The position numbers and the translations under genes were made by a program. A stretch of 64,000 nucleotides of DNA from an uncultured Alphaproteobacteria bacterium (GTDB lineage Bacteria > Pseudomonadota > Alphaproteobacteria > HIMB59). This document shows, piece by piece, positions 1 to 64,000 of the stretch. The stretch covers positions 310,001-374,000 of the forward strand of contig CABYRQ010000001.1 of NCBI GenBank assembly GCA_902521485.1, in the 5' to 3' direction. Positions within the stretch are counted from its first letter, which is position 1; the number at the start of each line of letters is the position of its first letter. Under the pieces are notes generated by a model, which was given only the letters and a program-made list of their open reading frames with translations, was not told the DNA's origin and made no database searches.

Positions 1-1128
1 CTTGAATCTGGAAGTGATTGTCTAATTACAGGTAAAGCATGCGCCGAGGGTGGAAATTCTACAGTGTGGATGTTTATTGCTATTGGAATAGCAGCCTTGA
101 TTTATCTTGTTTATTTACTTGTTAAACATAGAGACGGGCCAACAGTGTCTTTTATTATTGCAGCAATTGTAATTTTCTTTGGTTGTGTTTGGAGTGGCAC
201 AAGAGAGGCTTATTTTGTTAACGCTGATTTAGGCACCAACTTACAATATATTTTAAATTACGCTCCTCAGTATTTTACATCTGAATATCTAAGAGTTGGT
301 GCAGGGCTGCCCGACTTTTCATCTTCTTCGAGTGCTTTGGTTGGCCTCGCTTACGCTATCGCAACTTTAGGAGGAATAGTTTTCTTTACATCTGCGATAG
401 TAATAATTGCTATGCCAAAATTTAGAAAAGAAATCAAAACACAAACATTGGTATTATTTGCAATAGCAATATCTTTTGTTGTATTTGCTGCAATATCTTA
501 TTACGGAATTGAGTCAAATAGACAGAGTTTCTTCGGTATAGATGGATACGCTGTAATACTAATTTTATTTTTACTTTTTTTACTCACGGCACCAACTCTT
601 TTCTCGAATATAAATTTGAATAATGTTTTCATTATTTTCCTCGGTGTATTAGCAATACTCGCTGTTTACTTTTTAGCTTCACCTTCTGGAACCATTATTA
701 CTGATGATGGAAGTAAGTTTTACTCTCCAATTATTACAGAATTAATTGTTGGCGATACATCATCAATAAACTATACGAGACCTATCCGTGGTGAATTCAT
801 AACAAGTGATTTAACCTGGCTTAAAGAAGCAGCTCTAATTATATTTGCAATATTTGTATTTCAATTTTTTACATATTTAACTATGGGAGCAAAAATATCA
901 TTTGCTAGATTCAGACCTTACATTGCTATTTTAAGCATAGCTGCATTAACATGGTCTGCGATGTTTTTTGCAATTGGATACCCTTATTGGAAAATGATTT
1001 TAATTACAGCAATTGGAATAGCCATTTCGCCTCTGGTATGGCAAGCGTTTAGCGTTTATAAGATAAAATTAAAATCTCAAGAAGGACTTGAAAAATGGGG
1101 AGGTCTATCAGAAGATAGAAAAGTTTAG
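1..1128 (+). CDS. Multi-TM membrane protein, 5'-truncated by window edge (possible partner of the adjacent ABC permease)
   Basis: Reading frame is open to base 1 (LESGSDCLITGKACAEGG.. upstream of the listed GTG at 64); many hydrophobic segments; 3 nt upstream of the permease gene. Confidence 0.55.
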   Translation, partial: LESGSDCLITGKACAEGGNSTVWMFIAIGIAALIYLVYLLVKHRDGPTVSFIIAAIVIFFGCVWSGTREAYFVNADLGTNLQYILNYAPQYFTSEYLRVGAGLPDFSSSSSALVGLAYAIATLGGIVFFTSAIVIIAMPKFRKEIKTQTLVLFAIAISFVVFAAISYYGIESNRQSFFGIDGYAVILILFLLFLLTAPTLFSNINLNNVFIIFLGVLAILAVYFLASPSGTIITDDGSKFYSPIITELIVGDTSSINYTRPIRGEFITSDLTWLKEAALIIFAIFVFQFFTYLTMGAKISFARFRPYIAILSIAALTWSAMFFAIGYPYWKMILITAIGIAISPLVWQAFSVYKIKLKSQEGLEKWGGLSEDRKV

Positions 1129-1131
1129 TAA

Positions 1132-2523
1132 ATGGAGAAAAGAACTCATAATTTTTTAAAAGGACTTGGAATACTTTTTGCTGTTGCAGCTGGGATAGGT
1201 ACCGCAGTTCTTGGTTATGTAGACAGGACTGATTGGATACAGGTTGCATTTTACTCCGTAGCTGTTGTTGCCATTATTCTTTGGGGATGGCATTTTTTCT
1301 TAGTTAGATGGTCTTATCGATCTTTAGTAAAGGAGGATGGATCTCAACCTCCTGAGTCTACTGAAAATACAAGTAAAAGAAGCCTTTTTTGGGACCTTAT
1401 TGCAAAGAACTGGATAGCTGTTACAGGATTTTTACTTCTTTTAGGTCTTTTTATACTACTATGTTTCTTGGTACCCGGGTTCTTCTCAGGTAGAACAGTC
1501 GTATCAGCAATCATACTATTAGGTTTCTTAATCTTAGCATTTCTTGCATACAAATTTTTAAACATTAATAAGAGCGTGATAATAGGAGTCGCCGTGCTAG
1601 TTGGTCTTTTTATAATAGGGTCAGTTTCTATTGATGGCTTCTTATCATTACAAAATATTAAATCCATGTTAGTTTTTGCTTCTTTTTTAGGGCTTGCAAC
1701 TATTGGACAAACATTAGTTGTGATGTTAGGCGGCCTAGATTTATCAATACCATTTTTAATTGGCGCAACTAATTTAGGATTAATGTCACTTATTTCACTT
1801 GGAGTCCCTCCTTGGCTTGCGTTTATAGTTATTCTTGCTTTTGGTACGATTGTCGGGCTTTTCAATGGTTTGATAAGTTTTAATCTCCAAGGACAATCAT
1901 TAATAGTCACGCTTGGAGTTGGGTTTATGGTAGTAGGCGGAGTACAGATATTGGTGTCACTACCTACAGTTACAGGTGGAACTGTGTTTGGTGTAGTTCC
2001 AGACTGGTTAAAAAACTTAGCGTCATTAAATGGAAAATTTTTTGGTCTTCCAATACCTCCAGTTATATTAATTTGGATATTGATTTCAATTTTATTAATT
2101 GTTGGACTTAGACACACTAAGTGGGGAAGAAATTTATATGCTGTTGGAGGAAAAAGGTTATCTGCTGACAGATTATCAATTTCTGAGAGAGCCTATTGGG
2201 TTGGTGTTTACGTCATAAGTGGATTTACTTCTGCAGCAACAGGAGCAATGTTACTGGGTTGGAGTGGTGGAGGGTTCATTGGTGTAGGTGATCAATATTT
2301 ATTTTTAACAGTGGCAGCTGTGGCTGTAGGAGGAACTTCCTTATTAGGTGGCTATGGAGGTTACGGATTTACAGTAATAGGTGTTCTTGCACTTCAAGTT
2401 ATAAGTACATTTTTGGCTGGACTAGGTTTAAGTTTTGAGGGGCAACAATTTATATTCGGTCTTCTTATTCTGCCTCTTGTTGCACTTTATTCAAGAGCAC
2501 CCCATATAAGGGAGCAAATATAA
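1132..2523 (+). CDS. ABC transporter permease, ribose/simple-sugar type (BPD_transp_2 like) with N-terminal TM extension
   Basis: Motif TLVVMLGGLDLSIPFLIGATNLG and C-terminal GGTSLLGGYGGYGFTVIGVLALQ typical of RbsC-like permeases. Confidence 0.8.
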   Translation: MEKRTHNFLKGLGILFAVAAGIGTAVLGYVDRTDWIQVAFYSVAVVAIILWGWHFFLVRWSYRSLVKEDGSQPPESTENTSKRSLFWDLIAKNWIAVTGFLLLLGLFILLCFLVPGFFSGRTVVSAIILLGFLILAFLAYKFLNINKSVIIGVAVLVGLFIIGSVSIDGFLSLQNIKSMLVFASFLGLATIGQTLVVMLGGLDLSIPFLIGATNLGLMSLISLGVPPWLAFIVILAFGTIVGLFNGLISFNLQGQSLIVTLGVGFMVVGGVQILVSLPTVTGGTVFGVVPDWLKNLASLNGKFFGLPIPPVILIWILISILLIVGLRHTKWGRNLYAVGGKRLSADRLSISERAYWVGVYVISGFTSAATGAMLLGWSGGGFIGVGDQYLFLTVAAVAVGGTSLLGGYGGYGFTVIGVLALQVISTFLAGLGLSFEGQQFIFGLLILPLVALYSRAPHIREQI

Positions 2524-2647
2524 AAATAATGAGTTTAATCAACAGATTTTGTCGTTTTTACAATGAATATTTATTTCAAAATATGAAACAAAAATTATTA
2601 TTAGTTAAAGAGGACGGGTAATATGTACTTAAGAGGAATAAGTTTTA

Positions 2648-3349
2648 ATGAATAAAATGCTTCTGCCTTACGACATTGTAGGGGGGTCTTTTTGGTTAAT
2701 TTCTGTTGGCATGATTGGTGCCACCTTATTTTTCTTTTTTGAGCGTAGCAAAGTAAGCACAAGATTTCATACACCTATGACAATGATAGCTGTTGTATGC
2801 TTGATGTCCTCTATACATTATTTTTTCGTAAAAAATCTGTGGGTAGTCAGCGGCACCGCCCCTACTCTATTAAGGTATATAGATTGGTTTCTTAACTTTC
2901 CAATGCTTGTACTTATTTTTTATGCAATGCTTATGTCAGTTGTCAAAGTTAAACAAGGCATGTTCTGGAGATTATTGGTTGGAACATTAGTTTTTGTTGT
3001 AGCAGGTTTCTTAGGCGCAGCGGGTTATATGAGCAAGACATTAGGTTTCATTGTTTGGTTAGCTGGATGGTTGTACATCCTCGGTGAGCTATATGTTGGA
3101 GAGGCTGGAAGAGCAAATGCTAGATGCGGAAACGAAAATATACAAATGGTTTTCTTCTCGAACAGACTTATTATTACAATTGGATGGGCTATATATCCAA
3201 TGGGATATTTCATAGAGCATTTGGGTGGGGGTATTGATCCCAACAGTGTTAATGTGATTTATAATTTAGCAGACTTTTTAAATAAAATAGTTTTTGGTTT
3301 AATAATTTATAAAGCAGCAATACAAGACATGAGAGTTAATGGACAGTAA
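2648..3349 (+). CDS. Proteorhodopsin-family microbial rhodopsin with non-canonical D-N-I motif
   Basis: RYIDWFLNFPMLVLIFY (helix C), IHYFF (helix B His), GWAIYPMGYF, YNLADFLNKIVFGLII (Schiff-base Lys213); 7 TM pattern. Confidence 0.93.
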   Translation: MNKMLLPYDIVGGSFWLISVGMIGATLFFFFERSKVSTRFHTPMTMIAVVCLMSSIHYFFVKNLWVVSGTAPTLLRYIDWFLNFPMLVLIFYAMLMSVVKVKQGMFWRLLVGTLVFVVAGFLGAAGYMSKTLGFIVWLAGWLYILGELYVGEAGRANARCGNENIQMVFFSNRLIITIGWAIYPMGYFIEHLGGGIDPNSVNVIYNLADFLNKIVFGLIIYKAAIQDMRVNGQ

Positions 3350-3376
3350 CATCAATTTAGGAGGTGATAAATAGGT

Positions 3377-5365
3377 ATGAACATTACTAGTGGTGCAGAT
3401 ATTATTGCGATAATAATCTTAATAGCGTTAGCAATAGCAATTATAGTTTACTTGCTACATTGGTTATATAGGCGTTCCTCAAAGGAAATAGCGTTTGTTA
3501 GAACCGGTATGGGAGGTGAACAAGTTGTGATCAGTGGAGGTGCCTTCGTTTTACCTATTATTCACAATATTACCTCAGTAGGTATGAAAACTCTCTGTAT
3601 AGAGGTACAACGAAACGGAAGTAAATCCTTTATAACAAAAAATAGAATGAGGGCTGAAGTAACGGCTGAATTCTATGTGAGAGTAGCTCCTACAACTGAA
3701 GCTGTCTCAATAGCCGCGCAAACATTGGGAAATAGAACACTAGAGCCTGATCATTTAAAAGAACTTGTTCAAGGTCGTTTTGTTGATGGATTAGGTGTTG
3801 TTGCTGCAAAAATGAGTCTTGATGAAATTCAAGAGAATAGATCTGAGTATATTAAAAATGTTGCAGCTCACGTTGAAGAAGCAATCAAGCACACTGGTTT
3901 GGAGTTAGAAACTGTTTCCTTGACATCTCTTAACCAAGCACCTGTGGGTGTATTTGATCCATCTAATACATTTGATGCTGAGGGTTTAACTCAAATAACA
4001 GAATTTACTCAGTCACGTAAAAAGAAAAGAAATGATATTGAGAAAGATACAGAGGTTAGTATTCGAAATAAAAATCTCCAATCTATTAAACAAACTCTAG
4101 AAATTGAAAAAGAAGAGGAATTTTCAAAGTATCAACAAAAACGTGAAATCGAACAACAAAGAGCTATTGAAAATACTGAGACTGTAAAAACAAAAGCTGA
4201 GAAAGACAAAGAGTCTGAGTTGGCTGAAATCTCCTCAGAAAAAGATATTGAGATTGCTAAGATTAGCAAGAAAGACTTTGTTGAGATGGAAAAAAGTTTA
4301 CAAGAAACTAAGCTTATTCAAGAAATTGAAAAAAGAAGAAAAGAACAAAATGAGTTTAGACAACAAACTTCTATCGAGATTAAACAAAAAGACATTGAGA
4401 CAGAAAAAACTATTCTTGAATTGGAAAGAGATGTTGAATTTAGTCGTTTAGAAAAACAAAGATCAGTTGACATTAAACTTGCTGAGGAGAAAGCTCAAAC
4501 AGCAAAAGAAGAAGCTAGAAAAAGATATGAGTCTGAAGAGGCTTATATTATGGCTGAGGAGCAAATTAAAAATGCAAAAACTGCTCAACAGAAAAATGTT
4601 GATGCATTCAAAATTGCTGCGGAGCAAGAGACAAGAGTCTTAGATATCGAAAAGGCAAAAAGAATAGAAATCGAAGAAAAGCAAAAACAAATTGAAGTCT
4701 TAGAAAAATCTAAGTCAGTCTTAAAAACTAAAATGGAAGAAGAAAATGCTCGAGCTAAAGCAGTAGAAGCTGAGGAAAAAGTCAACACCATTCGAGATGT
4801 CGAACAAGCTGAAAAGACAAAAGCTCTAGGAGTAATAGACGCCAGTAAAAATGCTGAGAGAGAAAAATTAGCATCTATGGCTGCGAAAATTAGATATGAA
4901 ATTGAAGCAGCAGGCAAAAAAGCCCTAAATGAAGCGGAAAATGCTAGAAGTGATGCAAGTAGAAGAAGTGCTCTTAGACAAAAACTCGCTGAAAAAATTG
5001 AAGGTATTATTAGAGAATGGGTTAGACCTATGCAAAACATTGATTCAATTAAAGTTGTTGATGTAAATGGATTACCTGGATTTAGTCAGGGAGGAGGAGC
5101 TGAAGGAAGTGGTAACGCTGATAACCCGTCTGCATCTTCAGGTGGATATTCAAAAAAAGGATCTTTAGCAGATAATGTTGTGAATTCTGCTCTTCGATAC
5201 AGAGCACAACAGCCTTTCCTAGATAGTCTTTTAAAAGAAATTGGTATGTCCCCTGGTGAGGCAAGTAACATCAGGAATATTCTCGGTGACTATGATGATC
5301 CTAAGAAGGACAAGCATATGAGATTTGATGAACAAGCTACAAAAACACCCAGGAAAAAGAAATAG
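3377..5365 (+). CDS. Flotillin/YqiK-like SPFH-domain protein
   Basis: N-terminal TM, SPFH region (KEIAFVRTGMGGEQVVISGGAFVLPIIHNI), long E/K/A-rich coiled coil; strong SD (aggaggtgat) upstream. Confidence 0.88.
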   Translation: MNITSGADIIAIIILIALAIAIIVYLLHWLYRRSSKEIAFVRTGMGGEQVVISGGAFVLPIIHNITSVGMKTLCIEVQRNGSKSFITKNRMRAEVTAEFYVRVAPTTEAVSIAAQTLGNRTLEPDHLKELVQGRFVDGLGVVAAKMSLDEIQENRSEYIKNVAAHVEEAIKHTGLELETVSLTSLNQAPVGVFDPSNTFDAEGLTQITEFTQSRKKKRNDIEKDTEVSIRNKNLQSIKQTLEIEKEEEFSKYQQKREIEQQRAIENTETVKTKAEKDKESELAEISSEKDIEIAKISKKDFVEMEKSLQETKLIQEIEKRRKEQNEFRQQTSIEIKQKDIETEKTILELERDVEFSRLEKQRSVDIKLAEEKAQTAKEEARKRYESEEAYIMAEEQIKNAKTAQQKNVDAFKIAAEQETRVLDIEKAKRIEIEEKQKQIEVLEKSKSVLKTKMEEENARAKAVEAEEKVNTIRDVEQAEKTKALGVIDASKNAEREKLASMAAKIRYEIEAAGKKALNEAENARSDASRRSALRQKLAEKIEGIIREWVRPMQNIDSIKVVDVNGLPGFSQGGGAEGSGNADNPSASSGGYSKKGSLADNVVNSALRYRAQQPFLDSLLKEIGMSPGEASNIRNILGDYDDPKKDKHMRFDEQATKTPRKKK

Positions 5366-5374
5366 GTATAACTC

Positions 5375-5764
5375 ATGAGTTTAGATGTAAAATCCTGGGC
5401 AAAAAAATATAAAGAGCTTACTGAAAAAGATGAAACCATAAAAGCGATGGCTAAATATTACACTTGTTCATTTCTTTTCGACATGGGTAGTGTGAAGGTG
5501 ATTATCGAGATGCACGATGGAAAAGTTAAAAATATTAATACTAACCCTGGAGGTTTAGATCCATATGACTTTGCATTAAGGGCATCAGAGCAAACATGGA
5601 GAGAGTTTGCAAAGCCTGTTCCAAAACCTATGTTTCATGGTATCTATGCAGCCTCATTTAGAGAAGACCTCAAAATTGAGGGTAATCATTTAGTCTTAAT
5701 GCAAAATCTAAGAAACTTTACTGTTCAATTTGAATTGCTAAGACAATCAGGAGTTCCAGTATGA
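5375..5764 (+). CDS. Small protein, possibly SCP2 sterol-carrier-like fold
   Basis: Pattern VKVIIEMHDGKVKNINTNPGGLDPYDFALRASEQTWREF resembles SCP2-like domains; tightly follows the flotillin gene. Confidence 0.45.
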   Translation: MSLDVKSWAKKYKELTEKDETIKAMAKYYTCSFLFDMGSVKVIIEMHDGKVKNINTNPGGLDPYDFALRASEQTWREFAKPVPKPMFHGIYAASFREDLKIEGNHLVLMQNLRNFTVQFELLRQSGVPV

Positions 5765-5789
5765 TTAAGAAAATTGAAAGGAAAAATTT

Positions 5790-6653
5790 ATGGCAGTAAA
5801 ACATCATGACCCAATAGGTAGATACGTTACCATCGAGGTAGATGGTCAACAGTATAAAGTCTTTTATCTTTCAAATGGAAAAGGCACTCCATTAGTATGT
5901 CAGCATACTGCTGGATGCCACAATCATCAGTGGAGAGGATTACTGGAAGATGAAGAAATTACTCAAAATTATCAAGTTATCGCTTACGACCTTCCAAGAC
6001 ATGGTAAATCGGATCCACCTCATAATACAGAATGGTGGAAAGAGGAATATAAATTAACAGCAGAGCATTACTGTAATTTTATTGTGGAACTTTGTAAGGC
6101 CCTAGACCTTGAAAACCCTATATTTATGGGATCTTCTTTTGGAGGAAACGTGGCTCTTCAATTAGCTCTGAAGTATCCTAACAAATTTAAAGCTGTGATC
6201 CCTGTCGAGGCTGCGCATTACTCCCCTGGTTTTTATATTGATTGGTGGAGGCATCCTCATGCCAATGCAGCTCAAGTGTGTGGTAGTGGAGTTTGGGATT
6301 TAATGGCCCCACAATCTCCAGACATGGATAGATGGTTAACTTGGCATTATTACACTCAAGGATCAGAGGCTTTTAAAGGAGACCTTCATTTTTATTCAGT
6401 TGATCATGATTTAAGAGATGAGCTGCAAAATATCGATGGTCACAAGTGCCCTGTTATCATGCTGACTGGTACTTATGACTACCTAACCCCTCCCGAAGCA
6501 ACAGAAGATACTGCCAGACAAATAAAAGGAGGAGTTTATATTGAAATGAGAGATATTGGTCATTTCCCGATGAGTGAAAACCATGAAGTCTTTAGAGTAT
6601 ATTTATTAGAGGCACTCAGAATTATTAAGGAAAAGACTGATTACAACTCTTAA
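5790..6653 (+). CDS. Alpha/beta hydrolase
   Basis: Nucleophile elbow GSSFGGN; YDLPRHGKSDPP; C-terminal GH motif. Confidence 0.85.
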   Translation: MAVKHHDPIGRYVTIEVDGQQYKVFYLSNGKGTPLVCQHTAGCHNHQWRGLLEDEEITQNYQVIAYDLPRHGKSDPPHNTEWWKEEYKLTAEHYCNFIVELCKALDLENPIFMGSSFGGNVALQLALKYPNKFKAVIPVEAAHYSPGFYIDWWRHPHANAAQVCGSGVWDLMAPQSPDMDRWLTWHYYTQGSEAFKGDLHFYSVDHDLRDELQNIDGHKCPVIMLTGTYDYLTPPEATEDTARQIKGGVYIEMRDIGHFPMSENHEVFRVYLLEALRIIKEKTDYNS

Positions 6654-6667
6654 TTCAAGTTTGAGTT

Positions 6668-8722
6668 ATGGTCTCTAATCTATATTGGTTTTTTTTCTTT
6701 CTTGTCCTTTATATAAGCTTTTGTCTTTTTTGGGGAGCTAGAACTCTTAGAAAAAATAAAACCCCTGAGGCTTACTATTTAGCAGACAGAAGTGTATCTC
6801 CCTGGGTATTCTTTTTCTCTGCAACAGTAACTACATTTGCAGGCATAACTATCATTTCTTTTCCATCATTAATTTATGCAGATGGGTACTCTTTTCTAGC
6901 TACTGCTGCAATTGTAATAACAATTCCTCTTGGAAGTATATTATTTTTTAAAAGGCAGTGGATGCTAAGTAGAAAATTTAATTTTATCACTCCAGGAGAG
7001 ATGTATTACAAATATTATCAAAGTAATACTCTTAGAATTGTAGTCCTAATAATCGGATTATTTTTTGCTGTTCCGTTTCTTGGTATAATTATTGGATCAA
7101 CAGGTAATGTTGTAGAGTTTATCAGCGGAGGTGAAATAACTAGAGACTCTGCAATGTGGGCACTAACTGCTGTTGTCTTGTTTTATATAGTATCTGGTGG
7201 ATTTAAACCTATGGTGAGTGTAAGCGTTGTTCAATCATGGTTATTTTTTGTTTTTTTCTTAGCACTTGGAGTTGGTGTATTTAATTATTTAGGGGGTTTA
7301 AGTTTTTTTGAAGACCTATCTATGGCGAATAGCTTTATATCTTTCGGAGCTTGGGGAACTACCGGAGGTTACGGAGGCGGCGATATTTCAGGATATTTCA
7401 ACGTTCCTGGTGTAATTCAGTGGGTTGCAGGTATTGGAAAAAATAACCCTTTAGGAGGCCCTTGGACAGCAGTTATGATTTTATCCTTTACTCTCTCTTA
7501 TATGGGTATTGTGCTTTCTCCTACATTTTCGATGTGGAGCTATTCAGTAAAATCACCAAGGTCGTTTTACTTTTATCAAGTTTGGGGGTCAGGTGCTGTA
7601 GTTGGAATATTTTTATTTATATTCGCCCCTTTATTAGGTGTTGGAGCACATCTTCTTGGAGCTAATAGTATTGTTAATTCAAATGGTTTTGCCATTAACC
7701 AAATATTCCCTGAGATAAGTCTACAAAATATATCATCTTTAATTTATGTGTTTGTTGAAAGTTTCAGTAATCTCTCACCAATCATTGTTGGATTTTTAGC
7801 AATATCCATAATTGCTGCTCTTCAATCTACATTATCTGCTTTTTTAATGACCTCAGGCAGCATGGTGGCAAGAGATCTCTATAGACCATATATCGATAGT
7901 AACCCTACATGGAAAAGGGAGTTATTAGTTGCTAGGTTAGCGATGTTGTTATTAAGCTTAGCGGCACTGTATCTTGCAACTTTTTTTGAAACTTCTCTAA
8001 TATTACTTGGTGGATTAGCAATCGCTTTTGGTTTCCAATTATTTCCTGTTTTACTTGGAATGCTTTGGTTTAAATGGATCACTAGGGGTGGGGCAATTCT
8101 AGGACTCATCACCGGATTAGGTTTTGTAACTTTAGCTGAAACTTTTGGTCATAAGCTAACAGGAAATTCTCTTCCTTGGGGGCGATGGCCACTGACAATC
8201 TACTCTGGTTTATGGGGTTTATTCTTTAATGTGATTGTATGTTTTTTATCCTCTATATTTGCAAGTAACGATACAGATAAAGAACATCGAGCATCATTTC
8301 ACAATTTTTTAAATGAACATATGGGTATTCACCCATCAAGAAAAAAAATAAAATCTCTTGCCTATGTCTTTTTTTTAATTTGGGCATTCTTTTCTATCGG
8401 CCCAGGTTTAATTTTTGGAAACTTAATATTTGGTAGCGCTGATCAAAGTTATGATAATTGGGTGATGGGAGTCCCCTCACTATGGGCTTACCAAATAATT
8501 TGGTGGGTAGCGGGTATATTTCTAATTTGGTTTTTAGCAAATAAGATGGACTTATCGACTTTGCCAAAAAAACCCATACTAAATGGTGATGAATATTTGG
8601 CACCTGACGATGTTGAGGAGCAAGGAAACTATATTGATAGAATGGGAGGCGGATATGGTTGGCCACTTATATTAATAGGAATGGCTGTGGCAACTGTAAT
8701 ACTTTCCGTTTATGCATTATAA
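6668..8722 (+). CDS. Sodium:solute symporter (SSS family)
   Basis: 684 aa, multi-TM, N-terminal YYLADRSVSPWVFFFSATVTTFAG typical of SSS family. Confidence 0.85.
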   Translation: MVSNLYWFFFFLVLYISFCLFWGARTLRKNKTPEAYYLADRSVSPWVFFFSATVTTFAGITIISFPSLIYADGYSFLATAAIVITIPLGSILFFKRQWMLSRKFNFITPGEMYYKYYQSNTLRIVVLIIGLFFAVPFLGIIIGSTGNVVEFISGGEITRDSAMWALTAVVLFYIVSGGFKPMVSVSVVQSWLFFVFFLALGVGVFNYLGGLSFFEDLSMANSFISFGAWGTTGGYGGGDISGYFNVPGVIQWVAGIGKNNPLGGPWTAVMILSFTLSYMGIVLSPTFSMWSYSVKSPRSFYFYQVWGSGAVVGIFLFIFAPLLGVGAHLLGANSIVNSNGFAINQIFPEISLQNISSLIYVFVESFSNLSPIIVGFLAISIIAALQSTLSAFLMTSGSMVARDLYRPYIDSNPTWKRELLVARLAMLLLSLAALYLATFFETSLILLGGLAIAFGFQLFPVLLGMLWFKWITRGGAILGLITGLGFVTLAETFGHKLTGNSLPWGRWPLTIYSGLWGLFFNVIVCFLSSIFASNDTDKEHRASFHNFLNEHMGIHPSRKKIKSLAYVFFLIWAFFSIGPGLIFGNLIFGSADQSYDNWVMGVPSLWAYQIIWWVAGIFLIWFLANKMDLSTLPKKPILNGDEYLAPDDVEEQGNYIDRMGGGYGWPLILIGMAVATVILSVYAL

Positions 8723-8827
8723 TGATAAAGTACTTAAAATTGAGGAGGAATAAGAATTTTTCGTATTGTGTTTCATTATTTGGAACAAAAAACTGTGCGA
8801 AAGGTTAACTATATTTAAAATATAATT

Positions 8828-9256
8828 ATGTCTGATTATAGCTACAAGCATCCCTCAAATGTTCAGTTAAATAAAGGACATAAACACACTGATGATTTTA
8901 TTACCAAAAAATACATTTTAAAAATGTTGAGAGATCCTCAAAAATTAAAATCTTTAATTGAAGAACACAGAGCAACTCCAGTTGGAAGGGCTGCTACTCG
9001 AGACCATGGCGTCATTCAGCATAGCCAAGATCTCCAAACATTATTAGATAAGTTAAGAAGAGGAAGTAAAGAAAATGGTTTTGTAACTGTTTGTTTAAGA
9101 AGGCATGAAGATTATAGAGTTGGAATAACAACAGGAGTTAGAGGTGAGCCAGTTGAAATAACTGAAGACTCTTATTCATCTGAAGAGGCATGTGAACATG
9201 CAATATTTTTAAAAAGAATTAACAGACTTCTTGAGGAGTATAGTGGGGAAGAGTAA
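8828..9256 (+). CDS. N,N-dimethylformamidase small (alpha) subunit-like protein
   Basis: C-terminal EDYRVGITTGVRGEPVEI..SSEEACEHAIFLKRINRLLEE resembles remembered DMFase alpha subunit; overlaps the start of the large subunit gene. Confidence 0.75.
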   Translation: MSDYSYKHPSNVQLNKGHKHTDDFITKKYILKMLRDPQKLKSLIEEHRATPVGRAATRDHGVIQHSQDLQTLLDKLRRGSKENGFVTVCLRRHEDYRVGITTGVRGEPVEITEDSYSSEEACEHAIFLKRINRLLEEYSGEE

Positions 9257-11589
9257 TGTTAAAAATAACAGGTTATAGTGATAAGTACTCAGCTCATCCA
9301 GGTGAAGAAGTTAAATTTTATATTAATGCTGAATACAATGATAGTTATGAAGTTCAATTAGTCCGTCTTATACACGGTGATACAAATCCTGAAGGCCCTG
9401 GGTATAAAGAAGCTGAAATAGATGCCAGTTGTAATGGAACTTATCAAGGGAAAAACCAGAGAATACATGGTGGATCGTACATCATCATGCCTCAGCATGA
9501 TAATTTAAATTTAGAGAGCTTTACTATGCAAGCTTATATTTTTCCTACAACGCCAGATAAAGGTAGACAAGGAATTTTCACTAAATTTAATGAAGAAGAA
9601 AAAAAAGGCTATGGTCTCTTTATTAATGATGAGGGATGTTTATCTGTAGAAATAGGAGATGGATCTCAGGTTGTTACTGTCTCCTCAGAAAAAAAACTTT
9701 TAAGAAAAGTCTGGTATCTGGTAATTGCAACATTTGATGCACAATCAAGAAGGCTTACCCTTCATCAAGAACCTAGGGTTACATCCACAAATGGTGGTTT
9801 AGGTATGGCTATTTTGAATCCAATTGAAGAAACCTCAGCTATTATTGAGACCACTAGTTCAGTTTTACCTGCCGCTAATGATGCTCCATTGTTAATTGCA
9901 GCTACTACATTAAATAATAGATCTGGTAGGCACATTTCCGGAGGTCATTTTAAAGAAGTACCTCATCCCATTGAATTACCTGAGCAAACCAAGACTTTTA
10001 ATGGCAAGATAGATAGACCTAGATTATCTAATATTGCTTTATCTAAGGCTGAGATCGAAACACTTGCATCAAGCTATGATGAGTGTAATACCACTGTCAG
10101 GTCAACAGTCGTAGGCGCTTGGGACTTTCATGCGAATATTGGCAAAAACATTGCTTCAACAAAGATTGTTGATACTTCTCCAAATAATCACCACGGATTT
10201 ATTATTAATATGCCAAACAGAGGTATGACAGGACATAACTGGACTGCGGATGAAATGGTTTTCCATCACAAACCTGAAGAGTATGGAGCTATCCATTTCC
10301 ATGATGATGATATTGATGATGCAAGATGGGATGTTGATTTTACATTAAAAATCCCAGAGGGTCTGAAAAGTGGTGTGTATGCTGCTCGACTTAGAGTTGA
10401 TGGAAGAGAAGAGTCAGAAAATGAAGATTATATTCCTTTTTGTGTAAAACCTCCAAAAGGGACAGCCACAGCTAAAATTTTATTTCTCTTACCCACAAAC
10501 AGTTATATGGCTTACTCCAATGATAATCTTGGAACTAATTCTGTCGTAGCTCAATTACTCGCAGGTAAAGTTCCTGTGCTAGAACCTGCAGATTTATATT
10601 TAAATGAACACAGAGAATATGGTTTATCAACTTACTCACTTCACTCTGATGGACATGGTGTATCTATTTCATCAAGACTTAGACCAATCCTTAATATGAG
10701 ACCTAAATACAGACATTGGCTTTCTCCATCATTATGGCAACTAAATGCCGACTTACATTTAACAGACTGGCTTGAGGAAAAGGGCTTTGAGTTTGATGTT
10801 CTTACAGATGAAGATTTGGAACATGAAGGTATAAATTTATTAAATCGTTATAAAGTTGTGATGACTGGAAGTCATCCTGAGTATTCATCTGAGAAATATA
10901 TGGACGCCTTAGAGTCCTATCAAATGCAAGGTGGTAGATGTTTTTATTTAGGTTCGGATGGATTTTACTGGATTAGTGAATATCATCCAGACAACTCCAA
11001 TATTACTGAAGTACGAAAAGGTGAGGCTGGCACAAGAGCATGGACATCTAACCCAGGTGAATACAATAATGCTTTTGATGGTAAATATGGGGGTATGTGG
11101 AGAGCTCGAGGAAGAATACCCTCTAAAGTTTGTGGTTTAACTTTTACATCATATGGATTTGACGTTTCTTCATACTACAAAAGAGAAGAAGATAGTTTTA
11201 AACCTGAATGTTCATGGATCTTTGAAGGGATTGGAGCAGATGAGGTTATTGGTGACTTTGGTTTAGTCGGTGGAGGAGCTGCCGGTTTAGAGTTAGACAG
11301 GTACGACTTAGAATTTGGTACTCCGCATAATGCCTATTATTTGGCTCGTTCACAAGATCACTCTAATATGATGTTGCAAGTTAACGAGGAGATACACTTT
11401 GCAGTTCGCGGCTATTATGGCGGTGGTCATGAAAATCCAATGGTAAGAGCTGATATGATTTACTATAAAACACCTAACAACGGAGCAATGTTTGCACCAG
11501 GGTCTTTGGCTTGGTGCGGTAGTCTTTCTCATAATAATTATAATAATAATGTCTCAGAATTATGGAAAACACTCTTAAAGGTTTTTTAA
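9256..11589 (+). CDS. N,N-dimethylformamidase large (beta) subunit-like protein with inserted LamG/ConA-like domain
   Basis: 777 aa; LamG-like segment (SFTMQAYIFPTTPDKGRQGIFTKF); C-terminal domain with SYMAYSN, YSLHSDG and SHPEYS (H-x-E) consistent with DMFase iron site. Confidence 0.85.
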   Translation: MLKITGYSDKYSAHPGEEVKFYINAEYNDSYEVQLVRLIHGDTNPEGPGYKEAEIDASCNGTYQGKNQRIHGGSYIIMPQHDNLNLESFTMQAYIFPTTPDKGRQGIFTKFNEEEKKGYGLFINDEGCLSVEIGDGSQVVTVSSEKKLLRKVWYLVIATFDAQSRRLTLHQEPRVTSTNGGLGMAILNPIEETSAIIETTSSVLPAANDAPLLIAATTLNNRSGRHISGGHFKEVPHPIELPEQTKTFNGKIDRPRLSNIALSKAEIETLASSYDECNTTVRSTVVGAWDFHANIGKNIASTKIVDTSPNNHHGFIINMPNRGMTGHNWTADEMVFHHKPEEYGAIHFHDDDIDDARWDVDFTLKIPEGLKSGVYAARLRVDGREESENEDYIPFCVKPPKGTATAKILFLLPTNSYMAYSNDNLGTNSVVAQLLAGKVPVLEPADLYLNEHREYGLSTYSLHSDGHGVSISSRLRPILNMRPKYRHWLSPSLWQLNADLHLTDWLEEKGFEFDVLTDEDLEHEGINLLNRYKVVMTGSHPEYSSEKYMDALESYQMQGGRCFYLGSDGFYWISEYHPDNSNITEVRKGEAGTRAWTSNPGEYNNAFDGKYGGMWRARGRIPSKVCGLTFTSYGFDVSSYYKREEDSFKPECSWIFEGIGADEVIGDFGLVGGGAAGLELDRYDLEFGTPHNAYYLARSQDHSNMMLQVNEEIHFAVRGYYGGGHENPMVRADMIYYKTPNNGAMFAPGSLAWCGSLSHNNYNNNVSELWKTLLKVF

Positions 11590-11612
11590 AGGATGGGCCT
11601 TTACCTTAAATT

Positions 11613-11972
11613 ATGAAAAAACAAAATATGCAGGAGATACCATGGGGAAAAGAAACACTTGGCGCTCTGGATACTCCGTTAAATGAGCTAGAAAAAAAAG
11701 CACTTCAAAATTTAGACGTAGATAAATTAAATGATATGGCAGAGTGCCTTTTTGCTTTAAATAACAGGCATTATGGTCCTATACCTGGAACATATATGGT
11801 TATGTGTGTTGAGCCGGGTAAGACTTGGTGTGTTGGGCAGCTTAGTGCTGATAGAGCAAAACCTTTTGTTCTTTTTCCTGAACTTGTTTTCGACTCAGTT
11901 GAAAAAGCAACAAAAGCTGCCGAAGCTCTAAAGGCTGAAAAAGCTGAGGGCGTACCCTGTAGAAATATCTAA
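11613..11972 (+). CDS. Unknown 119-aa protein in DMFase-like cluster
   Basis: Co-directional, tight spacing, no family recognised. Confidence 0.6.
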   Translation: MKKQNMQEIPWGKETLGALDTPLNELEKKALQNLDVDKLNDMAECLFALNNRHYGPIPGTYMVMCVEPGKTWCVGQLSADRAKPFVLFPELVFDSVEKATKAAEALKAEKAEGVPCRNI

Positions 11973-11976
11973 CGAC

Positions 11977-12252
11977 ATGGCTAAAGCCAATGTCATGATA
12001 GATAATCAAAAAACCAGAGTTACAGAGTGGTCTTTTGAAGTTGGGGACTCAACTGGTCAGCATATCCATGAATACGATTATGTGGTAGTACCCTTGTTAG
12101 ATGGGGAACTAAAAATTGTCAATCATGATGGCGAGGAAACAATTTCAAAACTAGCAAAAGGTGGATCTTACTTTAGAGAAAAGGGAGTTAACCACAATGT
12201 ATTTAATAACAATGATTTTATTTATAAATTTATTGAGATAGAATTTAAATAG
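11977..12252 (+). CDS. Small cupin-domain protein
   Basis: STGQHIHEYDYVVVPLLDGELKIV cupin pattern. Confidence 0.75.
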   Translation: MAKANVMIDNQKTRVTEWSFEVGDSTGQHIHEYDYVVVPLLDGELKIVNHDGEETISKLAKGGSYFREKGVNHNVFNNNDFIYKFIEIEFK

Positions 12253-13206
12253 ATGGAAAAAAAATTAGGCGTTATTTACAAAAAATCTGATTTAGATCAA
12301 TTTGATAAAATTATTACAAATAAACAGACAGATCAAAAAGTTAAAGAATATTCCATAAAAGAAGCAATTGAAGAGTCAAAAAAAGAATATAGTCACTTGA
12401 CGAACTCGCAAGTTTCTACTGATATGAGACTCTATATGTTCCAGACCGGAACTCTAAAAACAAAAATGAAATATATAAAAATGAATCAATCTAATGAGGA
12501 CTTTGAGATACCTGTTCCATGGTTTTTGATAAGACACCCAAAAGGGGATGTGGTAATTGATGGAGGTAATGCAAAAGAGGTTAGTGAAGATAAACATGCT
12601 CATTGGGGTTCTGTTGTTGCGGCTTATGATCCAATTATGGGAAAAACTGAAAATTGTATTGATCAACTTAACTCTATTGGGGTTAATCCAGCAGGTATAA
12701 GATATGTCTTACATTCTCATCTTCACCTCGATCACTCAGGTGGTGTTGGAAGGTTTCCTAATGCAACACACCTAGTTCAACAAAAGGAATATGATTATGC
12801 TTTTAATCCTGATTGGTTCTCAAAGCCTGCTTATATTAGAAAAGACTTTGATAAACCTGGAATTAATTGGAAATTTTTAAGAGATAAAAATGATGACTTT
12901 TATGACTTATATGGCGACGGATCAATAATTGTAATTTTTACTCCGGGGCATGCACCGGGCCATCAGTCTTTTTTAGTTAATTTACCAAATTCTGGTTATG
13001 TATTGCTTACTATAGATGCAGCTTACACAATGGATCATTGGAACAATTTAACACTACCAGGTCTTGTTTGCTCTGCCGTTGACGTTGTTGACTCTGTAAA
13101 AAAATTAAAAAAAATTGCAAAAGACAGAAATGCTACAGTAGTCACTGGGCACGACCCGCATGCTTGGGAAGAATTTAAAAAAGCCCCAATGTTTTATTAC
13201 GACTAA
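12253..13206 (+). CDS. Metallo-beta-lactamase-fold hydrolase, N-acyl-homoserine-lactonase-like subfamily
   Basis: HSHLHLDHSGG, later GHAPGHQS and GHDPHAW metal-site motifs. Confidence 0.85.
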   Translation: MEKKLGVIYKKSDLDQFDKIITNKQTDQKVKEYSIKEAIEESKKEYSHLTNSQVSTDMRLYMFQTGTLKTKMKYIKMNQSNEDFEIPVPWFLIRHPKGDVVIDGGNAKEVSEDKHAHWGSVVAAYDPIMGKTENCIDQLNSIGVNPAGIRYVLHSHLHLDHSGGVGRFPNATHLVQQKEYDYAFNPDWFSKPAYIRKDFDKPGINWKFLRDKNDDFYDLYGDGSIIVIFTPGHAPGHQSFLVNLPNSGYVLLTIDAAYTMDHWNNLTLPGLVCSAVDVVDSVKKLKKIAKDRNATVVTGHDPHAWEEFKKAPMFYYD

Positions 13207-13209
13207 TTT

Positions 13210-14517
13210 ATGTCTGACTATTTCAAAGATATACCTACAATTAAATATGAAGGTAGAGATTCTACAAATCCTCTTTCATTTAAATTTTATGATGCTAATA
13301 AAAAAATTCTAGGAAAAACATTAGAGGAACATTTGAGAATGGCAGTATGTTACTGGCACACTTTTAATTGGCCGGGGGGTGACCCTTTTGGAGGACAGAC
13401 TTTTTTAAGACCTTGGATGGAAGCAGGAGATAAAATAGAACAAGCAAAAGATAAGCTCAATAATGCATTCGTTTTTTTTGAAAAATTAGGAATACCATAT
13501 TTTTGTTTTCATGATGTAGATGTTGCTCCAGAGGGTGAAAGTTTTTCAGATACAGAAAAAATTCAAAAAACTATAATTGATGAAATTTCAAAAAAACTTG
13601 AAACAAGTAAAGTTAAACTTCTTTGGGGAACAGCAAATTTATTCAGCCACCGCAGGTACATGTCTGGTGCTGCTACTAATCCTGATCCTGATGTTTTTCA
13701 ATATGCAGCTGCTCAAGTGAAGATGTGTATGGAAAATACAATGTTTTTAGGTGGACAAAATTATGTTTTATGGGGAGGCAGAGAGGGTTACGAAACAATT
13801 CTAAATACTAATATGAAACAAGAATATGATCAGCTTGGTAGATTTTTGAACATTGTAGCTGAGCATAAACACAAAATTGGTTTCAAGGGTTCACTTCTGA
13901 TTGAGCCTAAACCCCATGAGCCAACTAAACATCAATATGATTTTGACTCTGCTAATGTTTTTGCATTTCTTCAAAAATATGGTTTAGAAAGAGAATTCAA
14001 GCTAAATATCGAACAAAATCACGCTATTTTAGCAAAACATTCATTCGAGCACGAGATCGCCTATGCACTTTCCAATGACATCTTTGGAAGTATTGATATT
14101 AACAGAGGAGACTATTTAGTAGGATGGGACACAGACCAATTCCCAAACAATGTAGAAGAGTTAGTTTTGCCTTTTTACTATATTTTTAAAAACGGCGGTT
14201 TTTCCTCAGGAGGTCTTAATATGGATGCTAAGATTAGAAGACAATCAATAGATCCTGAAGATCTATTTTATGCACATATTGGCTCTATGGATACTTGCGC
14301 AAGAACTCTTATTGCTGTTGAAAAAATGATTAACGATGGTAGTTATGATAATTTTTTAAAACAAAGATACGAACAGTGGACCTCTGAAAAACAACTTATG
14401 ACTTCTATGTCTCTTGAAGAAATTCATAAAAATGTCATTGCTAAAAATATAAACCCTCAACCAAAGTCTGGTCGCCAAGAATATCTTGAAAATCTAATTA
14501 ATTCTTTTGTCGATTGA
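13210..14517 (+). CDS. xylA: Xylose isomerase
   Basis: [64 protein letters not shown]. Confidence 0.95.
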
Positions 14518-15127
14518 GTCGATGAAAATTACAAAATTTCTATTTGATTTAGGTAATGTTTTTTTTGATTGGGATCCACATTATGTATTTAAAAATATCA
14601 TTCCTGATCAAACTAAAAGAGAATATTTTATGAATACAATCGCGTTTCCTCATTTAGATATGAGATGCGATGCTGGAGTAAAAATTGATGACGCAGTTGA
14701 AGATGCAATAAAAAATTACCCTAATTATGAGAATGAAATAAAGCAATATTATCCAAATCATAGGAATATGGTTAACAGGGTTTATCAAGATACAGTTGAT
14801 ATTTTTCGAAAAATAAAATCAAGTGGTTACCCCTGCTATGTCTTGTCAAACTGGTCAGATGAGACTTATGAGGGTATGGAAGATCAACACCCATTCCTGA
14901 AAGAATTTGATGATAAAATTATCTCAGGTAGAGAGTTTTTAGTAAAACCAGACCCTGAAATTTATAAATTAGCGATTTCAAGATTTAATTTAACACCCGA
15001 ACAAACTCTTTTCATTGATGATCGTATTGAAAATATTGAGGCGGCGCAATCACTTGGCTTTCAAACTATTCATTTAACTGACCCACTGGCAATAAAAAGT
15101 CAAATAGCAAATCATATAATTGTTTAA
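14507..15127 (+). CDS. HAD-family hydrolase (likely phosphatase)
   Basis: [35 protein letters not shown] motifs. Confidence 0.85.
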
Positions 15128-16073
15128 ATTAGACAATAAAATAGGCCTAGGATTGGCTTCTCTTGGGAGACCCGGATATATAAACATTGGTCATAGTTCA
15201 GATTTAGGCAGCGACATATCAAAAAATTCTATGAGATCTCATTGTCACGATGTTCTTAGCCATGCCTACAAGAGAGGTATTCGATATTTCGATGCGGCAA
15301 GGGTATATGGAGATGCTGAGGAATTTTTATCTAGCTGGATTAGAGCTCAAAAACAATTTGATGGTTTTGTGGGGTCTAAGTGGGGCTATGAATATTTAGC
15401 AAATTGGGAAGTTCAGGCAGATCAACATGAAAGAAAAGATCACTCAGTTGAATTTTTAAAACAACAATGGGTTGAGACAAGACTTAATTTAGGAAAAAGT
15501 ATTGATTTATATCACATTCATTCTGTGAATTCAGAAAGTAAAGTCTTAGATGATATTAATGTTCTAAAGGAGCTTGAGACAATAAAAAAAAATGGAATAG
15601 AAATAGGAATCTCAACAAGTGGCCCAGATCAAGAGAAAACTATTAATGACCTTTTATTTAAGAATGAAAAACTTAATCTATTTTCTTATTTACAAACGAC
15701 CATTAATATCTTTGACCAATCTTGTATTTCCATTTTAAAAGAAGTATCTGAAAAAAAGATCAATGTAATTGCAAAAGAGATTTTCTCAAATGGAAGACTA
15801 ACTAATTCAAATAAAGAATTTCATCAAAACAAAATTAAAGAATTAAAGTCAGTTGCCTCATCTATGGATTTAACTTTGGAGCAATTGTCTTATCTTTGGG
15901 TTTATCAACTACCATTTGTTAAAATTTGTCTAACAGGAGCATCAACAATCGAACAGTTAGATGAAAATCTAAGTTGTCTTGAAAAAATAGATACCGAATT
16001 GCCCTCTCTTGAGTCTTTTAGTTTGTCCACTCAAGATTATTGGGATACACGTAAAAAACTTATTTGGAATTAA
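15120..16073 (+). CDS. Aldo/keto reductase family protein (TTG start)
   Basis: RYFDAARVYGDAEEFL, GSKWGY, IDLYHIHS, LTGASTIEQLDEN. Confidence 0.85.
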   Translation: MFKLDNKIGLGLASLGRPGYINIGHSSDLGSDISKNSMRSHCHDVLSHAYKRGIRYFDAARVYGDAEEFLSSWIRAQKQFDGFVGSKWGYEYLANWEVQADQHERKDHSVEFLKQQWVETRLNLGKSIDLYHIHSVNSESKVLDDINVLKELETIKKNGIEIGISTSGPDQEKTINDLLFKNEKLNLFSYLQTTINIFDQSCISILKEVSEKKINVIAKEIFSNGRLTNSNKEFHQNKIKELKSVASSMDLTLEQLSYLWVYQLPFVKICLTGASTIEQLDENLSCLEKIDTELPSLESFSLSTQDYWDTRKKLIWN

Positions 16074-17227
16074 TTGAAATTTACCCAGCTTGAATTTGAT
16101 GAGCTTGAGGCGATTGACCTTACGATAAATTTAATACCCTCAAGTCCATCTTCTACACTTGGAAAATGATGATTTTCCTCATTAAATTTGCCATTTTTCT
16201 GATCAATTAGTGCATTAGCTACATCTGTATATATATTTGCAAAGCCCTCTAAATATCCCTCGGGGTGTCCGGCAGGAATTCTTGTAACATCTCCCGCATC
16301 GCTCATAGCACCTGATCCACCTCTTGTAATTTTTTGTTTGGGTTCTCCAAATTTTGTAAAGTAAAGGTAATTTGGATCTTCTTGACACCATTCTAGTCCG
16401 GCCTTATTACCATAAATTCTTATTTGTAAATGATTTTCATTTCCTGGGGCTACTTGTGAAGACCAGATAGTGCCTTTTGCTCCTCCTTTAAATCGTAACG
16501 ATATTTGAGCATTATCATCTAATTTTCTCCCAGGCACAAAAGATGTTAACTCTGCTGATATCTCCTCTGTATTGAGATCAGTGATAAACCTAATCAGATT
16601 GTAAGCATGAGTTCCAATGTCACCAATACACCCACCAGCACCTGATTGATTAGGATCAGTTCTCCAAGAGGCCTGTTTGTTTCCCCCATCATTAATTCTA
16701 TTTTCTAAATCTTCGGTCAGCCAATCTTGAGCATACTCTGCTTGAATTACTCTTATTTCACCTAAGTCACCTCTCTTACAAAGAGCTCTGGCATTCCTAA
16801 TCATGGGATAACCAGTGTAGTTATGAGTTAAAGCAAAAAGAACGTTATTTTCTTTTTTACATTTTATAAGTTCCTCACATTGATTAATATTCATGGCAAG
16901 GGGTTTGTCACAAATTATGTTAAAACCTTTCTCCATGAAAGCTTTAGCGATCGGATGGTGCATATGATTTGGTGTCACTATAGCTACAGCATCTATTTTA
17001 TCCTCTCTGATCAATTCTTTTTCGACCATTTCAAGGTAGTCCTTATAATTCCTTTCATCTGCTATTCCAATATCTCTGCCAGAGGCTTGAGCTTTTTCAG
17101 GATTAGATGAAAAGGCACCAGCGACCAGTTCAAATCGGTCATCAATTCTAGATGCTATACGGTGAACTTCTCCAATAAATGCTCCTGAGCCACCACCAAC
17201 CATTCCTAATTTTAATTTTTTGGTCAT
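16070..17227 (-). CDS. Gfo/Idh/MocA-family oxidoreductase
   Basis: GMVGGGSGAFIGEVH nucleotide-binding motif, DAVAIVTPNHMHHPIAKAFMEKGFNIICDKPLA; start trimmed to MTKKLKLGMVGG. Confidence 0.9.
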   Translation of the reverse strand: MTKKLKLGMVGGGSGAFIGEVHRIASRIDDRFELVAGAFSSNPEKAQASGRDIGIADERNYKDYLEMVEKELIREDKIDAVAIVTPNHMHHPIAKAFMEKGFNIICDKPLAMNINQCEELIKCKKENNVLFALTHNYTGYPMIRNARALCKRGDLGEIRVIQAEYAQDWLTEDLENRINDGGNKQASWRTDPNQSGAGGCIGDIGTHAYNLIRFITDLNTEEISAELTSFVPGRKLDDNAQISLRFKGGAKGTIWSSQVAPGNENHLQIRIYGNKAGLEWCQEDPNYLYFTKFGEPKQKITRGGSGAMSDAGDVTRIPAGHPEGYLEGFANIYTDVANALIDQKNGKFNEENHHFPSVEDGLEGIKFIVRSIASSSSNSSWVNFN

Positions 17228-17231
17228 ATTA

Positions 17232-18284
17232 TCATTCAATTCCAAGCATTTTTTTGTTTGCATCTTGATCAGTGCCAGCATCGGCAAAATCATCGAAAGC
17301 ATTCTCGGTAACTCTAATTAAATGATCTTTAATAAATACAGAACCCTCTTTAGCTCCGTCTTCAGGATGTTTCAAAGCACACTCCCATTCTAAAACAGCC
17401 CATCCATCAAAGCCGTAAGTAGTAAGTTTGGAGAAAATTGACTTGAAATCGACTTGCCCATCTCCTAAAGATCTAAATCGACCTGCTCTGTTCTTCCAAG
17501 ATTGAAATCCACTATAGACCCCTTGTTTACCAGTGGGATTGAGTTCTGCGTCTTTGACATGAAACATTTTTATTTTCTCGTGATAAATATCAATATGCTG
17601 CAAATAATCTAAATGCTGCAAAACAAAGTGGCTAGGATCATATAACATGTTGCAGCGCTCATGATTACCTACTTTATCTAGAAACATTTCAAAAGTTATT
17701 CCATCAAAAAGATCCTCGCCTGGATGAATTTCATAACATAAATTCACCCCACACTCATCAAATTCATTGAGAATAGGTTTCCACCTTTTGGCCAGTTCAT
17801 CAAATGCAGTTTCAACTAACCCTTCTGGTCTTTGAGGCCATGGATAAACATATGGCCAAGCCAATGCTCCTGAAAAAGTAACATGTTCAGTCAATCCAAA
17901 ATTTTTCGAAGCCTTAGCGGCCATCATTAATTGATCAACTGCCCATTGCTGCCTTGCAGATGGATTTCCTCTTACCTCTGAGGCTGCAAAACCATCAAAT
18001 ACAGAGTCATATGCAGGATGAACAGCTACAAGTTGACCTTGGAGATGCGTTGATAGCTCAGTTAGATTTAAATTAAAACTTTTAAGAGTCCCTTTTATTT
18101 CGTCACAGTAATCTTTGCTTTCAGATGCCTGTTTTAAATTAATTAACCTCTCATCCCAACTAGGTATCTGAACACCTAAGTATCCCAAATCACTAGCCCA
18201 TTTTGAGATATTCTCTAAATTGTTAAACGGAGCATCATCACCTGCAAATTGAGCTAAAAATATAGCTGGACCTTTAATAGACAT
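17232..18284 (-). CDS. Sugar phosphate isomerase/epimerase-like TIM-barrel protein
   Basis: NLCYEIHPGEDL, MLYDPSHFVLQHLD, IKMFHVKDAE motifs. Confidence 0.85.
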   Translation of the reverse strand: MSIKGPAIFLAQFAGDDAPFNNLENISKWASDLGYLGVQIPSWDERLINLKQASESKDYCDEIKGTLKSFNLNLTELSTHLQGQLVAVHPAYDSVFDGFAASEVRGNPSARQQWAVDQLMMAAKASKNFGLTEHVTFSGALAWPYVYPWPQRPEGLVETAFDELAKRWKPILNEFDECGVNLCYEIHPGEDLFDGITFEMFLDKVGNHERCNMLYDPSHFVLQHLDYLQHIDIYHEKIKMFHVKDAELNPTGKQGVYSGFQSWKNRAGRFRSLGDGQVDFKSIFSKLTTYGFDGWAVLEWECALKHPEDGAKEGSVFIKDHLIRVTENAFDDFADAGTDQDANKKMLGIE

Positions 18285-18432
18285 CGCTTAATCCCCCTCC
18301 TGCGACAAACTATAATATTACAGTTAACTGCTATTTAAAATGTTTTTAAAATTATGAATAATCTGCATTTATAAATATGTAAAAAGACTGTATAATCAGC
18401 CAGTTTTGTTATTAAAGAGGAGGAATAATAAC

Positions 18433-19743
18433 ATGAGAAAAATACTATCTGTATTTCTAGTTCCTGTTTTTGCCTTACTTTTTTCTTTGAATGCTAAATC
18501 TGAGTCTTTGACTTTGGGCTGGGCCGCTTGGGATCCTGCTAATGCCTTACAAGAATTAAGTAAAGAATTTACAGCTGAAACAGGTGTTGAAATGAACTTC
18601 GAATTTGTGCCATGGCCAAATTTTGCTGAGAGAATGCTTAATGAGTTAAATAACCAAGGTAAAACTTTTGACTTGTTAATTGGTGATTCACAGTGGATTG
18701 GACAAGGAGCCGAATATGGTCACTATGTTAAGTTAAATGATTTCTTTGATGCCAATGGAATTTCAATGGATGATTTTAACCCAGCAACTGTTTACGCATA
18801 TTCAACATGGCCAAAAGGATCACCTAACTATTACGCTCTTCCAGCAATGGGTGATGCTTTAGCATGGGCTTATCGAAAAGACTGGTTTGATAGACCAGAG
18901 CTTCAAGCTGAATTTAAAAGTAAGCATGGATATGATCTAGGTGTTCCAAAAACTTGGGATGAGTTATATGACATGTGTACTTTCTTCCAAGGAAGAGAAA
19001 TTGATGGACAAGTAAGATACGGTGCAGCTATCAATACAGAGCGTGGATCTGAAGGTATCACCATGGGTGTAACAGCAGCCATGTATGCATGGGGTATGCA
19101 GTATGAAAATCCTGATAACCCATACGAGATGGACGGTTACTTCAACTCAGATGCTTCTGTAGAGGCTGTTGAATTTTATAGAAAAATGTACGAAGATTGT
19201 GCACCTCCAGGGCACTCAGATGCTTATATGGTCGCAAATCTTGATGCATATAAATCAGGACAGGTTGCATTTCAAATGAACTGGTATGCTTTCTGGCCTG
19301 GCGTTTCTAAAGAAGACAGTGACGGAAGAGTTTCTGGTTTCTTTGCTAACCCATGTCAAAACGTATGTGCAGCTACTCTTGGTGGTCAAGGTATCTCAGT
19401 TGTGAGTTACTCTGATAAACAAGACTTGGCTCTTGAATACATGAAGTGGTTTGCAAAGCCAGATATTCAACAAAAATGGTGGGATTTAGGAGGATATTCA
19501 TGTCATATGGATGTTCTTGGATCACCTGATTTCGTTGACTCAGCTGTTTATGCACAAGGCTTCCTTGACTCAATGGGCATCGTCAAAGACTTTTGGCAAG
19601 AGCCTACATTTGTTGAATTAATGCTTCCAATGCAGGAGAGAATTCATGACTACGTTGTGAATGGAAAAGGTTCTGCAAAAGACGCATTAGACAAAATCAT
19701 TGATGATTGGACTGAAGTCTTCGAAGACGACGGTAAAATTTAA
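18433..19743 (+). CDS. ABC transporter sugar/polyol substrate-binding protein
   Basis: Signal peptide MRKILSVFLVPVFALLFSLNAKS; family 1 solute-binding pattern; SD aggagg upstream. Confidence 0.9.
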   Translation: MRKILSVFLVPVFALLFSLNAKSESLTLGWAAWDPANALQELSKEFTAETGVEMNFEFVPWPNFAERMLNELNNQGKTFDLLIGDSQWIGQGAEYGHYVKLNDFFDANGISMDDFNPATVYAYSTWPKGSPNYYALPAMGDALAWAYRKDWFDRPELQAEFKSKHGYDLGVPKTWDELYDMCTFFQGREIDGQVRYGAAINTERGSEGITMGVTAAMYAWGMQYENPDNPYEMDGYFNSDASVEAVEFYRKMYEDCAPPGHSDAYMVANLDAYKSGQVAFQMNWYAFWPGVSKEDSDGRVSGFFANPCQNVCAATLGGQGISVVSYSDKQDLALEYMKWFAKPDIQQKWWDLGGYSCHMDVLGSPDFVDSAVYAQGFLDSMGIVKDFWQEPTFVELMLPMQERIHDYVVNGKGSAKDALDKIIDDWTEVFEDDGKI

Positions 19744-19759
19744 TCACTAAATTAATATA

Positions 19760-19783
19760 AAGGGTGGGATTAATCCCACCCTT
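19760..19783. repeat. Perfect 24-bp palindrome / mRNA stem-loop between binding protein and permease genes
   Basis: AAGGGTGGGATTAATCCCACCCTT. Confidence 0.9.
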
Positions 19784-19798
19784 CAATCTAAAACATAT

Positions 19799-20701
19799 AT
19801 GAAAAGTGCTGTTAAAAAGTTCAAAGGCTTATCTGATAAAGCAATAGCCTGGATTTTCATAGCACCAACTTTAATTCTATTACTTGCAATAAATATTTAT
19901 CCTCTCATCTATGCCATAAGAATGTCATTCACCAATTTTTATGCCAATAAAATAGGTAGAGAAGTAAAATTTGTGGGTTTAAAAAACTATAAAAAGATTT
20001 TAGGAAAAGAAGAGATATGGGAAAAGATGCAGATAACTGCCCACTTCGTTTGTTGGACATTAGTCTTACAAGCATTAATTGGATTGGGTCTTGCTCTTCT
20101 TTTAAATAAAAAATTTAAAGGCAATGAACTACTTACTACTTTAATAGTTTTACCAATGATGCTTTCCCCTGCAGTCGTAGGTGTATTTTGGACTTACTTA
20201 TATAATCCTCAAGTAGGTTTGTTTAATTACGTAGTTAATTTTTTCTATGACTTTGGTATTTTTGATATGATTGGTTCAAGCACTTTAGCCCCTTGGTCAA
20301 TTGTGATTGTCGATACATGGATGTGGACACCTTTTACCATGTTAATTTGTCTGGCAGGATTAAGATCAATCCCAAATTATTTGTATGAGGCTGCAGAAGT
20401 TGACAGAGCTAGTAAGTGGCAGCAATTTATCCATATAACATTGCCATCTGTCCTTCCTTTTCTACTTCTTGCATTATTATTTAGAGGGATCGAGAATTTC
20501 AAAATGTTTGATCTGGTCGCTGAGCTTACTTCAGGGGGTCCAGGATCGGCGACTGAACTAGCATCAATCAATTTAAAACGTGAAGCATTTGAAAAATGGA
20601 AAACAGGTTACAGCTCTGCTTTTGCTGTAATATTATTTGTCACCATATTCGGCTTTGGAAATGTGTATGTAAAAGTTATGAACAAAATTAAAGAGCGATA
20701 A
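19799..20701 (+). CDS. ABC sugar transporter permease (MalF/UgpA-like)
   Basis: EAAEVDRASKWQQFIHITLPSVLP permease loop motif. Confidence 0.9.
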   Translation: MKSAVKKFKGLSDKAIAWIFIAPTLILLLAINIYPLIYAIRMSFTNFYANKIGREVKFVGLKNYKKILGKEEIWEKMQITAHFVCWTLVLQALIGLGLALLLNKKFKGNELLTTLIVLPMMLSPAVVGVFWTYLYNPQVGLFNYVVNFFYDFGIFDMIGSSTLAPWSIVIVDTWMWTPFTMLICLAGLRSIPNYLYEAAEVDRASKWQQFIHITLPSVLPFLLLALLFRGIENFKMFDLVAELTSGGPGSATELASINLKREAFEKWKTGYSSAFAVILFVTIFGFGNVYVKVMNKIKER

Positions 20702-21645
20702 TGGACACTTCAAGATCACCACTAGAAGCAACAGGATTTTCAAGAAAATTAGCTGCCACTATCATCATCGTTTACATGATTGTAACCCTTATACCGATCA
20801 CATGGATGGTTGCTACAAGCTTTAAAAGTGTTGATAGTGCTATCTCTTACCCACCAGAGGTCTTTTTTGAACCATCTTTAGAGGGTTATGTGAATTTATT
20901 TACAAATCGATCAAGACAACCCAAGGATTATTTGGACTCTCTTCCACCACCAGATACATGGTATGAGGAGTTAGTTCGCAGTAGAGAAATGGTCATAACA
21001 GGTCCATCAAAATTTTTACCAAGGTATTCCAATTCTTTAATAATTGGATTTGGTGCCACATTCTTTTCGGTATTTTTAGGCTCCTTAGCTGCCTATGCTC
21101 TCTCAAGATTTAAAGTCCCACTGAAAGATGATTTATTATTTTTTATTTTATCTACGAGAATGTTCCCACCAATAGCAGTGGCAGTACCTATATTTATTAT
21201 GTACAGAAAACTTGGTCTCGGTGATACTCACGTTGGCATGATTATTCTGTATACAGTTGTAAATTTAAGTTTGTCAGTTTGGCTGTTAAAAGGCTTTATG
21301 GATGAGATACCGAGAGAGTATGAGGAGGCTGCGATGATAGATGGTTACTCTAGAATGCAAGCATTTTTTAAAGTAGTCCTTCCCCAAGCAACTACAGGTA
21401 TTGCAGCAACTGCAATTTTCTGCATGATATTTTCGTGGAATGAATATGCATTTGCTGTTTTACTAACACAATTTAATGCACAAACTGCACCACCATTTAT
21501 CCCAACTATTATAGGAGAGGGCGGTCTTGATTGGCCTGCTATTGGAGCAGGGACAACATTATTTTTAATCCCAGTGATGATATTTACAGTTGTATTGAGA
21601 AAGCATCTTCTAAGGGGAATAACATTCGGAGCGGTAAGAAAATAA
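20701..21645 (+). CDS. ABC sugar transporter permease (MalG/UgpE-like)
   Basis: EAAMIDGYSRMQAFFKVVLPQA motif. Confidence 0.9.
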   Translation: MDTSRSPLEATGFSRKLAATIIIVYMIVTLIPITWMVATSFKSVDSAISYPPEVFFEPSLEGYVNLFTNRSRQPKDYLDSLPPPDTWYEELVRSREMVITGPSKFLPRYSNSLIIGFGATFFSVFLGSLAAYALSRFKVPLKDDLLFFILSTRMFPPIAVAVPIFIMYRKLGLGDTHVGMIILYTVVNLSLSVWLLKGFMDEIPREYEEAAMIDGYSRMQAFFKVVLPQATTGIAATAIFCMIFSWNEYAFAVLLTQFNAQTAPPFIPTIIGEGGLDWPAIGAGTTLFLIPVMIFTVVLRKHLLRGITFGAVRK

Positions 21646-21836
21646 TGGCTGAGAAAAAAAGTTTATTGAGAAGAATTTTTAGAAGATCCATTTGGGAAAA
21701 TGCATCAACTGTTTTAATTTTATTGGGTGTATTTATGCTGATGCAGCCTTTTGCTATGTGGATGTACACATATTCCTTTATCGTTATTTTGGTGGGAACT
21801 ATCGGATTTGTAATCACAAGTCATTTCCCAGATTAG
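21645..21836 (+). CDS. Small membrane protein within ABC transporter operon (63 aa)
   Basis: MAEKKSLLRRIFRRSIWENASTVLILLGVFMLMQPF..; start overlaps permease stop (TAATG). Confidence 0.75.
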   Translation: MAEKKSLLRRIFRRSIWENASTVLILLGVFMLMQPFAMWMYTYSFIVILVGTIGFVITSHFPD

Positions 21837-21838
21837 CC

Positions 21839-22921
21839 ATGGCAGAAATAGAAATTAAAAATTTACATAAATCTTTTGGAGATTTCGTAGCAGTGAAAAA
21901 CTCCAATCTTATTATTGAAAATAAAGAATTCTTCGTTTTACTCGGTCCTTCAGGTTGTGGAAAAACTACCACTTTAAGAATGATTGCCGGTTTAGAGCTA
22001 CCAACTTCTGGAAATATATATTTGGATAAGGAAGATGTGGGCTATCTAAGGGCCTCCCAGCGAGATATAGCCTTTGTTTTTCAGCTTTTTGCACTCTATC
22101 CACATATGAATGTAAGAAATAATCTGGCTTTCCCACTGAAAATGCAAAAGCTCTCACGAAGCGAAGTAGATGCTAAAGTTCTGGAAGCTGCAAAGCTTCT
22201 CAGAATTGATCACTTATTAAAATCAAAAGTATCCTCTTTAGCAGGAGGTGATCGCCAACGTGTTGCACTTGGAAGAGCGCTAGTCAGAAGACCTAAAGCA
22301 TTTTTAATGGATGAACCTTTGGGCACACTTGATGCAGAATTTAGAGAATTAATGTGTTTGGAATTAAGAAAACTTCACGATGATATTGATGCAACTACAG
22401 TGTATGTAACACACGATCAACAAGAGGCAATGTCGATGGCTGATCGAATAGCTGTAATGAATGAGGGAGTTGTGTTGCAGGCAGACTCACCAAAAGTTAT
22501 TTATAATAAACCTAAAACAAAGTTTGTTGCCAATTTTATTGGATCCCCAGGAATGAATTTCATACCAATAAATGAAAAAATTTCTCCAAGTCAATCAAGT
22601 ATTAAATTATTAGACTCATCATTAAATATCCCTGAACAAAAAGAAGGAACAGACTCAAATGAAAATTTTTTAGGTGTAAGGCCAGAGAATTTAAAATTAG
22701 TTTCTGAAAATGGCGTAAAAGGTAATGTCTTTGGTGTTGAATATTTAGGTTCAAGAAAAATTCTTACAATTGAAACTCAACTTGGAAATATAAAAATTAG
22801 AGTTGATAGTGACACACAAGTTAATATTAATGAGCAAATTCAATTTGATACTCTTAATAATAATCAAATAATTTTTGATGGTTCAAATGATAAGGCACTT
22901 CAAAGTGAGTTTATGAGTTAA
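21839..22921 (+). CDS. ABC transporter ATP-binding protein (sugar type), atypical signature LAGGD
   Basis: GPSGCGKTTT Walker A, FLMDEPLGTLDAE, THDQQEAMSMADRI; start trimmed to MAEIEIKNLHKSF. Confidence 0.9.
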   Translation: MAEIEIKNLHKSFGDFVAVKNSNLIIENKEFFVLLGPSGCGKTTTLRMIAGLELPTSGNIYLDKEDVGYLRASQRDIAFVFQLFALYPHMNVRNNLAFPLKMQKLSRSEVDAKVLEAAKLLRIDHLLKSKVSSLAGGDRQRVALGRALVRRPKAFLMDEPLGTLDAEFRELMCLELRKLHDDIDATTVYVTHDQQEAMSMADRIAVMNEGVVLQADSPKVIYNKPKTKFVANFIGSPGMNFIPINEKISPSQSSIKLLDSSLNIPEQKEGTDSNENFLGVRPENLKLVSENGVKGNVFGVEYLGSRKILTIETQLGNIKIRVDSDTQVNINEQIQFDTLNNNQIIFDGSNDKALQSEFMS

Positions 22922-23931
22922 TGTCTAAAGTAGAACTACAAAATATTACAAAAATATATGATAAAACTATAAAGGCTTTAGATGATATTAGCTTTACGGT
23001 AAATGATGGAGAGTTTTTTGTATTATTGGGTCCAACTGGTGCAGGTAAAACAACAACATTAAGATCAATAGCAGGTTTAGAAAAAATTGATAAAGGAAAG
23101 ATCCTTTTTGATGATGAAGATTTCTCACAAGCACAGCCTGCAGCTAGAGACACAGCGTTTGTATTTCAACAATACTCTTTATACCCTCATTACAAGGTTT
23201 ACGACAATTTAGCCTTTCCTCTTCGATCCCCTCTTAGAAAAATCCCAGAAGATAAGATTAGAGAAAAAGTCACAAAAATAGCGGAAATGCTGAAGATTTC
23301 AGCTAAATTAGATAACAAAGCTACTGAATTATCAGGGGGAGAAATGCAAAGAGTTGCGATAGGTCGTGCTTTAGTCAGAGACCCAAGTATATATTTAATG
23401 GATGAGCCTCTTTCATCCCTTGATGCAAAATTAAGGGAAAGTTTGAGAGTCGAACTGAAAAAAATCCAATTAAATTTAGGCTCCACAATTCTATACGTCA
23501 CACATGATCAAGCTGAAGCCACAACTATGGCAGATCGCATCGGAGTATTAGAAAATGGTAAAATCGCCCAGATTGATAAACCAGAAGATATATACAATAA
23601 TCCAAAATCTATTTATGTTGCAAATAGATTAGGCTCACCAAAAATTAATATTCTCAGCAGAACTACTTTAAATACTTCATCACCAGATAAAGCGAGTCAA
23701 CTTGGTTTAAGACCTGAGCACATTAAGATAGGAGAAGGTGAACTTTCAGGCTCAATTAAAACTGTTGAGTCTCTCGGTGCAGAAACTGTGGTAGAGTTAG
23801 ATTTTAATGGAGCAGAAATTTTATCCTTATATCAAGGAGCATTCCAAGGTCAAAAAGGTGACAAAGTAAATTTTGCAATAGATAAAAATAAAATTTTATT
23901 TTTTGACGAAAAAGGAATGAGCGTGCAATGA
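22921..23931 (+). CDS. ABC transporter ATP-binding protein (sugar type)
   Basis: GPTGAGKTTT, LSGGEMQRVAIGRAL, LMDEPLSSLDAKLR. Confidence 0.92.
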   Translation: MSKVELQNITKIYDKTIKALDDISFTVNDGEFFVLLGPTGAGKTTTLRSIAGLEKIDKGKILFDDEDFSQAQPAARDTAFVFQQYSLYPHYKVYDNLAFPLRSPLRKIPEDKIREKVTKIAEMLKISAKLDNKATELSGGEMQRVAIGRALVRDPSIYLMDEPLSSLDAKLRESLRVELKKIQLNLGSTILYVTHDQAEATTMADRIGVLENGKIAQIDKPEDIYNNPKSIYVANRLGSPKINILSRTTLNTSSPDKASQLGLRPEHIKIGEGELSGSIKTVESLGAETVVELDFNGAEILSLYQGAFQGQKGDKVNFAIDKNKILFFDEKGMSVQ

Positions 23932-24557
23932 GTGTTAATTTTTTAATCCATAGAGCAAAAGAAATTCAAGCTGTAATTGATGCAAATGCAGGTGAAATAG
24001 AAAAATTGGACCAAGAAATAGGAGATGGGGATCATATTTTTAATGTCCAAAGAGGGATCAAGCTGGTTATAGAATTAGAAGCTGTAATTAAAGATATGCC
24101 AATGTCTAAAGCTCTAAACCAAATAGCAATGAAAGTTTTATCTGGTATTGGTGGCTCATCTGGAGCCCTGTTTGGCACATTGTTTATGACCATGGCCAAA
24201 GGGAACGATATAGATAATGGTGTTGACTTTAAAAAGGCAATCGAAATTTTTGCAGATGGCGTGGAAGCTGTAAAACAAAGAGGTAAAGCAGATGTAGGTG
24301 AAAAAACAATGATGGATGTTCTCATACCTGTATCTAACTGCCTTAAAAAAGGTGTCGAGGATAACAAAGATGTTAAAGAGATACTTAAAGAAGCTATAGA
24401 AGTGGCGGAAAAAGGGATGTTTTCAACAAAAGATCTTTTAGCTACAAAAGGGAGAGCTTCTTTTTTAGGAGAGCGAGCCAAAGGTCATATCGATCCTGGA
24501 GCTAGGTCTTCACAATTAATGATAAAAACTGTCTGTGAGTCAGTGTTAAATAGTTAG
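23928..24557 (+). CDS. dhaL: Dihydroxyacetone kinase-type DhaL subunit
   Basis: LDQEIGDGDHIFNVQRG, GGSSGALFGTLF, GRASFLGERAKGHIDPGARSS. Confidence 0.9.
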   Translation: MSVNFLIHRAKEIQAVIDANAGEIEKLDQEIGDGDHIFNVQRGIKLVIELEAVIKDMPMSKALNQIAMKVLSGIGGSSGALFGTLFMTMAKGNDIDNGVDFKKAIEIFADGVEAVKQRGKADVGEKTMMDVLIPVSNCLKKGVEDNKDVKEILKEAIEVAEKGMFSTKDLLATKGRASFLGERAKGHIDPGARSSQLMIKTVCESVLNS

Positions 24558-24566
24558 GAGGATACT

Positions 24567-25559
24567 ATGAAAAAATTTATGAATTCAGCGGATGATTTTC
24601 TAAAGGAGAGTTTGCAAGGTTTTGGTGCTGCGCATCAAGATATTGTTAACTGCCACTACGACCCCAACTTCATCACCAGAGCCACTCCCACAAAAGAGGG
24701 AAAAGTAGCTCTGATCAGTGGAGGAGGGAGTGGACACGAACCCATGCATGGTGGCTTAGTCGGCTATGGTATGCTGGATGCAGCCTGCCCTGGATTTGTT
24801 TTTTCATCACCCACACCTGATCAAATGTTAGCTGCTGCTGAAAAAGTAGACAGCGGAGCTGGAGTTTTATTTATCGTTAAAAACTATTCTGGAGATGTGA
24901 TGAATTTCCAAATGGCAGCTGAGATGATGCAAGGTCCAAATGAGTCTGTATTGACAAATGATGATGTTGCTGTGGAGGACTCTTCATTTACAACTGGTAG
25001 AAGAGGTGTTGCTGCTACTGTTGTTGTTGAAAAAATAGTTGGTTCTTTAGCTGAGCATGGAGGTAGCTTACAAGAATGTAAAGCCTTAGGGGATAAGGTA
25101 AATAAAAATTCAGGTTCTATGGGAGTTGCATTTTCAAGCTGCACTGTCCCAGCTGCAGGAAAACCAAATTTTGATATAGGTGATGATGAAATGGAATTTG
25201 GTGTTGGAATTCATGGTGAACCTGGAAGAAGAAGAGATAAAATGAAATCTGCGCAAGAGATTACAAACGAGTTGTTAGAAGCAATTAACGAGGACTTAAA
25301 GTCTGAGGCAAATGAAGAAATTCTTTTATTCGTCAATGGTATGGGAGGTACTCCTTTAACAGAGCTATACCTAATATATGACAACGCTAAAAATATGTTA
25401 GACAAAAAAAATATAAAGATATCTAGGTCTCTTGTTGGAAATTATTGTACTTCTCTTGAGATGCAAGGTGCCTCTATTACTCTTACAAAGCTTGACGAAG
25501 AGCTTTTAAAGCATTGGGACTCATCTGTTCACACAGCAGCTATGAGATGGGGTGTCTAA
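24567..25559 (+). CDS. dhaK: Dihydroxyacetone kinase-type DhaK subunit
   Basis: ALISGGGSGHEPMHGG, NYSGDVMNF, GIHGEPGRRR substrate-His motif. Confidence 0.93.
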   Translation: MKKFMNSADDFLKESLQGFGAAHQDIVNCHYDPNFITRATPTKEGKVALISGGGSGHEPMHGGLVGYGMLDAACPGFVFSSPTPDQMLAAAEKVDSGAGVLFIVKNYSGDVMNFQMAAEMMQGPNESVLTNDDVAVEDSSFTTGRRGVAATVVVEKIVGSLAEHGGSLQECKALGDKVNKNSGSMGVAFSSCTVPAAGKPNFDIGDDEMEFGVGIHGEPGRRRDKMKSAQEITNELLEAINEDLKSEANEEILLFVNGMGGTPLTELYLIYDNAKNMLDKKNIKISRSLVGNYCTSLEMQGASITLTKLDEELLKHWDSSVHTAAMRWGV

Positions 25560-25566
25560 AAACCAT

Positions 25567-25597
25567 AAAGCCTTTAGATCTGTCTAAAGGCTTTTAT
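25567..25597 (+). terminator. Rho-independent-like terminator after dhaK
   Basis: AAAGCCTTTAGA-TCTG-TCTAAAGGCTTTT stem-loop with short T run. Confidence 0.8.
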
Positions 25598-25619
25598 ATT
25601 TGTCTGATCACATTCATCA

Positions 25620-25907
25620 TTAGTGATTATGATGATCTAATGTAACCTCGCCAACTACTGTCTCGACTGAGACCCTATTTTCTATATTAGTATTTAATCT
25701 TTTTTCCCGTGCAGCATCTGCAGCTTTCATAGTTTCAGCATCAGGATAAATTGTAACTGCCATTAATGTAACATCATCGATTCTAATGCCAATTAACTGA
25801 CTTGCTTGTGGGAATTCTGTTGGTGCACTTTGTACGTACCCTTGTGTTTGTTCGTCAGCTGCCTCCTTTGAGTCCATTTTTACTGTTGTTACTCTTGCTA
25901 TACTCAT
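25620..25907 (-). CDS. Small conserved-looking protein, possible dimeric alpha-beta barrel
   Basis: 95 aa, SD-like aggagg before start on - strand; fold call tentative. Confidence 0.5.
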   Translation of the reverse strand: MSIARVTTVKMDSKEAADEQTQGYVQSAPTEFPQASQLIGIRIDDVTLMAVTIYPDAETMKAADAAREKRLNTNIENRVSVETVVGEVTLDHHNH

Positions 25908-26049
25908 TTATTAACCTCCTTAGTTGTGAGCTAAATAATTTAGTTCTTAGTCAAGAGTACACTCTATTAACAATTAAATTAAATATTTTATAGACTAATT
26001 GACCTGACTATTTTGCATATCAAAAGATAAAATAATTTTTGTTAGATAA

Positions 26050-26256
26050 TTAGCTATAGAAGTATATTAAGAAGCCGAAAATAAAAATAAAAATTAAAAA
26101 ATAGCTAATTGCTGATTTTTTAAAGTATATCTCTGATTTAAACAGAATATTAAATATTTTATAGCTAGCAAATATTACTAGTGCTATTACGGCTAGAGTA
26201 ATAAGCCATGTTCCTAAAAAATTAATTGAAAAAAGTTTATCTAAGTTTTGTTCCAT
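26050..26256 (-). CDS. Small two-TM membrane protein immediately downstream of tRNA-Ala
   Basis: 68 aa, two hydrophobic stretches with basic loop. Confidence 0.5.
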   Translation of the reverse strand: MEQNLDKLFSINFLGTWLITLAVIALVIFASYKIFNILFKSEIYFKKSAISYFLIFIFIFGFLIYFYS

Positions 26257-26271
26257 TTTTTAATTTTACCT

Positions 26272-26347
26272 TGGTGGAGCCAAGGGGGATCGAACCCCTG
26301 ACCTCTACGCTGCCAGCGTAGCGCTCTCCCAGCTGAGCTATGGCCCC
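26272..26347 (-). tRNA. tRNA-Ala (GGC)
   Basis: GGGGCCATAGCTCAGCTGGGAGAGC-CTACG-CTGGCAG-CGTAG-AGGTCAGGGGTTCGATCCCCCTTGGCTCCACCA on - strand; cloverleaf pairs. Confidence 0.95.
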
Positions 26348-26454
26348 AATCATGCGTAGAATAAGCATAATAGAGTATTCGGAATATATCACAAATAAAA
26401 TTACCGACGTTTTTAACAAAGAAAATGTTATGATAATTGATAGAAAGGATAACT

Positions 26455-26730
26455 ATGAAAATTATTACAAATGCAAAAATAACTAGAGGTTATGAACATT
26501 GGAAACAAATGTTTGAAGAAAATGAAAAACTGAGACAGGAATATGGTCTTAATGTATTAGCCTATGGACATCCAAAAGATAACAATGAAGAAATTTATAC
26601 GGTTATAGAAGTAGAGTCGATGGATAAAATGCAAGAAATGTTAAAACTTCCTGAAATGATAAAACTTAGAACAGAAGCCGGAGTTGATCTAGATACACAA
26701 AAATTTATTTTACTTGAGGGTGGAAACTAA
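26455..26730 (+). CDS. Small protein, possible dimeric alpha-beta barrel / DUF3764-like
   Basis: MKIITNAKITRGYEHWKQMFEENEKLRQEYGLNVLAYGHPKDN; SD-like aaagga upstream. Confidence 0.5.
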   Translation: MKIITNAKITRGYEHWKQMFEENEKLRQEYGLNVLAYGHPKDNNEEIYTVIEVESMDKMQEMLKLPEMIKLRTEAGVDLDTQKFILLEGGN

Positions 26731-26915
26731 GATTGTGTAAGTAAGAAATACAAGCTTAAAAAAATTAAAAAAATTGATACAGATAAGCCCAATTTAAAAG
26801 CTTTATCTATAATAGAATATTCCTTTTTACCAACATACCTCTTTTTAATGATGTAAATAGCTGCTGTAAAAATCGAAAAAAACCAAAATGTATTTATCAC
26901 TAATTCTATGTTCAT
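26727..26915 (-). CDS. Small two-TM membrane protein (unknown operon)
   Basis: 62 aa; ATGA overlap with upstream gene. Confidence 0.5.
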   Translation of the reverse strand: MNIELVINTFWFFSIFTAAIYIIKKRYVGKKEYSIIDKAFKLGLSVSIFLIFLSLYFLLTQS

Positions 26916-27253
26916 GTGCTCTTGTATGAATTTCTCTCTAAATATTTTTCACCGTTCTCAGACAAATACCAAAGATATCGCTTTTCATTATTTTGATCAT
27001 CTTCCCACATAATTTTATTTGCTAGATTCATTCTTATAAGTTTTGCCCCTGTATCACTCACAATATTGAAATTTAGTCCTGTCAAAAATGAAATTTCATC
27101 CAAGTCAAAAGCATTAATCACATTTTTCGAAATTAAAGACTCATCGTTTATCTGTTTACCTGTTGTTTTTAATGTGACATGTCTTTTACATATTTTTTCC
27201 TGGAGACACTTCATAAATATGTAATCCTGAGTTTCAATATCATCACTATTCAT
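26912..27253 (-). CDS. Unknown 113-aa soluble protein (possible winged-helix)
   Basis: Tight operon position; helical/basic composition. Confidence 0.5.
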   Translation of the reverse strand: MNSDDIETQDYIFMKCLQEKICKRHVTLKTTGKQINDESLISKNVINAFDLDEISFLTGLNFNIVSDTGAKLIRMNLANKIMWEDDQNNEKRYLWYLSENGEKYLERNSYKST

Positions 27254-27262
27254 AAACTTTGA

Positions 27263-27472
27263 TTATTTAAACCAATCGCTATAAACACTGATTAACACTA
27301 GCGAGAATGTCCCGTACCCTAAAACGATTATAATAAAATATTTAATATATATTCTTTTGGAACTAACATTTTTTGTTAATTTACCAAATCTTTTTTGAGT
27401 ATAGATAAAAGCTGCCCATAGTAAAATTGCAAAGCCGTATGATGATAATAATACTTTTATTACTTCTGACAT
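27263..27472 (-). CDS. Small two-TM membrane protein (unknown operon)
   Basis: 69 aa; ATG directly follows the stop of the upstream gene. Confidence 0.5.
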   Translation of the reverse strand: MSEVIKVLLSSYGFAILLWAAFIYTQKRFGKLTKNVSSKRIYIKYFIIIVLGYGTFSLVLISVYSDWFK

Positions 27473-28126
27473 TTAAAAAGACAATGATTCTGACAATAAG
27501 TTTTCATTCAAGGGGCCTAAATTTTTAGGGTAGGTTAGTATACCATCAGATATATATTTATCATCAAATTGTGACACACACCAAGATAGCGAAGCTGGTT
27601 TGGGCACTAGAGTTTTATTATCTCTAATAGAGTAAAGTAAATTATCTCTAACAGCTAAGTCACCCATATATACTAAATAAGCAACTTTTGTCCGCCTTGT
27701 AATAAAGTTACTTTCGCCTTGGTTGAGACTTTTAGGAGGATTGTAGATTACTGGTTTTTTTTTGACATACTCATCTTTGAGTCTCTTTATTAACCAATTC
27801 CTCATTATTTTTCTGACCGCATGATAAGCTGCAAATTGTGGTTTAATTAAATATGTGGTTTGGTGCCCAATATTCAAAATTGTATTATTTTCAGAAAACT
27901 TGTAAGAGTAGCCGTCTTTATATCTTTGATGAAACTTTGAGAATTCTTTAGCCCAAGTTACTCCCTCAATTACCCTATCTTTAGTTTGAGAGGTGTACTT
28001 TTCTCTAGTTGAGGTGTCATGTAAAACTACGTCCCGGAAAAAAGATAAGTAATCTGACTCATTTTTAAATTTTTCCTTATGAATTTGTTTTAATTCTTCC
28101 CAAGGTTTGATTTTTATATCTTGCAC
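27473..28126 (-). CDS. Unknown 217-aa protein, first gene of a tight 4-gene operon
   Basis: Long ORF, no recognised family. Confidence 0.6.
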   Translation of the reverse strand: MQDIKIKPWEELKQIHKEKFKNESDYLSFFRDVVLHDTSTREKYTSQTKDRVIEGVTWAKEFSKFHQRYKDGYSYKFSENNTILNIGHQTTYLIKPQFAAYHAVRKIMRNWLIKRLKDEYVKKKPVIYNPPKSLNQGESNFITRRTKVAYLVYMGDLAVRDNLLYSIRDNKTLVPKPASLSWCVSQFDDKYISDGILTYPKNLGPLNENLLSESLSF

Positions 28127-28170
28127 TTCTATTGAACTTATATTATTTTCAATTTATACACAAACTATTA

Positions 28171-28192
28171 TGTAATTTATGTGTAATTTATG
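28171..28192. repeat. Tandem 11-bp repeat TGTAATTTATG x2
   Basis: Read directly: tgtaatttatgtgtaatttatg. Confidence 0.9.
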
Positions 28193-28210
28193 ATAAAAAT
28201 AGAAAAATTA

Positions 28211-28241
28211 TCAATAAAATCAACAATTTTTCAATAAAATC
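28211..28241. repeat. Direct repeat TCAATAAAATC x2 at 20-bp spacing
   Basis: 28211-28221 and 28231-28241; flanked by GAAAAATTA at 28202 and 28242. Confidence 0.85.
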
Positions 28242-28353
28242 GAAAAATTAGAAAAAATTTCAAATTTAAGGTAAATTTAAAAAAAATCATAATTAATTTT
28301 TTTAAACTCTTGATTTCCATTTTAAAGATTTTTATGTGATTTTTGTATATTTT

Positions 28354-28386
28354 ATTACACACAATTTCATAATTTATGTGTGTAAT
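28354..28386. repeat. 10-bp perfect inverted repeat ATTACACACA...TGTGTGTAAT
   Basis: 28354-28363 and 28377-28386. Confidence 0.9.
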
Positions 28387-28436
28387 TTACAAAATAAAAA
28401 AAAACACTTCTAATTACTTTTAAATATTTAATTTTG

Positions 28437-28844
28437 TCAGAGATAACCCTTAAATTTACTAGGTTTCCAATTTTTGGGAGCAATTTCTAAATCCTCAAAT
28501 TCAAAAGCTGGAGCAACTGTACAACCAATTAAACTAAATAATCCAGTCGTTTCTATTGAGAACCATATATTACTTTCGACGCTGTAAATAAATCTATTTT
28601 TAGATCCTATCTCATTTATTTCATATTCTTCACCATTTTTTGATGTATATATTCTCAAAGGACTACCAGTATAAAAGTGTATTGTTTCGTTCTTTTTAAT
28701 GCGATGCCAATGCGAATATTGCCCTTTTTCTAACAAATAGTATATGTGACTAACATCCTTATTTTTGTAAACCTCGACATAATGACCGCCTTCAGGATGA
28801 GGTATCATTTTATGACTTTTTATAAGGAATTTAATTGTATCCAT
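28437..28844 (-). CDS. Cupin-like DUF985 family protein
   Basis: HPEGGHYVEVY, HIYYLLEKGQYSHWHRIKKNETIHFYTG, LIGCTVAPAFEFEDLEI. Confidence 0.85.
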   Translation of the reverse strand: MDTIKFLIKSHKMIPHPEGGHYVEVYKNKDVSHIYYLLEKGQYSHWHRIKKNETIHFYTGSPLRIYTSKNGEEYEINEIGSKNRFIYSVESNIWFSIETTGLFSLIGCTVAPAFEFEDLEIAPKNWKPSKFKGYL

Positions 28845-28980
28845 TAAACTAAAAGTACATTTTTATTTCGTTCAATCAAAATAGAAACTTATAAAGCAAA
28901 AATACTGAATTTATTGATTATTAATTGTTTTTCGTAATCTATTCCATTCTTCATCTAAAAAGGTATATTAGAAGTAATAT

Positions 28981-29166
28981 ATGACAATGGAAAACTCACA
29001 AACAATATCTTGTCCGAAGTGTGACTTATCTGTTTCTTCTATTTGTTCTAAGTGTAACAAAGAAGTAGAGGTATCTCAATTAGCTGATGGATGTGTAGTT
29101 CAAATCACAAAATGTGTTGAATGCACTAATACACCAGTTATTAAAGATATCTGCGCGGAAAATTAG
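28981..29166 (+). CDS. Small zinc-ribbon-like protein
   Basis: CPKC, CSKC, CVEC motifs in 61 aa. Confidence 0.55.
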   Translation: MTMENSQTISCPKCDLSVSSICSKCNKEVEVSQLADGCVVQITKCVECTNTPVIKDICAEN

Positions 29167-29258
29167 TCCTCATTTTTAACTGACACTAAACCTTTAATCA
29201 GTCTGTTAAGATCCAAAGATTACTATTAGACTAAAAAGTAGTATCGGAGATGTAATTA

Positions 29259-29450
29259 ATGAAAATATTAAAAATTTTGGATGATGCAGAATTAATTCTT
29301 GTGGACTTAGAGGTAAATTTGGGAAAAGAAGTAAGAAACGCCCCAACTTTATGTGTCAGGTATAAAGGTAAAATTATACCTTTAAACACTGCACATGATG
29401 GTCGACCTATTCTGATGAGAGAAGAAAACGCCATCCCAAGTGAAAATTAA
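29259..29450 (+). CDS. Unknown 63-aa protein
   Basis: ORF with GGAGAT-like SD upstream. Confidence 0.4.
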   Translation: MKILKILDDAELILVDLEVNLGKEVRNAPTLCVRYKGKIIPLNTAHDGRPILMREENAIPSEN

Positions 29451-29456
29451 AATTAT

Positions 29457-29543
29457 ATGTTCACTGGTACTCTTTGGGTAGATTTAACTATTTCGCTTAT
29501 ACTTTTAGCTACTTTTTTTATGTGGATAATGAGGGGGGATTAA
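29457..29543 (+). CDS. Candidate 28-aa single-TM microprotein
   Basis: MFTGTLWVDLTISLILLATFFMWIMRGD; not in ORF track because short. Confidence 0.35.
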   Translation: MFTGTLWVDLTISLILLATFFMWIMRGD

Positions 29544-29560
29544 ATAAAATTAACTCCTTA

Positions 29561-29848
29561 ATGGAAATATTAACCAACAAAGAGGAAGTAAGAGAAAAAC
29601 TCAAAAACAACCCCTTACAAGCTGCCCATTTACTCAGACTCAATGGATATGGTTCTATTAGTTACGAATGTGCCTGTGGTGAAACACATGATGCTAATGG
29701 TAAAGATGTAAGTTGTAAAGGATCTGCTAAACCTTTTAAAGCTCTTCTTAAATGTTCAAACAATTTTGTAACGATGATAAAAATTGAGGGCTTTTTTCGA
29801 AAAAAAGCTATCTCAGAGTATGGATTTAAAGCAAGCATAATGGATTAA
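29561..29848 (+). CDS. Unknown small Cys-containing protein
   Basis: Start trimmed from listed TTG to MEILTNKEEV; CACGETHD...C. Confidence 0.5.
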   Translation: MEILTNKEEVREKLKNNPLQAAHLLRLNGYGSISYECACGETHDANGKDVSCKGSAKPFKALLKCSNNFVTMIKIEGFFRKKAISEYGFKASIMD

Positions 29849-29851
29849 ATT

Positions 29852-30244
29852 ATGAGGTTTTTATTTATATTATTTTTTATTCCAACTTTATCTTTCGGCC
29901 AGAGTATAAAATTAGCTTGTCAAGAAACATCTCTTATTGATTACTCAAAAGTACAAATTATTGAATTTAAAAATGAAGATATAAATGAATTTGAATACTC
30001 ATTTGACCAAAACCTCTTTGTATTAAAGGAGAGATTTCAAGATTTACAATATGAGTATATGGGAGAAGATGACGTAAGTTATCATTTTAGAATTGAAACT
30101 GACTTCTCCTTTAACACCCTAATTCTATATAAAAAAATCCTTAGATATGAGAGAAACATATTTTATCCTGATAGTGTAAATTTGAAAAAAACTTATTACG
30201 GCGATTGCAATAAATCAGACAGTTTTTTTGCTGCTTTGAAATAG
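29852..30244 (+). CDS. Unknown secreted/periplasmic protein
   Basis: N-terminal signal peptide MRFLFILFFIPTLSFGQ. Confidence 0.6.
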   Translation: MRFLFILFFIPTLSFGQSIKLACQETSLIDYSKVQIIEFKNEDINEFEYSFDQNLFVLKERFQDLQYEYMGEDDVSYHFRIETDFSFNTLILYKKILRYERNIFYPDSVNLKKTYYGDCNKSDSFFAALK

Positions 30245-30332
30245 AATACAGAAAAATCACATTTTATTAATTTTTATTTAATACATTTTCACGAACTAGA
30301 CTTAAATACTATTTTTTGTATAGTTTTTCTAT

Positions 30333-30539
30333 ATGTCCGATGTTTATAGTTTAATGAAATATTTAACGCCCTATGAATTAGATCATATTAAGTTCTTGGC
30401 ACATAACGACGAGATACCATACCAAATAATAAATTCTCAATATAAAATAAATAAAAATGATGTAAAAAACTTGATGAGATTTATGTTAAATGACCAAGAC
30501 TATTTAAAATGGAAAAAAATTTATAATAAAACGCATTGA
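30333..30539 (+). CDS. DUF2805-like small protein
   Basis: LTPYELDHIKFLAHNDEIPYQIINSQYKINKNDVKNLMRFML..YLKWKK matches remembered DUF2805 pattern. Confidence 0.55.
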   Translation: MSDVYSLMKYLTPYELDHIKFLAHNDEIPYQIINSQYKINKNDVKNLMRFMLNDQDYLKWKKIYNKTH

Positions 30540-30574
30540 GGAACTTCCTAAATTTTATTATTTGCAATCTTTAT

Positions 30575-31555
30575 TTAATTTTTTAATCTCATTTCACTGA
30601 AATGCTGAGCTAATTTCTTACCAGATAACCAAGCATCTTGCATACTTGGACCTTCACACCAATCCCCAAAAGCATATAGACGCTGATCTATGGACTCAAT
30701 GAATCTTTTAGAATTTTGATCTCTTAGACTTTTCTTTGTATAAGAGTATCTCCATCTATGTGACTTCTTAAAAACAGCATCAGCTTTTGATTGAAAAGAC
30801 TTTTTCATTTGATTTACCACATAGTCCTCTAAAATATAATTTTCTATGTTGTAATACTCTTTTGTCCAATCAGCTCTCATATTTACAACCCAGCACTCTT
30901 CATTAAAAAATTCGTGTTTAAAATTTTGATTCATTAAGAAACTAATTTCAGGTGTTAAGTGATATCCAAATTGAAACGGAGCTCCCAATCTTTTATTAAA
31001 TGCAATCATGACCGTCCAAATGGAGTCAAACTCTATTTCAGGAATATCTCTATAATCTATAAATTGATCTAACAATTTTTTTGATTGTTCATAGGGCATG
31101 CTACAAAAAACATAATCATAAGGCCCAAATTTCTCATCTGCTGCGATTAAGAAATATTCATTATTATGGCTTTCAATGTTAGTTATCTGTTTTGAAAAAT
31201 GCGTAGGGTAGTGCAGTGATTTATGTATCTTTATAGGAATTGATTCATTTCCATCTTTACCAACAATGACCTCTTTATCTTCAATTGGAGAATTTTGTGA
31301 GATATTTGAGCAAAATTGACCTTTTAAAATTTTAATAGCATCAATTTTTTTTAAAAATTCATTTAAGCCAATAACACCATGATCTAATTTCAAATAGTGA
31401 GCACCATGATCAAAAGCATATTGCTCATGTTTTCTTGTGCTTATTCTTCCACCTGGTCTCCAGGATTTCTCAAAAAATGTAATATCAAGTGCAGGCAAGT
31501 GATATGCTAAAGAAAGCGCACTAAGCCCAGTTCCAATGACTGCAATTTTTTTCAA
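30575..31555 (-). CDS. FAD-dependent amine oxidase/renalase-like protein
   Basis: IAVIGTGLSALSLAYHL, FEKSWRPGGRIST, YAFGDWCEGPSMQDAWLSG. Confidence 0.85.
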   Translation of the reverse strand: MKKIAVIGTGLSALSLAYHLPALDITFFEKSWRPGGRISTRKHEQYAFDHGAHYLKLDHGVIGLNEFLKKIDAIKILKGQFCSNISQNSPIEDKEVIVGKDGNESIPIKIHKSLHYPTHFSKQITNIESHNNEYFLIAADEKFGPYDYVFCSMPYEQSKKLLDQFIDYRDIPEIEFDSIWTVMIAFNKRLGAPFQFGYHLTPEISFLMNQNFKHEFFNEECWVVNMRADWTKEYYNIENYILEDYVVNQMKKSFQSKADAVFKKSHRWRYSYTKKSLRDQNSKRFIESIDQRLYAFGDWCEGPSMQDAWLSGKKLAQHFSEMRLKN

Positions 31556-31560
31556 TTTTA

Positions 31561-31983
31561 TTACTTTTTTGTGCTTCTAGGTTTAATTTCATCAACATCT
31601 TCAATAGGACGAAGTATTGGGACATACCTAAGTCGAAGAATGATGACTGCAATCGCAACTAAGACTATTGCTCCTGCTTCGTAAAGAAGAAGCTCTGGGT
31701 TTGAGTCTTTACCTTGAAGTATAATAAGACGAGATAAAGCGGTAATAGCAATAAATAAGGGATATGTCATTCTAACACGATTGGAAACATAGTAGACTCG
31801 AACCATTCCAATAACCTCAACATAAATAAACAAGAGGAGTAGATCAGCTAACTCTACATACTGAACTTCTATCATTCTCATTATCTCAAACATAATGGCT
31901 GTAATAGTAGCTACTAATATTATTGCAATAACTGCTTTTTCAATAAACCCTACGAGATTTTCAACATCAGTCTTCATTACCAT
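31561..31983 (-). CDS. PsiE-family membrane protein
   Basis: Four-TM pattern with LLLLFIYVEVIGMVRVYYVSNRVRMTYPLFIAITALSRLII. Confidence 0.75.
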   Translation of the reverse strand: MVMKTDVENLVGFIEKAVIAIILVATITAIMFEIMRMIEVQYVELADLLLLFIYVEVIGMVRVYYVSNRVRMTYPLFIAITALSRLIILQGKDSNPELLLYEAGAIVLVAIAVIILRLRYVPILRPIEDVDEIKPRSTKK

Positions 31984-32654
31984 TCAACCATATCAATTTG
32001 TTTTGATTTTAGAAAGGTATTTGTCTTAGAAAAAGGCTTACTCCCAAAAAAACCGCGGTGAGCCGATAATGGGGAAGGGTGCGGTGCTGATAAAATAAGA
32101 TGTTTATTCGAATCAATTATCTCTTTCTTTGATTGAGCAAATGAACCCCATAATATGAAAACAATATTTTCTAATTCATTACTGACAACTGAGATAACTT
32201 TGTCTGTAAAAATATCCCAACCAAATTTTTGATGTGAGAGAGGTTTTGATTTTTCTACTGTAAGAGTTGTGTTTAAAAGAAATACTCCCTGCTTAGCCCA
32301 CTTATCTAAATTACCATTGTTGTAATTCACCTCTTTTTTTAAGTCATCTTGAAGTTCTTTATAAATATTTAAGAGTGAGGGCGGTGGTTTTATATTTTCT
32401 GGTACAGAAAAACTGAGCCCATGAGCTTGGCCAGGTCCATGGTAGGGATCTTGACCTAATATCACTACCTTCACCTTGTCTAAAGGAGTTAAATTAAATG
32501 CATTAAAAATTTGTTTTCCTGGAGGATAAAAAATAATTTTATTTTTTTTTAATTCTAAAAGCTTGCTTTTAAGTTTAATCATATAATCTTGATTAAATTC
32601 CTCTTTTAAATGTTTAAGCCAAGTATCAGGAAGTTGAATGGTAGATTTTTCCAT
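31977..32654 (-). CDS. ung: Uracil-DNA glycosylase
   Basis: VVILGQDPYHGPGQAHGLSFSV, LLNTTLTVE, SAPHPSPLSAHRGFFGSKPFS. Confidence 0.97.
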   Translation of the reverse strand: MEKSTIQLPDTWLKHLKEEFNQDYMIKLKSKLLELKKNKIIFYPPGKQIFNAFNLTPLDKVKVVILGQDPYHGPGQAHGLSFSVPENIKPPPSLLNIYKELQDDLKKEVNYNNGNLDKWAKQGVFLLNTTLTVEKSKPLSHQKFGWDIFTDKVISVVSNELENIVFILWGSFAQSKKEIIDSNKHLILSAPHPSPLSAHRGFFGSKPFSKTNTFLKSKQIDMVEW

Positions 32655-32665
32655 TCAGATTTTAG

Positions 32666-32911
32666 TTAATTTAAAGTTGCGTCTTTACTTCTGCCGTATT
32701 TTTCAAGCTTGTAAATAATCTTTTCCTTAAGTTCATGATTTTCTTCTAAAGCCATGACTAAGGCTTGTGTATAGAAAAAACATGCTGCTTCAATATCAGC
32801 TTTATCTTCGAAGTAATTTGCTGCTTCATAGTAAAGAGAGCATACTTTATCCATTTGCTTTTTTTGAAAAGCATCAGCAATATCGCTATCTAATTGAAAA
32901 GTGTCTTTCAT
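32666..32911 (-). CDS. Small helical protein, unknown
   Basis: Start trimmed to MKDTFQLDSDIADAF; short alpha-helical repeat-like. Confidence 0.5.
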   Translation of the reverse strand: MKDTFQLDSDIADAFQKKQMDKVCSLYYEAANYFEDKADIEAACFFYTQALVMALEENHELKEKIIYKLEKYGRSKDATLN

Positions 32912-32964
32912 AAGTATTCTGAAACTAGCACATTTCATTAAAACACCAAGATTAAAATAATTTT

Positions 32965-33726
32965 CTAGAAATTATCCTTAGCAGAGCGCATTTTAGCAAA
33001 TACCTCTGTTGCATCTTGCGTGTCAAAAAATTTCATAAATTGATCTGTGTCACATCTCAAAAATGGATTACAGAGCAATTGGTCTGAGAGAGTTGTTGGA
33101 ATTGTTGGTCGATGCTCTTTTTCTTGGTGTGAGGCCCATTTATAATATTCGTTTAGCCTTTCATTATCAGGGTCTATGTTTAGGGCAAATTTTAAATTAG
33201 CCATCGTATATTCATGTCCACAATATACTTTTGTATCTTCAGGTAATTGTTTTAACTTAGACAAACTGTTCCAAAAAACTTCAGGATTTCCCTCAAACAT
33301 TCTTCCACACCCCATGCTAAATAGAGTATCCCCAGAAAATAAAATATTATGTTTAAGCATAAAATAATTTATGTGTTGAAGCGTGTGTCCAGGAGTATGT
33401 ATGACTTTATATTCATTTCCATGTATTTCAAAAATTTCCTGATCTTCAACTTCTTTATCTGGTTTTGGTATTTTAGAGTCATTTTTGTACCCTATGACTA
33501 AAGATTTAAATCTTGATTTAATTTCATTAACAGCACAAATGTGATCATCGTGATGATGTGTAATGATTATGTGAGAAGCACTGCAATCATTTAGTTCAAG
33601 TATCTTCAGACACATATCTAGATCTGAGGGATCAACTAACACTCCTTTTGTTTCATGAGGATTTTTAATTAAATATCCATAGTTATCATCTAATTGGGGA
33701 AACAAATACACATTAGGTTTTTGCAT
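32965..33726 (-). CDS. gloB: Hydroxyacylglutathione hydrolase (glyoxalase II)
   Basis: THHHDDH, HTPGHT, FSGDTLFSMGCGRMFEG, YCGHEYT. Confidence 0.95.
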   Translation of the reverse strand: MQKPNVYLFPQLDDNYGYLIKNPHETKGVLVDPSDLDMCLKILELNDCSASHIIITHHHDDHICAVNEIKSRFKSLVIGYKNDSKIPKPDKEVEDQEIFEIHGNEYKVIHTPGHTLQHINYFMLKHNILFSGDTLFSMGCGRMFEGNPEVFWNSLSKLKQLPEDTKVYCGHEYTMANLKFALNIDPDNERLNEYYKWASHQEKEHRPTIPTTLSDQLLCNPFLRCDTDQFMKFFDTQDATEVFAKMRSAKDNF

Positions 33727-33766
33727 AAGAAATAGAATGTTATGTAAATCTCGTTAAAATACAACT

Positions 33767-34474
33767 ATGGATATCAACGCATCCGATATTTATAGTTTTT
33801 ATAATTCAAGGCTTGGCACTATTGTTAAACGCAACATACGTCATCAATTAAACACCCATTTAAATTCTGTAAACGATAGTGTTATTTGTGGATATGGTTA
33901 TACAAACCCTTTTCTTTCTTTTCTCAGTAAGCAAAATAAAAATTTACAAATATCCTCTATGCAGCCAGAATTTTTGGATGGTAATGTCAAAGAGAAATAC
34001 GATTTCGAACACCAAATAATACATGAATATTTCTTGCCTTTGGATCCAAGTTCTGTAGATGTAGTAATATCCACTCATTTACTTGAGTTCGTTGATAAGC
34101 CCCAGAGTAGTATTGAAGAAATATGGAGAATACTTAAGCCAAACGGGTTATTTTTATCAATTATTCCCAGGAGGTCAGGTATATGGACTCGGTATGATAA
34201 CAATCCTTTTGGGTTTGGTAGATCTTACTCAAACAAGCAATTTAAATCACTAATACAAGACTTTTTGGTTCTTGATTATAGAAAAACATTTTTACACTTT
34301 CCTCCATGGAGTCATTATTTAAATTACAAATCACACCGAACAATTGAAAAAATAGGTAAATTATTTTTTCCTTATATGGGAGGACTAATGATTTGCGTAT
34401 GTAAAAAGATTGTTTACGCAAAGAGTTCAAAAAAACAAAAAAAAATACCTATTAAAAATTTTGTGCCAACTTAA
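33767..34474 (+). CDS. SAM-dependent methyltransferase (class I)
   Basis: VDVVISTHLLEFVDKPQSSIEEIWRILKPNGLFLSIIP. Confidence 0.8.
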   Translation: MDINASDIYSFYNSRLGTIVKRNIRHQLNTHLNSVNDSVICGYGYTNPFLSFLSKQNKNLQISSMQPEFLDGNVKEKYDFEHQIIHEYFLPLDPSSVDVVISTHLLEFVDKPQSSIEEIWRILKPNGLFLSIIPRRSGIWTRYDNNPFGFGRSYSNKQFKSLIQDFLVLDYRKTFLHFPPWSHYLNYKSHRTIEKIGKLFFPYMGGLMICVCKKIVYAKSSKKQKKIPIKNFVPT

Positions 34475-34514
34475 TATTAATTTATATTGAGATTTTAAAA
34501 TATAGGATAAATTT

Positions 34515-35267
34515 TTGTTAGATATTAGTTATTACTTAATAGTTTCTTTTTCTATTCTTTTATTTGCAATTTCAAAATCGGGTTTTTCCGGGGGTGGATT
34601 GGCTTTAATTTCAGTAACCCTATTATCCATAACTTATGGTCCTTTAACTGCAATAGCTATATTAATGCCAATGTTAATTGTATGTGATGTAATTGCTTTG
34701 TTTTTAAATAGAAAACATTTTGAATATAAAATTTTATGGTCAATTGCACCATATTCTTTATTAGGGGTTATTATTGGAACAATCTTGTTTAAATTTATCA
34801 ATTTATCAATGATAAGTATTTTTATTGGATTAATCTCCTTACTATATGTTTTGCTAAATTACTTAATCGCAGACAACAAAAATTTAAAAAAAATACCCTT
34901 TTATGGAAGTAAATCTTTTTGGGGAGCTCTAGCAGGGTTTACTAGTTTTGTACTCCACTCTGGAGGATTGCCATTAAATATATATTTTATGTCAATTTAT
35001 AATAAAAAAGTGCAGTTTGTTGCAGGCGTAGTTTTTTCTATTGCTTTAATAAATTTATTTAAACTAATCCCATATTTCTATTTGGAAATATTAAACTTTG
35101 AGAAGTTATATAATTATCTAATTTTTTCACCAATTGCAGTAATAGGAGTAATTTTAGGACACTGGATGAATAGTAAGCTTTCAGATAATTCTTTTTTTAC
35201 AATTATTAATATTTTTGTTGTGATAGGCTCGCTTCGATTAATTTATTTGGGTTTAGTCGGTTTATAA
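34515..35267 (+). CDS. TauE/SafE-family sulfite exporter-like permease
   Basis: SKSGFSGGGLALISVTLLS...PLTAIAILMPMLIVCD pattern; TTG start. Confidence 0.85.
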   Translation: MLDISYYLIVSFSILLFAISKSGFSGGGLALISVTLLSITYGPLTAIAILMPMLIVCDVIALFLNRKHFEYKILWSIAPYSLLGVIIGTILFKFINLSMISIFIGLISLLYVLLNYLIADNKNLKKIPFYGSKSFWGALAGFTSFVLHSGGLPLNIYFMSIYNKKVQFVAGVVFSIALINLFKLIPYFYLEILNFEKLYNYLIFSPIAVIGVILGHWMNSKLSDNSFFTIINIFVVIGSLRLIYLGLVGL

Positions 35268-35618
35268 TATCTTTTCTAAAATATTGATTAATTCAAATTC
35301 ATTTTTAAATTCATTCATTTGTTTCTTATCTATCAATAATTTGTACTTACCTTCTTTTTCTTCAAGACATATAGGCAAGTCATCTTTGTAATTTAAAAGA
35401 TTAAATTCTTCCAATTCTTCAGAATGTAAAAACTTATAATTATGCGGTGAGGTCTCTATGAATTTTTTCCACGCCTCGCGCATTTTCAGATCGTGAGTAA
35501 TTTTACATAAATTGCAATCATAGGTGCTCGGGGAGGCATATTTATGGACTGTATCAAGAATATAGTTCCATTTTCCACCTTTGGCGTTATAGACAAAAAT
35601 TATATTTTTACTGTTCAT
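35262..35618 (-). CDS. Unknown 118-aa protein overlapping metW
   Basis: Start trimmed to [19 protein letters not shown] motif. Confidence 0.6.
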   Translation of the reverse strand: MNSKNIIFVYNAKGGKWNYILDTVHKYASPSTYDCNLCKITHDLKMREAWKKFIETSPHNYKFLHSEELEEFNLLNYKDDLPICLEEKEGKYKLLIDKKQMNEFKNEFELINILEKIL

Positions 35619-36204
35619 TAGTAATATGGAAGAGAACTTCTTTACAAAACAAATTTGAAGGAATCTTGCCGTTTTCAAATTTCTTTTGAGAAAGGACATC
35701 AAATGTTGAAATTATTTTTAGATCCAGATCTGTTGCTAATTTTTTAAAATCTTTGATGCTACATGGGTGAATATAATCAGTATTATACCAGTGATCACTG
35801 TTTGCTTTTTTTAAAAGTGAGTCAAAACTTCCTGTTAAAAGAAAATTTGAAATTTTACTCAGACGTGCCGAATTATTAAAACTCACAATTATATTTTTAC
35901 TTACTTTTTTGAGGGTGTTTAATAATTGGTCTGGTTCTTGAACTGCCTGAATTGTCTGAGTCAAAAGACAATAATCGAATTGATTAAATGGAAAATCTTC
36001 AACTATTAAATTTATATCACCGTGTATTACATCTAGTCCTTTTTCCAAACATTTAATTACTTTTTCTTGATTTAATTCCACACCTTGAGCACTTATTCCT
36101 TTATTTTCTAAGTAAGTGATTAGCTCTCCATCAGAACAACCAATATCCAACACCTTTGAGTTTTCTGGAATTAAATTTAAAATGATCTCATAGTCTTTTC
36201 TCAT
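35608..36204 (-). CDS. metW: Methionine biosynthesis protein MetW
   Basis: [18 protein letters not shown]; directly after metX. Confidence 0.92.
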
Positions 36205-37322
36205 TTTATTCCCTTTAAAAATCCCTGAGCAACCTTAAAAAATTGTGGCTCATCTAATAAAAAACTATCATGACCTCTATCTGATACGACTTCAGCAAAA
36301 CTAACATTGGACCCAATAGAATTTAGTAAAGATACTATCTCTCTTGACTCTTTTGTTGGAAATAGCCAATCACTGGTAAATGATAAAACTAGAAATCGGA
36401 TCGAATTCTCAATTATAGTTTTTTTATTTGCAATAATTTCATCTTTCACGTCAAAATAATCCATTGCTCGAGTCATATATAGATAGCTATTAGCATCAAA
36501 TCGATCAACAAAAGATCTACCTTGATAACGAAGATAACTTTCGACCTGAAAGTCTATTCCAAAGCCAAAAGATAAATCATTTTTTTCTTGTAAATTTCGA
36601 CCAAATTTATTTTGAAAAGCTCTCTCAGATAAGTAAGTAATATGAGCTATCATTCTTGCAACAGAGAGACCATTCTCAGGTTTTTCATTACTCTCCAAAT
36701 ATCTTCCATTTTGCCAATTAGGATCCAACATAATGGATTGCCTTCCTGCCTCGTCAAATGCAATATTTTGGGCAGAGTGTTTCAATGAACCTGCTATACT
36801 CATAATAGATCTTACACTCTCTGGATAAGTAGCAGCCCATTGTAGAACTTGCATCGCACCCATTGAACCACCAGCTACAGAAAGCAATTTGGATATTCCA
36901 AGTTCATCAACAAGTATTTTTTGTACTCTCACCATATCTCTAATCGTTATGGTGGGAAAATCTAAACCATATATTTTTGAGGTATCAGGATTAGTATCAT
37001 TAGGACCTGTCGTTCCAACACAGCCCCCAAGAACATTCGAGCAGATAACAAAGTATTTATTCGTATCAATAGGCTTATCGGGTCCAATCATTAATTCCCA
37101 CCAACCATTTTTTTTAGTTATAGGATTTTCCTCTGCAGGGAATTGATCACCAGTTAATGCATGACAAACCAAAATTGCATTATTTTTTTGAGCATTAAGA
37201 CTTCCATATGTTTGATAAGCGATTTGAAAATTCTTAATTTTTTTACCAGAGTCCAATGGTAGCTCTTCTTGGCATTTCAGTAAGAAACCTGGATATTCAG
37301 TATTTGCAATTATTTCTCTCAT
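36201..37322 (-). CDS. metX: Homoserine O-acetyltransferase/succinyltransferase
   Basis: [42 protein letters not shown]. Confidence 0.95.
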
Positions 37323-37354
37323 TTTTAAACCTGTTCAAAAGATAACTGCGGGAG

Positions 37355-37405
37355 ATACGCTTTAGCTGTTTTACACCCGCAAGCTGCTATCAAATCGGTG
37401 AAACT
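37355..37405 (-). ncRNA. SAM-II-like riboswitch upstream of metX
   Basis: - strand: UUUCACCGAUUUGAUAGCAGCUUGCGGGUGUAAAACAGCUAAAGCG; P1 CACC/GGUG and conserved GAUUUG, GCUUGC, AGCUAAA. Confidence 0.85.
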
Positions 37406-37486
37406 GGAATTTAAGGCTTTTTGGATTAATTTTCAATATAAAATGATGATATTTTCTTTATATAGTTTATTTATTATCAAAAAATT

Positions 37487-38542
37487 ATGAAAAATAGCCA
37501 ACCAAAAAATACCTACAAGGGTGGAGCAGAAGTATTTAAAGGGTATGTAAGGCTTTCATCAAATGAGAACAACTATGGCCCAGCTAAATCTGTGAAGTCA
37601 TTAATAAAAAAAAATATTAAATTTTCAAATATCTATCCTGAGCTTGATGGAGAGAGTTTAATTAATCAAATTGCTAAAACTTATAAAATAAATAATAAAC
37701 AAATTATATTAGGCGCAGGCTCAGATGAAGTTCTCCAAATGATATATAATACTTTTTCAAAACCCAATGATGAAGTCGTTTTTACTAAATATGCTTTTGC
37801 TATGTATTCAATCTATGCAAAACACTTTAGATGCAAAGTAAAAAAATATGATGATAAAGAGTTTCAATTTAAATTAGAAAATTTAAGTAAAATTATAAGT
37901 TCAAAAACAAAAATTGTTTTTTTAGCTAACCCCAATAATCCTACTGGGTCTATTTTTTACAAAAATGAATTAATAAAATTTTTAAATAAAGTAAGTAAAA
38001 AAACAATTATTGTTTTAGACTCAGCATACTGTGAATACATTAGAGATAAAAAATATGATGATGGAATGCAATTAGTTAAAAAATATTCTAATTTAATTAT
38101 AACAAGGTCTTTTTCAAAAATATTTGCTCTAGGCGGCCTAAGGGTAGGTTGGGGATATGCTAATTCAAAGCTTATTTCTCAACTCTATCAATATAAAAAG
38201 CCATTTAATGTATCAAGATTGTCATGCATTGCAGCCCAAGAGTCTTTGAAAAATAAAAAATGGATTAATGAATCTGTAAAAAATAATTTTGTAAACAAAT
38301 CTCTTACTTGCAGAGGTCTAAATAACAAATTATTTGAAACCATTGATACTCAGGCCAATTTTATCCTTTTAAAGTTTAAAAGTTCATCAATAACTCAAAA
38401 ATTTGTTGATTTTTTACACTCCAATAAAATTACAGTCAGATCATTGTCATCATATGGATTACATAATTTTGTTAGGATGACCATTGGAACAAAAAGTGAC
38501 ATGAAAAAGGCAGTAAAAACAGCCAATAAATTTAATGTTTAA
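37487..38542 (+). CDS. hisC: HisC-like aminotransferase (histidinol-phosphate/aromatic)
   Basis: LSSNENNYGP, GAGSDEVLQMI, LANPNNPTGS, TRSFSKIFALGGLRVGW. Confidence 0.9.
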   Translation: MKNSQPKNTYKGGAEVFKGYVRLSSNENNYGPAKSVKSLIKKNIKFSNIYPELDGESLINQIAKTYKINNKQIILGAGSDEVLQMIYNTFSKPNDEVVFTKYAFAMYSIYAKHFRCKVKKYDDKEFQFKLENLSKIISSKTKIVFLANPNNPTGSIFYKNELIKFLNKVSKKTIIVLDSAYCEYIRDKKYDDGMQLVKKYSNLIITRSFSKIFALGGLRVGWGYANSKLISQLYQYKKPFNVSRLSCIAAQESLKNKKWINESVKNNFVNKSLTCRGLNNKLFETIDTQANFILLKFKSSSITQKFVDFLHSNKITVRSLSSYGLHNFVRMTIGTKSDMKKAVKTANKFNV

Positions 38543-39431
38543 AAATATTCTCATAATTGGTTTTGGAATGATTGGATCATCAATAGCAAGATCAGTAATT
38601 AAAAAATACAAAAATGTTAATATTTTTGCCTTTGATAAATCCAATAACCTCAAAATTAGAATTAATAAATCAAAAATAAATAATGTAAATCTTTTGAAAT
38701 CACTTCAAGAAATCAACAATTTAAATATTGATCTCATAATTATTTGTGTACCTATGCTCCAGTATCAATCTATATTCAAAAAACTTAGCAACATTAATTT
38801 AGATAAAACAATTGTTACAGATGTGGGTTCAACAAAAGTAAATATAGAAAAATTATATAATCAAAAAAAATATAAATTTAATTTTATTCCCTCACACCCA
38901 ATAGCGGGTATTGAAAAAGCTGGACTGGAGAATGGATTTGATGGACTATTTACAAATAGATATAATATTATTTGTCCTTTAAAAAAATCTTCCAAGACAA
39001 ACATAAATAAGATAGTTAAGTTTTGGAAGTCACTAAATATGAAAATAGAAATTATGTCTGCAAAAGAGCATGATAAAGTACTTAGCTTGACTTCACATTT
39101 GCCTCATTTAATTTCCTATTCATTAGTTTTGACGGCAATGAAAAAAGAATCTTCACTAAATTCAAAGCTTGTAAAATTTTCTGCTGGTGGATTTAGAGAC
39201 TTTACTAGAGTAGCAGGAAGTGATCCAGAAATGTGGAGGGATATATTTTTAGCAAATAATTCTCAAATTCAAAAATTAACTAATAATTTCATAAGTGAAT
39301 TAAAAAAATTTTCTAAAACTCTCAATCATGGAAATTCTAAAAATTTATTAACAAAATTAAAGAAGACCAAAAACGTAAGAGATAGAATTGTTAAGGCAAG
39401 ACAGGCAGGAAAGTTTATTCCTAATGATTAA
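38535..39431 (+). CDS. tyrA: Prephenate/arogenate dehydrogenase
   Basis: IIGFGMIGSSIAR, TDVGSTK, PSHPIAGIEKAGLENG, SLTSHLPHLISYSL. Confidence 0.92.
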   Translation: MFKNILIIGFGMIGSSIARSVIKKYKNVNIFAFDKSNNLKIRINKSKINNVNLLKSLQEINNLNIDLIIICVPMLQYQSIFKKLSNINLDKTIVTDVGSTKVNIEKLYNQKKYKFNFIPSHPIAGIEKAGLENGFDGLFTNRYNIICPLKKSSKTNINKIVKFWKSLNMKIEIMSAKEHDKVLSLTSHLPHLISYSLVLTAMKKESSLNSKLVKFSAGGFRDFTRVAGSDPEMWRDIFLANNSQIQKLTNNFISELKKFSKTLNHGNSKNLLTKLKKTKNVRDRIVKARQAGKFIPND

Positions 39432-40092
39432 GGCTATTTATCTCCATTTTGAGTTTATTTAAAAATTCTTGCTTGCTTAACCCTGGAGGTATCGGTTCTT
39501 TAAACTCTACTGTTATGGAGCCTTTATGAATCTGATTATTTTTAGGCCAAAATTTTCCAGAATTTAAAGCAATAGGCACAACTGGCTTGTTTAAAGACTT
39601 GTACATAGAATAAATTCCAGGCTTTAAATCAGGTTGATCCTTAAAGGTTGTTCTGGTTCCCTCGGGAAAAATTATTACAGGTCTATGATCTAAATATTCA
39701 GCTGTTTGCTGATTTACGTAACGAAGACTATGGATTCCTTGTTTTCTATCAATAGCTATCATTCCCAATTTTTTAAGATAGGTCCCAAATAAAGGAATAT
39801 TCAATAATTCTTTTTTTAAAATATATGCAGGATTATAAAAGAGCTCATTAAAGTATATTGTTTCAAACATTGACTGATGTTTACTTGCATAGAGATAACC
39901 CTTTTTGTGAGCAAAATTAGAATTAATTACTTTTATATTAATTCCAAACAGTTTTAAAATTACTGTCATGTTTCTTGTAAAGAAAAGCACAAAAAATCTA
40001 AATTTTGTATATTTGAAGGGAAGGCCTAACAAAGAAATAATTAATACAATAGCTGTTGTAAAATAAAAGGTTATTAAAAAACTAAATTTCAT
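39421..40092 (-). CDS. plsC: 1-acyl-sn-glycerol-3-phosphate acyltransferase
   Basis: SKHQSMFETI (HX4D/E-type) and FPEGTRT. Confidence 0.9.
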   Translation of the reverse strand: MKFSFLITFYFTTAIVLIISLLGLPFKYTKFRFFVLFFTRNMTVILKLFGINIKVINSNFAHKKGYLYASKHQSMFETIYFNELFYNPAYILKKELLNIPLFGTYLKKLGMIAIDRKQGIHSLRYVNQQTAEYLDHRPVIIFPEGTRTTFKDQPDLKPGIYSMYKSLNKPVVPIALNSGKFWPKNNQIHKGSITVEFKEPIPPGLSKQEFLNKLKMEINSLNH

Positions 40093-40648
40093 ATTTTTTT
40101 ATAAAAACTAATTTTGAGACAATTAACTTAATGTATTCCTCTACCAATTTTTCAAAAGGAATGACTATATCACTATTACTCACAGAATAAGGAGTTACTT
40201 TCAAACCTGATAGTTGATTAAATAAAAATTCTGCACGTTGCATATGTAAATCTGAAGTAATTAATAAAATCGATTTTATTTTTTTTTCTAAGGCCCAATA
40301 TCTTGTTTCTAATGCATTTTCATATGTATTTTTTGATAAATAACCAACCTCAATACAACATTCAACAATGTTTTGATCAAAGTTAAGAATATTCACTAAT
40401 ACAACTTCTGAATTAAAGGTATTATCAACACCAGAAATAAACATCTTATTTTGATTAGATTTTTCGATTTGTTTATAACCCTCAATTATTCTCTCTCCTT
40501 TCCCCCCTGTTAATACAACAATCGCATCAACATTAAAGTTACTTACAGGATCATGAGATAAATTATTTTTAAATTTAATTAAACCAAGAGTTAAAAATAA
40601 TAAGATTAAGGCGATTATAATATTTACACGCTTTAAAAATATTATCAT
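40082..40648 (-). CDS. YdcF-like (DUF218) protein
   Basis: DAIVVLTGGKGERIIEGYKQ, TYENALETR, ILLITSDLHMQRAEFLF. Confidence 0.88.
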   Translation of the reverse strand: MIIFLKRVNIIIALILLFLTLGLIKFKNNLSHDPVSNFNVDAIVVLTGGKGERIIEGYKQIEKSNQNKMFISGVDNTFNSEVVLVNILNFDQNIVECCIEVGYLSKNTYENALETRYWALEKKIKSILLITSDLHMQRAEFLFNQLSGLKVTPYSVSNSDIVIPFEKLVEEYIKLIVSKLVFIKKYEI

Positions 40649-41835
40649 TACATGATCTCATTTTTACATAGATCTTCTAAGGTATCACGAGATCGGATAA
40701 CACGATACTCATCTTTGTTGAACAATACTTCTAGAGGTCGAGGTCGACTATTATAAGTTGAGGACATAGAGGATCCGTAAGCACCAACATTCATAAATAC
40801 TATATTGTCTCCAACTTTTATCTTGGGGAGTTCAATATCTTTTACAAAATAATCAGTAGACTCACAAATTCCACCTGCAATATCATAAATTTCAACATCC
40901 TTTGAATTGTTTGAAACTTTTATTGGTGGCTTTATGTCATACAAAGCTGGACGTATGTATTCAGAAAATGAACAGTCAATAATAGCAATTTTCTTATTGC
41001 CACTATTTTTTATATATAAAACTTTACTGATAAGTTCACAACTATCAGCTACTATAAATCTTCCAGGTTCAAAAATAATATTATAATTTTTACCATTAAG
41101 TATTTTGTTACAATTATTTTTCCAACTATCAAAATTGATTTCTTTATCTGAGTGATCAAGAACAGCAAATCCTCCACCAAAATCTAAAGTATCAATATTT
41201 ATATTATTTTTTAGATTTTGCTCATCTGCAATTTTGATTAAATTTTCATATGAACCGAGTAACTTCTGATAATCAGTTATTTGACTTCCTATATGAACAG
41301 AAAGTGTTTTTAAGTTTACCCCCTCTAAATTAGAGATTGTATCAAAGTCAATTTGATCAATTGAAATACCGAATTTACCTCCTGATAAACCAGTAGTAAT
41401 CTTATCCATGGTCGACCCATCAATATCGGGGTTTATTCTTATACCAATATTTGTTTTTAACCCCTTACTTAAAGAGTAATCATTAATGAATTCAATTTCC
41501 TCAATATTTTCAACATTTATAGAGTGAATTTTCTGCGTGATTGCGTACTTTAAATCGAAATCAGTTTTTCCCGGCCCATCAAATATAATATCTTCAGGTT
41601 CAAACCCGGCTTTCAAAGATTTAAACAATTCACCAGCAGAGACAACTTCAGCACCAAAACCACAACGATGAATAAGGTTTAAAATTGCAAGGTTAGGATT
41701 AGCTTTGACGGCAAAATTAAATTTTCTAGGAAACTCTAATTCTAAATCATTTAGAAAATTTATTTTATCTTTAATTTTATCCTCATCATAAAGATAAAAA
41801 GGACTAGAAAACTCTTTTAATATTTTATCCAGCAT
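40648..41835 (-). CDS. lysA: Diaminopimelate decarboxylase
   Basis: FNFAVKANPN, HIGSQITD, EPGRFIVAD, GGICESTDYF. Confidence 0.95.
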   Translation of the reverse strand: MLDKILKEFSSPFYLYDEDKIKDKINFLNDLELEFPRKFNFAVKANPNLAILNLIHRCGFGAEVVSAGELFKSLKAGFEPEDIIFDGPGKTDFDLKYAITQKIHSINVENIEEIEFINDYSLSKGLKTNIGIRINPDIDGSTMDKITTGLSGGKFGISIDQIDFDTISNLEGVNLKTLSVHIGSQITDYQKLLGSYENLIKIADEQNLKNNINIDTLDFGGGFAVLDHSDKEINFDSWKNNCNKILNGKNYNIIFEPGRFIVADSCELISKVLYIKNSGNKKIAIIDCSFSEYIRPALYDIKPPIKVSNNSKDVEIYDIAGGICESTDYFVKDIELPKIKVGDNIVFMNVGAYGSSMSSTYNSRPRPLEVLFNKDEYRVIRSRDTLEDLCKNEIM

Positions 41836-41984
41836 TATTCGCTCTCAGGGTAATCATAGTCATCATTAGGAGGAAATGGATATTGAGATTTATCTACAAC
41901 ACCCTCCGGTAATTTATTAGGTTTTTGGTTTCCACAGCCAATGATAAATATAGGTAATAATATTATTAATAAAAACTTCATCAT
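41835..41984 (-). CDS. lptM: Small LptM/YifL-like lipoprotein between argH and lysA
   Basis: MMKFLLIILLPIFIIGCGNQKPNKLPEGVVDKSQYPFPPNDDYDYPESE; lipobox; overlaps both neighbours; absent from ORF track. Confidence 0.75.
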   Translation of the reverse strand: MMKFLLIILLPIFIIGCGNQKPNKLPEGVVDKSQYPFPPNDDYDYPESE

Positions 41985-43372
41985 CTTACTTTAAGAAATT
42001 TAATATATTTTTTAATCACTCTAGAAACCTCTTTTGGATTAGAGCTCATGGGTGTTTTTTTTCTTGATAGACTGTTATTTATATCAACGTATTTATAAAT
42101 ATTTTTATCAATTGATTTTTGAAATTTTTGGTACTCATCAATTTTTATTTGTGAGAGATTTTTATTTTTATCCTGAGCATAGTTTACTATATCAGCAATA
42201 ATTTTATAAGATTCTCTGAAAGGTATTTTCTTTTCTATAACTAGATAGTCTGCTAAATCTGTGGCTGTAGCAAAATAATTATTACATAAATCTCTTCCAA
42301 TAGATTTTTCAAAATTAGATTTTTTAATAACTTTTTCCATAATTTTAATACAGCTTATTAACTCATCATAACAATCAAATATTATCCTTTTATCCTCCTG
42401 AAAATCTTTAAAATAAGTTAAAGGAAGGTTTGAAACGATATTTGAGAGTTCTATTGACTTAACTCTAATGCTATTCGTTTTTGATCTTACAAGTTCTAAC
42501 GAGTCTGGATTTCTTTTTTGAGGCATTATGGAACTACCTGTAGAATATTCACTACTTATATTAAATAACTTCATGAAATTACTTGACCATAAAATTAGCT
42601 CAGATGACAATTTACTTAAATGTGTCGCAGTTAAAGAACTAGCATGTAGAAAATACATGCAAAAATCACGATCACTTACACCATCCATAGAATTATTTTT
42701 AGATTTTGAAAAATGTAAACTTTTATTTAGTAAACTAATATCTAAATTATAATTGCTACCTGCTAAAGCAGCACTGCCTAATACATTTTCATCGCTGTTA
42801 TTTATACAAAAATCAAAATAATTTAAGTCTCTTTTAAACATCTCTAAATATGCAACTAAGTGATGAGCTAAAGATACAGGTTGTGCCACTTGCAAATGAG
42901 TAAATCCAGGAATAATAGTTTTTTCATTTCCACGAGCTTGATTTAAAATAGACTTCATTAAATTCTTGATTTCTTCTTGTAAATTTTTGGAGGCTTTGAT
43001 TGTCCATAATCTTGTATCAGTTGCTACCTGATCATTACGAGACCTTCCAGTATGTATCTTATTAGCTACATTACCTATTTTTTTATTGAGGAAAGACTCT
43101 ACATTCATGTGAATATCCTCATTTTTTTTTGAAAATTTTAGTCTACCTTTTTTATTATCATTCAATATTGAATTTAATCCTTTTTGAATAGTAAGAGCTT
43201 CTTTTTTTGAAATAACTTTTAGTTTTACTAAAGCTTTTACATGTGCACTTGTAACAGCAATATCCTCTTCAATTAATCTTTTATCAATATCAATTGAGCT
43301 ATTAAAATCATCCATTAAACTGGAAGTGCTTTTATTAATTGTGGTTGATAGTATTTTACTTTTCTTATTCAT
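41981..43372 (-). CDS. argH: Argininosuccinate lyase
   Basis: IHTGRSRNDQVATDTR, GFTHLQVAQPVSLAHH, GSSIMPQKRNPDSLE. Confidence 0.97.
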   Translation of the reverse strand: MNKKSKILSTTINKSTSSLMDDFNSSIDIDKRLIEEDIAVTSAHVKALVKLKVISKKEALTIQKGLNSILNDNKKGRLKFSKKNEDIHMNVESFLNKKIGNVANKIHTGRSRNDQVATDTRLWTIKASKNLQEEIKNLMKSILNQARGNEKTIIPGFTHLQVAQPVSLAHHLVAYLEMFKRDLNYFDFCINNSDENVLGSAALAGSNYNLDISLLNKSLHFSKSKNNSMDGVSDRDFCMYFLHASSLTATHLSKLSSELILWSSNFMKLFNISSEYSTGSSIMPQKRNPDSLELVRSKTNSIRVKSIELSNIVSNLPLTYFKDFQEDKRIIFDCYDELISCIKIMEKVIKKSNFEKSIGRDLCNNYFATATDLADYLVIEKKIPFRESYKIIADIVNYAQDKNKNLSQIKIDEYQKFQKSIDKNIYKYVDINNSLSRKKTPMSSNPKEVSRVIKKYIKFLKVR

Positions 43373-43389
43373 GATTTTAGTAATTTAAA

Positions 43390-43590
43390 TTATCTTGATA
43401 AATATATTATCGCAGCGAATACTAAAACAGCAATACCTTGAAACAATACTCTCATTCGCATAAGTTTGTTACTGTGTTTTTTATTAAAACTTCCATTTTT
43501 AGCCATAGCTATTACACCAATTACAACCATGAGAAGAGCTAAAACCATGGATACAACTAAAACAAATGGCAATACAGTAGATGAAAACAT
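43390..43590 (-). CDS. Small two-TM HIG1-domain-like protein
   Basis: SNKLMRMRVLFQGIAVLVFAAIIYL pattern. Confidence 0.7.
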   Translation of the reverse strand: MFSSTVLPFVLVVSMVLALLMVVIGVIAMAKNGSFNKKHSNKLMRMRVLFQGIAVLVFAAIIYLSR

Positions 43591-43644
43591 GGTAAATAGT
43601 TATCAAATTATCTATAAATGTCTAATTATTAAATTTAAGAAGAA

Positions 43645-44250
43645 TTGATGAAGAAAATTGTATTATTTTTGCATGGTTATGGGTCTAATGGAAATGACCT
43701 AATTTCCTTAAAAGATTATATATCTTTGGAAAAAGAAGAAACTGAGTTTATATCTCCTAATGCCCCGGAGCCCTGTGAATTCAATTATTTTGGTTATCAG
43801 TGGTTTCCATTAAAAGAAAGATCAATTGAAGAATTAAAAGAAGGCTTAAAATCAGCCTTCTTTCATCTTGAAAAAATAATTGAAAAAATAATTCAAGAAC
43901 ACGCAGTTGATGAAACTCAGATTTCTATCATTGGTTTCTCTCAAGGCTCTATGTTGGCGACATATTATGCTCTACAAAAAAATTCAAATTTTCACAGTAT
44001 CATTTCATTATCAGGATCATTGCCAAAAGAAATTTTAAATGATTTGAAAATATCTGAAATCAAATCTAGTTTTTTAATTTTTCATGGAAAAATGGACGAT
44101 GTTGTACCATTTAATAGGGCAGTTGAGACAAATTCGTTTTTGGAAACAAAAAAATTTTCTAGTAAACTCGTCTTAGATGATAACTGTGCACATTCAATTA
44201 GCCCAATTGCTTTAGATGAGATTAACAAGCTGTATGAACACTGGAATTAA
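43645..44250 (+). CDS. Carboxylesterase/phospholipase-like alpha/beta hydrolase
   Basis: FLHGYGSNGNDL, GFSQGSMLATY, HGKMDDVVP. Confidence 0.88.
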   Translation: MMKKIVLFLHGYGSNGNDLISLKDYISLEKEETEFISPNAPEPCEFNYFGYQWFPLKERSIEELKEGLKSAFFHLEKIIEKIIQEHAVDETQISIIGFSQGSMLATYYALQKNSNFHSIISLSGSLPKEILNDLKISEIKSSFLIFHGKMDDVVPFNRAVETNSFLETKKFSSKLVLDDNCAHSISPIALDEINKLYEHWN

Positions 44251-44295
44251 TAAACTATTAAACTTACTCTTTTTTGGATATGTTAATATAAAATC

Positions 44296-44856
44296 ATGAT
44301 TAACTCGAATCATTGTCCATCTTTAGTATTAAATGCAGACTACCGGCCCCTTAGCTATTTCCCCTTATCCATATGGAGTTGGAAAGATACGGTAAAAGCA
44401 GTTTTTCTTGATAGAGTTAATATAGTTGAAGAATATGATCAAAAGGTTTCATCCCCATCATTTGAAATAAAACTACCTAGCATTATCGCACTCAAAGATT
44501 ACATACCACATAGTCATAAACCTGCATTTACAAGATTTAATGTTTTTTTGAGAGATGATTTCACATGTCAATATTGCAATGATAAATTTTCAACAAAAGA
44601 ATTAACTTTCGATCATTTGATACCTCGTTCAAAAGGTGGATTGACAAATTGGGAGAACGTTGTGACTGCATGTTCAAAATGTAATTGGACCAAAGGAAGT
44701 AGGGATTTAAGTCAAGTTGGTTTTAAATTACTTAGAAAACCTAAAGAACCCTCTCAATATTCTTTAAGATTAAAAAGTAAAAATTTCCCGTCTGATTATC
44801 TTCATTCGAGTTGGAGAGATTATTTATATTGGGATAGTGTCTTAGAGAAGGATTAA
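44296..44856 (+). CDS. HNH endonuclease
   Basis: CQYCNDKFSTKELTFDHLIPRSKGGLTNWENVVTACSKCN. Confidence 0.92.
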   Translation: MINSNHCPSLVLNADYRPLSYFPLSIWSWKDTVKAVFLDRVNIVEEYDQKVSSPSFEIKLPSIIALKDYIPHSHKPAFTRFNVFLRDDFTCQYCNDKFSTKELTFDHLIPRSKGGLTNWENVVTACSKCNWTKGSRDLSQVGFKLLRKPKEPSQYSLRLKSKNFPSDYLHSSWRDYLYWDSVLEKD

Positions 44857-45410
44857 TATTTTTTAGTTATTTTTATCGCAGTATAGCATAGCTGTTTTAT
44901 TGTTTTAGACAAAAGAACATACCCAGTTGTCATTTCTGCCTGGTGTTCGACGCCTGTATCATGATGTTCTAGCTCATCTTCTCTAAACTTTTTTACAGTC
45001 TTCAATAAATCTGGTTTTAATTTTCTTTTTGATAGTTCCTTGGCTTGTTCCTCATAGTGTTGACCAATAACCTCCTCAACAGCAACGGTGCATGCCATTG
45101 CAGCTTTTTTCCCCATTAATGCAGTACCTAATCCAAGAGCATAACCTGCTAAATTCCAAAATGGAAATAAAGCGGTTGGTTTTACATTCTCTTTTACTAT
45201 GTACTCATCAAAAGTTGATTTATGGATTTCCTCTTGGTCAGCCATCTCCCTAATTTCTTTACCAAATTCTGTGTTTTCTTTAAAAATAGCTAATTGTCCA
45301 CGGTATATCTGTGTTGCTCCATGCTCACCTGCGTGATCAACTCTGATAATTTCTTCAATTAATTTTTTATCTTCACCGCTAAGTGATTTTTTTTTCTTTT
45401 TTGTAGGCAT
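44853..45410 (-). CDS. coq7: Demethoxyubiquinone hydroxylase Coq7
   Basis: IIRVDHAGEHGATQIYRGQL, EEIHKSTFDE, VEEVIGQHY, EDELEHHDTG. Confidence 0.95.
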   Translation of the reverse strand: MPTKKKKKSLSGEDKKLIEEIIRVDHAGEHGATQIYRGQLAIFKENTEFGKEIREMADQEEIHKSTFDEYIVKENVKPTALFPFWNLAGYALGLGTALMGKKAAMACTVAVEEVIGQHYEEQAKELSKRKLKPDLLKTVKKFREDELEHHDTGVEHQAEMTTGYVLLSKTIKQLCYTAIKITKKY

Positions 45411-45858
45411 TGAAAATAATTAATAACAGAAAAGTCATTGAAAACAAGAAGTTATAAACTGATAATGGAATACCTAAGTAGGGTAAGTTTGCATCAGAGC
45501 ATGTGGTAATTAATGTATTAGTCATTAATTCTTCTTTTAATTTTGTAATATCAGTTGGAAGCGTGGCAGCTTCACATCCAGTGTAATCAATAATTCCAAA
45601 TGTTGTAAGAGAATGATAACCGGAAATTCCTAATTCAATAAGAAGCAAGATAGCTAGTAATACATATATTAAATTAAAATATCTCTTAATAAAAAAATAT
45701 AATACACCCAATACCAAAATTGAATAATATGGAACTCGTTGATATATACACAACTTACATGGGCTATGACCATATGCATATTGTAATATTAAAGCAAAAG
45801 ACATTGCTACCAGCGAAAACAAAAAAACAAGAAAAAAAATATTAGTTTGTTTAATCAT
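45379..45858 (-). CDS. dsbB: Disulfide bond formation protein B
   Basis: GHSPCKLCIYQRVPYY. Confidence 0.9.
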   Translation of the reverse strand: MIKQTNIFFLVFLFSLVAMSFALILQYAYGHSPCKLCIYQRVPYYSILVLGVLYFFIKRYFNLIYVLLAILLLIELGISGYHSLTTFGIIDYTGCEAATLPTDITKLKEELMTNTLITTCSDANLPYLGIPLSVYNFLFSMTFLLLIIFNAYKKEKKIT

Positions 45859-46420
45859 GGTAAAAAAATAAATAAATAAAAAAGACTATTCCAAAAGGTA
45901 TGATTATAAAAATTAATAGTTTATTTCTTTGTAAAACTTCCATACCTAATTTTCCAAATTGTTTAATGATAAAAGCAATAATAAAAAACCTCAACCCCCT
46001 AGATAACAATGAAAGGAGTACAAAATAGATAAAATTAAATTGAGCATATCCACTTGTTAAAGCTATAACTTTGTAAGGTATAGGCGTAAAACCACCTAAA
46101 AAAACTGCAAAAATACCCCAATTATTATAAAAATTCATAAATTCATTCTGCTTGCTTATATCAAAATAGGATTGGGCAATATCAAAAATGAAATACCCGA
46201 TTATATATCCAAAAGTGCCACCAATGACTGAAAATATCGTACAATTCAGTGCAGTTGCTAAAAACTTTTTAGGGTTAAAATAAACAATTGGTATTAAAAT
46301 TAAATCTGGAGGAATTGGAAAAAAAATACTTTCTATAAAAGCAACTAAGGATAAAAAATATTTTGAATATTTTGATTTAGATTTTTTTTCAACATATATA
46401 TGTAAATTCTTCAAAATCAT
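45851..46420 (-). CDS. YqaA/DedA-type (VTT) membrane protein
   Basis: FIESIFFPIPPDLILIP, GGTFGYIIGYFIFD, FTPIPYKVIALTSGY. Confidence 0.85.
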   Translation of the reverse strand: MILKNLHIYVEKKSKSKYSKYFLSLVAFIESIFFPIPPDLILIPIVYFNPKKFLATALNCTIFSVIGGTFGYIIGYFIFDIAQSYFDISKQNEFMNFYNNWGIFAVFLGGFTPIPYKVIALTSGYAQFNFIYFVLLSLLSRGLRFFIIAFIIKQFGKLGMEVLQRNKLLIFIIIPFGIVFFIYLFFYHD

Positions 46421-46443
46421 ATCGATTAATTAATATTTTGTAT

Positions 46444-47571
46444 TTAACCTATAAGGTAATACCAGAGATAAGCAATTATAATAGCTGGGATCGCACTATA
46501 GAGAGTAGCAACTATTGCTGCTTTTGCAGATATAGCTATCGCAGGGAAAAGTGCATCACCGTCGTTAGATATAGAGTTTCCTATTTGTGCGGACATAGGA
46601 ATTTGACCACTCACATACATGGATGTGATCATAATTTGAGGACCACAGCCAGGAATAAAACCAATTAGTATTGCCATAAGAGGAATAAATGGACCAAATA
46701 GTATTAATGATTCAAATATTAAACCACTAGTTGATAGGTCTATTAATTCGTAGACAACAAATGAGATAATGACCCAAACAGTAACAAAGCAAGTTGTATC
46801 TACAACTTTTCTATAGGAGTTTTCGTGTATTGAAGCCATTTGAATATCTGTTAATGGATTCAAAACCCACAACAAGACACAGTATATCGCCAAAATAAAT
46901 GCCATTACTTCAACCACATTAATTCCAATAAAATTAAAGTTTAGTTCAATGTTAAAAGCATTTAACATTCCCAAAATAAATCCAGGAGCTAAAAATAAAA
47001 ACCAAATATAATAAAACTTATTTGATATTTTGTTTTTAGGTAAATGGGTTGTATTTACATTCTTGTTAATTTTATTTTGTAAAAAATTTTTTGTAAAAGG
47101 TTGAGCAACATATCCAGAGATTATACCAACTATAAAAGTTACTGGTAGTATGATTAAAGCAGCTTGGGGTTTTGTTGCAATTAGAAGAAAAGCTGCATCA
47201 CCCATAGTACTAATAAGTGCTGCGAGTACACCTCCAAAAGAAACTACTTTTCTAGTGAATAAACTCATCACCATTATTGCTCCACCACAACCAGGAATAA
47301 CTCCTAACATAGAGCAAATGGGAATTTCAAATTTCTTATTTTGTAAAATTAATTTTTGTAAATTAAAATTTCTCTTTTCAAGAATAACGAATAGAAGAAG
47401 TGTCACTCCAACAAAGCTAGATACAGCTATGTAGGCGTCACTCGATGATGAAATTAAAATACTTCTAGTCTGTTCAGAAAATAAAAGAAGGAGAATACAT
47501 ATAAAGAGGAAAATTTTTGAAAATCTTAAATATTGAAATTTTCTACTTAGTTCTAATACTAATTCTGTCAT
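46444..47571 (-). CDS. Putative manganese/heavy-metal exporter (ArsP_2-like, 10 TM)
   Basis: Two internal GxIPGCGxxIMxxS motifs; divergent from an MntR-like regulator. Confidence 0.75.
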   Translation of the reverse strand: MTELVLELSRKFQYLRFSKIFLFICILLLLFSEQTRSILISSSSDAYIAVSSFVGVTLLLFVILEKRNFNLQKLILQNKKFEIPICSMLGVIPGCGGAIMVMSLFTRKVVSFGGVLAALISTMGDAAFLLIATKPQAALIILPVTFIVGIISGYVAQPFTKNFLQNKINKNVNTTHLPKNKISNKFYYIWFLFLAPGFILGMLNAFNIELNFNFIGINVVEVMAFILAIYCVLLWVLNPLTDIQMASIHENSYRKVVDTTCFVTVWVIISFVVYELIDLSTSGLIFESLILFGPFIPLMAILIGFIPGCGPQIMITSMYVSGQIPMSAQIGNSISNDGDALFPAIAISAKAAIVATLYSAIPAIIIAYLWYYLIG

Positions 47572-47574
47572 ATT

Positions 47575-47590
47575 TTTAGCCTAGGCTAAA
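47575..47590. promoter_or_regulatory. Candidate MntR/DtxR-type operator palindrome
   Basis: TTTAGCCTAGGCTAAA, perfect 16-bp palindrome between exporter and mntR. Confidence 0.6.
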
Positions 47591-47664
47591 CAATATAGAT
47601 ATAACTAAATATTAGTCAAACAATTCTTTACTTTTAATTGTTAACAAAATAAATTGAACCAGCT

Positions 47665-48072
47665 ATGAAAAACACTAGATCTAGTGAGCCATATCAATTT
47701 TCAAATATCAGAAGTCAAAATAAGAATGAAATACTAGAGGATTATGTTGAGGCTATTCAAGAAATTTTAAACAATAAAGGTGATGTTAAAAATGCTGATT
47801 TAGCTCAACATTTTGGTGTGTCACAAGCCACTGTTAACAAAAATCTGAAGCGTTTAATAAGTTTTAATTTAGCAAAATCTGAACCATACCGTTCGATTTT
47901 TTTGACAGAAAAGGGTGAAAAATTAGCCACACAGTCAAAACAAAAGCATGAAATTGTTTATAATTTCTTAATTAAGTTAGGTGTCTCTAGAAAGACTGCA
48001 GAAAATGACAGTGAAGGTATTGAGCATCACGTTAGTGATGAAACATTAAAGTTAATGAAAAAATTTAAATAA
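47665..48072 (+). CDS. mntR: Manganese-responsive DtxR-family regulator MntR
   Basis: EDYVEAIQEILNNKGDVKNADLAQHFGVSQATVNKNLKRL, EGIEHHVSDETLKLMKKF. Confidence 0.9.
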   Translation: MKNTRSSEPYQFSNIRSQNKNEILEDYVEAIQEILNNKGDVKNADLAQHFGVSQATVNKNLKRLISFNLAKSEPYRSIFLTEKGEKLATQSKQKHEIVYNFLIKLGVSRKTAENDSEGIEHHVSDETLKLMKKFK

Positions 48073-49641
48073 TTATTTTTTCGTCTTTGACAACATTCTT
48101 TCTTCTAGCACGTTATCAAACAAATAAATTACAATAGAAAGAAAACAAATAATTGTTAAAGCATGCAAACTTCCATACTCAAACATTTCATTTGATGAAT
48201 ATTCGTATAGGCTAGTAGCAAGTGTATCAAAATTAAAAGGTCTTAGTAGTAAAGTAATAGGTAACTCTTTCACAGTATCGACAAACACTAAAAAAAATCC
48301 TGCTAATATGCTCAATTTTATCTGAGGTAAAATTATTCGAAAATATGTTGTTGACGATTTTCTTCCAATTAATCTTGAGGCATCATCAATTGATTTGCCA
48401 ATTTTTTCCATACCTGAGTCTAAAGAATTATTTGATAGAGCAATTAATCTTATTATGAGAGCTAAGGACAAGCCCAATAAAGTGGTAGATAAAGATAATG
48501 TTGTTAATCGATCAAAATAAAATAAAAAGAAAAGCACTCCTAAAGCTATTACTACACCTGGTATTGCATACCCAATGTTTATTATTTTTTTGTAATATAT
48601 AATGTGATTTTTACTTGTAAATCTTGAGTAATAACTAATTAATATTGAGATTATAACACATCCAATACCAGCAATAACTCCAAGCACGATTGAATTATAT
48701 AGTGAGTTAAAATAGTTATTAAAATCAATAAAATTTAAATTATTAAAAAATGTATAAATTACAAAAATAAGAGGCAGAATAAAGCCAAACAAAATAGGTA
48801 AGATTCCTAAGATCAATGTAATTATTCCAATAAACTTTCCTAATTTATATTTTGACCACTGAATATTTTCATAAGTATTATTATTGAATTTCCTTTTACC
48901 TCTTAATTTTTGCTCAAAAAAATATAACAAACCCATCACTAAAATAATAATTAAGGCCAATAGGAAAGCTAAGGGTAGATCATTTAATATCGCTATATAA
49001 TGAAAAACTCCTACTGAAAGTGTTTGTAAACCAAAAAAATCTGCAACACCAAAATCATTAACTGTTTCCATCAAAACTAATGCTAGTCCCGCTGCTATTC
49101 CAGGTAGGGCCATGGGTAAACCAATTTTAAAAAAACATTGATATGGATTTTTACCAAGAGTTTTTGCAGCCTCTATATATCTTGTTGAGAAATTTATGAT
49201 TGCAATCCTAGTTAGGATATAAACATATGGAAAAAAAGATAAAGAAATTATTAGCGAAGCCACTAAACTATTTCTTATTGAGAAACCATCATAAAACAAA
49301 AATTTTAGAGCTATAAAACCACCTGGCTCCAAAATTTCAGCATAAGTATATGCTGAAATATAGGCTGGAACTGCTAAGGGCAGTATTGCAAATATTTGTA
49401 GAACTTTTCGCCCCCAAAATTCGGTCATTGTATTTATCCATGCCAATGGCACACTGATGATTGTTGTAAAAATACTTACCATTACTATGAGTTTAGTAGA
49501 CCCAATTAAATATCTATTAATGTAAAGCTCATTGGTTAAAAAAATTGCACTCAAACCATTTGTTATAACTAAGGCTATAGGGGTAAGTAGTAGGAAGCTA
49601 ATTAATAAAAAGAAAAATAATTTAAATAAATTTACTGTCAT
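48073..49641 (-). CDS. Iron(III) ABC transporter permease (FbpB/AfuB-like, fused)
   Basis: EAAKTLGKNPYQCFFKIGLPMALPGI and DDASRLIGRKSSTTYFRIILPQIKLS duplicated permease loops. Confidence 0.88.
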   Translation of the reverse strand: MTVNLFKLFFFLLISFLLLTPIALVITNGLSAIFLTNELYINRYLIGSTKLIVMVSIFTTIISVPLAWINTMTEFWGRKVLQIFAILPLAVPAYISAYTYAEILEPGGFIALKFLFYDGFSIRNSLVASLIISLSFFPYVYILTRIAIINFSTRYIEAAKTLGKNPYQCFFKIGLPMALPGIAAGLALVLMETVNDFGVADFFGLQTLSVGVFHYIAILNDLPLAFLLALIIILVMGLLYFFEQKLRGKRKFNNNTYENIQWSKYKLGKFIGIITLILGILPILFGFILPLIFVIYTFFNNLNFIDFNNYFNSLYNSIVLGVIAGIGCVIISILISYYSRFTSKNHIIYYKKIINIGYAIPGVVIALGVLFFLFYFDRLTTLSLSTTLLGLSLALIIRLIALSNNSLDSGMEKIGKSIDDASRLIGRKSSTTYFRIILPQIKLSILAGFFLVFVDTVKELPITLLLRPFNFDTLATSLYEYSSNEMFEYGSLHALTIICFLSIVIYLFDNVLEERMLSKTKK

Positions 49642-50234
49642 AAAATTATGTAAAAAACACAGCCTAGTAACAATAGAGCCATGAATCTATTAAAATAAAT
49701 AATTTTTCTTTTATCATTAAGATATTTTCTAAATGAGTGTCCAATAGCAGCCCAAACTAAGGCACTAGTTGATGTTGAAATTACAAAACAAACAAATATT
49801 AAAATGAATTCCTCTAAGTATGTGAATTTATTTTGAATGAATATTGCAGAACTAGACATAGAAATACTTACAGCTTTTGGATTTATTAATTGAAAAAAAT
49901 AAATATCTTTAAATGTAAATCTTCTTTTCTTATTATTATCTGAAAATTCAGTCGAGATAAAAATTTTATATGCCAGATAAGTTAAGAAGATTGTTGCTAC
50001 TATTTTTATAAAAATCTTAAAATTTGGATAGCTCTCATAAATCTCTCCTATTCCTAATAAACATAGAGTTAAAACTGATAAAAATCCAAAAAAGACTCCC
50101 AATATAAGTGGGATTGTCGCTTTAAAACCATAATTTACAGCATTTGTTGAGAGAATTATGTTATTTGGTCCTGGTGTAATGGCAGCAGTCATTGCAAAAG
50201 TGAATATGGGCGCCATAAAGTAAATGTATTCCAA
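49638..50234 (-). CDS. LysE-family exporter
   Basis: TPGPNNIILSTNAVNYG, FFQLINPKAVSISMS. Confidence 0.88.
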   Translation of the reverse strand: MEYIYFMAPIFTFAMTAAITPGPNNIILSTNAVNYGFKATIPLILGVFFGFLSVLTLCLLGIGEIYESYPNFKIFIKIVATIFLTYLAYKIFISTEFSDNNKKRRFTFKDIYFFQLINPKAVSISMSSSAIFIQNKFTYLEEFILIFVCFVISTSTSALVWAAIGHSFRKYLNDKRKIIYFNRFMALLLLGCVFYIIL

Positions 50235-50331
50235 AGTATCGAGATATTATTCTTAAATTTAAATAAATATACAATTAGTTATCAATTTGCCTAATTTGTC
50301 TTAATAATATAAGTAAATAAGATTATTTTAA

Positions 50332-50417
50332 GGCGTTGTGGCGGAATGGTAGACGCGCCGGATTCAAAATCCGGTGAGGGCAACCTCGTGAGAGTTCGAG
50401 TCTCTCCAGCGCTACCA
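50332..50417 (+). tRNA. tRNA-Leu (CAA)
   Basis: GGCGTTG acceptor (G-U first pair), CCGGA-TTCAAAA-TCCGG anticodon arm, variable arm, GTTCGAGTC, ACCA end. Confidence 0.93.
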
Positions 50418-50432
50418 ACAACAATTAAAACT

Positions 50433-50903
50433 ATGAAAAATATTAAAAATTTAACGGCAGTTTTCTCATTGTTTTCCACAGGCATTACGATTGTAACAAA
50501 TGGAACAAACAGAAAACAGTTTTTTGGTTGTACAGTCAATTCTTTCTCAAGCCTTTCTCTTGTCCCTCCAAAGTTTTTATTTTGTCTTGGAAATGAAAAT
50601 TTAAATCTAAAAAGCTTTAAATTAAAAAGTCCTTTAAATGTAAATTTTTTAGCTAAATCTCAACTCAATTTATCTAATAAATTTGCTGGATCGTTAGAGA
50701 AGAGATGGGTGAATACAAAATATAAAATTGCGAGTAATAAAGTTCCTTTCTTTCCGGAGTCTTTAGGATTATTAGAGGCTAAAGTTGAAAAAAAAGTCAT
50801 GTCAGGTGATCATACAATTATCATATGTTTAATAACAAACTGCATAAAATTAAACACCAAAAAACCCCTTATTTATTATAAGAGCAAATATCACACCGTT
50901 TAA
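50433..50903 (+). CDS. Flavin reductase-like FMN-binding domain protein
   Basis: FSTGITIVTNGTNRKQFFGCTVNSFSSLSLVPPKFLFCLG; start trimmed to MKNIKNL. Confidence 0.8.
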   Translation: MKNIKNLTAVFSLFSTGITIVTNGTNRKQFFGCTVNSFSSLSLVPPKFLFCLGNENLNLKSFKLKSPLNVNFLAKSQLNLSNKFAGSLEKRWVNTKYKIASNKVPFFPESLGLLEAKVEKKVMSGDHTIIICLITNCIKLNTKKPLIYYKSKYHTV

Positions 50904-50911
50904 TTCTTTCT

Positions 50912-51847
50912 ATGAAATATATCAATAGCAGTTTTGAAGAAATTAATATCGATGAAAAGCTGTGTTTAACAATAGGTAACTTTGATGGTATTCACAAAGG
51001 TCATAGAGAGATAATCAAAAACCTAATACGTGAAACTAAAATATCAAAATCTAAATCTGCTATTTTATCATTCACACCACATCCAAAAATTTATTTTAAA
51101 AAACAAAATAATTTTATGATTAATTCTCAATTAAAAAAAAAAGAGATTTTAGAGAGCTTAGATTTAGACTATTTAATTGACTTAAATTTTAATAAAAAAT
51201 TTACTCAACTAAATCATTTTGAATTCGAAGATAAAATTTTATTAGGAAAACTTAATGCCGAAAAAATCTTAATAGGGAGAGACTTCCAATATGGTAATAA
51301 AAGAAAAGGAAACATAGAGACCTTAAGAATATTTTGTGAGAAAAATAATATTCAACTAAACGAAATTGATCTCATTTTCGATGATCAAAATAATAACAAA
51401 ATTTCTTCAAGTAAAATAAGAGAAAATCTTAACTTAGGAAATATTGAATCTGCAAATAAAGATTTGAAAAGAAAATTTAGTATTTCTGGTAAAGTTATTA
51501 AAGGCGATCAAAGAGGTCGTACAATTGGCATTCCCACAGCCAATATTGAGTACCCTATAAATACAATTATTATTCCATATGGTGTCTATGCTGTAGAGAC
51601 CACAATTGATGGAAATACTTACTTTGGTATTGTTAATTTTGGTATAAGACCAACCTTTAATAAAGAAAAGCCAATTGTTGAGGCTTATTTGTTTGATTTT
51701 GACAATAATATTTATGATAAGAATATAGAATTATTTTTTTATAAACAAATTCGACAAGAGAAAAAATTTAATGGTATAAAAGAATTATTAAATCAAATCA
51801 ATTTAGATATCGCTGAAGCAAAAAAATTATTAGATTATGGAAATTAA
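50912..51847 (+). CDS. ribF: Bifunctional riboflavin kinase/FAD synthetase
   Basis: TIGNFDGIHKGHREII, GRDFQYGNKRKGN, GDQRGRTIGIPTANIEY, NFGIRPTF. Confidence 0.95.
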   Translation: MKYINSSFEEINIDEKLCLTIGNFDGIHKGHREIIKNLIRETKISKSKSAILSFTPHPKIYFKKQNNFMINSQLKKKEILESLDLDYLIDLNFNKKFTQLNHFEFEDKILLGKLNAEKILIGRDFQYGNKRKGNIETLRIFCEKNNIQLNEIDLIFDDQNNNKISSSKIRENLNLGNIESANKDLKRKFSISGKVIKGDQRGRTIGIPTANIEYPINTIIIPYGVYAVETTIDGNTYFGIVNFGIRPTFNKEKPIVEAYLFDFDNNIYDKNIELFFYKQIRQEKKFNGIKELLNQINLDIAEAKKLLDYGN

Positions 51848-54617
51848 AGACTCTATTACTCTTCCAAAGACTGGATTTTCAATGAAAGCTGACTTGCCTA
51901 AAAAAGAGCCAGGAATTCTTGATGAATGGCTTAAAAATGACATATATAAAAAATTAAGAGAACAATCCAATTCTAAAGAAAAATTCATTCTTCACGACGG
52001 ACCTCCTTATGCAAATGGCCATCTTCATATGGGTCATGCTCTCAATAAAATTTTAAAAGATATAATTGTAAAATATCAACAACTTCTTAATAAAAACTCT
52101 ATTTATGTTCCTGGATGGGATTGTCACGGACTACCTATTGAATGGAAAATAGAGGAGGAATACAGATCTAAAAAGAAAAATAAAGACGATGTACCTGTGA
52201 TTGAATTTAGAAAACAGTGTAGGGACTTTGCTAATAAGTGGATATCTATTCAAAAAAAAGAATTCCAAAGATTGGGAGTAATTGGCGATTGGGATAACCC
52301 ATACACAACCATGCATTTTCATGCAGAGGCACAAATAGTGAGAGAACTAGGAAAGTTTCTCAAAAATGGTGGTATTTATAAAGGACACAGACCTGTTTTA
52401 TGGTCTGTCATAGAAAAAACAGCTCTAGCAGATGCAGAAGTTGAATATCATGATCATAAATCAACAACAATATATGCTTGTTTTCCAATTTCAAAAACTG
52501 ATAACAATAAATTAAAAGATCACTCTATTGTTATTTGGACAACTACTCCTTGGACAATACCAGGTAACAGAGCTCTAGCAGTTCATAACGAAATTGAATA
52601 CAAATCTTTAAATTTTAAAATTAATGATGGAAACAAAAACGTTATTGTAGCTAGCAATTTGTTTGAGTCATTTATTAAAGAAAATAAAATTGAAGAATAC
52701 AAAGTTAATTTTTCTATTAAAGGTCATGAATTAACTAATACTTTTTGTAAACACACTTTATACGACTCTGGATATAATTTCGAAGTTCCTATTCTTCATG
52801 GTGATTTCGTAACTACTGAACAAGGTACGGGCATAGTTCATATTTGTCCAGTACATGGAATGGATGATTTTATCTTGGGAAAACAACATGATTTAGAATT
52901 ACCCATGACAATAAATGAAAGTGGAATATATTATGATCATATTCCTGTATTTAATGGCCAACACATCTTTAAAGTTGATCAAAATGTTTGTGATGAAATA
53001 AAAAAAAACAAAAACCTTATATCACAAGGTATTTTGGTTCATAGCTATCCTCACTCTTGGAGATCTAAAGCACCCTTGGTATATAAAAATACATCACAAT
53101 GGTTTATCTCAATGGATACAAACAATTTAAGAACAAAAGCACTTAAAGCTATTGATGAAACTGATTTTTTCCCAAAACAAGGACAAAAAAGATTAAGAAG
53201 CATGATACAGGACCGTCCGGATTGGTGTGTGTCGAGACAAAGAGTTTGGGGGGTGCCTTTACCAATATTTGTCAACAAAAAAACAGGTGAACCTCTTCGC
53301 GATCAAAATATTATTGAAAAAATTGCAAAGATTTATGAATTAGAGGGTGGTGATGCCTGGTTTAATTCCGAACCCTCAAGATTTTTATTACCTGAATATG
53401 ACCCAAATGATTTTGAACAAGTAAAAGATGTCGTTGAAGTTTGGTTTGATAGTGGTTCAACCCATTCTTATGTTTTAGAAGCTAGAGAAGATCTTCACTG
53501 GCCAGCATCGATGTATTTAGAGGGTTCAGACCAACATAGAGGTTGGTTTCACTCCTCATTACTTGAGTCATGCGGTACAAGAGATAAGGCACCTTTTGAA
53601 AGTATTTTATCACATGGCTTTGTTGTGGATGGTAAAGGTAGAAAAATGTCTAAGTCAGTTGGAAACGTTATTTCCCCAGATGAAATAATCAATAAATACG
53701 GCGCAGATATATTGCGTATTTGGGTTGTTGCATCAGATTATTCTGAGGATCTTAAAATTGACAATCAGATTATCAACTACCAAATAGACTCTTATAGAAA
53801 AATAAGAAACACATTAAGATTCCTTTTAGGAAATCTTAATAACTTTAATAAACAAAATTTAGCTGTCCCAGAAGAAATGCCTGAATTAGAAAGATACATC
53901 TTAACGCGAATTTCAAGCCTTAATGAAAAACTTAAAGAATTAGTTTCAAAACATGATTACCATGCTATTTACACTGCTTTACTAAATTTCTGTACTCTCG
54001 AGCTATCAGCATTTTATTTTGATATTAGAAAGGACTCCTTATATTGTGATGATATAAAAAGTTTAAAAAGAAGATCAGCTTCAACATGTTTACATATAAT
54101 ATTTGAGTTTCTAACAAAATGGCTTTCACCGATTGTTTCATTTACATGTGAGGAAGCATGGAAGTCTAGGAGTTATAATAACGAAGAAAGTATTTTATTA
54201 CAAAATGTTAAAGATGATGAATTTACTTATAAGGATATTTCGCTTGAAAAAGTTTTTGAAGAATTAAAAAGAGTAAGAAAAAGTGTCACCTCCGCCTTAG
54301 AGCTAAAAAGAAATGAAAAATTAATTGGCTCAAGCCTTCAAGCCAAAGTAATTTTATTTTTATCTGAATATACAAAAAAAATAATTGCAGATTTAGATTT
54401 GGCTGAGATGTGTATTGTCAGCAATGTTGAAACACACGATATTTCAAATAGGTCAAAGGAATCAATCAATATTGAAGATGAGGAAATATTTGTAGAGATA
54501 AAATTAGCTGATGGAAAAAAATGTGAGCGATGTTGGGCTGTACTGCAAGAAGTATTATCCAGTAAAAATAATTTATGCAATCGATGTGAAGATGTTTGGA
54601 AATCTTTTCAACAATAA
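51837..54617 (+). CDS. ileS: Isoleucyl-tRNA synthetase
   Basis: HDGPPYANGHLHMGHALNKILKD, GRKMSKSVGNV, DWCVSRQRVWGVPLP, C-terminal zinc CERC..CNRC. Confidence 0.98.
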   Translation: MEIKDSITLPKTGFSMKADLPKKEPGILDEWLKNDIYKKLREQSNSKEKFILHDGPPYANGHLHMGHALNKILKDIIVKYQQLLNKNSIYVPGWDCHGLPIEWKIEEEYRSKKKNKDDVPVIEFRKQCRDFANKWISIQKKEFQRLGVIGDWDNPYTTMHFHAEAQIVRELGKFLKNGGIYKGHRPVLWSVIEKTALADAEVEYHDHKSTTIYACFPISKTDNNKLKDHSIVIWTTTPWTIPGNRALAVHNEIEYKSLNFKINDGNKNVIVASNLFESFIKENKIEEYKVNFSIKGHELTNTFCKHTLYDSGYNFEVPILHGDFVTTEQGTGIVHICPVHGMDDFILGKQHDLELPMTINESGIYYDHIPVFNGQHIFKVDQNVCDEIKKNKNLISQGILVHSYPHSWRSKAPLVYKNTSQWFISMDTNNLRTKALKAIDETDFFPKQGQKRLRSMIQDRPDWCVSRQRVWGVPLPIFVNKKTGEPLRDQNIIEKIAKIYELEGGDAWFNSEPSRFLLPEYDPNDFEQVKDVVEVWFDSGSTHSYVLEAREDLHWPASMYLEGSDQHRGWFHSSLLESCGTRDKAPFESILSHGFVVDGKGRKMSKSVGNVISPDEIINKYGADILRIWVVASDYSEDLKIDNQIINYQIDSYRKIRNTLRFLLGNLNNFNKQNLAVPEEMPELERYILTRISSLNEKLKELVSKHDYHAIYTALLNFCTLELSAFYFDIRKDSLYCDDIKSLKRRSASTCLHIIFEFLTKWLSPIVSFTCEEAWKSRSYNNEESILLQNVKDDEFTYKDISLEKVFEELKRVRKSVTSALELKRNEKLIGSSLQAKVILFLSEYTKKIIADLDLAEMCIVSNVETHDISNRSKESINIEDEEIFVEIKLADGKKCERCWAVLQEVLSSKNNLCNRCEDVWKSFQQ

Positions 54618-55077
54618 GTTTAACTTAAGTTTAATTTATTTATTTTTATCTCTCGTGATCTTAGATCAACTCACGAAATACCTAGTTATAGAAAATTTTG
54701 ATCTATATGACTCAGTAAAACTCCTGCCATTAGTCAATTTAACATTTGTTGTAAATTATGGTTTTGCTTTTGGGTTTTTAAATAACCCCTCTATTAATCA
54801 AATATTAGTCTCAATAGTAATATTAATGATAATTTTATATTTTCTATATCTGCTTTTAAAAACTCAAGATAAAATATTCAAATTATCACTTGTCTTAATC
54901 TTATCTGGAGCGATCGGTAATTTTATTGACAGAATTATTAGGGGTTTTGTTATTGATTTTATTGACGTATATATAGATGTATTTCACTGGCCAGCATTCA
55001 ATATTGCTGATAGCTGTATAACAATTGGATTTGTGATATTGATGATAAATATTTTATTTTTAAACAAAAAATTATGA
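54592..55077 (+). CDS. lspA: Lipoprotein signal peptidase
   Basis: LDQLTKYLV, NYGFAFGFL, GAIGNFIDRIIRGFVIDFID, WPAFNIADS. Confidence 0.95.
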   Translation: MFGNLFNNKFNLSLIYLFLSLVILDQLTKYLVIENFDLYDSVKLLPLVNLTFVVNYGFAFGFLNNPSINQILVSIVILMIILYFLYLLLKTQDKIFKLSLVLILSGAIGNFIDRIIRGFVIDFIDVYIDVFHWPAFNIADSCITIGFVILMINILFLNKKL

Positions 55078-55385
55078 AAAATTTTTTAATAATTACATTA
55101 ACTATATTTGTAATTTCTTGCCAAAGAGAAATAAATAATCAGGCAGGTATGGGTTATAATAAAACTTTGATTATTCCTCCAACAAATGACCTCCCATTAC
55201 CAGGCTCAACAGATAAAATTAATAATTTTGAAAAAAATGATAATTCTATTATTAATTCAATTCTTGACCAAACTCAGGCAAAAGATGTTAACCCAGCAAT
55301 TATAGATAAGATAGACGCTGATAGTGGATACAAGACAGATGAGAATTTATTTCAAAAATTATTTAAGGGAAAAAGCAAAAGATAA
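55074..55385 (+). CDS. Small lipoprotein (DUF3035-like position after lspA)
   Basis: MKNFLIITLTIFVISCQRE lipobox. Confidence 0.65.
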   Translation: MKNFLIITLTIFVISCQREINNQAGMGYNKTLIIPPTNDLPLPGSTDKINNFEKNDNSIINSILDQTQAKDVNPAIIDKIDADSGYKTDENLFQKLFKGKSKR

Positions 55386-55411
55386 ATTTTTATTCTTTTC
55401 AGGAGACCAAA

Positions 55412-56569
55412 TTGTTAGTCAAAAATAATTCGAAAAAATTAAAATTTAACTTTAATAAGAATGTCAAATACTCAATTAAAGAATTTCTTTCATTAGATAT
55501 GTTTAATCCCATTAATCAAAAAAATTATTTTGATAGATATAATTTAAATTTATTTGAAAAAAAAAAATTTAGAACCCATGTATTTGGCATGGGTGGATCT
55601 TCATTAAGCACAAAATTACTAACGCAGTTTTTAGATCCTTATTCATTAGGTAAAAATCTTTTTATATTTGATAATCCTTCACCAGTTAAAATAAAAAACT
55701 CATTACTAGATTTACAGATTAATAAAAATGACAAATTTATATTTATCTCTAAATCTGGAAATACTATAGAAATTAAATATTTCTTACACATGGTAATTAA
55801 AATATTAAATAAAAAAAAAGTCTCAGATATATATAAAAAATTTATTTTTATTACTGAAAATAGTGAAAATTATATGAAGAAATATGCAAAAAAAAATAAT
55901 ATTTTATGTTTTGATCATGATCCAAATATTGGAGGAAGATTTAGTATATTTTCAATTACGGCTATTTTACCATTACTATTAATTGGATTTCCATTATCTA
56001 AAATTTTAAACTCATTTAAAAAAGCTAAATCATTAATAAAAAAAAATCACTCTAAATTATCCAAAGAAATTTTTTCGTCCATTGGATTTGAAAAAAAATT
56101 TAAATTAAATATTTTAGTAGGTTTGAGTTATCATGATAAAATTAACACAGTAAATGAATGGTATAGACAAATATTTGCTGAGAGTTTAGGTAAAAACAGC
56201 AATGCAAAAAATTACATTTCTTCCTATGGTTCTATAGACCAACATAGCCAATTTCAACTTTATATAGATGGGCCCAATGATAAGCATTTCAATTTTTTTA
56301 AAATATCTACTCCAAAAAATAGTATTTCCTCTAATTCTAATCTCATCAAAGGTTATAATTTAATGAGCGCACTAGAAGAGGGAGCTATAAAAACTTTGCA
56401 ACAAAAAAAATTTTTAGTGTCACAAATCTCAATTAAAGATGATTTCAATGATTATTGTTACTTATTGATATATTTAATCTTTGATGTCTACTTAAGGTCA
56501 ATATATGAAAAAATTAATTTTCTTGATCAACCGGCTGTTGAAATTTTAAAAAAAAATACAAAAGCATAA
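55412..56569 (+). CDS. pgi: Glucose-6-phosphate isomerase (diverged; TTG start)
   Basis: FGMGGSSLSTKLL, FISKSGNTIEIKY, GGRFSIFSITAILPL, ESLGKNSNAKNYISSYGSIDQHSQFQLY. Confidence 0.88.
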   Translation: MLVKNNSKKLKFNFNKNVKYSIKEFLSLDMFNPINQKNYFDRYNLNLFEKKKFRTHVFGMGGSSLSTKLLTQFLDPYSLGKNLFIFDNPSPVKIKNSLLDLQINKNDKFIFISKSGNTIEIKYFLHMVIKILNKKKVSDIYKKFIFITENSENYMKKYAKKNNILCFDHDPNIGGRFSIFSITAILPLLLIGFPLSKILNSFKKAKSLIKKNHSKLSKEIFSSIGFEKKFKLNILVGLSYHDKINTVNEWYRQIFAESLGKNSNAKNYISSYGSIDQHSQFQLYIDGPNDKHFNFFKISTPKNSISSNSNLIKGYNLMSALEEGAIKTLQQKKFLVSQISIKDDFNDYCYLLIYLIFDVYLRSIYEKINFLDQPAVEILKKNTKA

Positions 56570-56570
56570 A

Positions 56571-56864
56571 GTGATAAATAATTTAATAAATTTTTTTGGT
56601 GCAAATTCTAAATTACATCTAATAAAAATATTTATAATTTTTGGACTAGCAGGATCTCTTTCAGTTGTTTTATCAGAACCATTACTTCAATTAGTATCAA
56701 TAGAAAAATTTATTTCAAATAAATTTTTCTATTGGTTAATTAGATTAATAATAATTTTTCCCATATATCAATTTGTACTAATTGGTGTTGCTTTGCTATT
56801 TGGAGAATTTAGATATTTTAAAAAATTTTTTATAAAATTTATTAATTATTTCAAAATTTATTAA
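56571..56864 (+). CDS. Small membrane protein (GTG start)
   Basis: 97 aa, two or three TM; 1 nt after pgi stop. Confidence 0.6.
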   Translation: MINNLINFFGANSKLHLIKIFIIFGLAGSLSVVLSEPLLQLVSIEKFISNKFFYWLIRLIIIFPIYQFVLIGVALLFGEFRYFKKFFIKFINYFKIY

Positions 56865-57388
56865 GTTCTAAAAAAAAATAAATTTTTATTTTTGTATTGC
56901 TTTTTTAATATGAGATTATCTAAGTTTATTAAATTTGAACTTTCCAATATGACTAAGATATTTGATTGAATATTCATCAATATTTTTTTTTGAATTAATT
57001 CAAAATCATGATCATACGGAGGATCGATATAAATTACATGACAATAATTTAAAATATCTATTTTTTGTTTATAAGGATCATAATTAGTTATTTCATAATT
57101 TATCTCGTTAATTTTTTTTAGAAACCTTTCAATTTTATTAGTATGTTTTTTTTCGATATCGTTAAATATTACTTTTTTTACACCCCTAGATAACGCTTCT
57201 ATACCAATTGAACCTGTTCCTGCAAACAAATCACACAATGTAACTTGATTGAGGTCTACATTCAGATCATTATTATGTAATAATAAATTGAATATATCCT
57301 CTCTAATTCTTGTTAAGGTTGGTCTGTAATCGTTTTTAGACTCAACTAATATCTTTCTCCCCTTATATTTACCGCTAATAACTTTCAT
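56861..57388 (-). CDS. rsmD: 16S rRNA (guanine966-N2)-methyltransferase
   Basis: GKYKGRKI, RPTLTRIREDIFNLL, DLFAGTGSIGIEALSRG, YIDPPYD. Confidence 0.93.
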   Translation of the reverse strand: MKVISGKYKGRKILVESKNDYRPTLTRIREDIFNLLLHNNDLNVDLNQVTLCDLFAGTGSIGIEALSRGVKKVIFNDIEKKHTNKIERFLKKINEINYEITNYDPYKQKIDILNYCHVIYIDPPYDHDFELIQKKILMNIQSNILVILESSNLINLDNLILKKQYKNKNLFFFRT

Positions 57389-58061
57389 TAACCTGCACTT
57401 CTTTGTATTCACCATAGGTTATAGATTTTAATAGAAAACGACCGTAAGAGATCCTTTTAAGCTTTTCTACTTTTAAATTGAATAATGAACAAATATTTCT
57501 TATTTCTCTATTTTTTCCCTCAGTAAGATTAAATCTCAGTACATGTTTGTTTATATTAGAGTGAACTAATTTTACATTGGGTTTTTTATATATTTCTTTT
57601 CCATAAATTTTTTTATTTATTGATTGAAGCTTATTTTGATCAAAATTACCAATTACGTTAACAAGATAAGATCTTTTAATATTTGATTTAGGAAGTTCCA
57701 TATATCTTTTAAAAGAGGTCTCTTTTGTAAATAGTAATAAACCCTCAGAATTAAAATCTAGTCTACCAATATAGTGATACTGGTGATATTTCTTAGGAAG
57801 AAAGTCATAAACAATTTTTCTATCTTTTTCATCTTTTTTGGATGTGATACAACCTCTCGGTTTATGAAATAGTATTATATTAAGTTTATTCGATTTAAGT
57901 TTTTCAATCTCAAAAATATCTTTATCAGTTACTGATATAAATGGTCTTGTTTCAATATTACCATTTAAAGTTACTTTTTTATCTTTTATTAAACTTTCTG
58001 CTTGGTTTCTCGAAATTTTAAATTGAATTGATAATTTTTTACTAAAAGTTATTTTTTGCAT
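57375..58061 (-). CDS. Pseudouridine synthase, RsuA/RluB family
   Basis: YIGRLDFNSEGLLLFT, LTEGKNREIRNI, S4-like N-terminus. Confidence 0.93.
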   Translation of the reverse strand: MQKITFSKKLSIQFKISRNQAESLIKDKKVTLNGNIETRPFISVTDKDIFEIEKLKSNKLNIILFHKPRGCITSKKDEKDRKIVYDFLPKKYHQYHYIGRLDFNSEGLLLFTKETSFKRYMELPKSNIKRSYLVNVIGNFDQNKLQSINKKIYGKEIYKKPNVKLVHSNINKHVLRFNLTEGKNREIRNICSLFNLKVEKLKRISYGRFLLKSITYGEYKEVQVNESY

Positions 58062-58758
58062 GATCTGTAAACAGCTTTATTATACTTCTATCAAACTCTG
58101 TTATTAAAAATTCAGGATGCCATTGAACACCCATACATAATGGATGTTGATTATGATGAAAAGCTTCAATTAGATTATCAGGCGCATAAGCATCTACTAT
58201 TAAATTTTGACCAATTTTATTAATGCCCTGATGATGAGCGCTATTAACAAAAATTTTTTGACTATTTTTAAATATCTTAAGATTAGATCCATCACCTAAA
58301 AATATTTCATGACTAGTCTCATCTCTTGGATTGGGTTGTTCGTGTTCAATAAATGACTCAATATCTTGGATTAAACTACCACCAAAAAATACATTAAGAA
58401 GTTGGCACCCTCCACATATTCCCAAAATAGGTTTATTATAGGGAAAATATTTTTCTAATATTTCAAATTCAAATTTAGTCCTATCTTTAATGGTTTGAAT
58501 TTTATCTGAATGAGTATTTTCACCGTAATATTTTGGATCAATATCAAAGTCCCCTCCTGAGATGAGTAATCCATCTAAAAAATCTATATTTTCTATAGTC
58601 TCTGTTATAGGAAGTATTATTGGCGTACACCCAAACTGATATAAACAGTCTGAATAATGGCGTCTTAAAGCAAACCAAGGATATTTAGAATATGTGTTTT
58701 CTTTTTCCTTATAATCAGTTGTAATACCAATGACTGGGGATCTATTCACAATGAACAA
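58042..58758 (-). CDS. Gamma-glutamyl-GABA hydrolase-like class I glutamine amidotransferase
   Basis: PVIGITTDY, GLLISGGDFDIDPKYYGE, PILGICGGCQLLNV, GVQWHPEF. Confidence 0.92.
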   Translation of the reverse strand: MFIVNRSPVIGITTDYKEKENTYSKYPWFALRRHYSDCLYQFGCTPIILPITETIENIDFLDGLLISGGDFDIDPKYYGENTHSDKIQTIKDRTKFEFEILEKYFPYNKPILGICGGCQLLNVFFGGSLIQDIESFIEHEQPNPRDETSHEIFLGDGSNLKIFKNSQKIFVNSAHHQGINKIGQNLIVDAYAPDNLIEAFHHNQHPLCMGVQWHPEFLITEFDRSIIKLFTDHAKNNF

Positions 58759-59176
58759 CTTAACAAATTTTATACGTATTGTACTTAGTCAAAGTAAATT
58801 AGCTATGGAAAAAGGTGAGATTCCTATAGCATCCGTAATAGTTGACCCGATCGATGAGAGAATTGTTGCTAGATCTTTCAATCAAGAAATTGCTTCAAAT
58901 GATCCAACAGCACATGCAGAGATTTTATGTATAAGAAAGGCATGTAAAAAATTAAATCAGAAGAGATTAGATGGTCTCATAATGATATCTTATTTAGAAC
59001 CATGTCATATGTGCAAAGAGGTTATAAAATCCTCAAGGTTATCTGAGGTTTATTACTTATTTAAAAATGAAAATCCCAGTAGAAAAACTATATCGAAGGT
59101 AGAGTATAAATTAATTAAAAATAATGAAGAAAATTTAATAAAAAAATTTTTTAAGAATAAGAGAATTAAATATTAG
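58751..59176 (+). CDS. tadA: tRNA-specific adenosine deaminase-like cytidine/deoxycytidylate deaminase
   Basis: PTAHAEILCIRKA, YLEPCHMCKEVI; start trimmed to MNNLTNF. Confidence 0.85.
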   Translation: MNNLTNFIRIVLSQSKLAMEKGEIPIASVIVDPIDERIVARSFNQEIASNDPTAHAEILCIRKACKKLNQKRLDGLIMISYLEPCHMCKEVIKSSRLSEVYYLFKNENPSRKTISKVEYKLIKNNEENLIKKFFKNKRIKY

Positions 59177-60428
59177 CTCCAATATCAGATCTGTAATATT
59201 TTTCAGTCCAGTCGATAATATCTGCTATTTCATATACTTTATTTCTACATTCAAGATAATTATCTCCACGCACTACGATTGATAGAACTCTACCTCCATT
59301 AGAAAGGACTTTGTTGTTGATTAATTTAGTTGCCGCATGAAAAATATAAAATTCATCGTTATTTTTTAATTCACTCAAATTTCTGATTTCAGTATTTTTA
59401 GGGTAATCCCCTGGATATCCTTTCGTTGCTAAAATTAAACAAATTGATTTTTTATTTTCAAACAATTCAATATTTGCATATTTTAAATTTTTTGTTGCAG
59501 TTGAATGAAGTAAAGATAAAAAATCCGACTTTATTCTAAGAGAAATACTTTGAATTTCAGGATCTCCAAATCTAGTATTGTATTCTAGTAAATATGGTTG
59601 ATTGTGTTCATTGACGATTATCCCAAAAAATATAACACCTTGAAATGCTATGTTGTCATGCTTTAAACCCTCTATAGTTTTTTTTACTATTTGATCCTGA
59701 ATTATCATATCTAGATTATTATCTAAAATAGGGGCAGGGCTGATAGTACCCATTCCTCCAGTATTTGGTCCAGTATCATTATTTCCAACTCTTTTATAGT
59801 CTTGGGCGGAACCAATATTTAAATATTCATTACCATCAGTAATTGTAAAAAAACTTAATTCTTTTCCCTCAATGAATTCTTCAATAACAACTTTATTGTT
59901 TTCTTGATTAAATTCTTTTTTTATAAAAATCTTTTCACAAGCCTCTATTGCTTCATTTGTATTTGTGCATACAAATACCCCTTTACCAGCAGCTAATCCA
60001 TCATATTTTACAACTATGGGCCCACTAAAACTTTCGAGATAGTCTTTTGCTTCATCAAAATCAACAAAAGTTTGAGACTTTGCAGTTGGGATATTGTGAG
60101 ATTGACAAAATTCTTTCATGAACTCCTTGGAAGACTCAAGTTTTGCGCCCTCAGAGTCAGGCCCAAAAACATTTAAACCCTTATTTCTTAGTTCTCCCGC
60201 AAGATTTTCTGATAAATAGTTTTCCGGACCTACAACAACGAGGTCTGGATTAATTTTTATACATTCCTCAACAATATCCTCTTTGGTTGAGATATCTTTG
60301 CACTCCGCAATTTGACTAATTCCATAATTTCCAGGAAAACAAAATACTTTTTCACAAAGATAGGACTTGTGAAGAATTCTACACAAAGCATGTTCTCGGG
60401 CACCAGATCCTACAACTATGACATTCAT
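59166..60428 (-). CDS. purD: Phosphoribosylamine-glycine ligase
   Basis: VVGSGAREHALC, VKYDGLAAGKGV, NTGGMGTISPAP, YNTRFGDPE. Confidence 0.97.
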   Translation of the reverse strand: MNVIVVGSGAREHALCRILHKSYLCEKVFCFPGNYGISQIAECKDISTKEDIVEECIKINPDLVVVGPENYLSENLAGELRNKGLNVFGPDSEGAKLESSKEFMKEFCQSHNIPTAKSQTFVDFDEAKDYLESFSGPIVVKYDGLAAGKGVFVCTNTNEAIEACEKIFIKKEFNQENNKVVIEEFIEGKELSFFTITDGNEYLNIGSAQDYKRVGNNDTGPNTGGMGTISPAPILDNNLDMIIQDQIVKKTIEGLKHDNIAFQGVIFFGIIVNEHNQPYLLEYNTRFGDPEIQSISLRIKSDFLSLLHSTATKNLKYANIELFENKKSICLILATKGYPGDYPKNTEIRNLSELKNNDEFYIFHAATKLINNKVLSNGGRVLSIVVRGDNYLECRNKVYEIADIIDWTEKYYRSDIGANI

Positions 60429-60458
60429 TTATATAACATAATAAAGTATATTTATTTT

Positions 60459-61796
60459 GTGAATAATATTCCTGAGTACACTGTATCACAACTGAATAAG
60501 TCAATAAAAGATTTATTGGAGGAAAACTATTCTTATTTAAAGTTAGTTGGAGAGACAGGATCAATAACTATAGCTAGTTCTGGACACGTATATTTTTCAA
60601 TTAAAGAAAACGATGAGGTCATATCTTGCATATGCTGGAAAGGAAGCTATGAAAATTTACAAGTTCAAATTGAAGAGGGAACTGAATACAGTTTTTATGG
60701 TAGGATAACATCTTATTCTAAATTTGGGAGATCTGTTTACCAACTCATTATTGATCAGGTTGAGTATAGTGGCACAGGATCAATACTAAAGCTTATCGAA
60801 GACAGAAAAAAAGAATTATCTTTGCTGGGTTTGTTTGATGATGATAAGAAAAAAAAATTACCTAAGTATCCAAAATCTATTGGTGTGTTAACATCATCCT
60901 CTGGTGCAGTAATTCATGATATAATTCATAGAATTTCCGAGAGATTTCCAGTTACGCAAATAAAGGTTTTCCCTATTTCTGTTCAAGGTAAAAATTCTCA
61001 TAATGAAATTATAGATTTTTTAGATCTTATTGAAAATTATGACTCAAAAGACTTTTTAAAGCCAGATTTAATCATATTTGCTAGAGGTGGAGGTTCTTTG
61101 GAAGAGTTAATGCCTTTTAACGAACCCGATTTAATAAAAAGAGTTTTTAAATTAAAAATTCCTAATATTTCAGCTATTGGTCATGATACTGACTATACCT
61201 TATTAGATTATGTCTCAGATTTGCGTGCACCAACACCTACTGCAGCAGCTGAAATTGCAGTTCCCGATAAAAATTATTTATTAAATCAAATTCAGGATTT
61301 ACAAGTAAAACTAAATCAATCAATTGAACAAAAATATTTATCAATAGAACAATTATTATTGAAATTTAAAAATTCAGTAAATTATTTTTCAAATTCGGTC
61401 AAAGATGTTGAGAACAAATTAAGTAAAATAAATAGTGAGAATTTAAAGATAATTAATAATTCCTTTTACGATAAATCAAATTTCTTTAATGATATATTGA
61501 TTAGATTACAAGAAAATAGCCCAAAACAAAAAATATTAGAAATACAAAGCAAGATTGGATACATAAATAATAATAACAAAACTTTAATTTTAAATAAATT
61601 CAAGATTTTTTCTCAAAAATTATATTTACTAAATAAGATACTTAATACCTCTTCGATAGAAAAAAACTTGAAAAAAGGGTATGCAATATTGAAATCAGAA
61701 AATCAAATTATTAAAAGTATACAAACTCTAAAAAAATTAAATAATTTTGATGTTACTTTGAAAGACGGAGTAATGAATGTCAAAAAAAAATTATAA
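60459..61796 (+). CDS. xseA: Exodeoxyribonuclease VII large subunit
   Basis: YTVSQLNKSIKDLLEE, GHVYFSIKE, ARGGGSLEELMPFNEP, IGHDTDYTLLDYVSDLRAPTPTAAAE; GTG start proposed at 60459. Confidence 0.93.
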   Translation: MNNIPEYTVSQLNKSIKDLLEENYSYLKLVGETGSITIASSGHVYFSIKENDEVISCICWKGSYENLQVQIEEGTEYSFYGRITSYSKFGRSVYQLIIDQVEYSGTGSILKLIEDRKKELSLLGLFDDDKKKKLPKYPKSIGVLTSSSGAVIHDIIHRISERFPVTQIKVFPISVQGKNSHNEIIDFLDLIENYDSKDFLKPDLIIFARGGGSLEELMPFNEPDLIKRVFKLKIPNISAIGHDTDYTLLDYVSDLRAPTPTAAAEIAVPDKNYLLNQIQDLQVKLNQSIEQKYLSIEQLLLKFKNSVNYFSNSVKDVENKLSKINSENLKIINNSFYDKSNFFNDILIRLQENSPKQKILEIQSKIGYINNNNKTLILNKFKIFSQKLYLLNKILNTSSIEKNLKKGYAILKSENQIIKSIQTLKKLNNFDVTLKDGVMNVKKKL

Positions 61797-62654
61797 TTTC
61801 CATCTTTTATGTACCCATAGCCACTGTGATGGAGAGTGTATAATCCATTTTTCAAAATATTTTTTGTGAATCATCTCAACTAGTCCTTTTACATCATAAT
61901 TTTTATATTCTTCATAACGTAAAGGTTTTTCAAATATTATTTGAAATTTGTTATTTTGATTTCTGATGGAGTATACTGGACATATCATTGTTTTGTATCT
62001 GATTGCCAAATTAGCAAAACCATCTGTTGCAAGTGCCTTCTTTCCAAAAAAATCTATTTCTAAACCACTACTATCTCTTTGGTCAATTAGAAGAGCTAAG
62101 TCTTCATTTTGTTTAAGGGCTTTAATCATGGATTTAGCACTTTCAGTACCTTTTTTATAAAAAAAAGCATTATTTTTCTCTCTATTTTTCTGAATGTAGT
62201 TATCGATCTTCTCATTATTTGCATGTCTATAAACTGAATGTAATGTGAAACCATGACGTAAAATAAAATTTCTTGTTAGCTCCCAATTCCCAATATGTGC
62301 TGATACAAATATTTTAGGACCTTTGTGAGATTTTATCTCGTCAATGATATGAATATTATCAAAATCTATATTTTTCCAATCAAATTTATTTAAGTTAAAA
62401 AATTCAAAAAAAACTTTGCCTGTCTCCTTTAAATTTTCCTTTGTTAATCTTGAACTCTTCTCATCATTAAGGTTCAATACTTTCAAATTATTTTTTATGA
62501 TTTGCTCGTATTTTGTAAATTTTCCAAAAAAACCAACTAAAATTCCTCCAACATTTGAGGCAAAATTAAAACTAAATAATCCTAATATATTTTTAAGTAC
62601 AATAAAAAATACAAACTCAATATAATTTCTAAAAACTTTAAATATATTTTTCAA
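61791..62654 (-). CDS. Lipid A biosynthesis lauroyl/myristoyl acyltransferase (LpxL/HtrB family)
   Basis: VSAHIGNWEL, LLIDQRDSSGLEIDFFGKKA, WLWVHKRW. Confidence 0.9.
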   Translation of the reverse strand: MKNIFKVFRNYIEFVFFIVLKNILGLFSFNFASNVGGILVGFFGKFTKYEQIIKNNLKVLNLNDEKSSRLTKENLKETGKVFFEFFNLNKFDWKNIDFDNIHIIDEIKSHKGPKIFVSAHIGNWELTRNFILRHGFTLHSVYRHANNEKIDNYIQKNREKNNAFFYKKGTESAKSMIKALKQNEDLALLIDQRDSSGLEIDFFGKKALATDGFANLAIRYKTMICPVYSIRNQNNKFQIIFEKPLRYEEYKNYDVKGLVEMIHKKYFEKWIIHSPSQWLWVHKRWKL

Positions 62655-63603
62655 TTTCCGTAGTAAATCCTAAATTGTTATCAGATACTATTTCTCCATG
62701 TATTATTCCAACAGAGCTTTTAAATTCATTAGGTATCCTTACATGATCTTTCTCTGTTGTTATTAAAAAAGCATCATTTTTATTTGCTTGATCAAGTAAT
62801 AAAAATATATCATCAACAGTATATTGATGATGATCAGGAAACTCTTTTGTTAATACTAAATTTAAATTTTCAGATTTTAATTGGTCAAAAAATTTTTTAT
62901 TAAAACCCAGCCCTGCAAAAGCAATTAACTTTTTTTCTTTATATTCTGGGTTGATTTCTATTTTATATTTCAAAATATGCTTGAAGTGACTATCATTTAA
63001 ATCATTACATACATCTGTATTAATTAAAAAAAATATTTGTGATTTTCTAATTGCATTTTTTACTGACTCTCTTAGTGGCCCAGAGGGAACTAAAAGTCTA
63101 TTACCAAATGATTGGATAGAGTCATAAACATAAATCGATATATTTTTATATACATTGTAAGATTGAAGTGCATCGTCTAGTACAAGTATATTTGCACCAT
63201 CTTCCTTTGCTGAAATCATTGCGTGAAATTTATTTTTACTAACCCAAGTTGGAAAATAATTTGACATCATTAAAGCCTCATCTCCTACAAAATTAAAATC
63301 CATATGAGGTTTTACTTTTATAACTTCATCCACTGTAGTAGACCCACCATAACCTCTTGAGATAATATGAGGTATGTATCCCATCTTCTTTAATTCTCTA
63401 CAGATGTACAATACAGAGGGTGTCTTGCCTGAACCACCAATTATAGCACTTCCAACTGCTATCACTGGTAAGTCAATTTTTTGAACTTTTGATAGTTTTC
63501 TTTTGATTAAATTTCCTACTGACCAAATTATTGATAAAGGAGAGAGAAGAAGTGCACTTAAAGAAATTGTTTTTTGATACCAAAATTTTGGAGCTTTTAA
63601 CAT
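62638..63603 (-). CDS. lpxK: Tetraacyldisaccharide 4'-kinase
   Basis: VGSAIIGGSGKTPSVLYI, SRGYGG, VLDDALQSYN, GLGFNKKFF. Confidence 0.93.
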   Translation of the reverse strand: MLKAPKFWYQKTISLSALLLSPLSIIWSVGNLIKRKLSKVQKIDLPVIAVGSAIIGGSGKTPSVLYICRELKKMGYIPHIISRGYGGSTTVDEVIKVKPHMDFNFVGDEALMMSNYFPTWVSKNKFHAMISAKEDGANILVLDDALQSYNVYKNISIYVYDSIQSFGNRLLVPSGPLRESVKNAIRKSQIFFLINTDVCNDLNDSHFKHILKYKIEINPEYKEKKLIAFAGLGFNKKFFDQLKSENLNLVLTKEFPDHHQYTVDDIFLLLDQANKNDAFLITTEKDHVRIPNEFKSSVGIIHGEIVSDNNLGFTTEIEKYI

Positions 63604-64000
63604 TTATCAATCATCTCAGTAATATTTTTTAAACTATTTTTATTATTATTAAAAAAATTTTCAATTTCCTTAAAATGATGAAAGTCTTCTTCTATTTGTC
63701 TGTTAATTTCATTGCTTATATCTTCTAAATTATCACTATTCATTGTTTTGCAAAGGTTAAGTTTTTCGAGATCAAGATAAATTTCCTCAAAATTTTTATT
63801 AAAGTTTCCTGAAAGCACAAAGCAACCTCTTGAAATAGGTTCCAGAGGATTTTGTCCGCCATGTTTAATTAATGAACCACCCATAAATACTATTTTTGAG
63901 CGCTCAAAAATTGACATAATATCTCCAAATTTATTATGCACTGTGATTTTTTCTAAATTTTCAGAAATAATTTTTTCACTTAAATTATTAGAGAATTGAA
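63597..64000 (-). CDS. waaA: 3-deoxy-D-manno-octulosonic acid transferase, C-terminal part (runs off window)
   Basis: KIVFMGGSLIKHGGQNPLEPISRG; frame open to base 64000. Confidence 0.88.
   Translation of the reverse strand, partial: QFSNNLSEKIISENLEKITVHNKFGDIMSIFERSKIVFMGGSLIKHGGQNPLEPISRGCFVLSGNFNKNFEEIYLDLEKLNLCKTMNSDNLEDISNEINRQIEEDFHHFKEIENFFNNNKNSLKNITEMIDKC

Follow-up and report, generated by a model that had tools for sequence, protein, structure and literature searches.

The window, as we call the whole 64,000-nucleotide stretch analysed here, carries at 2648–3349 (plus strand, ATG start) the gene for a 233-aa flotillin-associated rhodopsin (FArhodopsin, FAR) with a DNI motif. By profile match, alignment and tree this is a FArhodopsin of the HIMB59 type, and a paralog of proteorhodopsin. 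It is a real proteorhodopsin relative without the residues needed for proton pumping, and we see an even chance that its role is independent of light, as a membrane component, probably without retinal, that functions together with flotillin, an ABC importer and a hydrolase. The family and its motif are already known; what is added here is modest and concerns host range, a conserved core cluster and variation in the retinal pocket.

A DNI flotillin-associated rhodopsin of the HIMB59 type

The 233-aa open reading frame matches Bac_rhodopsin (Pfam PF01036) with E = 1.7e-31 and 109.9 bits, against a gathering cut-off of 24.6. Its alignment to green proteorhodopsin (GPR), offset by 18 throughout, places D97, T101, L105 and E108 at Asp79, Asn83, Leu87 and Ile90, and H75, R94, D227 and K231 at His57, Arg76, Asp209 and Lys213. 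The first-pass annotation had read the same DNI motif, the same Leu87 and the same numbering, and had listed Lys213, Asp209, Arg76, His57 and Asp79 as retained; all of this is confirmed by the alignment, and its observation of a DNI rhodopsin is correct. The Schiff-base Lys213 in helix G and the counterions Asp79 and Asp209 are present, the sandwich tryptophans W80 and W180 are also kept, and at the donor position 108 the alignment to GPR puts no Glu or Asp in the window protein, so that Ile90 stands.

The same annotation did not name DNI as an established motif class. DNI is, however, the described motif of HIMB59 FArhodopsins, as DTT is in Pelagibacterales and DTL in Pseudothioglobus, and in all three the gene always lies beside flotillin (Haro-Moreno et al., 2023; PMC10308929). 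This counts against novelty as far as the existence of a DNI clade goes, but the clade was not described with a known function. The window gene shows the features used to define FArhodopsins: an adjoining, same-strand flotillin downstream, a clade of its own, the DNI motif and a coexisting proteorhodopsin. A maximum-likelihood tree of 39 rows groups the FARs in one clade (support 100/99), apart from all 17 proteorhodopsins, including the genome's own. The best matches to the window protein in the PDB, 9r23 (E = 2e-91) and 9r21 (E = 1e-90), are both named flotillin-associated rhodopsin. These closest solved structures share its short N-terminus, and 9r21 differs from it in having Thr101, Met108, His102 and Glu138.

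The published HIMB59 protein and the window protein are alike in the DNI motif, Leu or Gln at 105, the kept lysine, a short N-terminus, the adjoining flotillin and a companion DTE proteorhodopsin (PMC10308929). Sister HIMB59 species have Q105/E138/G155 where the window's species group has L105/G138/W155, and no difference of kind was found between them. The SAR11 DTT-T rhodopsins (Olson et al., 2018; PMC5864233) belong to the same FAR clade, with the f99/f2 members that carry DTT ∼66–68% identical to the window protein, but differ in their DTT motif and in W134, Q138, F197 and H201. Green and blue proteorhodopsins (8cqc, 2l6x, 4kly and Med12 4jq6) share the fold family, the lysine and the counterions; they are, however, DTE proteins with V102, M134, G138, G155 and E142 (the deposited 4kly sequence has Asn at 97), whereas the window protein is without the donor and E142 and has a pocket that appears filled.

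The genome also encodes a separate DTE-Q proteorhodopsin (G000:C1:56373–57017), which adjoins genes read as crtI, crtB and crtY. A blh gene is indicated by a PF15461 match, and the crtB and crtY readings are backed by matches to PF00494 and PF05834.

The gene is intact, conserved and under purifying selection

Among 37 related loci, taken from single-cell genomes and MAGs other than the window's own genome, the reading frame was intact in 36. All 36 intact relatives have D79, N83 and K213; at the donor site 35 have Ile and one (L033, DNV) has Val, and in each a flotillin-type frame starts 27–30 nt downstream of FAR. With DNI in 35 of the 37 loci and DNV in one, the motif is no sequencing quirk. 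In the one broken copy, a MAG locus (L034, FAR gene 7990–8720), two bases close to the start are missing from an otherwise conserved gene; its frame break is probably an assembly error. Near-identical loci came from AG- series single-cell genomes of uncultured Alphaproteobacteria, a series that includes SAGs used in PMC10308929.

Within the genus, dN was 0.02–0.09 with dS saturated (Nei–Gojobori), and the window gene is therefore under strong purifying selection and not decaying. It is nevertheless an accessory gene, because 14 of 52 genomes of the same genus lack FAR, among them one that is 99% complete (G030), while 38 carry it. One MAG, G404, holds both a HIMB59-type FAR (L134, on contig C23) and a Pelagibacterales-type FAR (L135); the latter lies on an 8 kb contig (C125) and was treated as likely contamination.

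No close FAR was found on viral contigs, and plasmid records yielded only proteins at 26–38% identity. With the genome's own proteorhodopsin as query, one viral proteorhodopsin was matched, a DTE-type protein on an IMG/VR contig (L159:2974–3687), adjoining an ORF that by eye looks like thymidylate synthase. Promoter matches around the FAR gene were at chance level only.

Aromatic substitutions in the retinal pocket

We compared the window protein with 17 proteorhodopsins, in GPR numbering, at the 77 positions that are invariant or nearly so in them. The window protein departs at 24 of the 77. Four of these departures, T101N, V102F, M134F and G155W, fall at pocket positions, going by established BR and GPR structures; V102, M134 and G155 are invariant in the 17 proteorhodopsins, and the window protein has F84, F116 and W137 in their place. 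Since these aromatic side chains fill the pocket as read from the alignment, the window protein most likely lacks the usual hold on retinal, and most of the space for the pigment has probably gone.

Other FAR lineages fill or change the pocket by other residues. Sister HIMB59 species have T101N, V102F, M134F and G138E, and Q105 where the window protein has L105. The set in Pelagibacterales-like FARs is V102F, M134W, G138Q, W197F and P201H, and 9r21 has V102H and G138E. E142 is replaced by Ala in every FAR compared. On the branch leading to the window's species group, Q105L, E138G and G155W change together, which on the alignment reads as a coupled swap, with a bulky group lost on helix D and another gained on helix E; this swap is an addition absent from PMC10308929. 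The deposited sequences of 9r21 and 9r23 differ only at 102 and 138 within the aligned stretch, which suggests pocket engineering by depositors testing whether the pocket could be opened. Modelled by AlphaFold2 together with nine near relatives, the window protein came out as a multi-helix protein, but at a mean pLDDT of 50.6 the model is too weak for judging pocket clash or geometry.

These substitutions divide the first-pass claim that retinal binding and the counterion complex look intact: the lysine and the counterion complex are indeed kept, but with bulky V102F, M134F and G155W the retinal part of the claim is not supported. Sister DTT FARs expressed in E. coli bound no retinal and gave no light-driven pH change (Olson et al., 2018; PMC5864233). 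In the same study, changing two residues of a working proteorhodopsin to DTT-T abolished its function, and one DTQ protein did pump. The DTQ protein and the kept counterion Asp79 could be taken to favour a proton pump, weak or residual, with an alternative donor. With the donor and Thr101 both replaced, Ala at 142 in every FAR compared, and the DTT-T result, we regard such a pump as highly improbable.

Without the donor carboxylate, reprotonation is slower, as it is in sensory rhodopsins. The window protein could bind retinal, or another carotenoid-derived chromophore, and sense light in a slow cycle, signalling via flotillin or another partner. The lysine, both counterion aspartates, Arg76, His57, W80 and W180 are all kept, the genome has a retinal pathway, and it is in the upper photic zone that HIMB59 FARs recruit best (PMC10308929). 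Against a sensor stand the bulky F84, F116 and W137, the failure of the tested DTT sisters to bind retinal (PMC5864233), the absence of any recognized transducer or kinase among the neighbouring genes examined, and a related lineage, genus g66, without a recognized retinal pathway (see below). On balance we consider a light sensor unlikely.

The FAR gene lies in a cluster with an ABC importer, flotillin and a hydrolase

The neighbours between 1 and 11589 all lie on the plus strand. Upstream of FAR are the C-terminal portion of a permease-like protein of 757 aa (1–1128; its N-terminus lies before the window), assigned from its position in the ABC operon, and an ABC importer permease of the ribose/sugar type (1132–2523; BPD_transp_2 profile match). 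The 662-aa flotillin (3377–5365; Band_7 and Flot, PF01145 and PF15975) begins 27 nt beyond the stop codon of the rhodopsin gene. It is followed by a 129-aa protein with no Pfam or NCBIfam match (5375–5764), which is 75–80% identical in the other FAR lineages compared and may correspond to the sterol-carrier-annotated gene of the published cluster (PMC10308929), and by a 287-aa alpha/beta hydrolase (5790–6653; profile match), the most conserved protein of the cluster at 81–88% identity across other lineages. A sodium:solute symporter (SSF profile match; 6668–8722) comes next, then a small ORF together with an N,N-dimethylformamidase beta-subunit-like protein (DMFA2_C; 8828–11589), a known part of FAR cluster content (PMC10308929).

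The window and its upstream flank also hold a PxpA-like LamB/YcsF protein, biotin carboxylase, carboxyltransferase domains and the sugar-type ABC importer. The published FAR cluster contains an inner-membrane translocator, a sodium symporter, dimethylformamidase, a PxpA-like gene and biotin-dependent carboxylases (PMC10308929), and the two clusters are alike in ABC permease, symporter, dimethylformamidase, PxpA-like protein and biotin-dependent carboxylase.

Two further genes were observed. Inside the FAR neighbourhood, the protein encoded at 12253–13206 matches the AttM-family N-acyl homoserine lactonases (426.6 bits against a curated NCBIfam cut-off of 390), and a distant homolog (31–33%) follows the hydrolase in g66. 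Downstream of the cluster, 13210–14517 matches xylose isomerase (TIGR02630, 649 bits), possibly hinting at a pentose-like substrate for the ABC system.

A deep-branching FAR lineage without a second rhodopsin

A class-wide sample together with a family search revealed FARs at 53–55% identity in six of seven members of genus g66, alphaproteobacteria with genomes of 4–4.5 Mb. These proteins branch first within the FAR clade and keep the lysine. In all six carriers, whose genomes are 95–97% complete, FAR is the sole Bac_rhodopsin. None of the six matched PF15461 (blh) and none had a full-length lycopene cyclase, PF05834 giving only fragments of ∼35–45 residues, whereas it covers 278–377 profile positions in three genomes with proteorhodopsin. 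Chance loss is unlikely with six genomes at this completeness. PF00494 matches were not used here, since alone they cannot tell phytoene from squalene synthase.

RPE65-family oxygenases, considered as a retinal source in g66, were set aside because they also occur in the FAR-less member (G065). The absence of blh is not decisive either, because Aurantimicrobium minutum makes retinal without the known genes (PMC7734400), and g66 may likewise use another route to retinal. The g66 FARs retain both V102 and M134, with small residues at other sites, and their pocket, going by the alignment, may be open.

The gene order in g66 is SBP, ABC ATPase, permease, permease, FAR, flotillin, the 129-aa protein and hydrolase (read without SBP in G1061, where the fragment used does not reach it). 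No dimethylformamidase or symporter was found in the cluster stretches read. The g66 hydrolase is 81–82% identical and the 129-aa protein 79–80%, against 53–55% for FAR. Five of the loci in which the sole rhodopsin sits in this ABC-importer/flotillin/hydrolase cluster are L137, L138, L141, L142 and L143. The ABC link is not universal, because two Pelagibacterales-like stretches (L139 and L140) show no permease pair beside FAR.

This lineage departs from the published picture, in which FAR carriers belong to streamlined taxa and all have a DTE pump (PMC10308929). The g66 FARs and their conserved core gene order are absent from that paper and extend it, although the lineage may have been reported elsewhere.

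The presence of both genes in the window's own genome, as in all published carriers (PMC10308929), agrees with the suggestion, made for FARs by their discoverers, that they form mixed oligomers with the genome's DTE proteorhodopsin and regulate its pumping. The same has been proposed for lysine-less Rh-noK. All six g66 carriers, however, are without a second Bac_rhodopsin gene, and pairing with a pump is therefore not the general role if these near-complete genomes are representative. As a general role it is less likely, and we hold it to be improbable for the window protein.

A possible light-independent role beside flotillin

The first-pass annotation offered a slow-cycling sensor, a very weak pump or another function, and it is the last of these that we favour. 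A proteorhodopsin paralog that lost its cytoplasmic donor and had Thr101 replaced would have lost proton pumping, and the aromatic residues in its pocket would have cost it the usual hold on retinal, presumably leaving a protein that carries none. What persisted would be a seven-helix membrane protein, encoded with flotillin and kept by strong selection, that may serve as a structural or ligand-responsive part of a flotillin microdomain. Such a microdomain would organize the adjoining binding-protein-dependent ABC importer and hydrolase, and the role of FAR would then lie in substrate uptake and not in light capture.

What speaks most strongly against a protein wholly without retinal is that the lysine and counterions are retained: it is odd that Lys213, Asp79, Arg76, His57, Asp209 and Trp180 should all be kept if no retinal is bound. 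The recruitment of HIMB59 FARs in the upper photic zone (PMC10308929), the retinal pathway of the genome and the possibly open pocket of the g66 FARs also speak against it.

For the family as a whole we put forward a more tentative proposal, which we think possible but somewhat doubtful: that FARs are retinal-independent seven-helix subunits of a flotillin-organized ABC-importer/hydrolase system, with a role that g66 suggests to be independent of a pump, and that streamlined marine lineages later filled the pocket in various ways, the Q105L/E138G/G155W swap among them.

If true, a conserved rhodopsin without pumping, and perhaps without retinal as well, would be a clear example of an opsin put to a new use in the membranes of abundant ocean bacteria, one that does not depend on light. 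The question can be tested in g66: should that lineage truly be without retinal synthesis and a partner pump, any model that relies on such a pump would fail family-wide, and one that requires light would probably do so as well.

Follow-up and report, generated by a model that had tools for sequence, protein, structure and literature searches.

What does a rhodopsin do when its gene leads directly into that of a flotillin? The question is raised by positions 2648–6653 of the window, the 64,000-nucleotide stretch analysed here (positions 310,001–374,000 of contig CABYRQ010000001.1, from an uncultured alphaproteobacterium of the HIMB59 lineage). An earlier note, made from the sequence alone, had described a tight co-directional run of rhodopsin, flotillin, SCP2-like, and alpha/beta hydrolase genes, and the ORF coordinates bear this out: all four lie on the forward strand with spacings of 27, 9, and 25 nt (Table 1). 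The good Shine-Dalgarno sites that it had ascribed to the run hold for the flotillin gene (strong) and the rhodopsin and hydrolase genes (adequate), but the site of the SCP2-like gene is weak. The run extends beyond 6653 with a symporter, a dimethylformamidase (DMFase)-like pair, a 119-aa protein, a cupin, and a lactonase, and a pair of ABC permeases precedes it. No Pfam family was matched by the 142-aa candidate small subunit of the DMFase-like pair or by the 119-aa protein. Between 2300 and 9000, a promoter scan gave fewer matches than the shuffled mean and a terminator scan gave two weak terminator-like stems just within the rhodopsin gene; both were uninformative. An Rfam search of 1–20000 found nothing, the flotillin, SCP2-like protein, and hydrolase matched no defence families in PADLOC, and no relatives of the rhodopsin were found in the viral contigs searched.

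Table 1. Features of the rhodopsin–flotillin run and its surroundings (window coordinates).
Feature	Position	Strand	Basis or remark
ABC importer permease 1, C-terminal part	1..1128	+	start 5′ of window; open frame C1:308846-311128, 760 codons
ABC importer permease 2 (BPD_transp_2, ribose/galactofuranose type)	1132..2523	+	Pfam 4.2e-19
FArhodopsin, 233 aa, proteorhodopsin family, leaderless	2648..3349	+	Pfam Bac_rhodopsin 1.7e-31
Shine-Dalgarno site AGGAGGTGAT of flotillin gene	3359..3368	+	8 nt 5′ of ATG; sequence
Flotillin, 662 aa, SPFH/Band_7 + Flot C-terminal domain	3377..5365	+	Pfam Flot 2.1e-29, Band_7 9.5e-14
SCP2-like small protein, 129 aa	5375..5764	+	Pfam SCP2 E 0.043 (below cut-off)
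Alpha/beta hydrolase, 287 aa, GSSFGG nucleophile motif	5790..6653	+	Pfam Abhydrolase_1 2.9e-21
Sodium:solute symporter (SSF)	6668..8722	+	Pfam 6.8e-16
DMFase-like small subunit candidate, 142 aa	8828..9256	+	adjoins large subunit; co-conservation
N,N-dimethylformamidase-like large subunit	9256..11589	+	Pfam DMFA2_C 3.3e-91; 6LVB 6.5e-190
119-aa protein, core gene near DMFase pair	11613..11972	+	position/conservation
Small cupin	11977..12252	+	Pfam Cupin_2 2.5e-07
AttM-type lactonase (metallo-beta-lactamase fold)	12253..13206	+	NCBIfam NF045700 426.6 bits, cut-off 390

The run is almost certainly the core of a FArhodopsin (flotillin-associated rhodopsin, FAR) gene cluster. The rhodopsin–flotillin arrangement is already known and was published as the FArhodopsin cluster of HIMB59-clade bacteria (Haro-Moreno 2023, PMC10308929). 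The earlier note had overlooked this description as well as the largely uptake-related and catabolic nature of the cluster. No essential difference separates the window from the published cluster. In both, a leaderless rhodopsin with the DNI motif reported for HIMB59-type FArhodopsins keeps the retinal lysine and stands next to the flotillin, which is followed by a sterol-carrier-like gene, a symporter, and N,N-dimethylformamidase and biotin-dependent carboxylase genes, while a separate proteorhodopsin is encoded elsewhere in the genome.

Helix C of the window rhodopsin carries D79-N83-I90 in place of the D-T-E acceptor/donor motif of the proton pump, and DNI is, with DTT and DTL, one of the replacements that characterize FArhodopsins. 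This supports the earlier view that the protein is not a simple proton pump, and a pumping function of FAR has no support. An N-terminal leader of about 23 aa is missing in the alignment with the proteorhodopsin of the same genome. The protein encoded 27 nt downstream on the same strand scores above the cut-offs of both PF01145 and PF15975 and is thus a flotillin. The best PDB match of the rhodopsin is PsFAR (2e-91), followed by proteorhodopsins from 2.5e-58. PsFAR (PDB 9R21; mutant H84V/E120G 9R23, released 2025) is 57–58% identical and shares its residue numbering, but has T83, H84, M90, E120, and G137 where the window protein has N83, F84, I90, G120, and W137. The predicted structure of the window rhodopsin is too low in confidence (pLDDT 58) to judge the retinal pocket, which was instead compared by residues with 9R21 and 9R23. 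With proteorhodopsins (e.g., 4JQ6, GPR), the protein has the Pfam family, the retinal lysine (K213), and the primary counter-ion positions in common; it differs from them by the exchange of the proton-donor E for I and of T for N, the missing leader peptide, and the gene context. In the rhodopsin tree, the canonical proteorhodopsins make up one side (support 100/99), and the window rhodopsin falls outside that clade.

Marine FAR carriers characteristically also encode a bona fide proteorhodopsin at another locus, and here it is found at C1:56370-57035, about 255 kb away. It is of the DTE type, 48% identical to FAR, and flanked by blh, crtI, crtB, and crtE at C1:52-58 kb, so that the earlier statement that no blh or crt genes occur in the window is true of the window and incomplete for the genome. 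The presence of this pump and its retinal pathway fits a published hypothesis, argued for in PMC10308929, in which FAR is an accessory of the cell's normal proteorhodopsin, the flotillin unites both, and FAR tunes or boosts the pump in dim light. FAR is, however, linked to importer and catabolic genes and not to the proteorhodopsin locus, and in nine genomes with FAR and flotillin no other rhodopsin was found, which makes this role quite unlikely. Two rhodopsins are reported for the cultured AEGEAN-169 isolate LSUCC0245 (PMC10308909).

The earlier note had proposed a neighbourhood search with rhodopsin and flotillin as joint queries. In GTDB species genomes, the flotillin gene directly follows FAR in 80/80 FArhodopsin loci with a gap of −3 to 58 nt, an adjacency far beyond chance. 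The order permease 2–FAR–flotillin recurs in HIMB59, two SAR11-type loci, Chromatiales, Hyphomicrobiales, and five lysine-less loci, and a permease 1 homolog lies before FAR in L101, L116, L118, L165, and L202-L205; that several lineages have the permease–FAR–flotillin order in common goes beyond PMC10308929. Within the order, the flotillin is present in 44 and the SCP2-like gene in 42 of the 162 genomes, and the genome sets are essentially identical. The genes might merely be co-inherited on a genomic island, leaving the rhodopsin with no functional tie to the flotillin or the enzymes: the cluster has the character of a variable island in PMC10308929, and it is missing from some same-genus genomes (e.g., G111). 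Such a coincidence is very improbable given that the close FAR–flotillin order is strictly kept across several classes despite otherwise rearranged gene content, and that SAR11 transcript reads cover, and thereby bridge, both genes (PMC10308929).

The light-responsiveness of FAR is unproven. Strong purifying selection has maintained the lysine, H57, R76, D79, and D209 in marine FARs, that of the window included; dS is saturated in the HIMB59 comparisons, so that only the low dN is meaningful there. Lysine and counter-ion residues are conserved in all the marine FARs examined apart from isolated D/E changes, and the W-Y-P of helix F is retained in the lineage of the window FAR. These features would suit a light-sensing protein or a slow photoreceptor without pump activity, with retinal or some other carotenoid derivative bound, that regulates uptake. 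We nevertheless consider this unlikely. The run holds no transducer gene, some lysine-bearing hosts lack blh, one DTT relative failed to bind retinal when expressed in E. coli (Olson et al., according to PMC10308929), and one clade has lost both the lysine and the D with its operon intact.

Lysine-less FARs lie beside the flotillin in six genomes of another alphaproteobacterial family (G708, G990, G1072, G1026, G1048, and G1014; 95–100% complete). The retinal lysine is replaced by R or L and the counter-ion D by G or A, and the FAR is the sole rhodopsin match in each genome. A search for blh found none in five of the six, and a partial blh-family match in G1026; blh is present in two genomes of that family that encode a proteorhodopsin. 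The lysine-less proteins are under purifying selection (dN/dS about 0.04–0.21), and the one tested matches PsFAR (3e-41) better than it does proteorhodopsins (7e-33 at best). The lysine-bearing FAR genomes G902-G904, which are MAGs of unstated completeness, gave no match to another rhodopsin, blh, an RPE65-type oxygenase, or a phytoene/squalene synthase, and complete the nine genomes mentioned above. Near-complete genomes with a lysine-less FAR as the only rhodopsin, and lysine-bearing FARs with no second rhodopsin in Chromatiales, Hyphomicrobiales, and one gammaproteobacterial MAG, are additions to PMC10308929. With the same operon of rhodopsin, flotillin, and importer genes carrying lysine-less rhodopsins in hosts that have no other rhodopsin and mostly no blh, the light-responsive part of the earlier reading finds no support.

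A vacated retinal pocket could instead bind a small hydrophobic ligand, possibly the substrate of the cluster, and make FAR a receptor that signals or gates uptake. Pocket positions 84, 87, 120, and 137 vary between FAR lineages, and a retinal-free proteoopsin structure with decanoate is available (8CNK). A receptor is improbable, as most loci have no dedicated signalling partner and regulator- or sensor-like genes, judged by eye, lie near only the gammaproteobacterial L119.

The conserved cluster is larger than the four genes and metabolic, comprising an ABC importer, a symporter, a DMFase-like amidohydrolase, and a lactonase. The large subunit is homologous over its whole length to the Paracoccus N,N-dimethylformamidase (6LVB). 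Residue mapping against PMC7686228, from which L126, L134, L140, and L150 are excluded, shows conservation of the 2-Tyr-1-Glu iron ligands (Y420, Y460, and E542) and the catalytic His/Glu (H540 and E679). The catalytic Asn547 of dimethylformamidase corresponds to D568 in the window protein, so the substrate or the chemistry may differ. Rhodopsin-free flotillin–DMFase operons exist in HIMB59 relatives (L179-L181). As in the window, the flotillin comes just before the small and large DMFase subunits, and the third gene is next in two of the three (the contig of L180 ends); unlike the window, these loci have no rhodopsin, a flotillin of 35–39% identity, and an adjoining Liv-type ABC importer.

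The SCP2-like gene adjoins the hydrolase in 12/12 loci, mostly without rhodopsin or flotillin, and the two are an old pair. Conservation within the cluster is highest for the hydrolase (85–88% identity from HIMB59 to SAR11). The 129-aa protein scores 14.6 bits against Pfam SCP2 (cut-off 21.3), none of the 12 family members matches this profile at E 0.01, and the solved structures searched with the family's own profile gave no sequence match; the first seven PDB matches of a low-confidence fold model (pLDDT 54) are SCP2-type proteins. The partnership of SCP2 with flotillin and lipids suggested earlier is weakened, because wherever the gene is present its partner is the hydrolase rather than the flotillin.

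The best explanation, to which we give a probability of about one half, is that FAR organises, in the membrane and independently of light, a system for uptake and amide catabolism. In this model, FAR is a seven-helix membrane protein that carries no retinal, probably forms oligomers like PsFAR, and builds a membrane platform together with the flotillin. The ABC importer and the Na+/solute symporter of the neighbouring genes would be gathered or stabilised by this platform, and uptake would thereby be coupled to catabolism by enzymes from the operon itself, namely the DMFase-type iron amidohydrolase, the SCP2-like/hydrolase pair, and the AttM lactonase. Judging from the enzyme families, the substrate is probably a small molecule bearing an amide, lactam, or lactone. 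The platform is favoured because of the invariant FAR–flotillin adjacency, the shared permease order, the lysine-less FARs, the blh-less hosts, the rhodopsin-free flotillin–DMFase operons, and the enzyme assignments. A membrane-organising role, also a published hypothesis, is plausible, and in this respect the earlier reading stands.

The strong selection on the marine FAR lysine, H57, R76, D79, and D209 would be odd if retinal were never bound. Also counted against the platform are the many FARs that published read data place in the lower photic zone, the partial blh-family match of G1026, the unstated completeness of G902-G904, and the unrooted tree grouping FAR with the lysine-less FARs. 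None of the lysine-less loci seen carries the DMFase pair, so that the shared substrate may be something other than an amide.

We tentatively extend the proposal to FArhodopsins in general: jointly with the flotillin, they may organise an ABC importer along with its catabolic enzymes, and do so independently of retinal. The rhodopsin fold would then have taken on a structural role in organising nutrient uptake, in bacteria that possibly lack another rhodopsin and do not synthesise retinal. Some of the most abundant bacteria of the sea carry FArhodopsins, and the comparative evidence moves the question of their function from light to uptake and catabolism. It also points to the near-complete, non-streamlined genomes of the alphaproteobacterial family in which a lysine-less FAR stands alone and blh is lacking. 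Cultivable members of this family, if available, would be more tractable than SAR11 and HIMB59 carriers, which are largely uncultured. Quorum-signal (AHL) degradation by AttM and the amidohydrolase was also considered and had no specific support. Relatives of lactam-opening enzymes lie near the catabolic genes of the cluster.

The rhodopsin, flotillin, SCP2-like and alpha/beta hydrolase genes form a co-directional run with gaps of 27, 9 and 25 nt, as the earlier note had described. The assignments of the rhodopsin, the flotillin (SPFH and Flot domains) and the hydrolase are upheld by Pfam. For the SCP2-like protein, the sequence match lies under the Pfam cut-off, and no member of the SCP2-like family reaches E 0.01 with the SCP2 Pfam family, but the first seven structure matches of a low-confidence fold model are SCP2-type. 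The run is the FArhodopsin (flotillin-associated rhodopsin, FAR) cluster of Haro-Moreno et al. (2023, PMC10308929), and the rhodopsin–flotillin finding as such is already known. Window and published clusters share the gene association, the HIMB59-type DNI motif in helix C (D79, N83, I90), the lack of a leader peptide, the retained lysine (K213) and the presence of a normal proteorhodopsin encoded elsewhere in the genome. Two structures of a relative are in the PDB (PsFAR, 9R21, and its H84V/E120G mutant, 9R23). A second rhodopsin, of the DTE-Q type, lies elsewhere on the contig with crtI, crtB, crtE and blh; apart from blh and the phytoene-synthase family, these names were assigned by eye from the translations. 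The missing retinal genes that had been pointed out in the window are therefore uninformative about the cell.

Coordinates of the FAR cluster and associated features (C1, contig CABYRQ010000001.1; L, comparison loci; G126, same-genus genome)
Feature	Location	Strand
Rhodopsin (FAR)	window 2648-3349	+
Flotillin	window 3377-5365	+
SCP2-like protein	window 5375-5764	+
Alpha/beta hydrolase	window 5790-6653	+
Sugar or polyol catabolic region	window 13210-25559	
Second rhodopsin, crt genes, blh	C1:56 kb	
ParA-type ATPase, window's genome	L003:7921-8559 = C1:297921-298559	
ParA-type ATPase, SAR11-type example	L109:9127-9765	
Flotillin in two frames	G126:C3:24424-26410	
Caprolactamase-type CapA/CapB	L116:2107-6215	
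Caprolactamase-type CapA/CapB	L118:2119-6214	

Rhodopsin–flotillin adjacency is conserved in relatives: flotillin is the next gene in 80/80 FArhodopsin loci of a GTDB species genome scan, at gaps of -3 to 58 nt. Across the order (162 genomes), 44 genomes carry flotillin and 42 the SCP2-like gene; the two sets are essentially identical, and most mismatches fall at contig ends. Identity between HIMB59 and SAR11 is highest for the hydrolase (85-88%), followed by the SCP2-like protein (74-80%) and the N,N-dimethylformamidase (DMFase)-like large subunit (71-78%), and is lower for rhodopsin (65-70%) and flotillin (62-69%). In G126, a TAG stop separates the two flotillin frames beside an intact FAR, which may be a sequencing error. 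The MAG G118 carries HIMB59-like (88%) and SAR11-like (66%) FAR clusters on different contigs (L037, L038), probably through mixed binning. A ParA-type partition ATPase gene, scoring above the cut-off of NCBIfam NF041546, is divergent from FAR and 221-329 nt before it in 40 SAR11-type loci; in the window's genome such a gene lies ~14 kb upstream of FAR. The ATPase might position membrane domains.

Among 399 sampled genomes of the phylum, with SCP2-like matches down to ~21% identity, the SCP2-like gene adjoins a hydrolase homologue in 12/12 loci, the window's included. FAR and flotillin are near it only in the window's genome and G708 among the wider neighbourhoods fetched. The SCP2-like gene therefore goes with the hydrolase rather than with flotillin.

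The FAR cluster is largely metabolic. The run is followed by a sodium:solute symporter, DMFase-like small and large subunits, a 119-aa protein, a cupin and an AttM lactonase scoring above its curated cut-off. The large subunit aligns over its whole length with Paracoccus DMFase (6LVB) and keeps the iron ligands (both Tyr, Glu) and the catalytic His and Glu, whereas Asn547 is changed to Asp. Located 5' of FAR are importer permeases, an ATPase, a binding protein and a YcsF/carboxyltransferase/biotin carboxylase set whose relatives include 5-oxoprolinase and urea carboxylase. In L116 and L118 (Chromatiales and Hyphomicrobiales MAGs), a two-subunit enzyme near its position replaces this set; that of L116 scores above cut-off for both caprolactamase subunits, CapA and CapB. 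The occurrence of two distinct types of lactam-opening enzyme in one kind of cluster suggests a lactam or similar substrate. In three genomes of the window's genus (G112, G119, G120), another flotillin (35-39% identical) lies directly 5' of DMFase small and large subunits; a Liv-type ABC importer is encoded next to them, and no rhodopsin gene occurs nearby. The flotillin–amidohydrolase–importer linkage thus recurs independently of rhodopsin. Beyond the window's FAR cluster, the sugar or polyol catabolic region encodes a xylose isomerase (above NCBIfam cut-off), HAD, aldo-keto reductase, Gfo/Idh-type and xylose-isomerase-like TIM-barrel proteins, plus a sugar-type ABC importer and a dihydroxyacetone-kinase-like pair, both named by eye.

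Six genomes of one other alphaproteobacterial family (G708, G990, G1072, G1026, G1048, G1014) encode FAR homologues in which R or L replaces the lysine and G or A the counter-ion; in all six the gene lies directly 5' of flotillin. These homologues are under purifying selection, and the single one tested is a better match to PsFAR than to any proteorhodopsin. Apart from L206, a short contig, the loci (five of six) have an importer permease directly 5' of FAR as well as genes for a binding protein, an ATPase, a hydrolase and an SCP2-like protein; four of these five also have a lactonase. Each genome yields one rhodopsin match with a query that also detects normal proteorhodopsins in G992 and G930. 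A search for blh found none in five genomes and a partial match in G1026; both proteorhodopsin genomes have it. Lysine-bearing FARs occur in three MAGs (G902, Chromatiales; G903, Hyphomicrobiales; G904, a gammaproteobacterium; completeness not given) without a match to a second rhodopsin, blh, an RPE65-type oxygenase, or phytoene or squalene synthase. Since FARs in published single-cell data were always accompanied by a proteorhodopsin (PMC10308929), the sole-rhodopsin genomes bear directly on the proposed FAR–proteorhodopsin partnership. Lysine-less FARs adjoining flotillin are already known from freshwater metagenome contigs (PMC10308929); the addition is their whole-genome context.

From the directly observed gene order, conservation, residue changes and genome contents, we infer as the most likely reading, at even odds (about 0.5), that FAR and flotillin would form a light-independent platform in the membrane that serves the importer and symporter and would couple uptake to the operon's enzymes. 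The window's FAR may lack retinal, although its lysine and counter-ions are kept. To the extent searchable, the additions to the known finding are genomes with a lysine-less FAR as sole rhodopsin, the link to the importer, the pairing of the SCP2-like gene with the hydrolase, and the rhodopsin-free flotillin–DMFase operon.

The 30 near-identical FAR sequences of the window's lineage are set apart from their HIMB59 sisters by Q87L, E120G and G137W, and L87 and W137 are not seen in sister lineages. G120 is natural here, whereas in 9R23 it was made artificially together with H84V. F84 and W137 may refill the pocket space.
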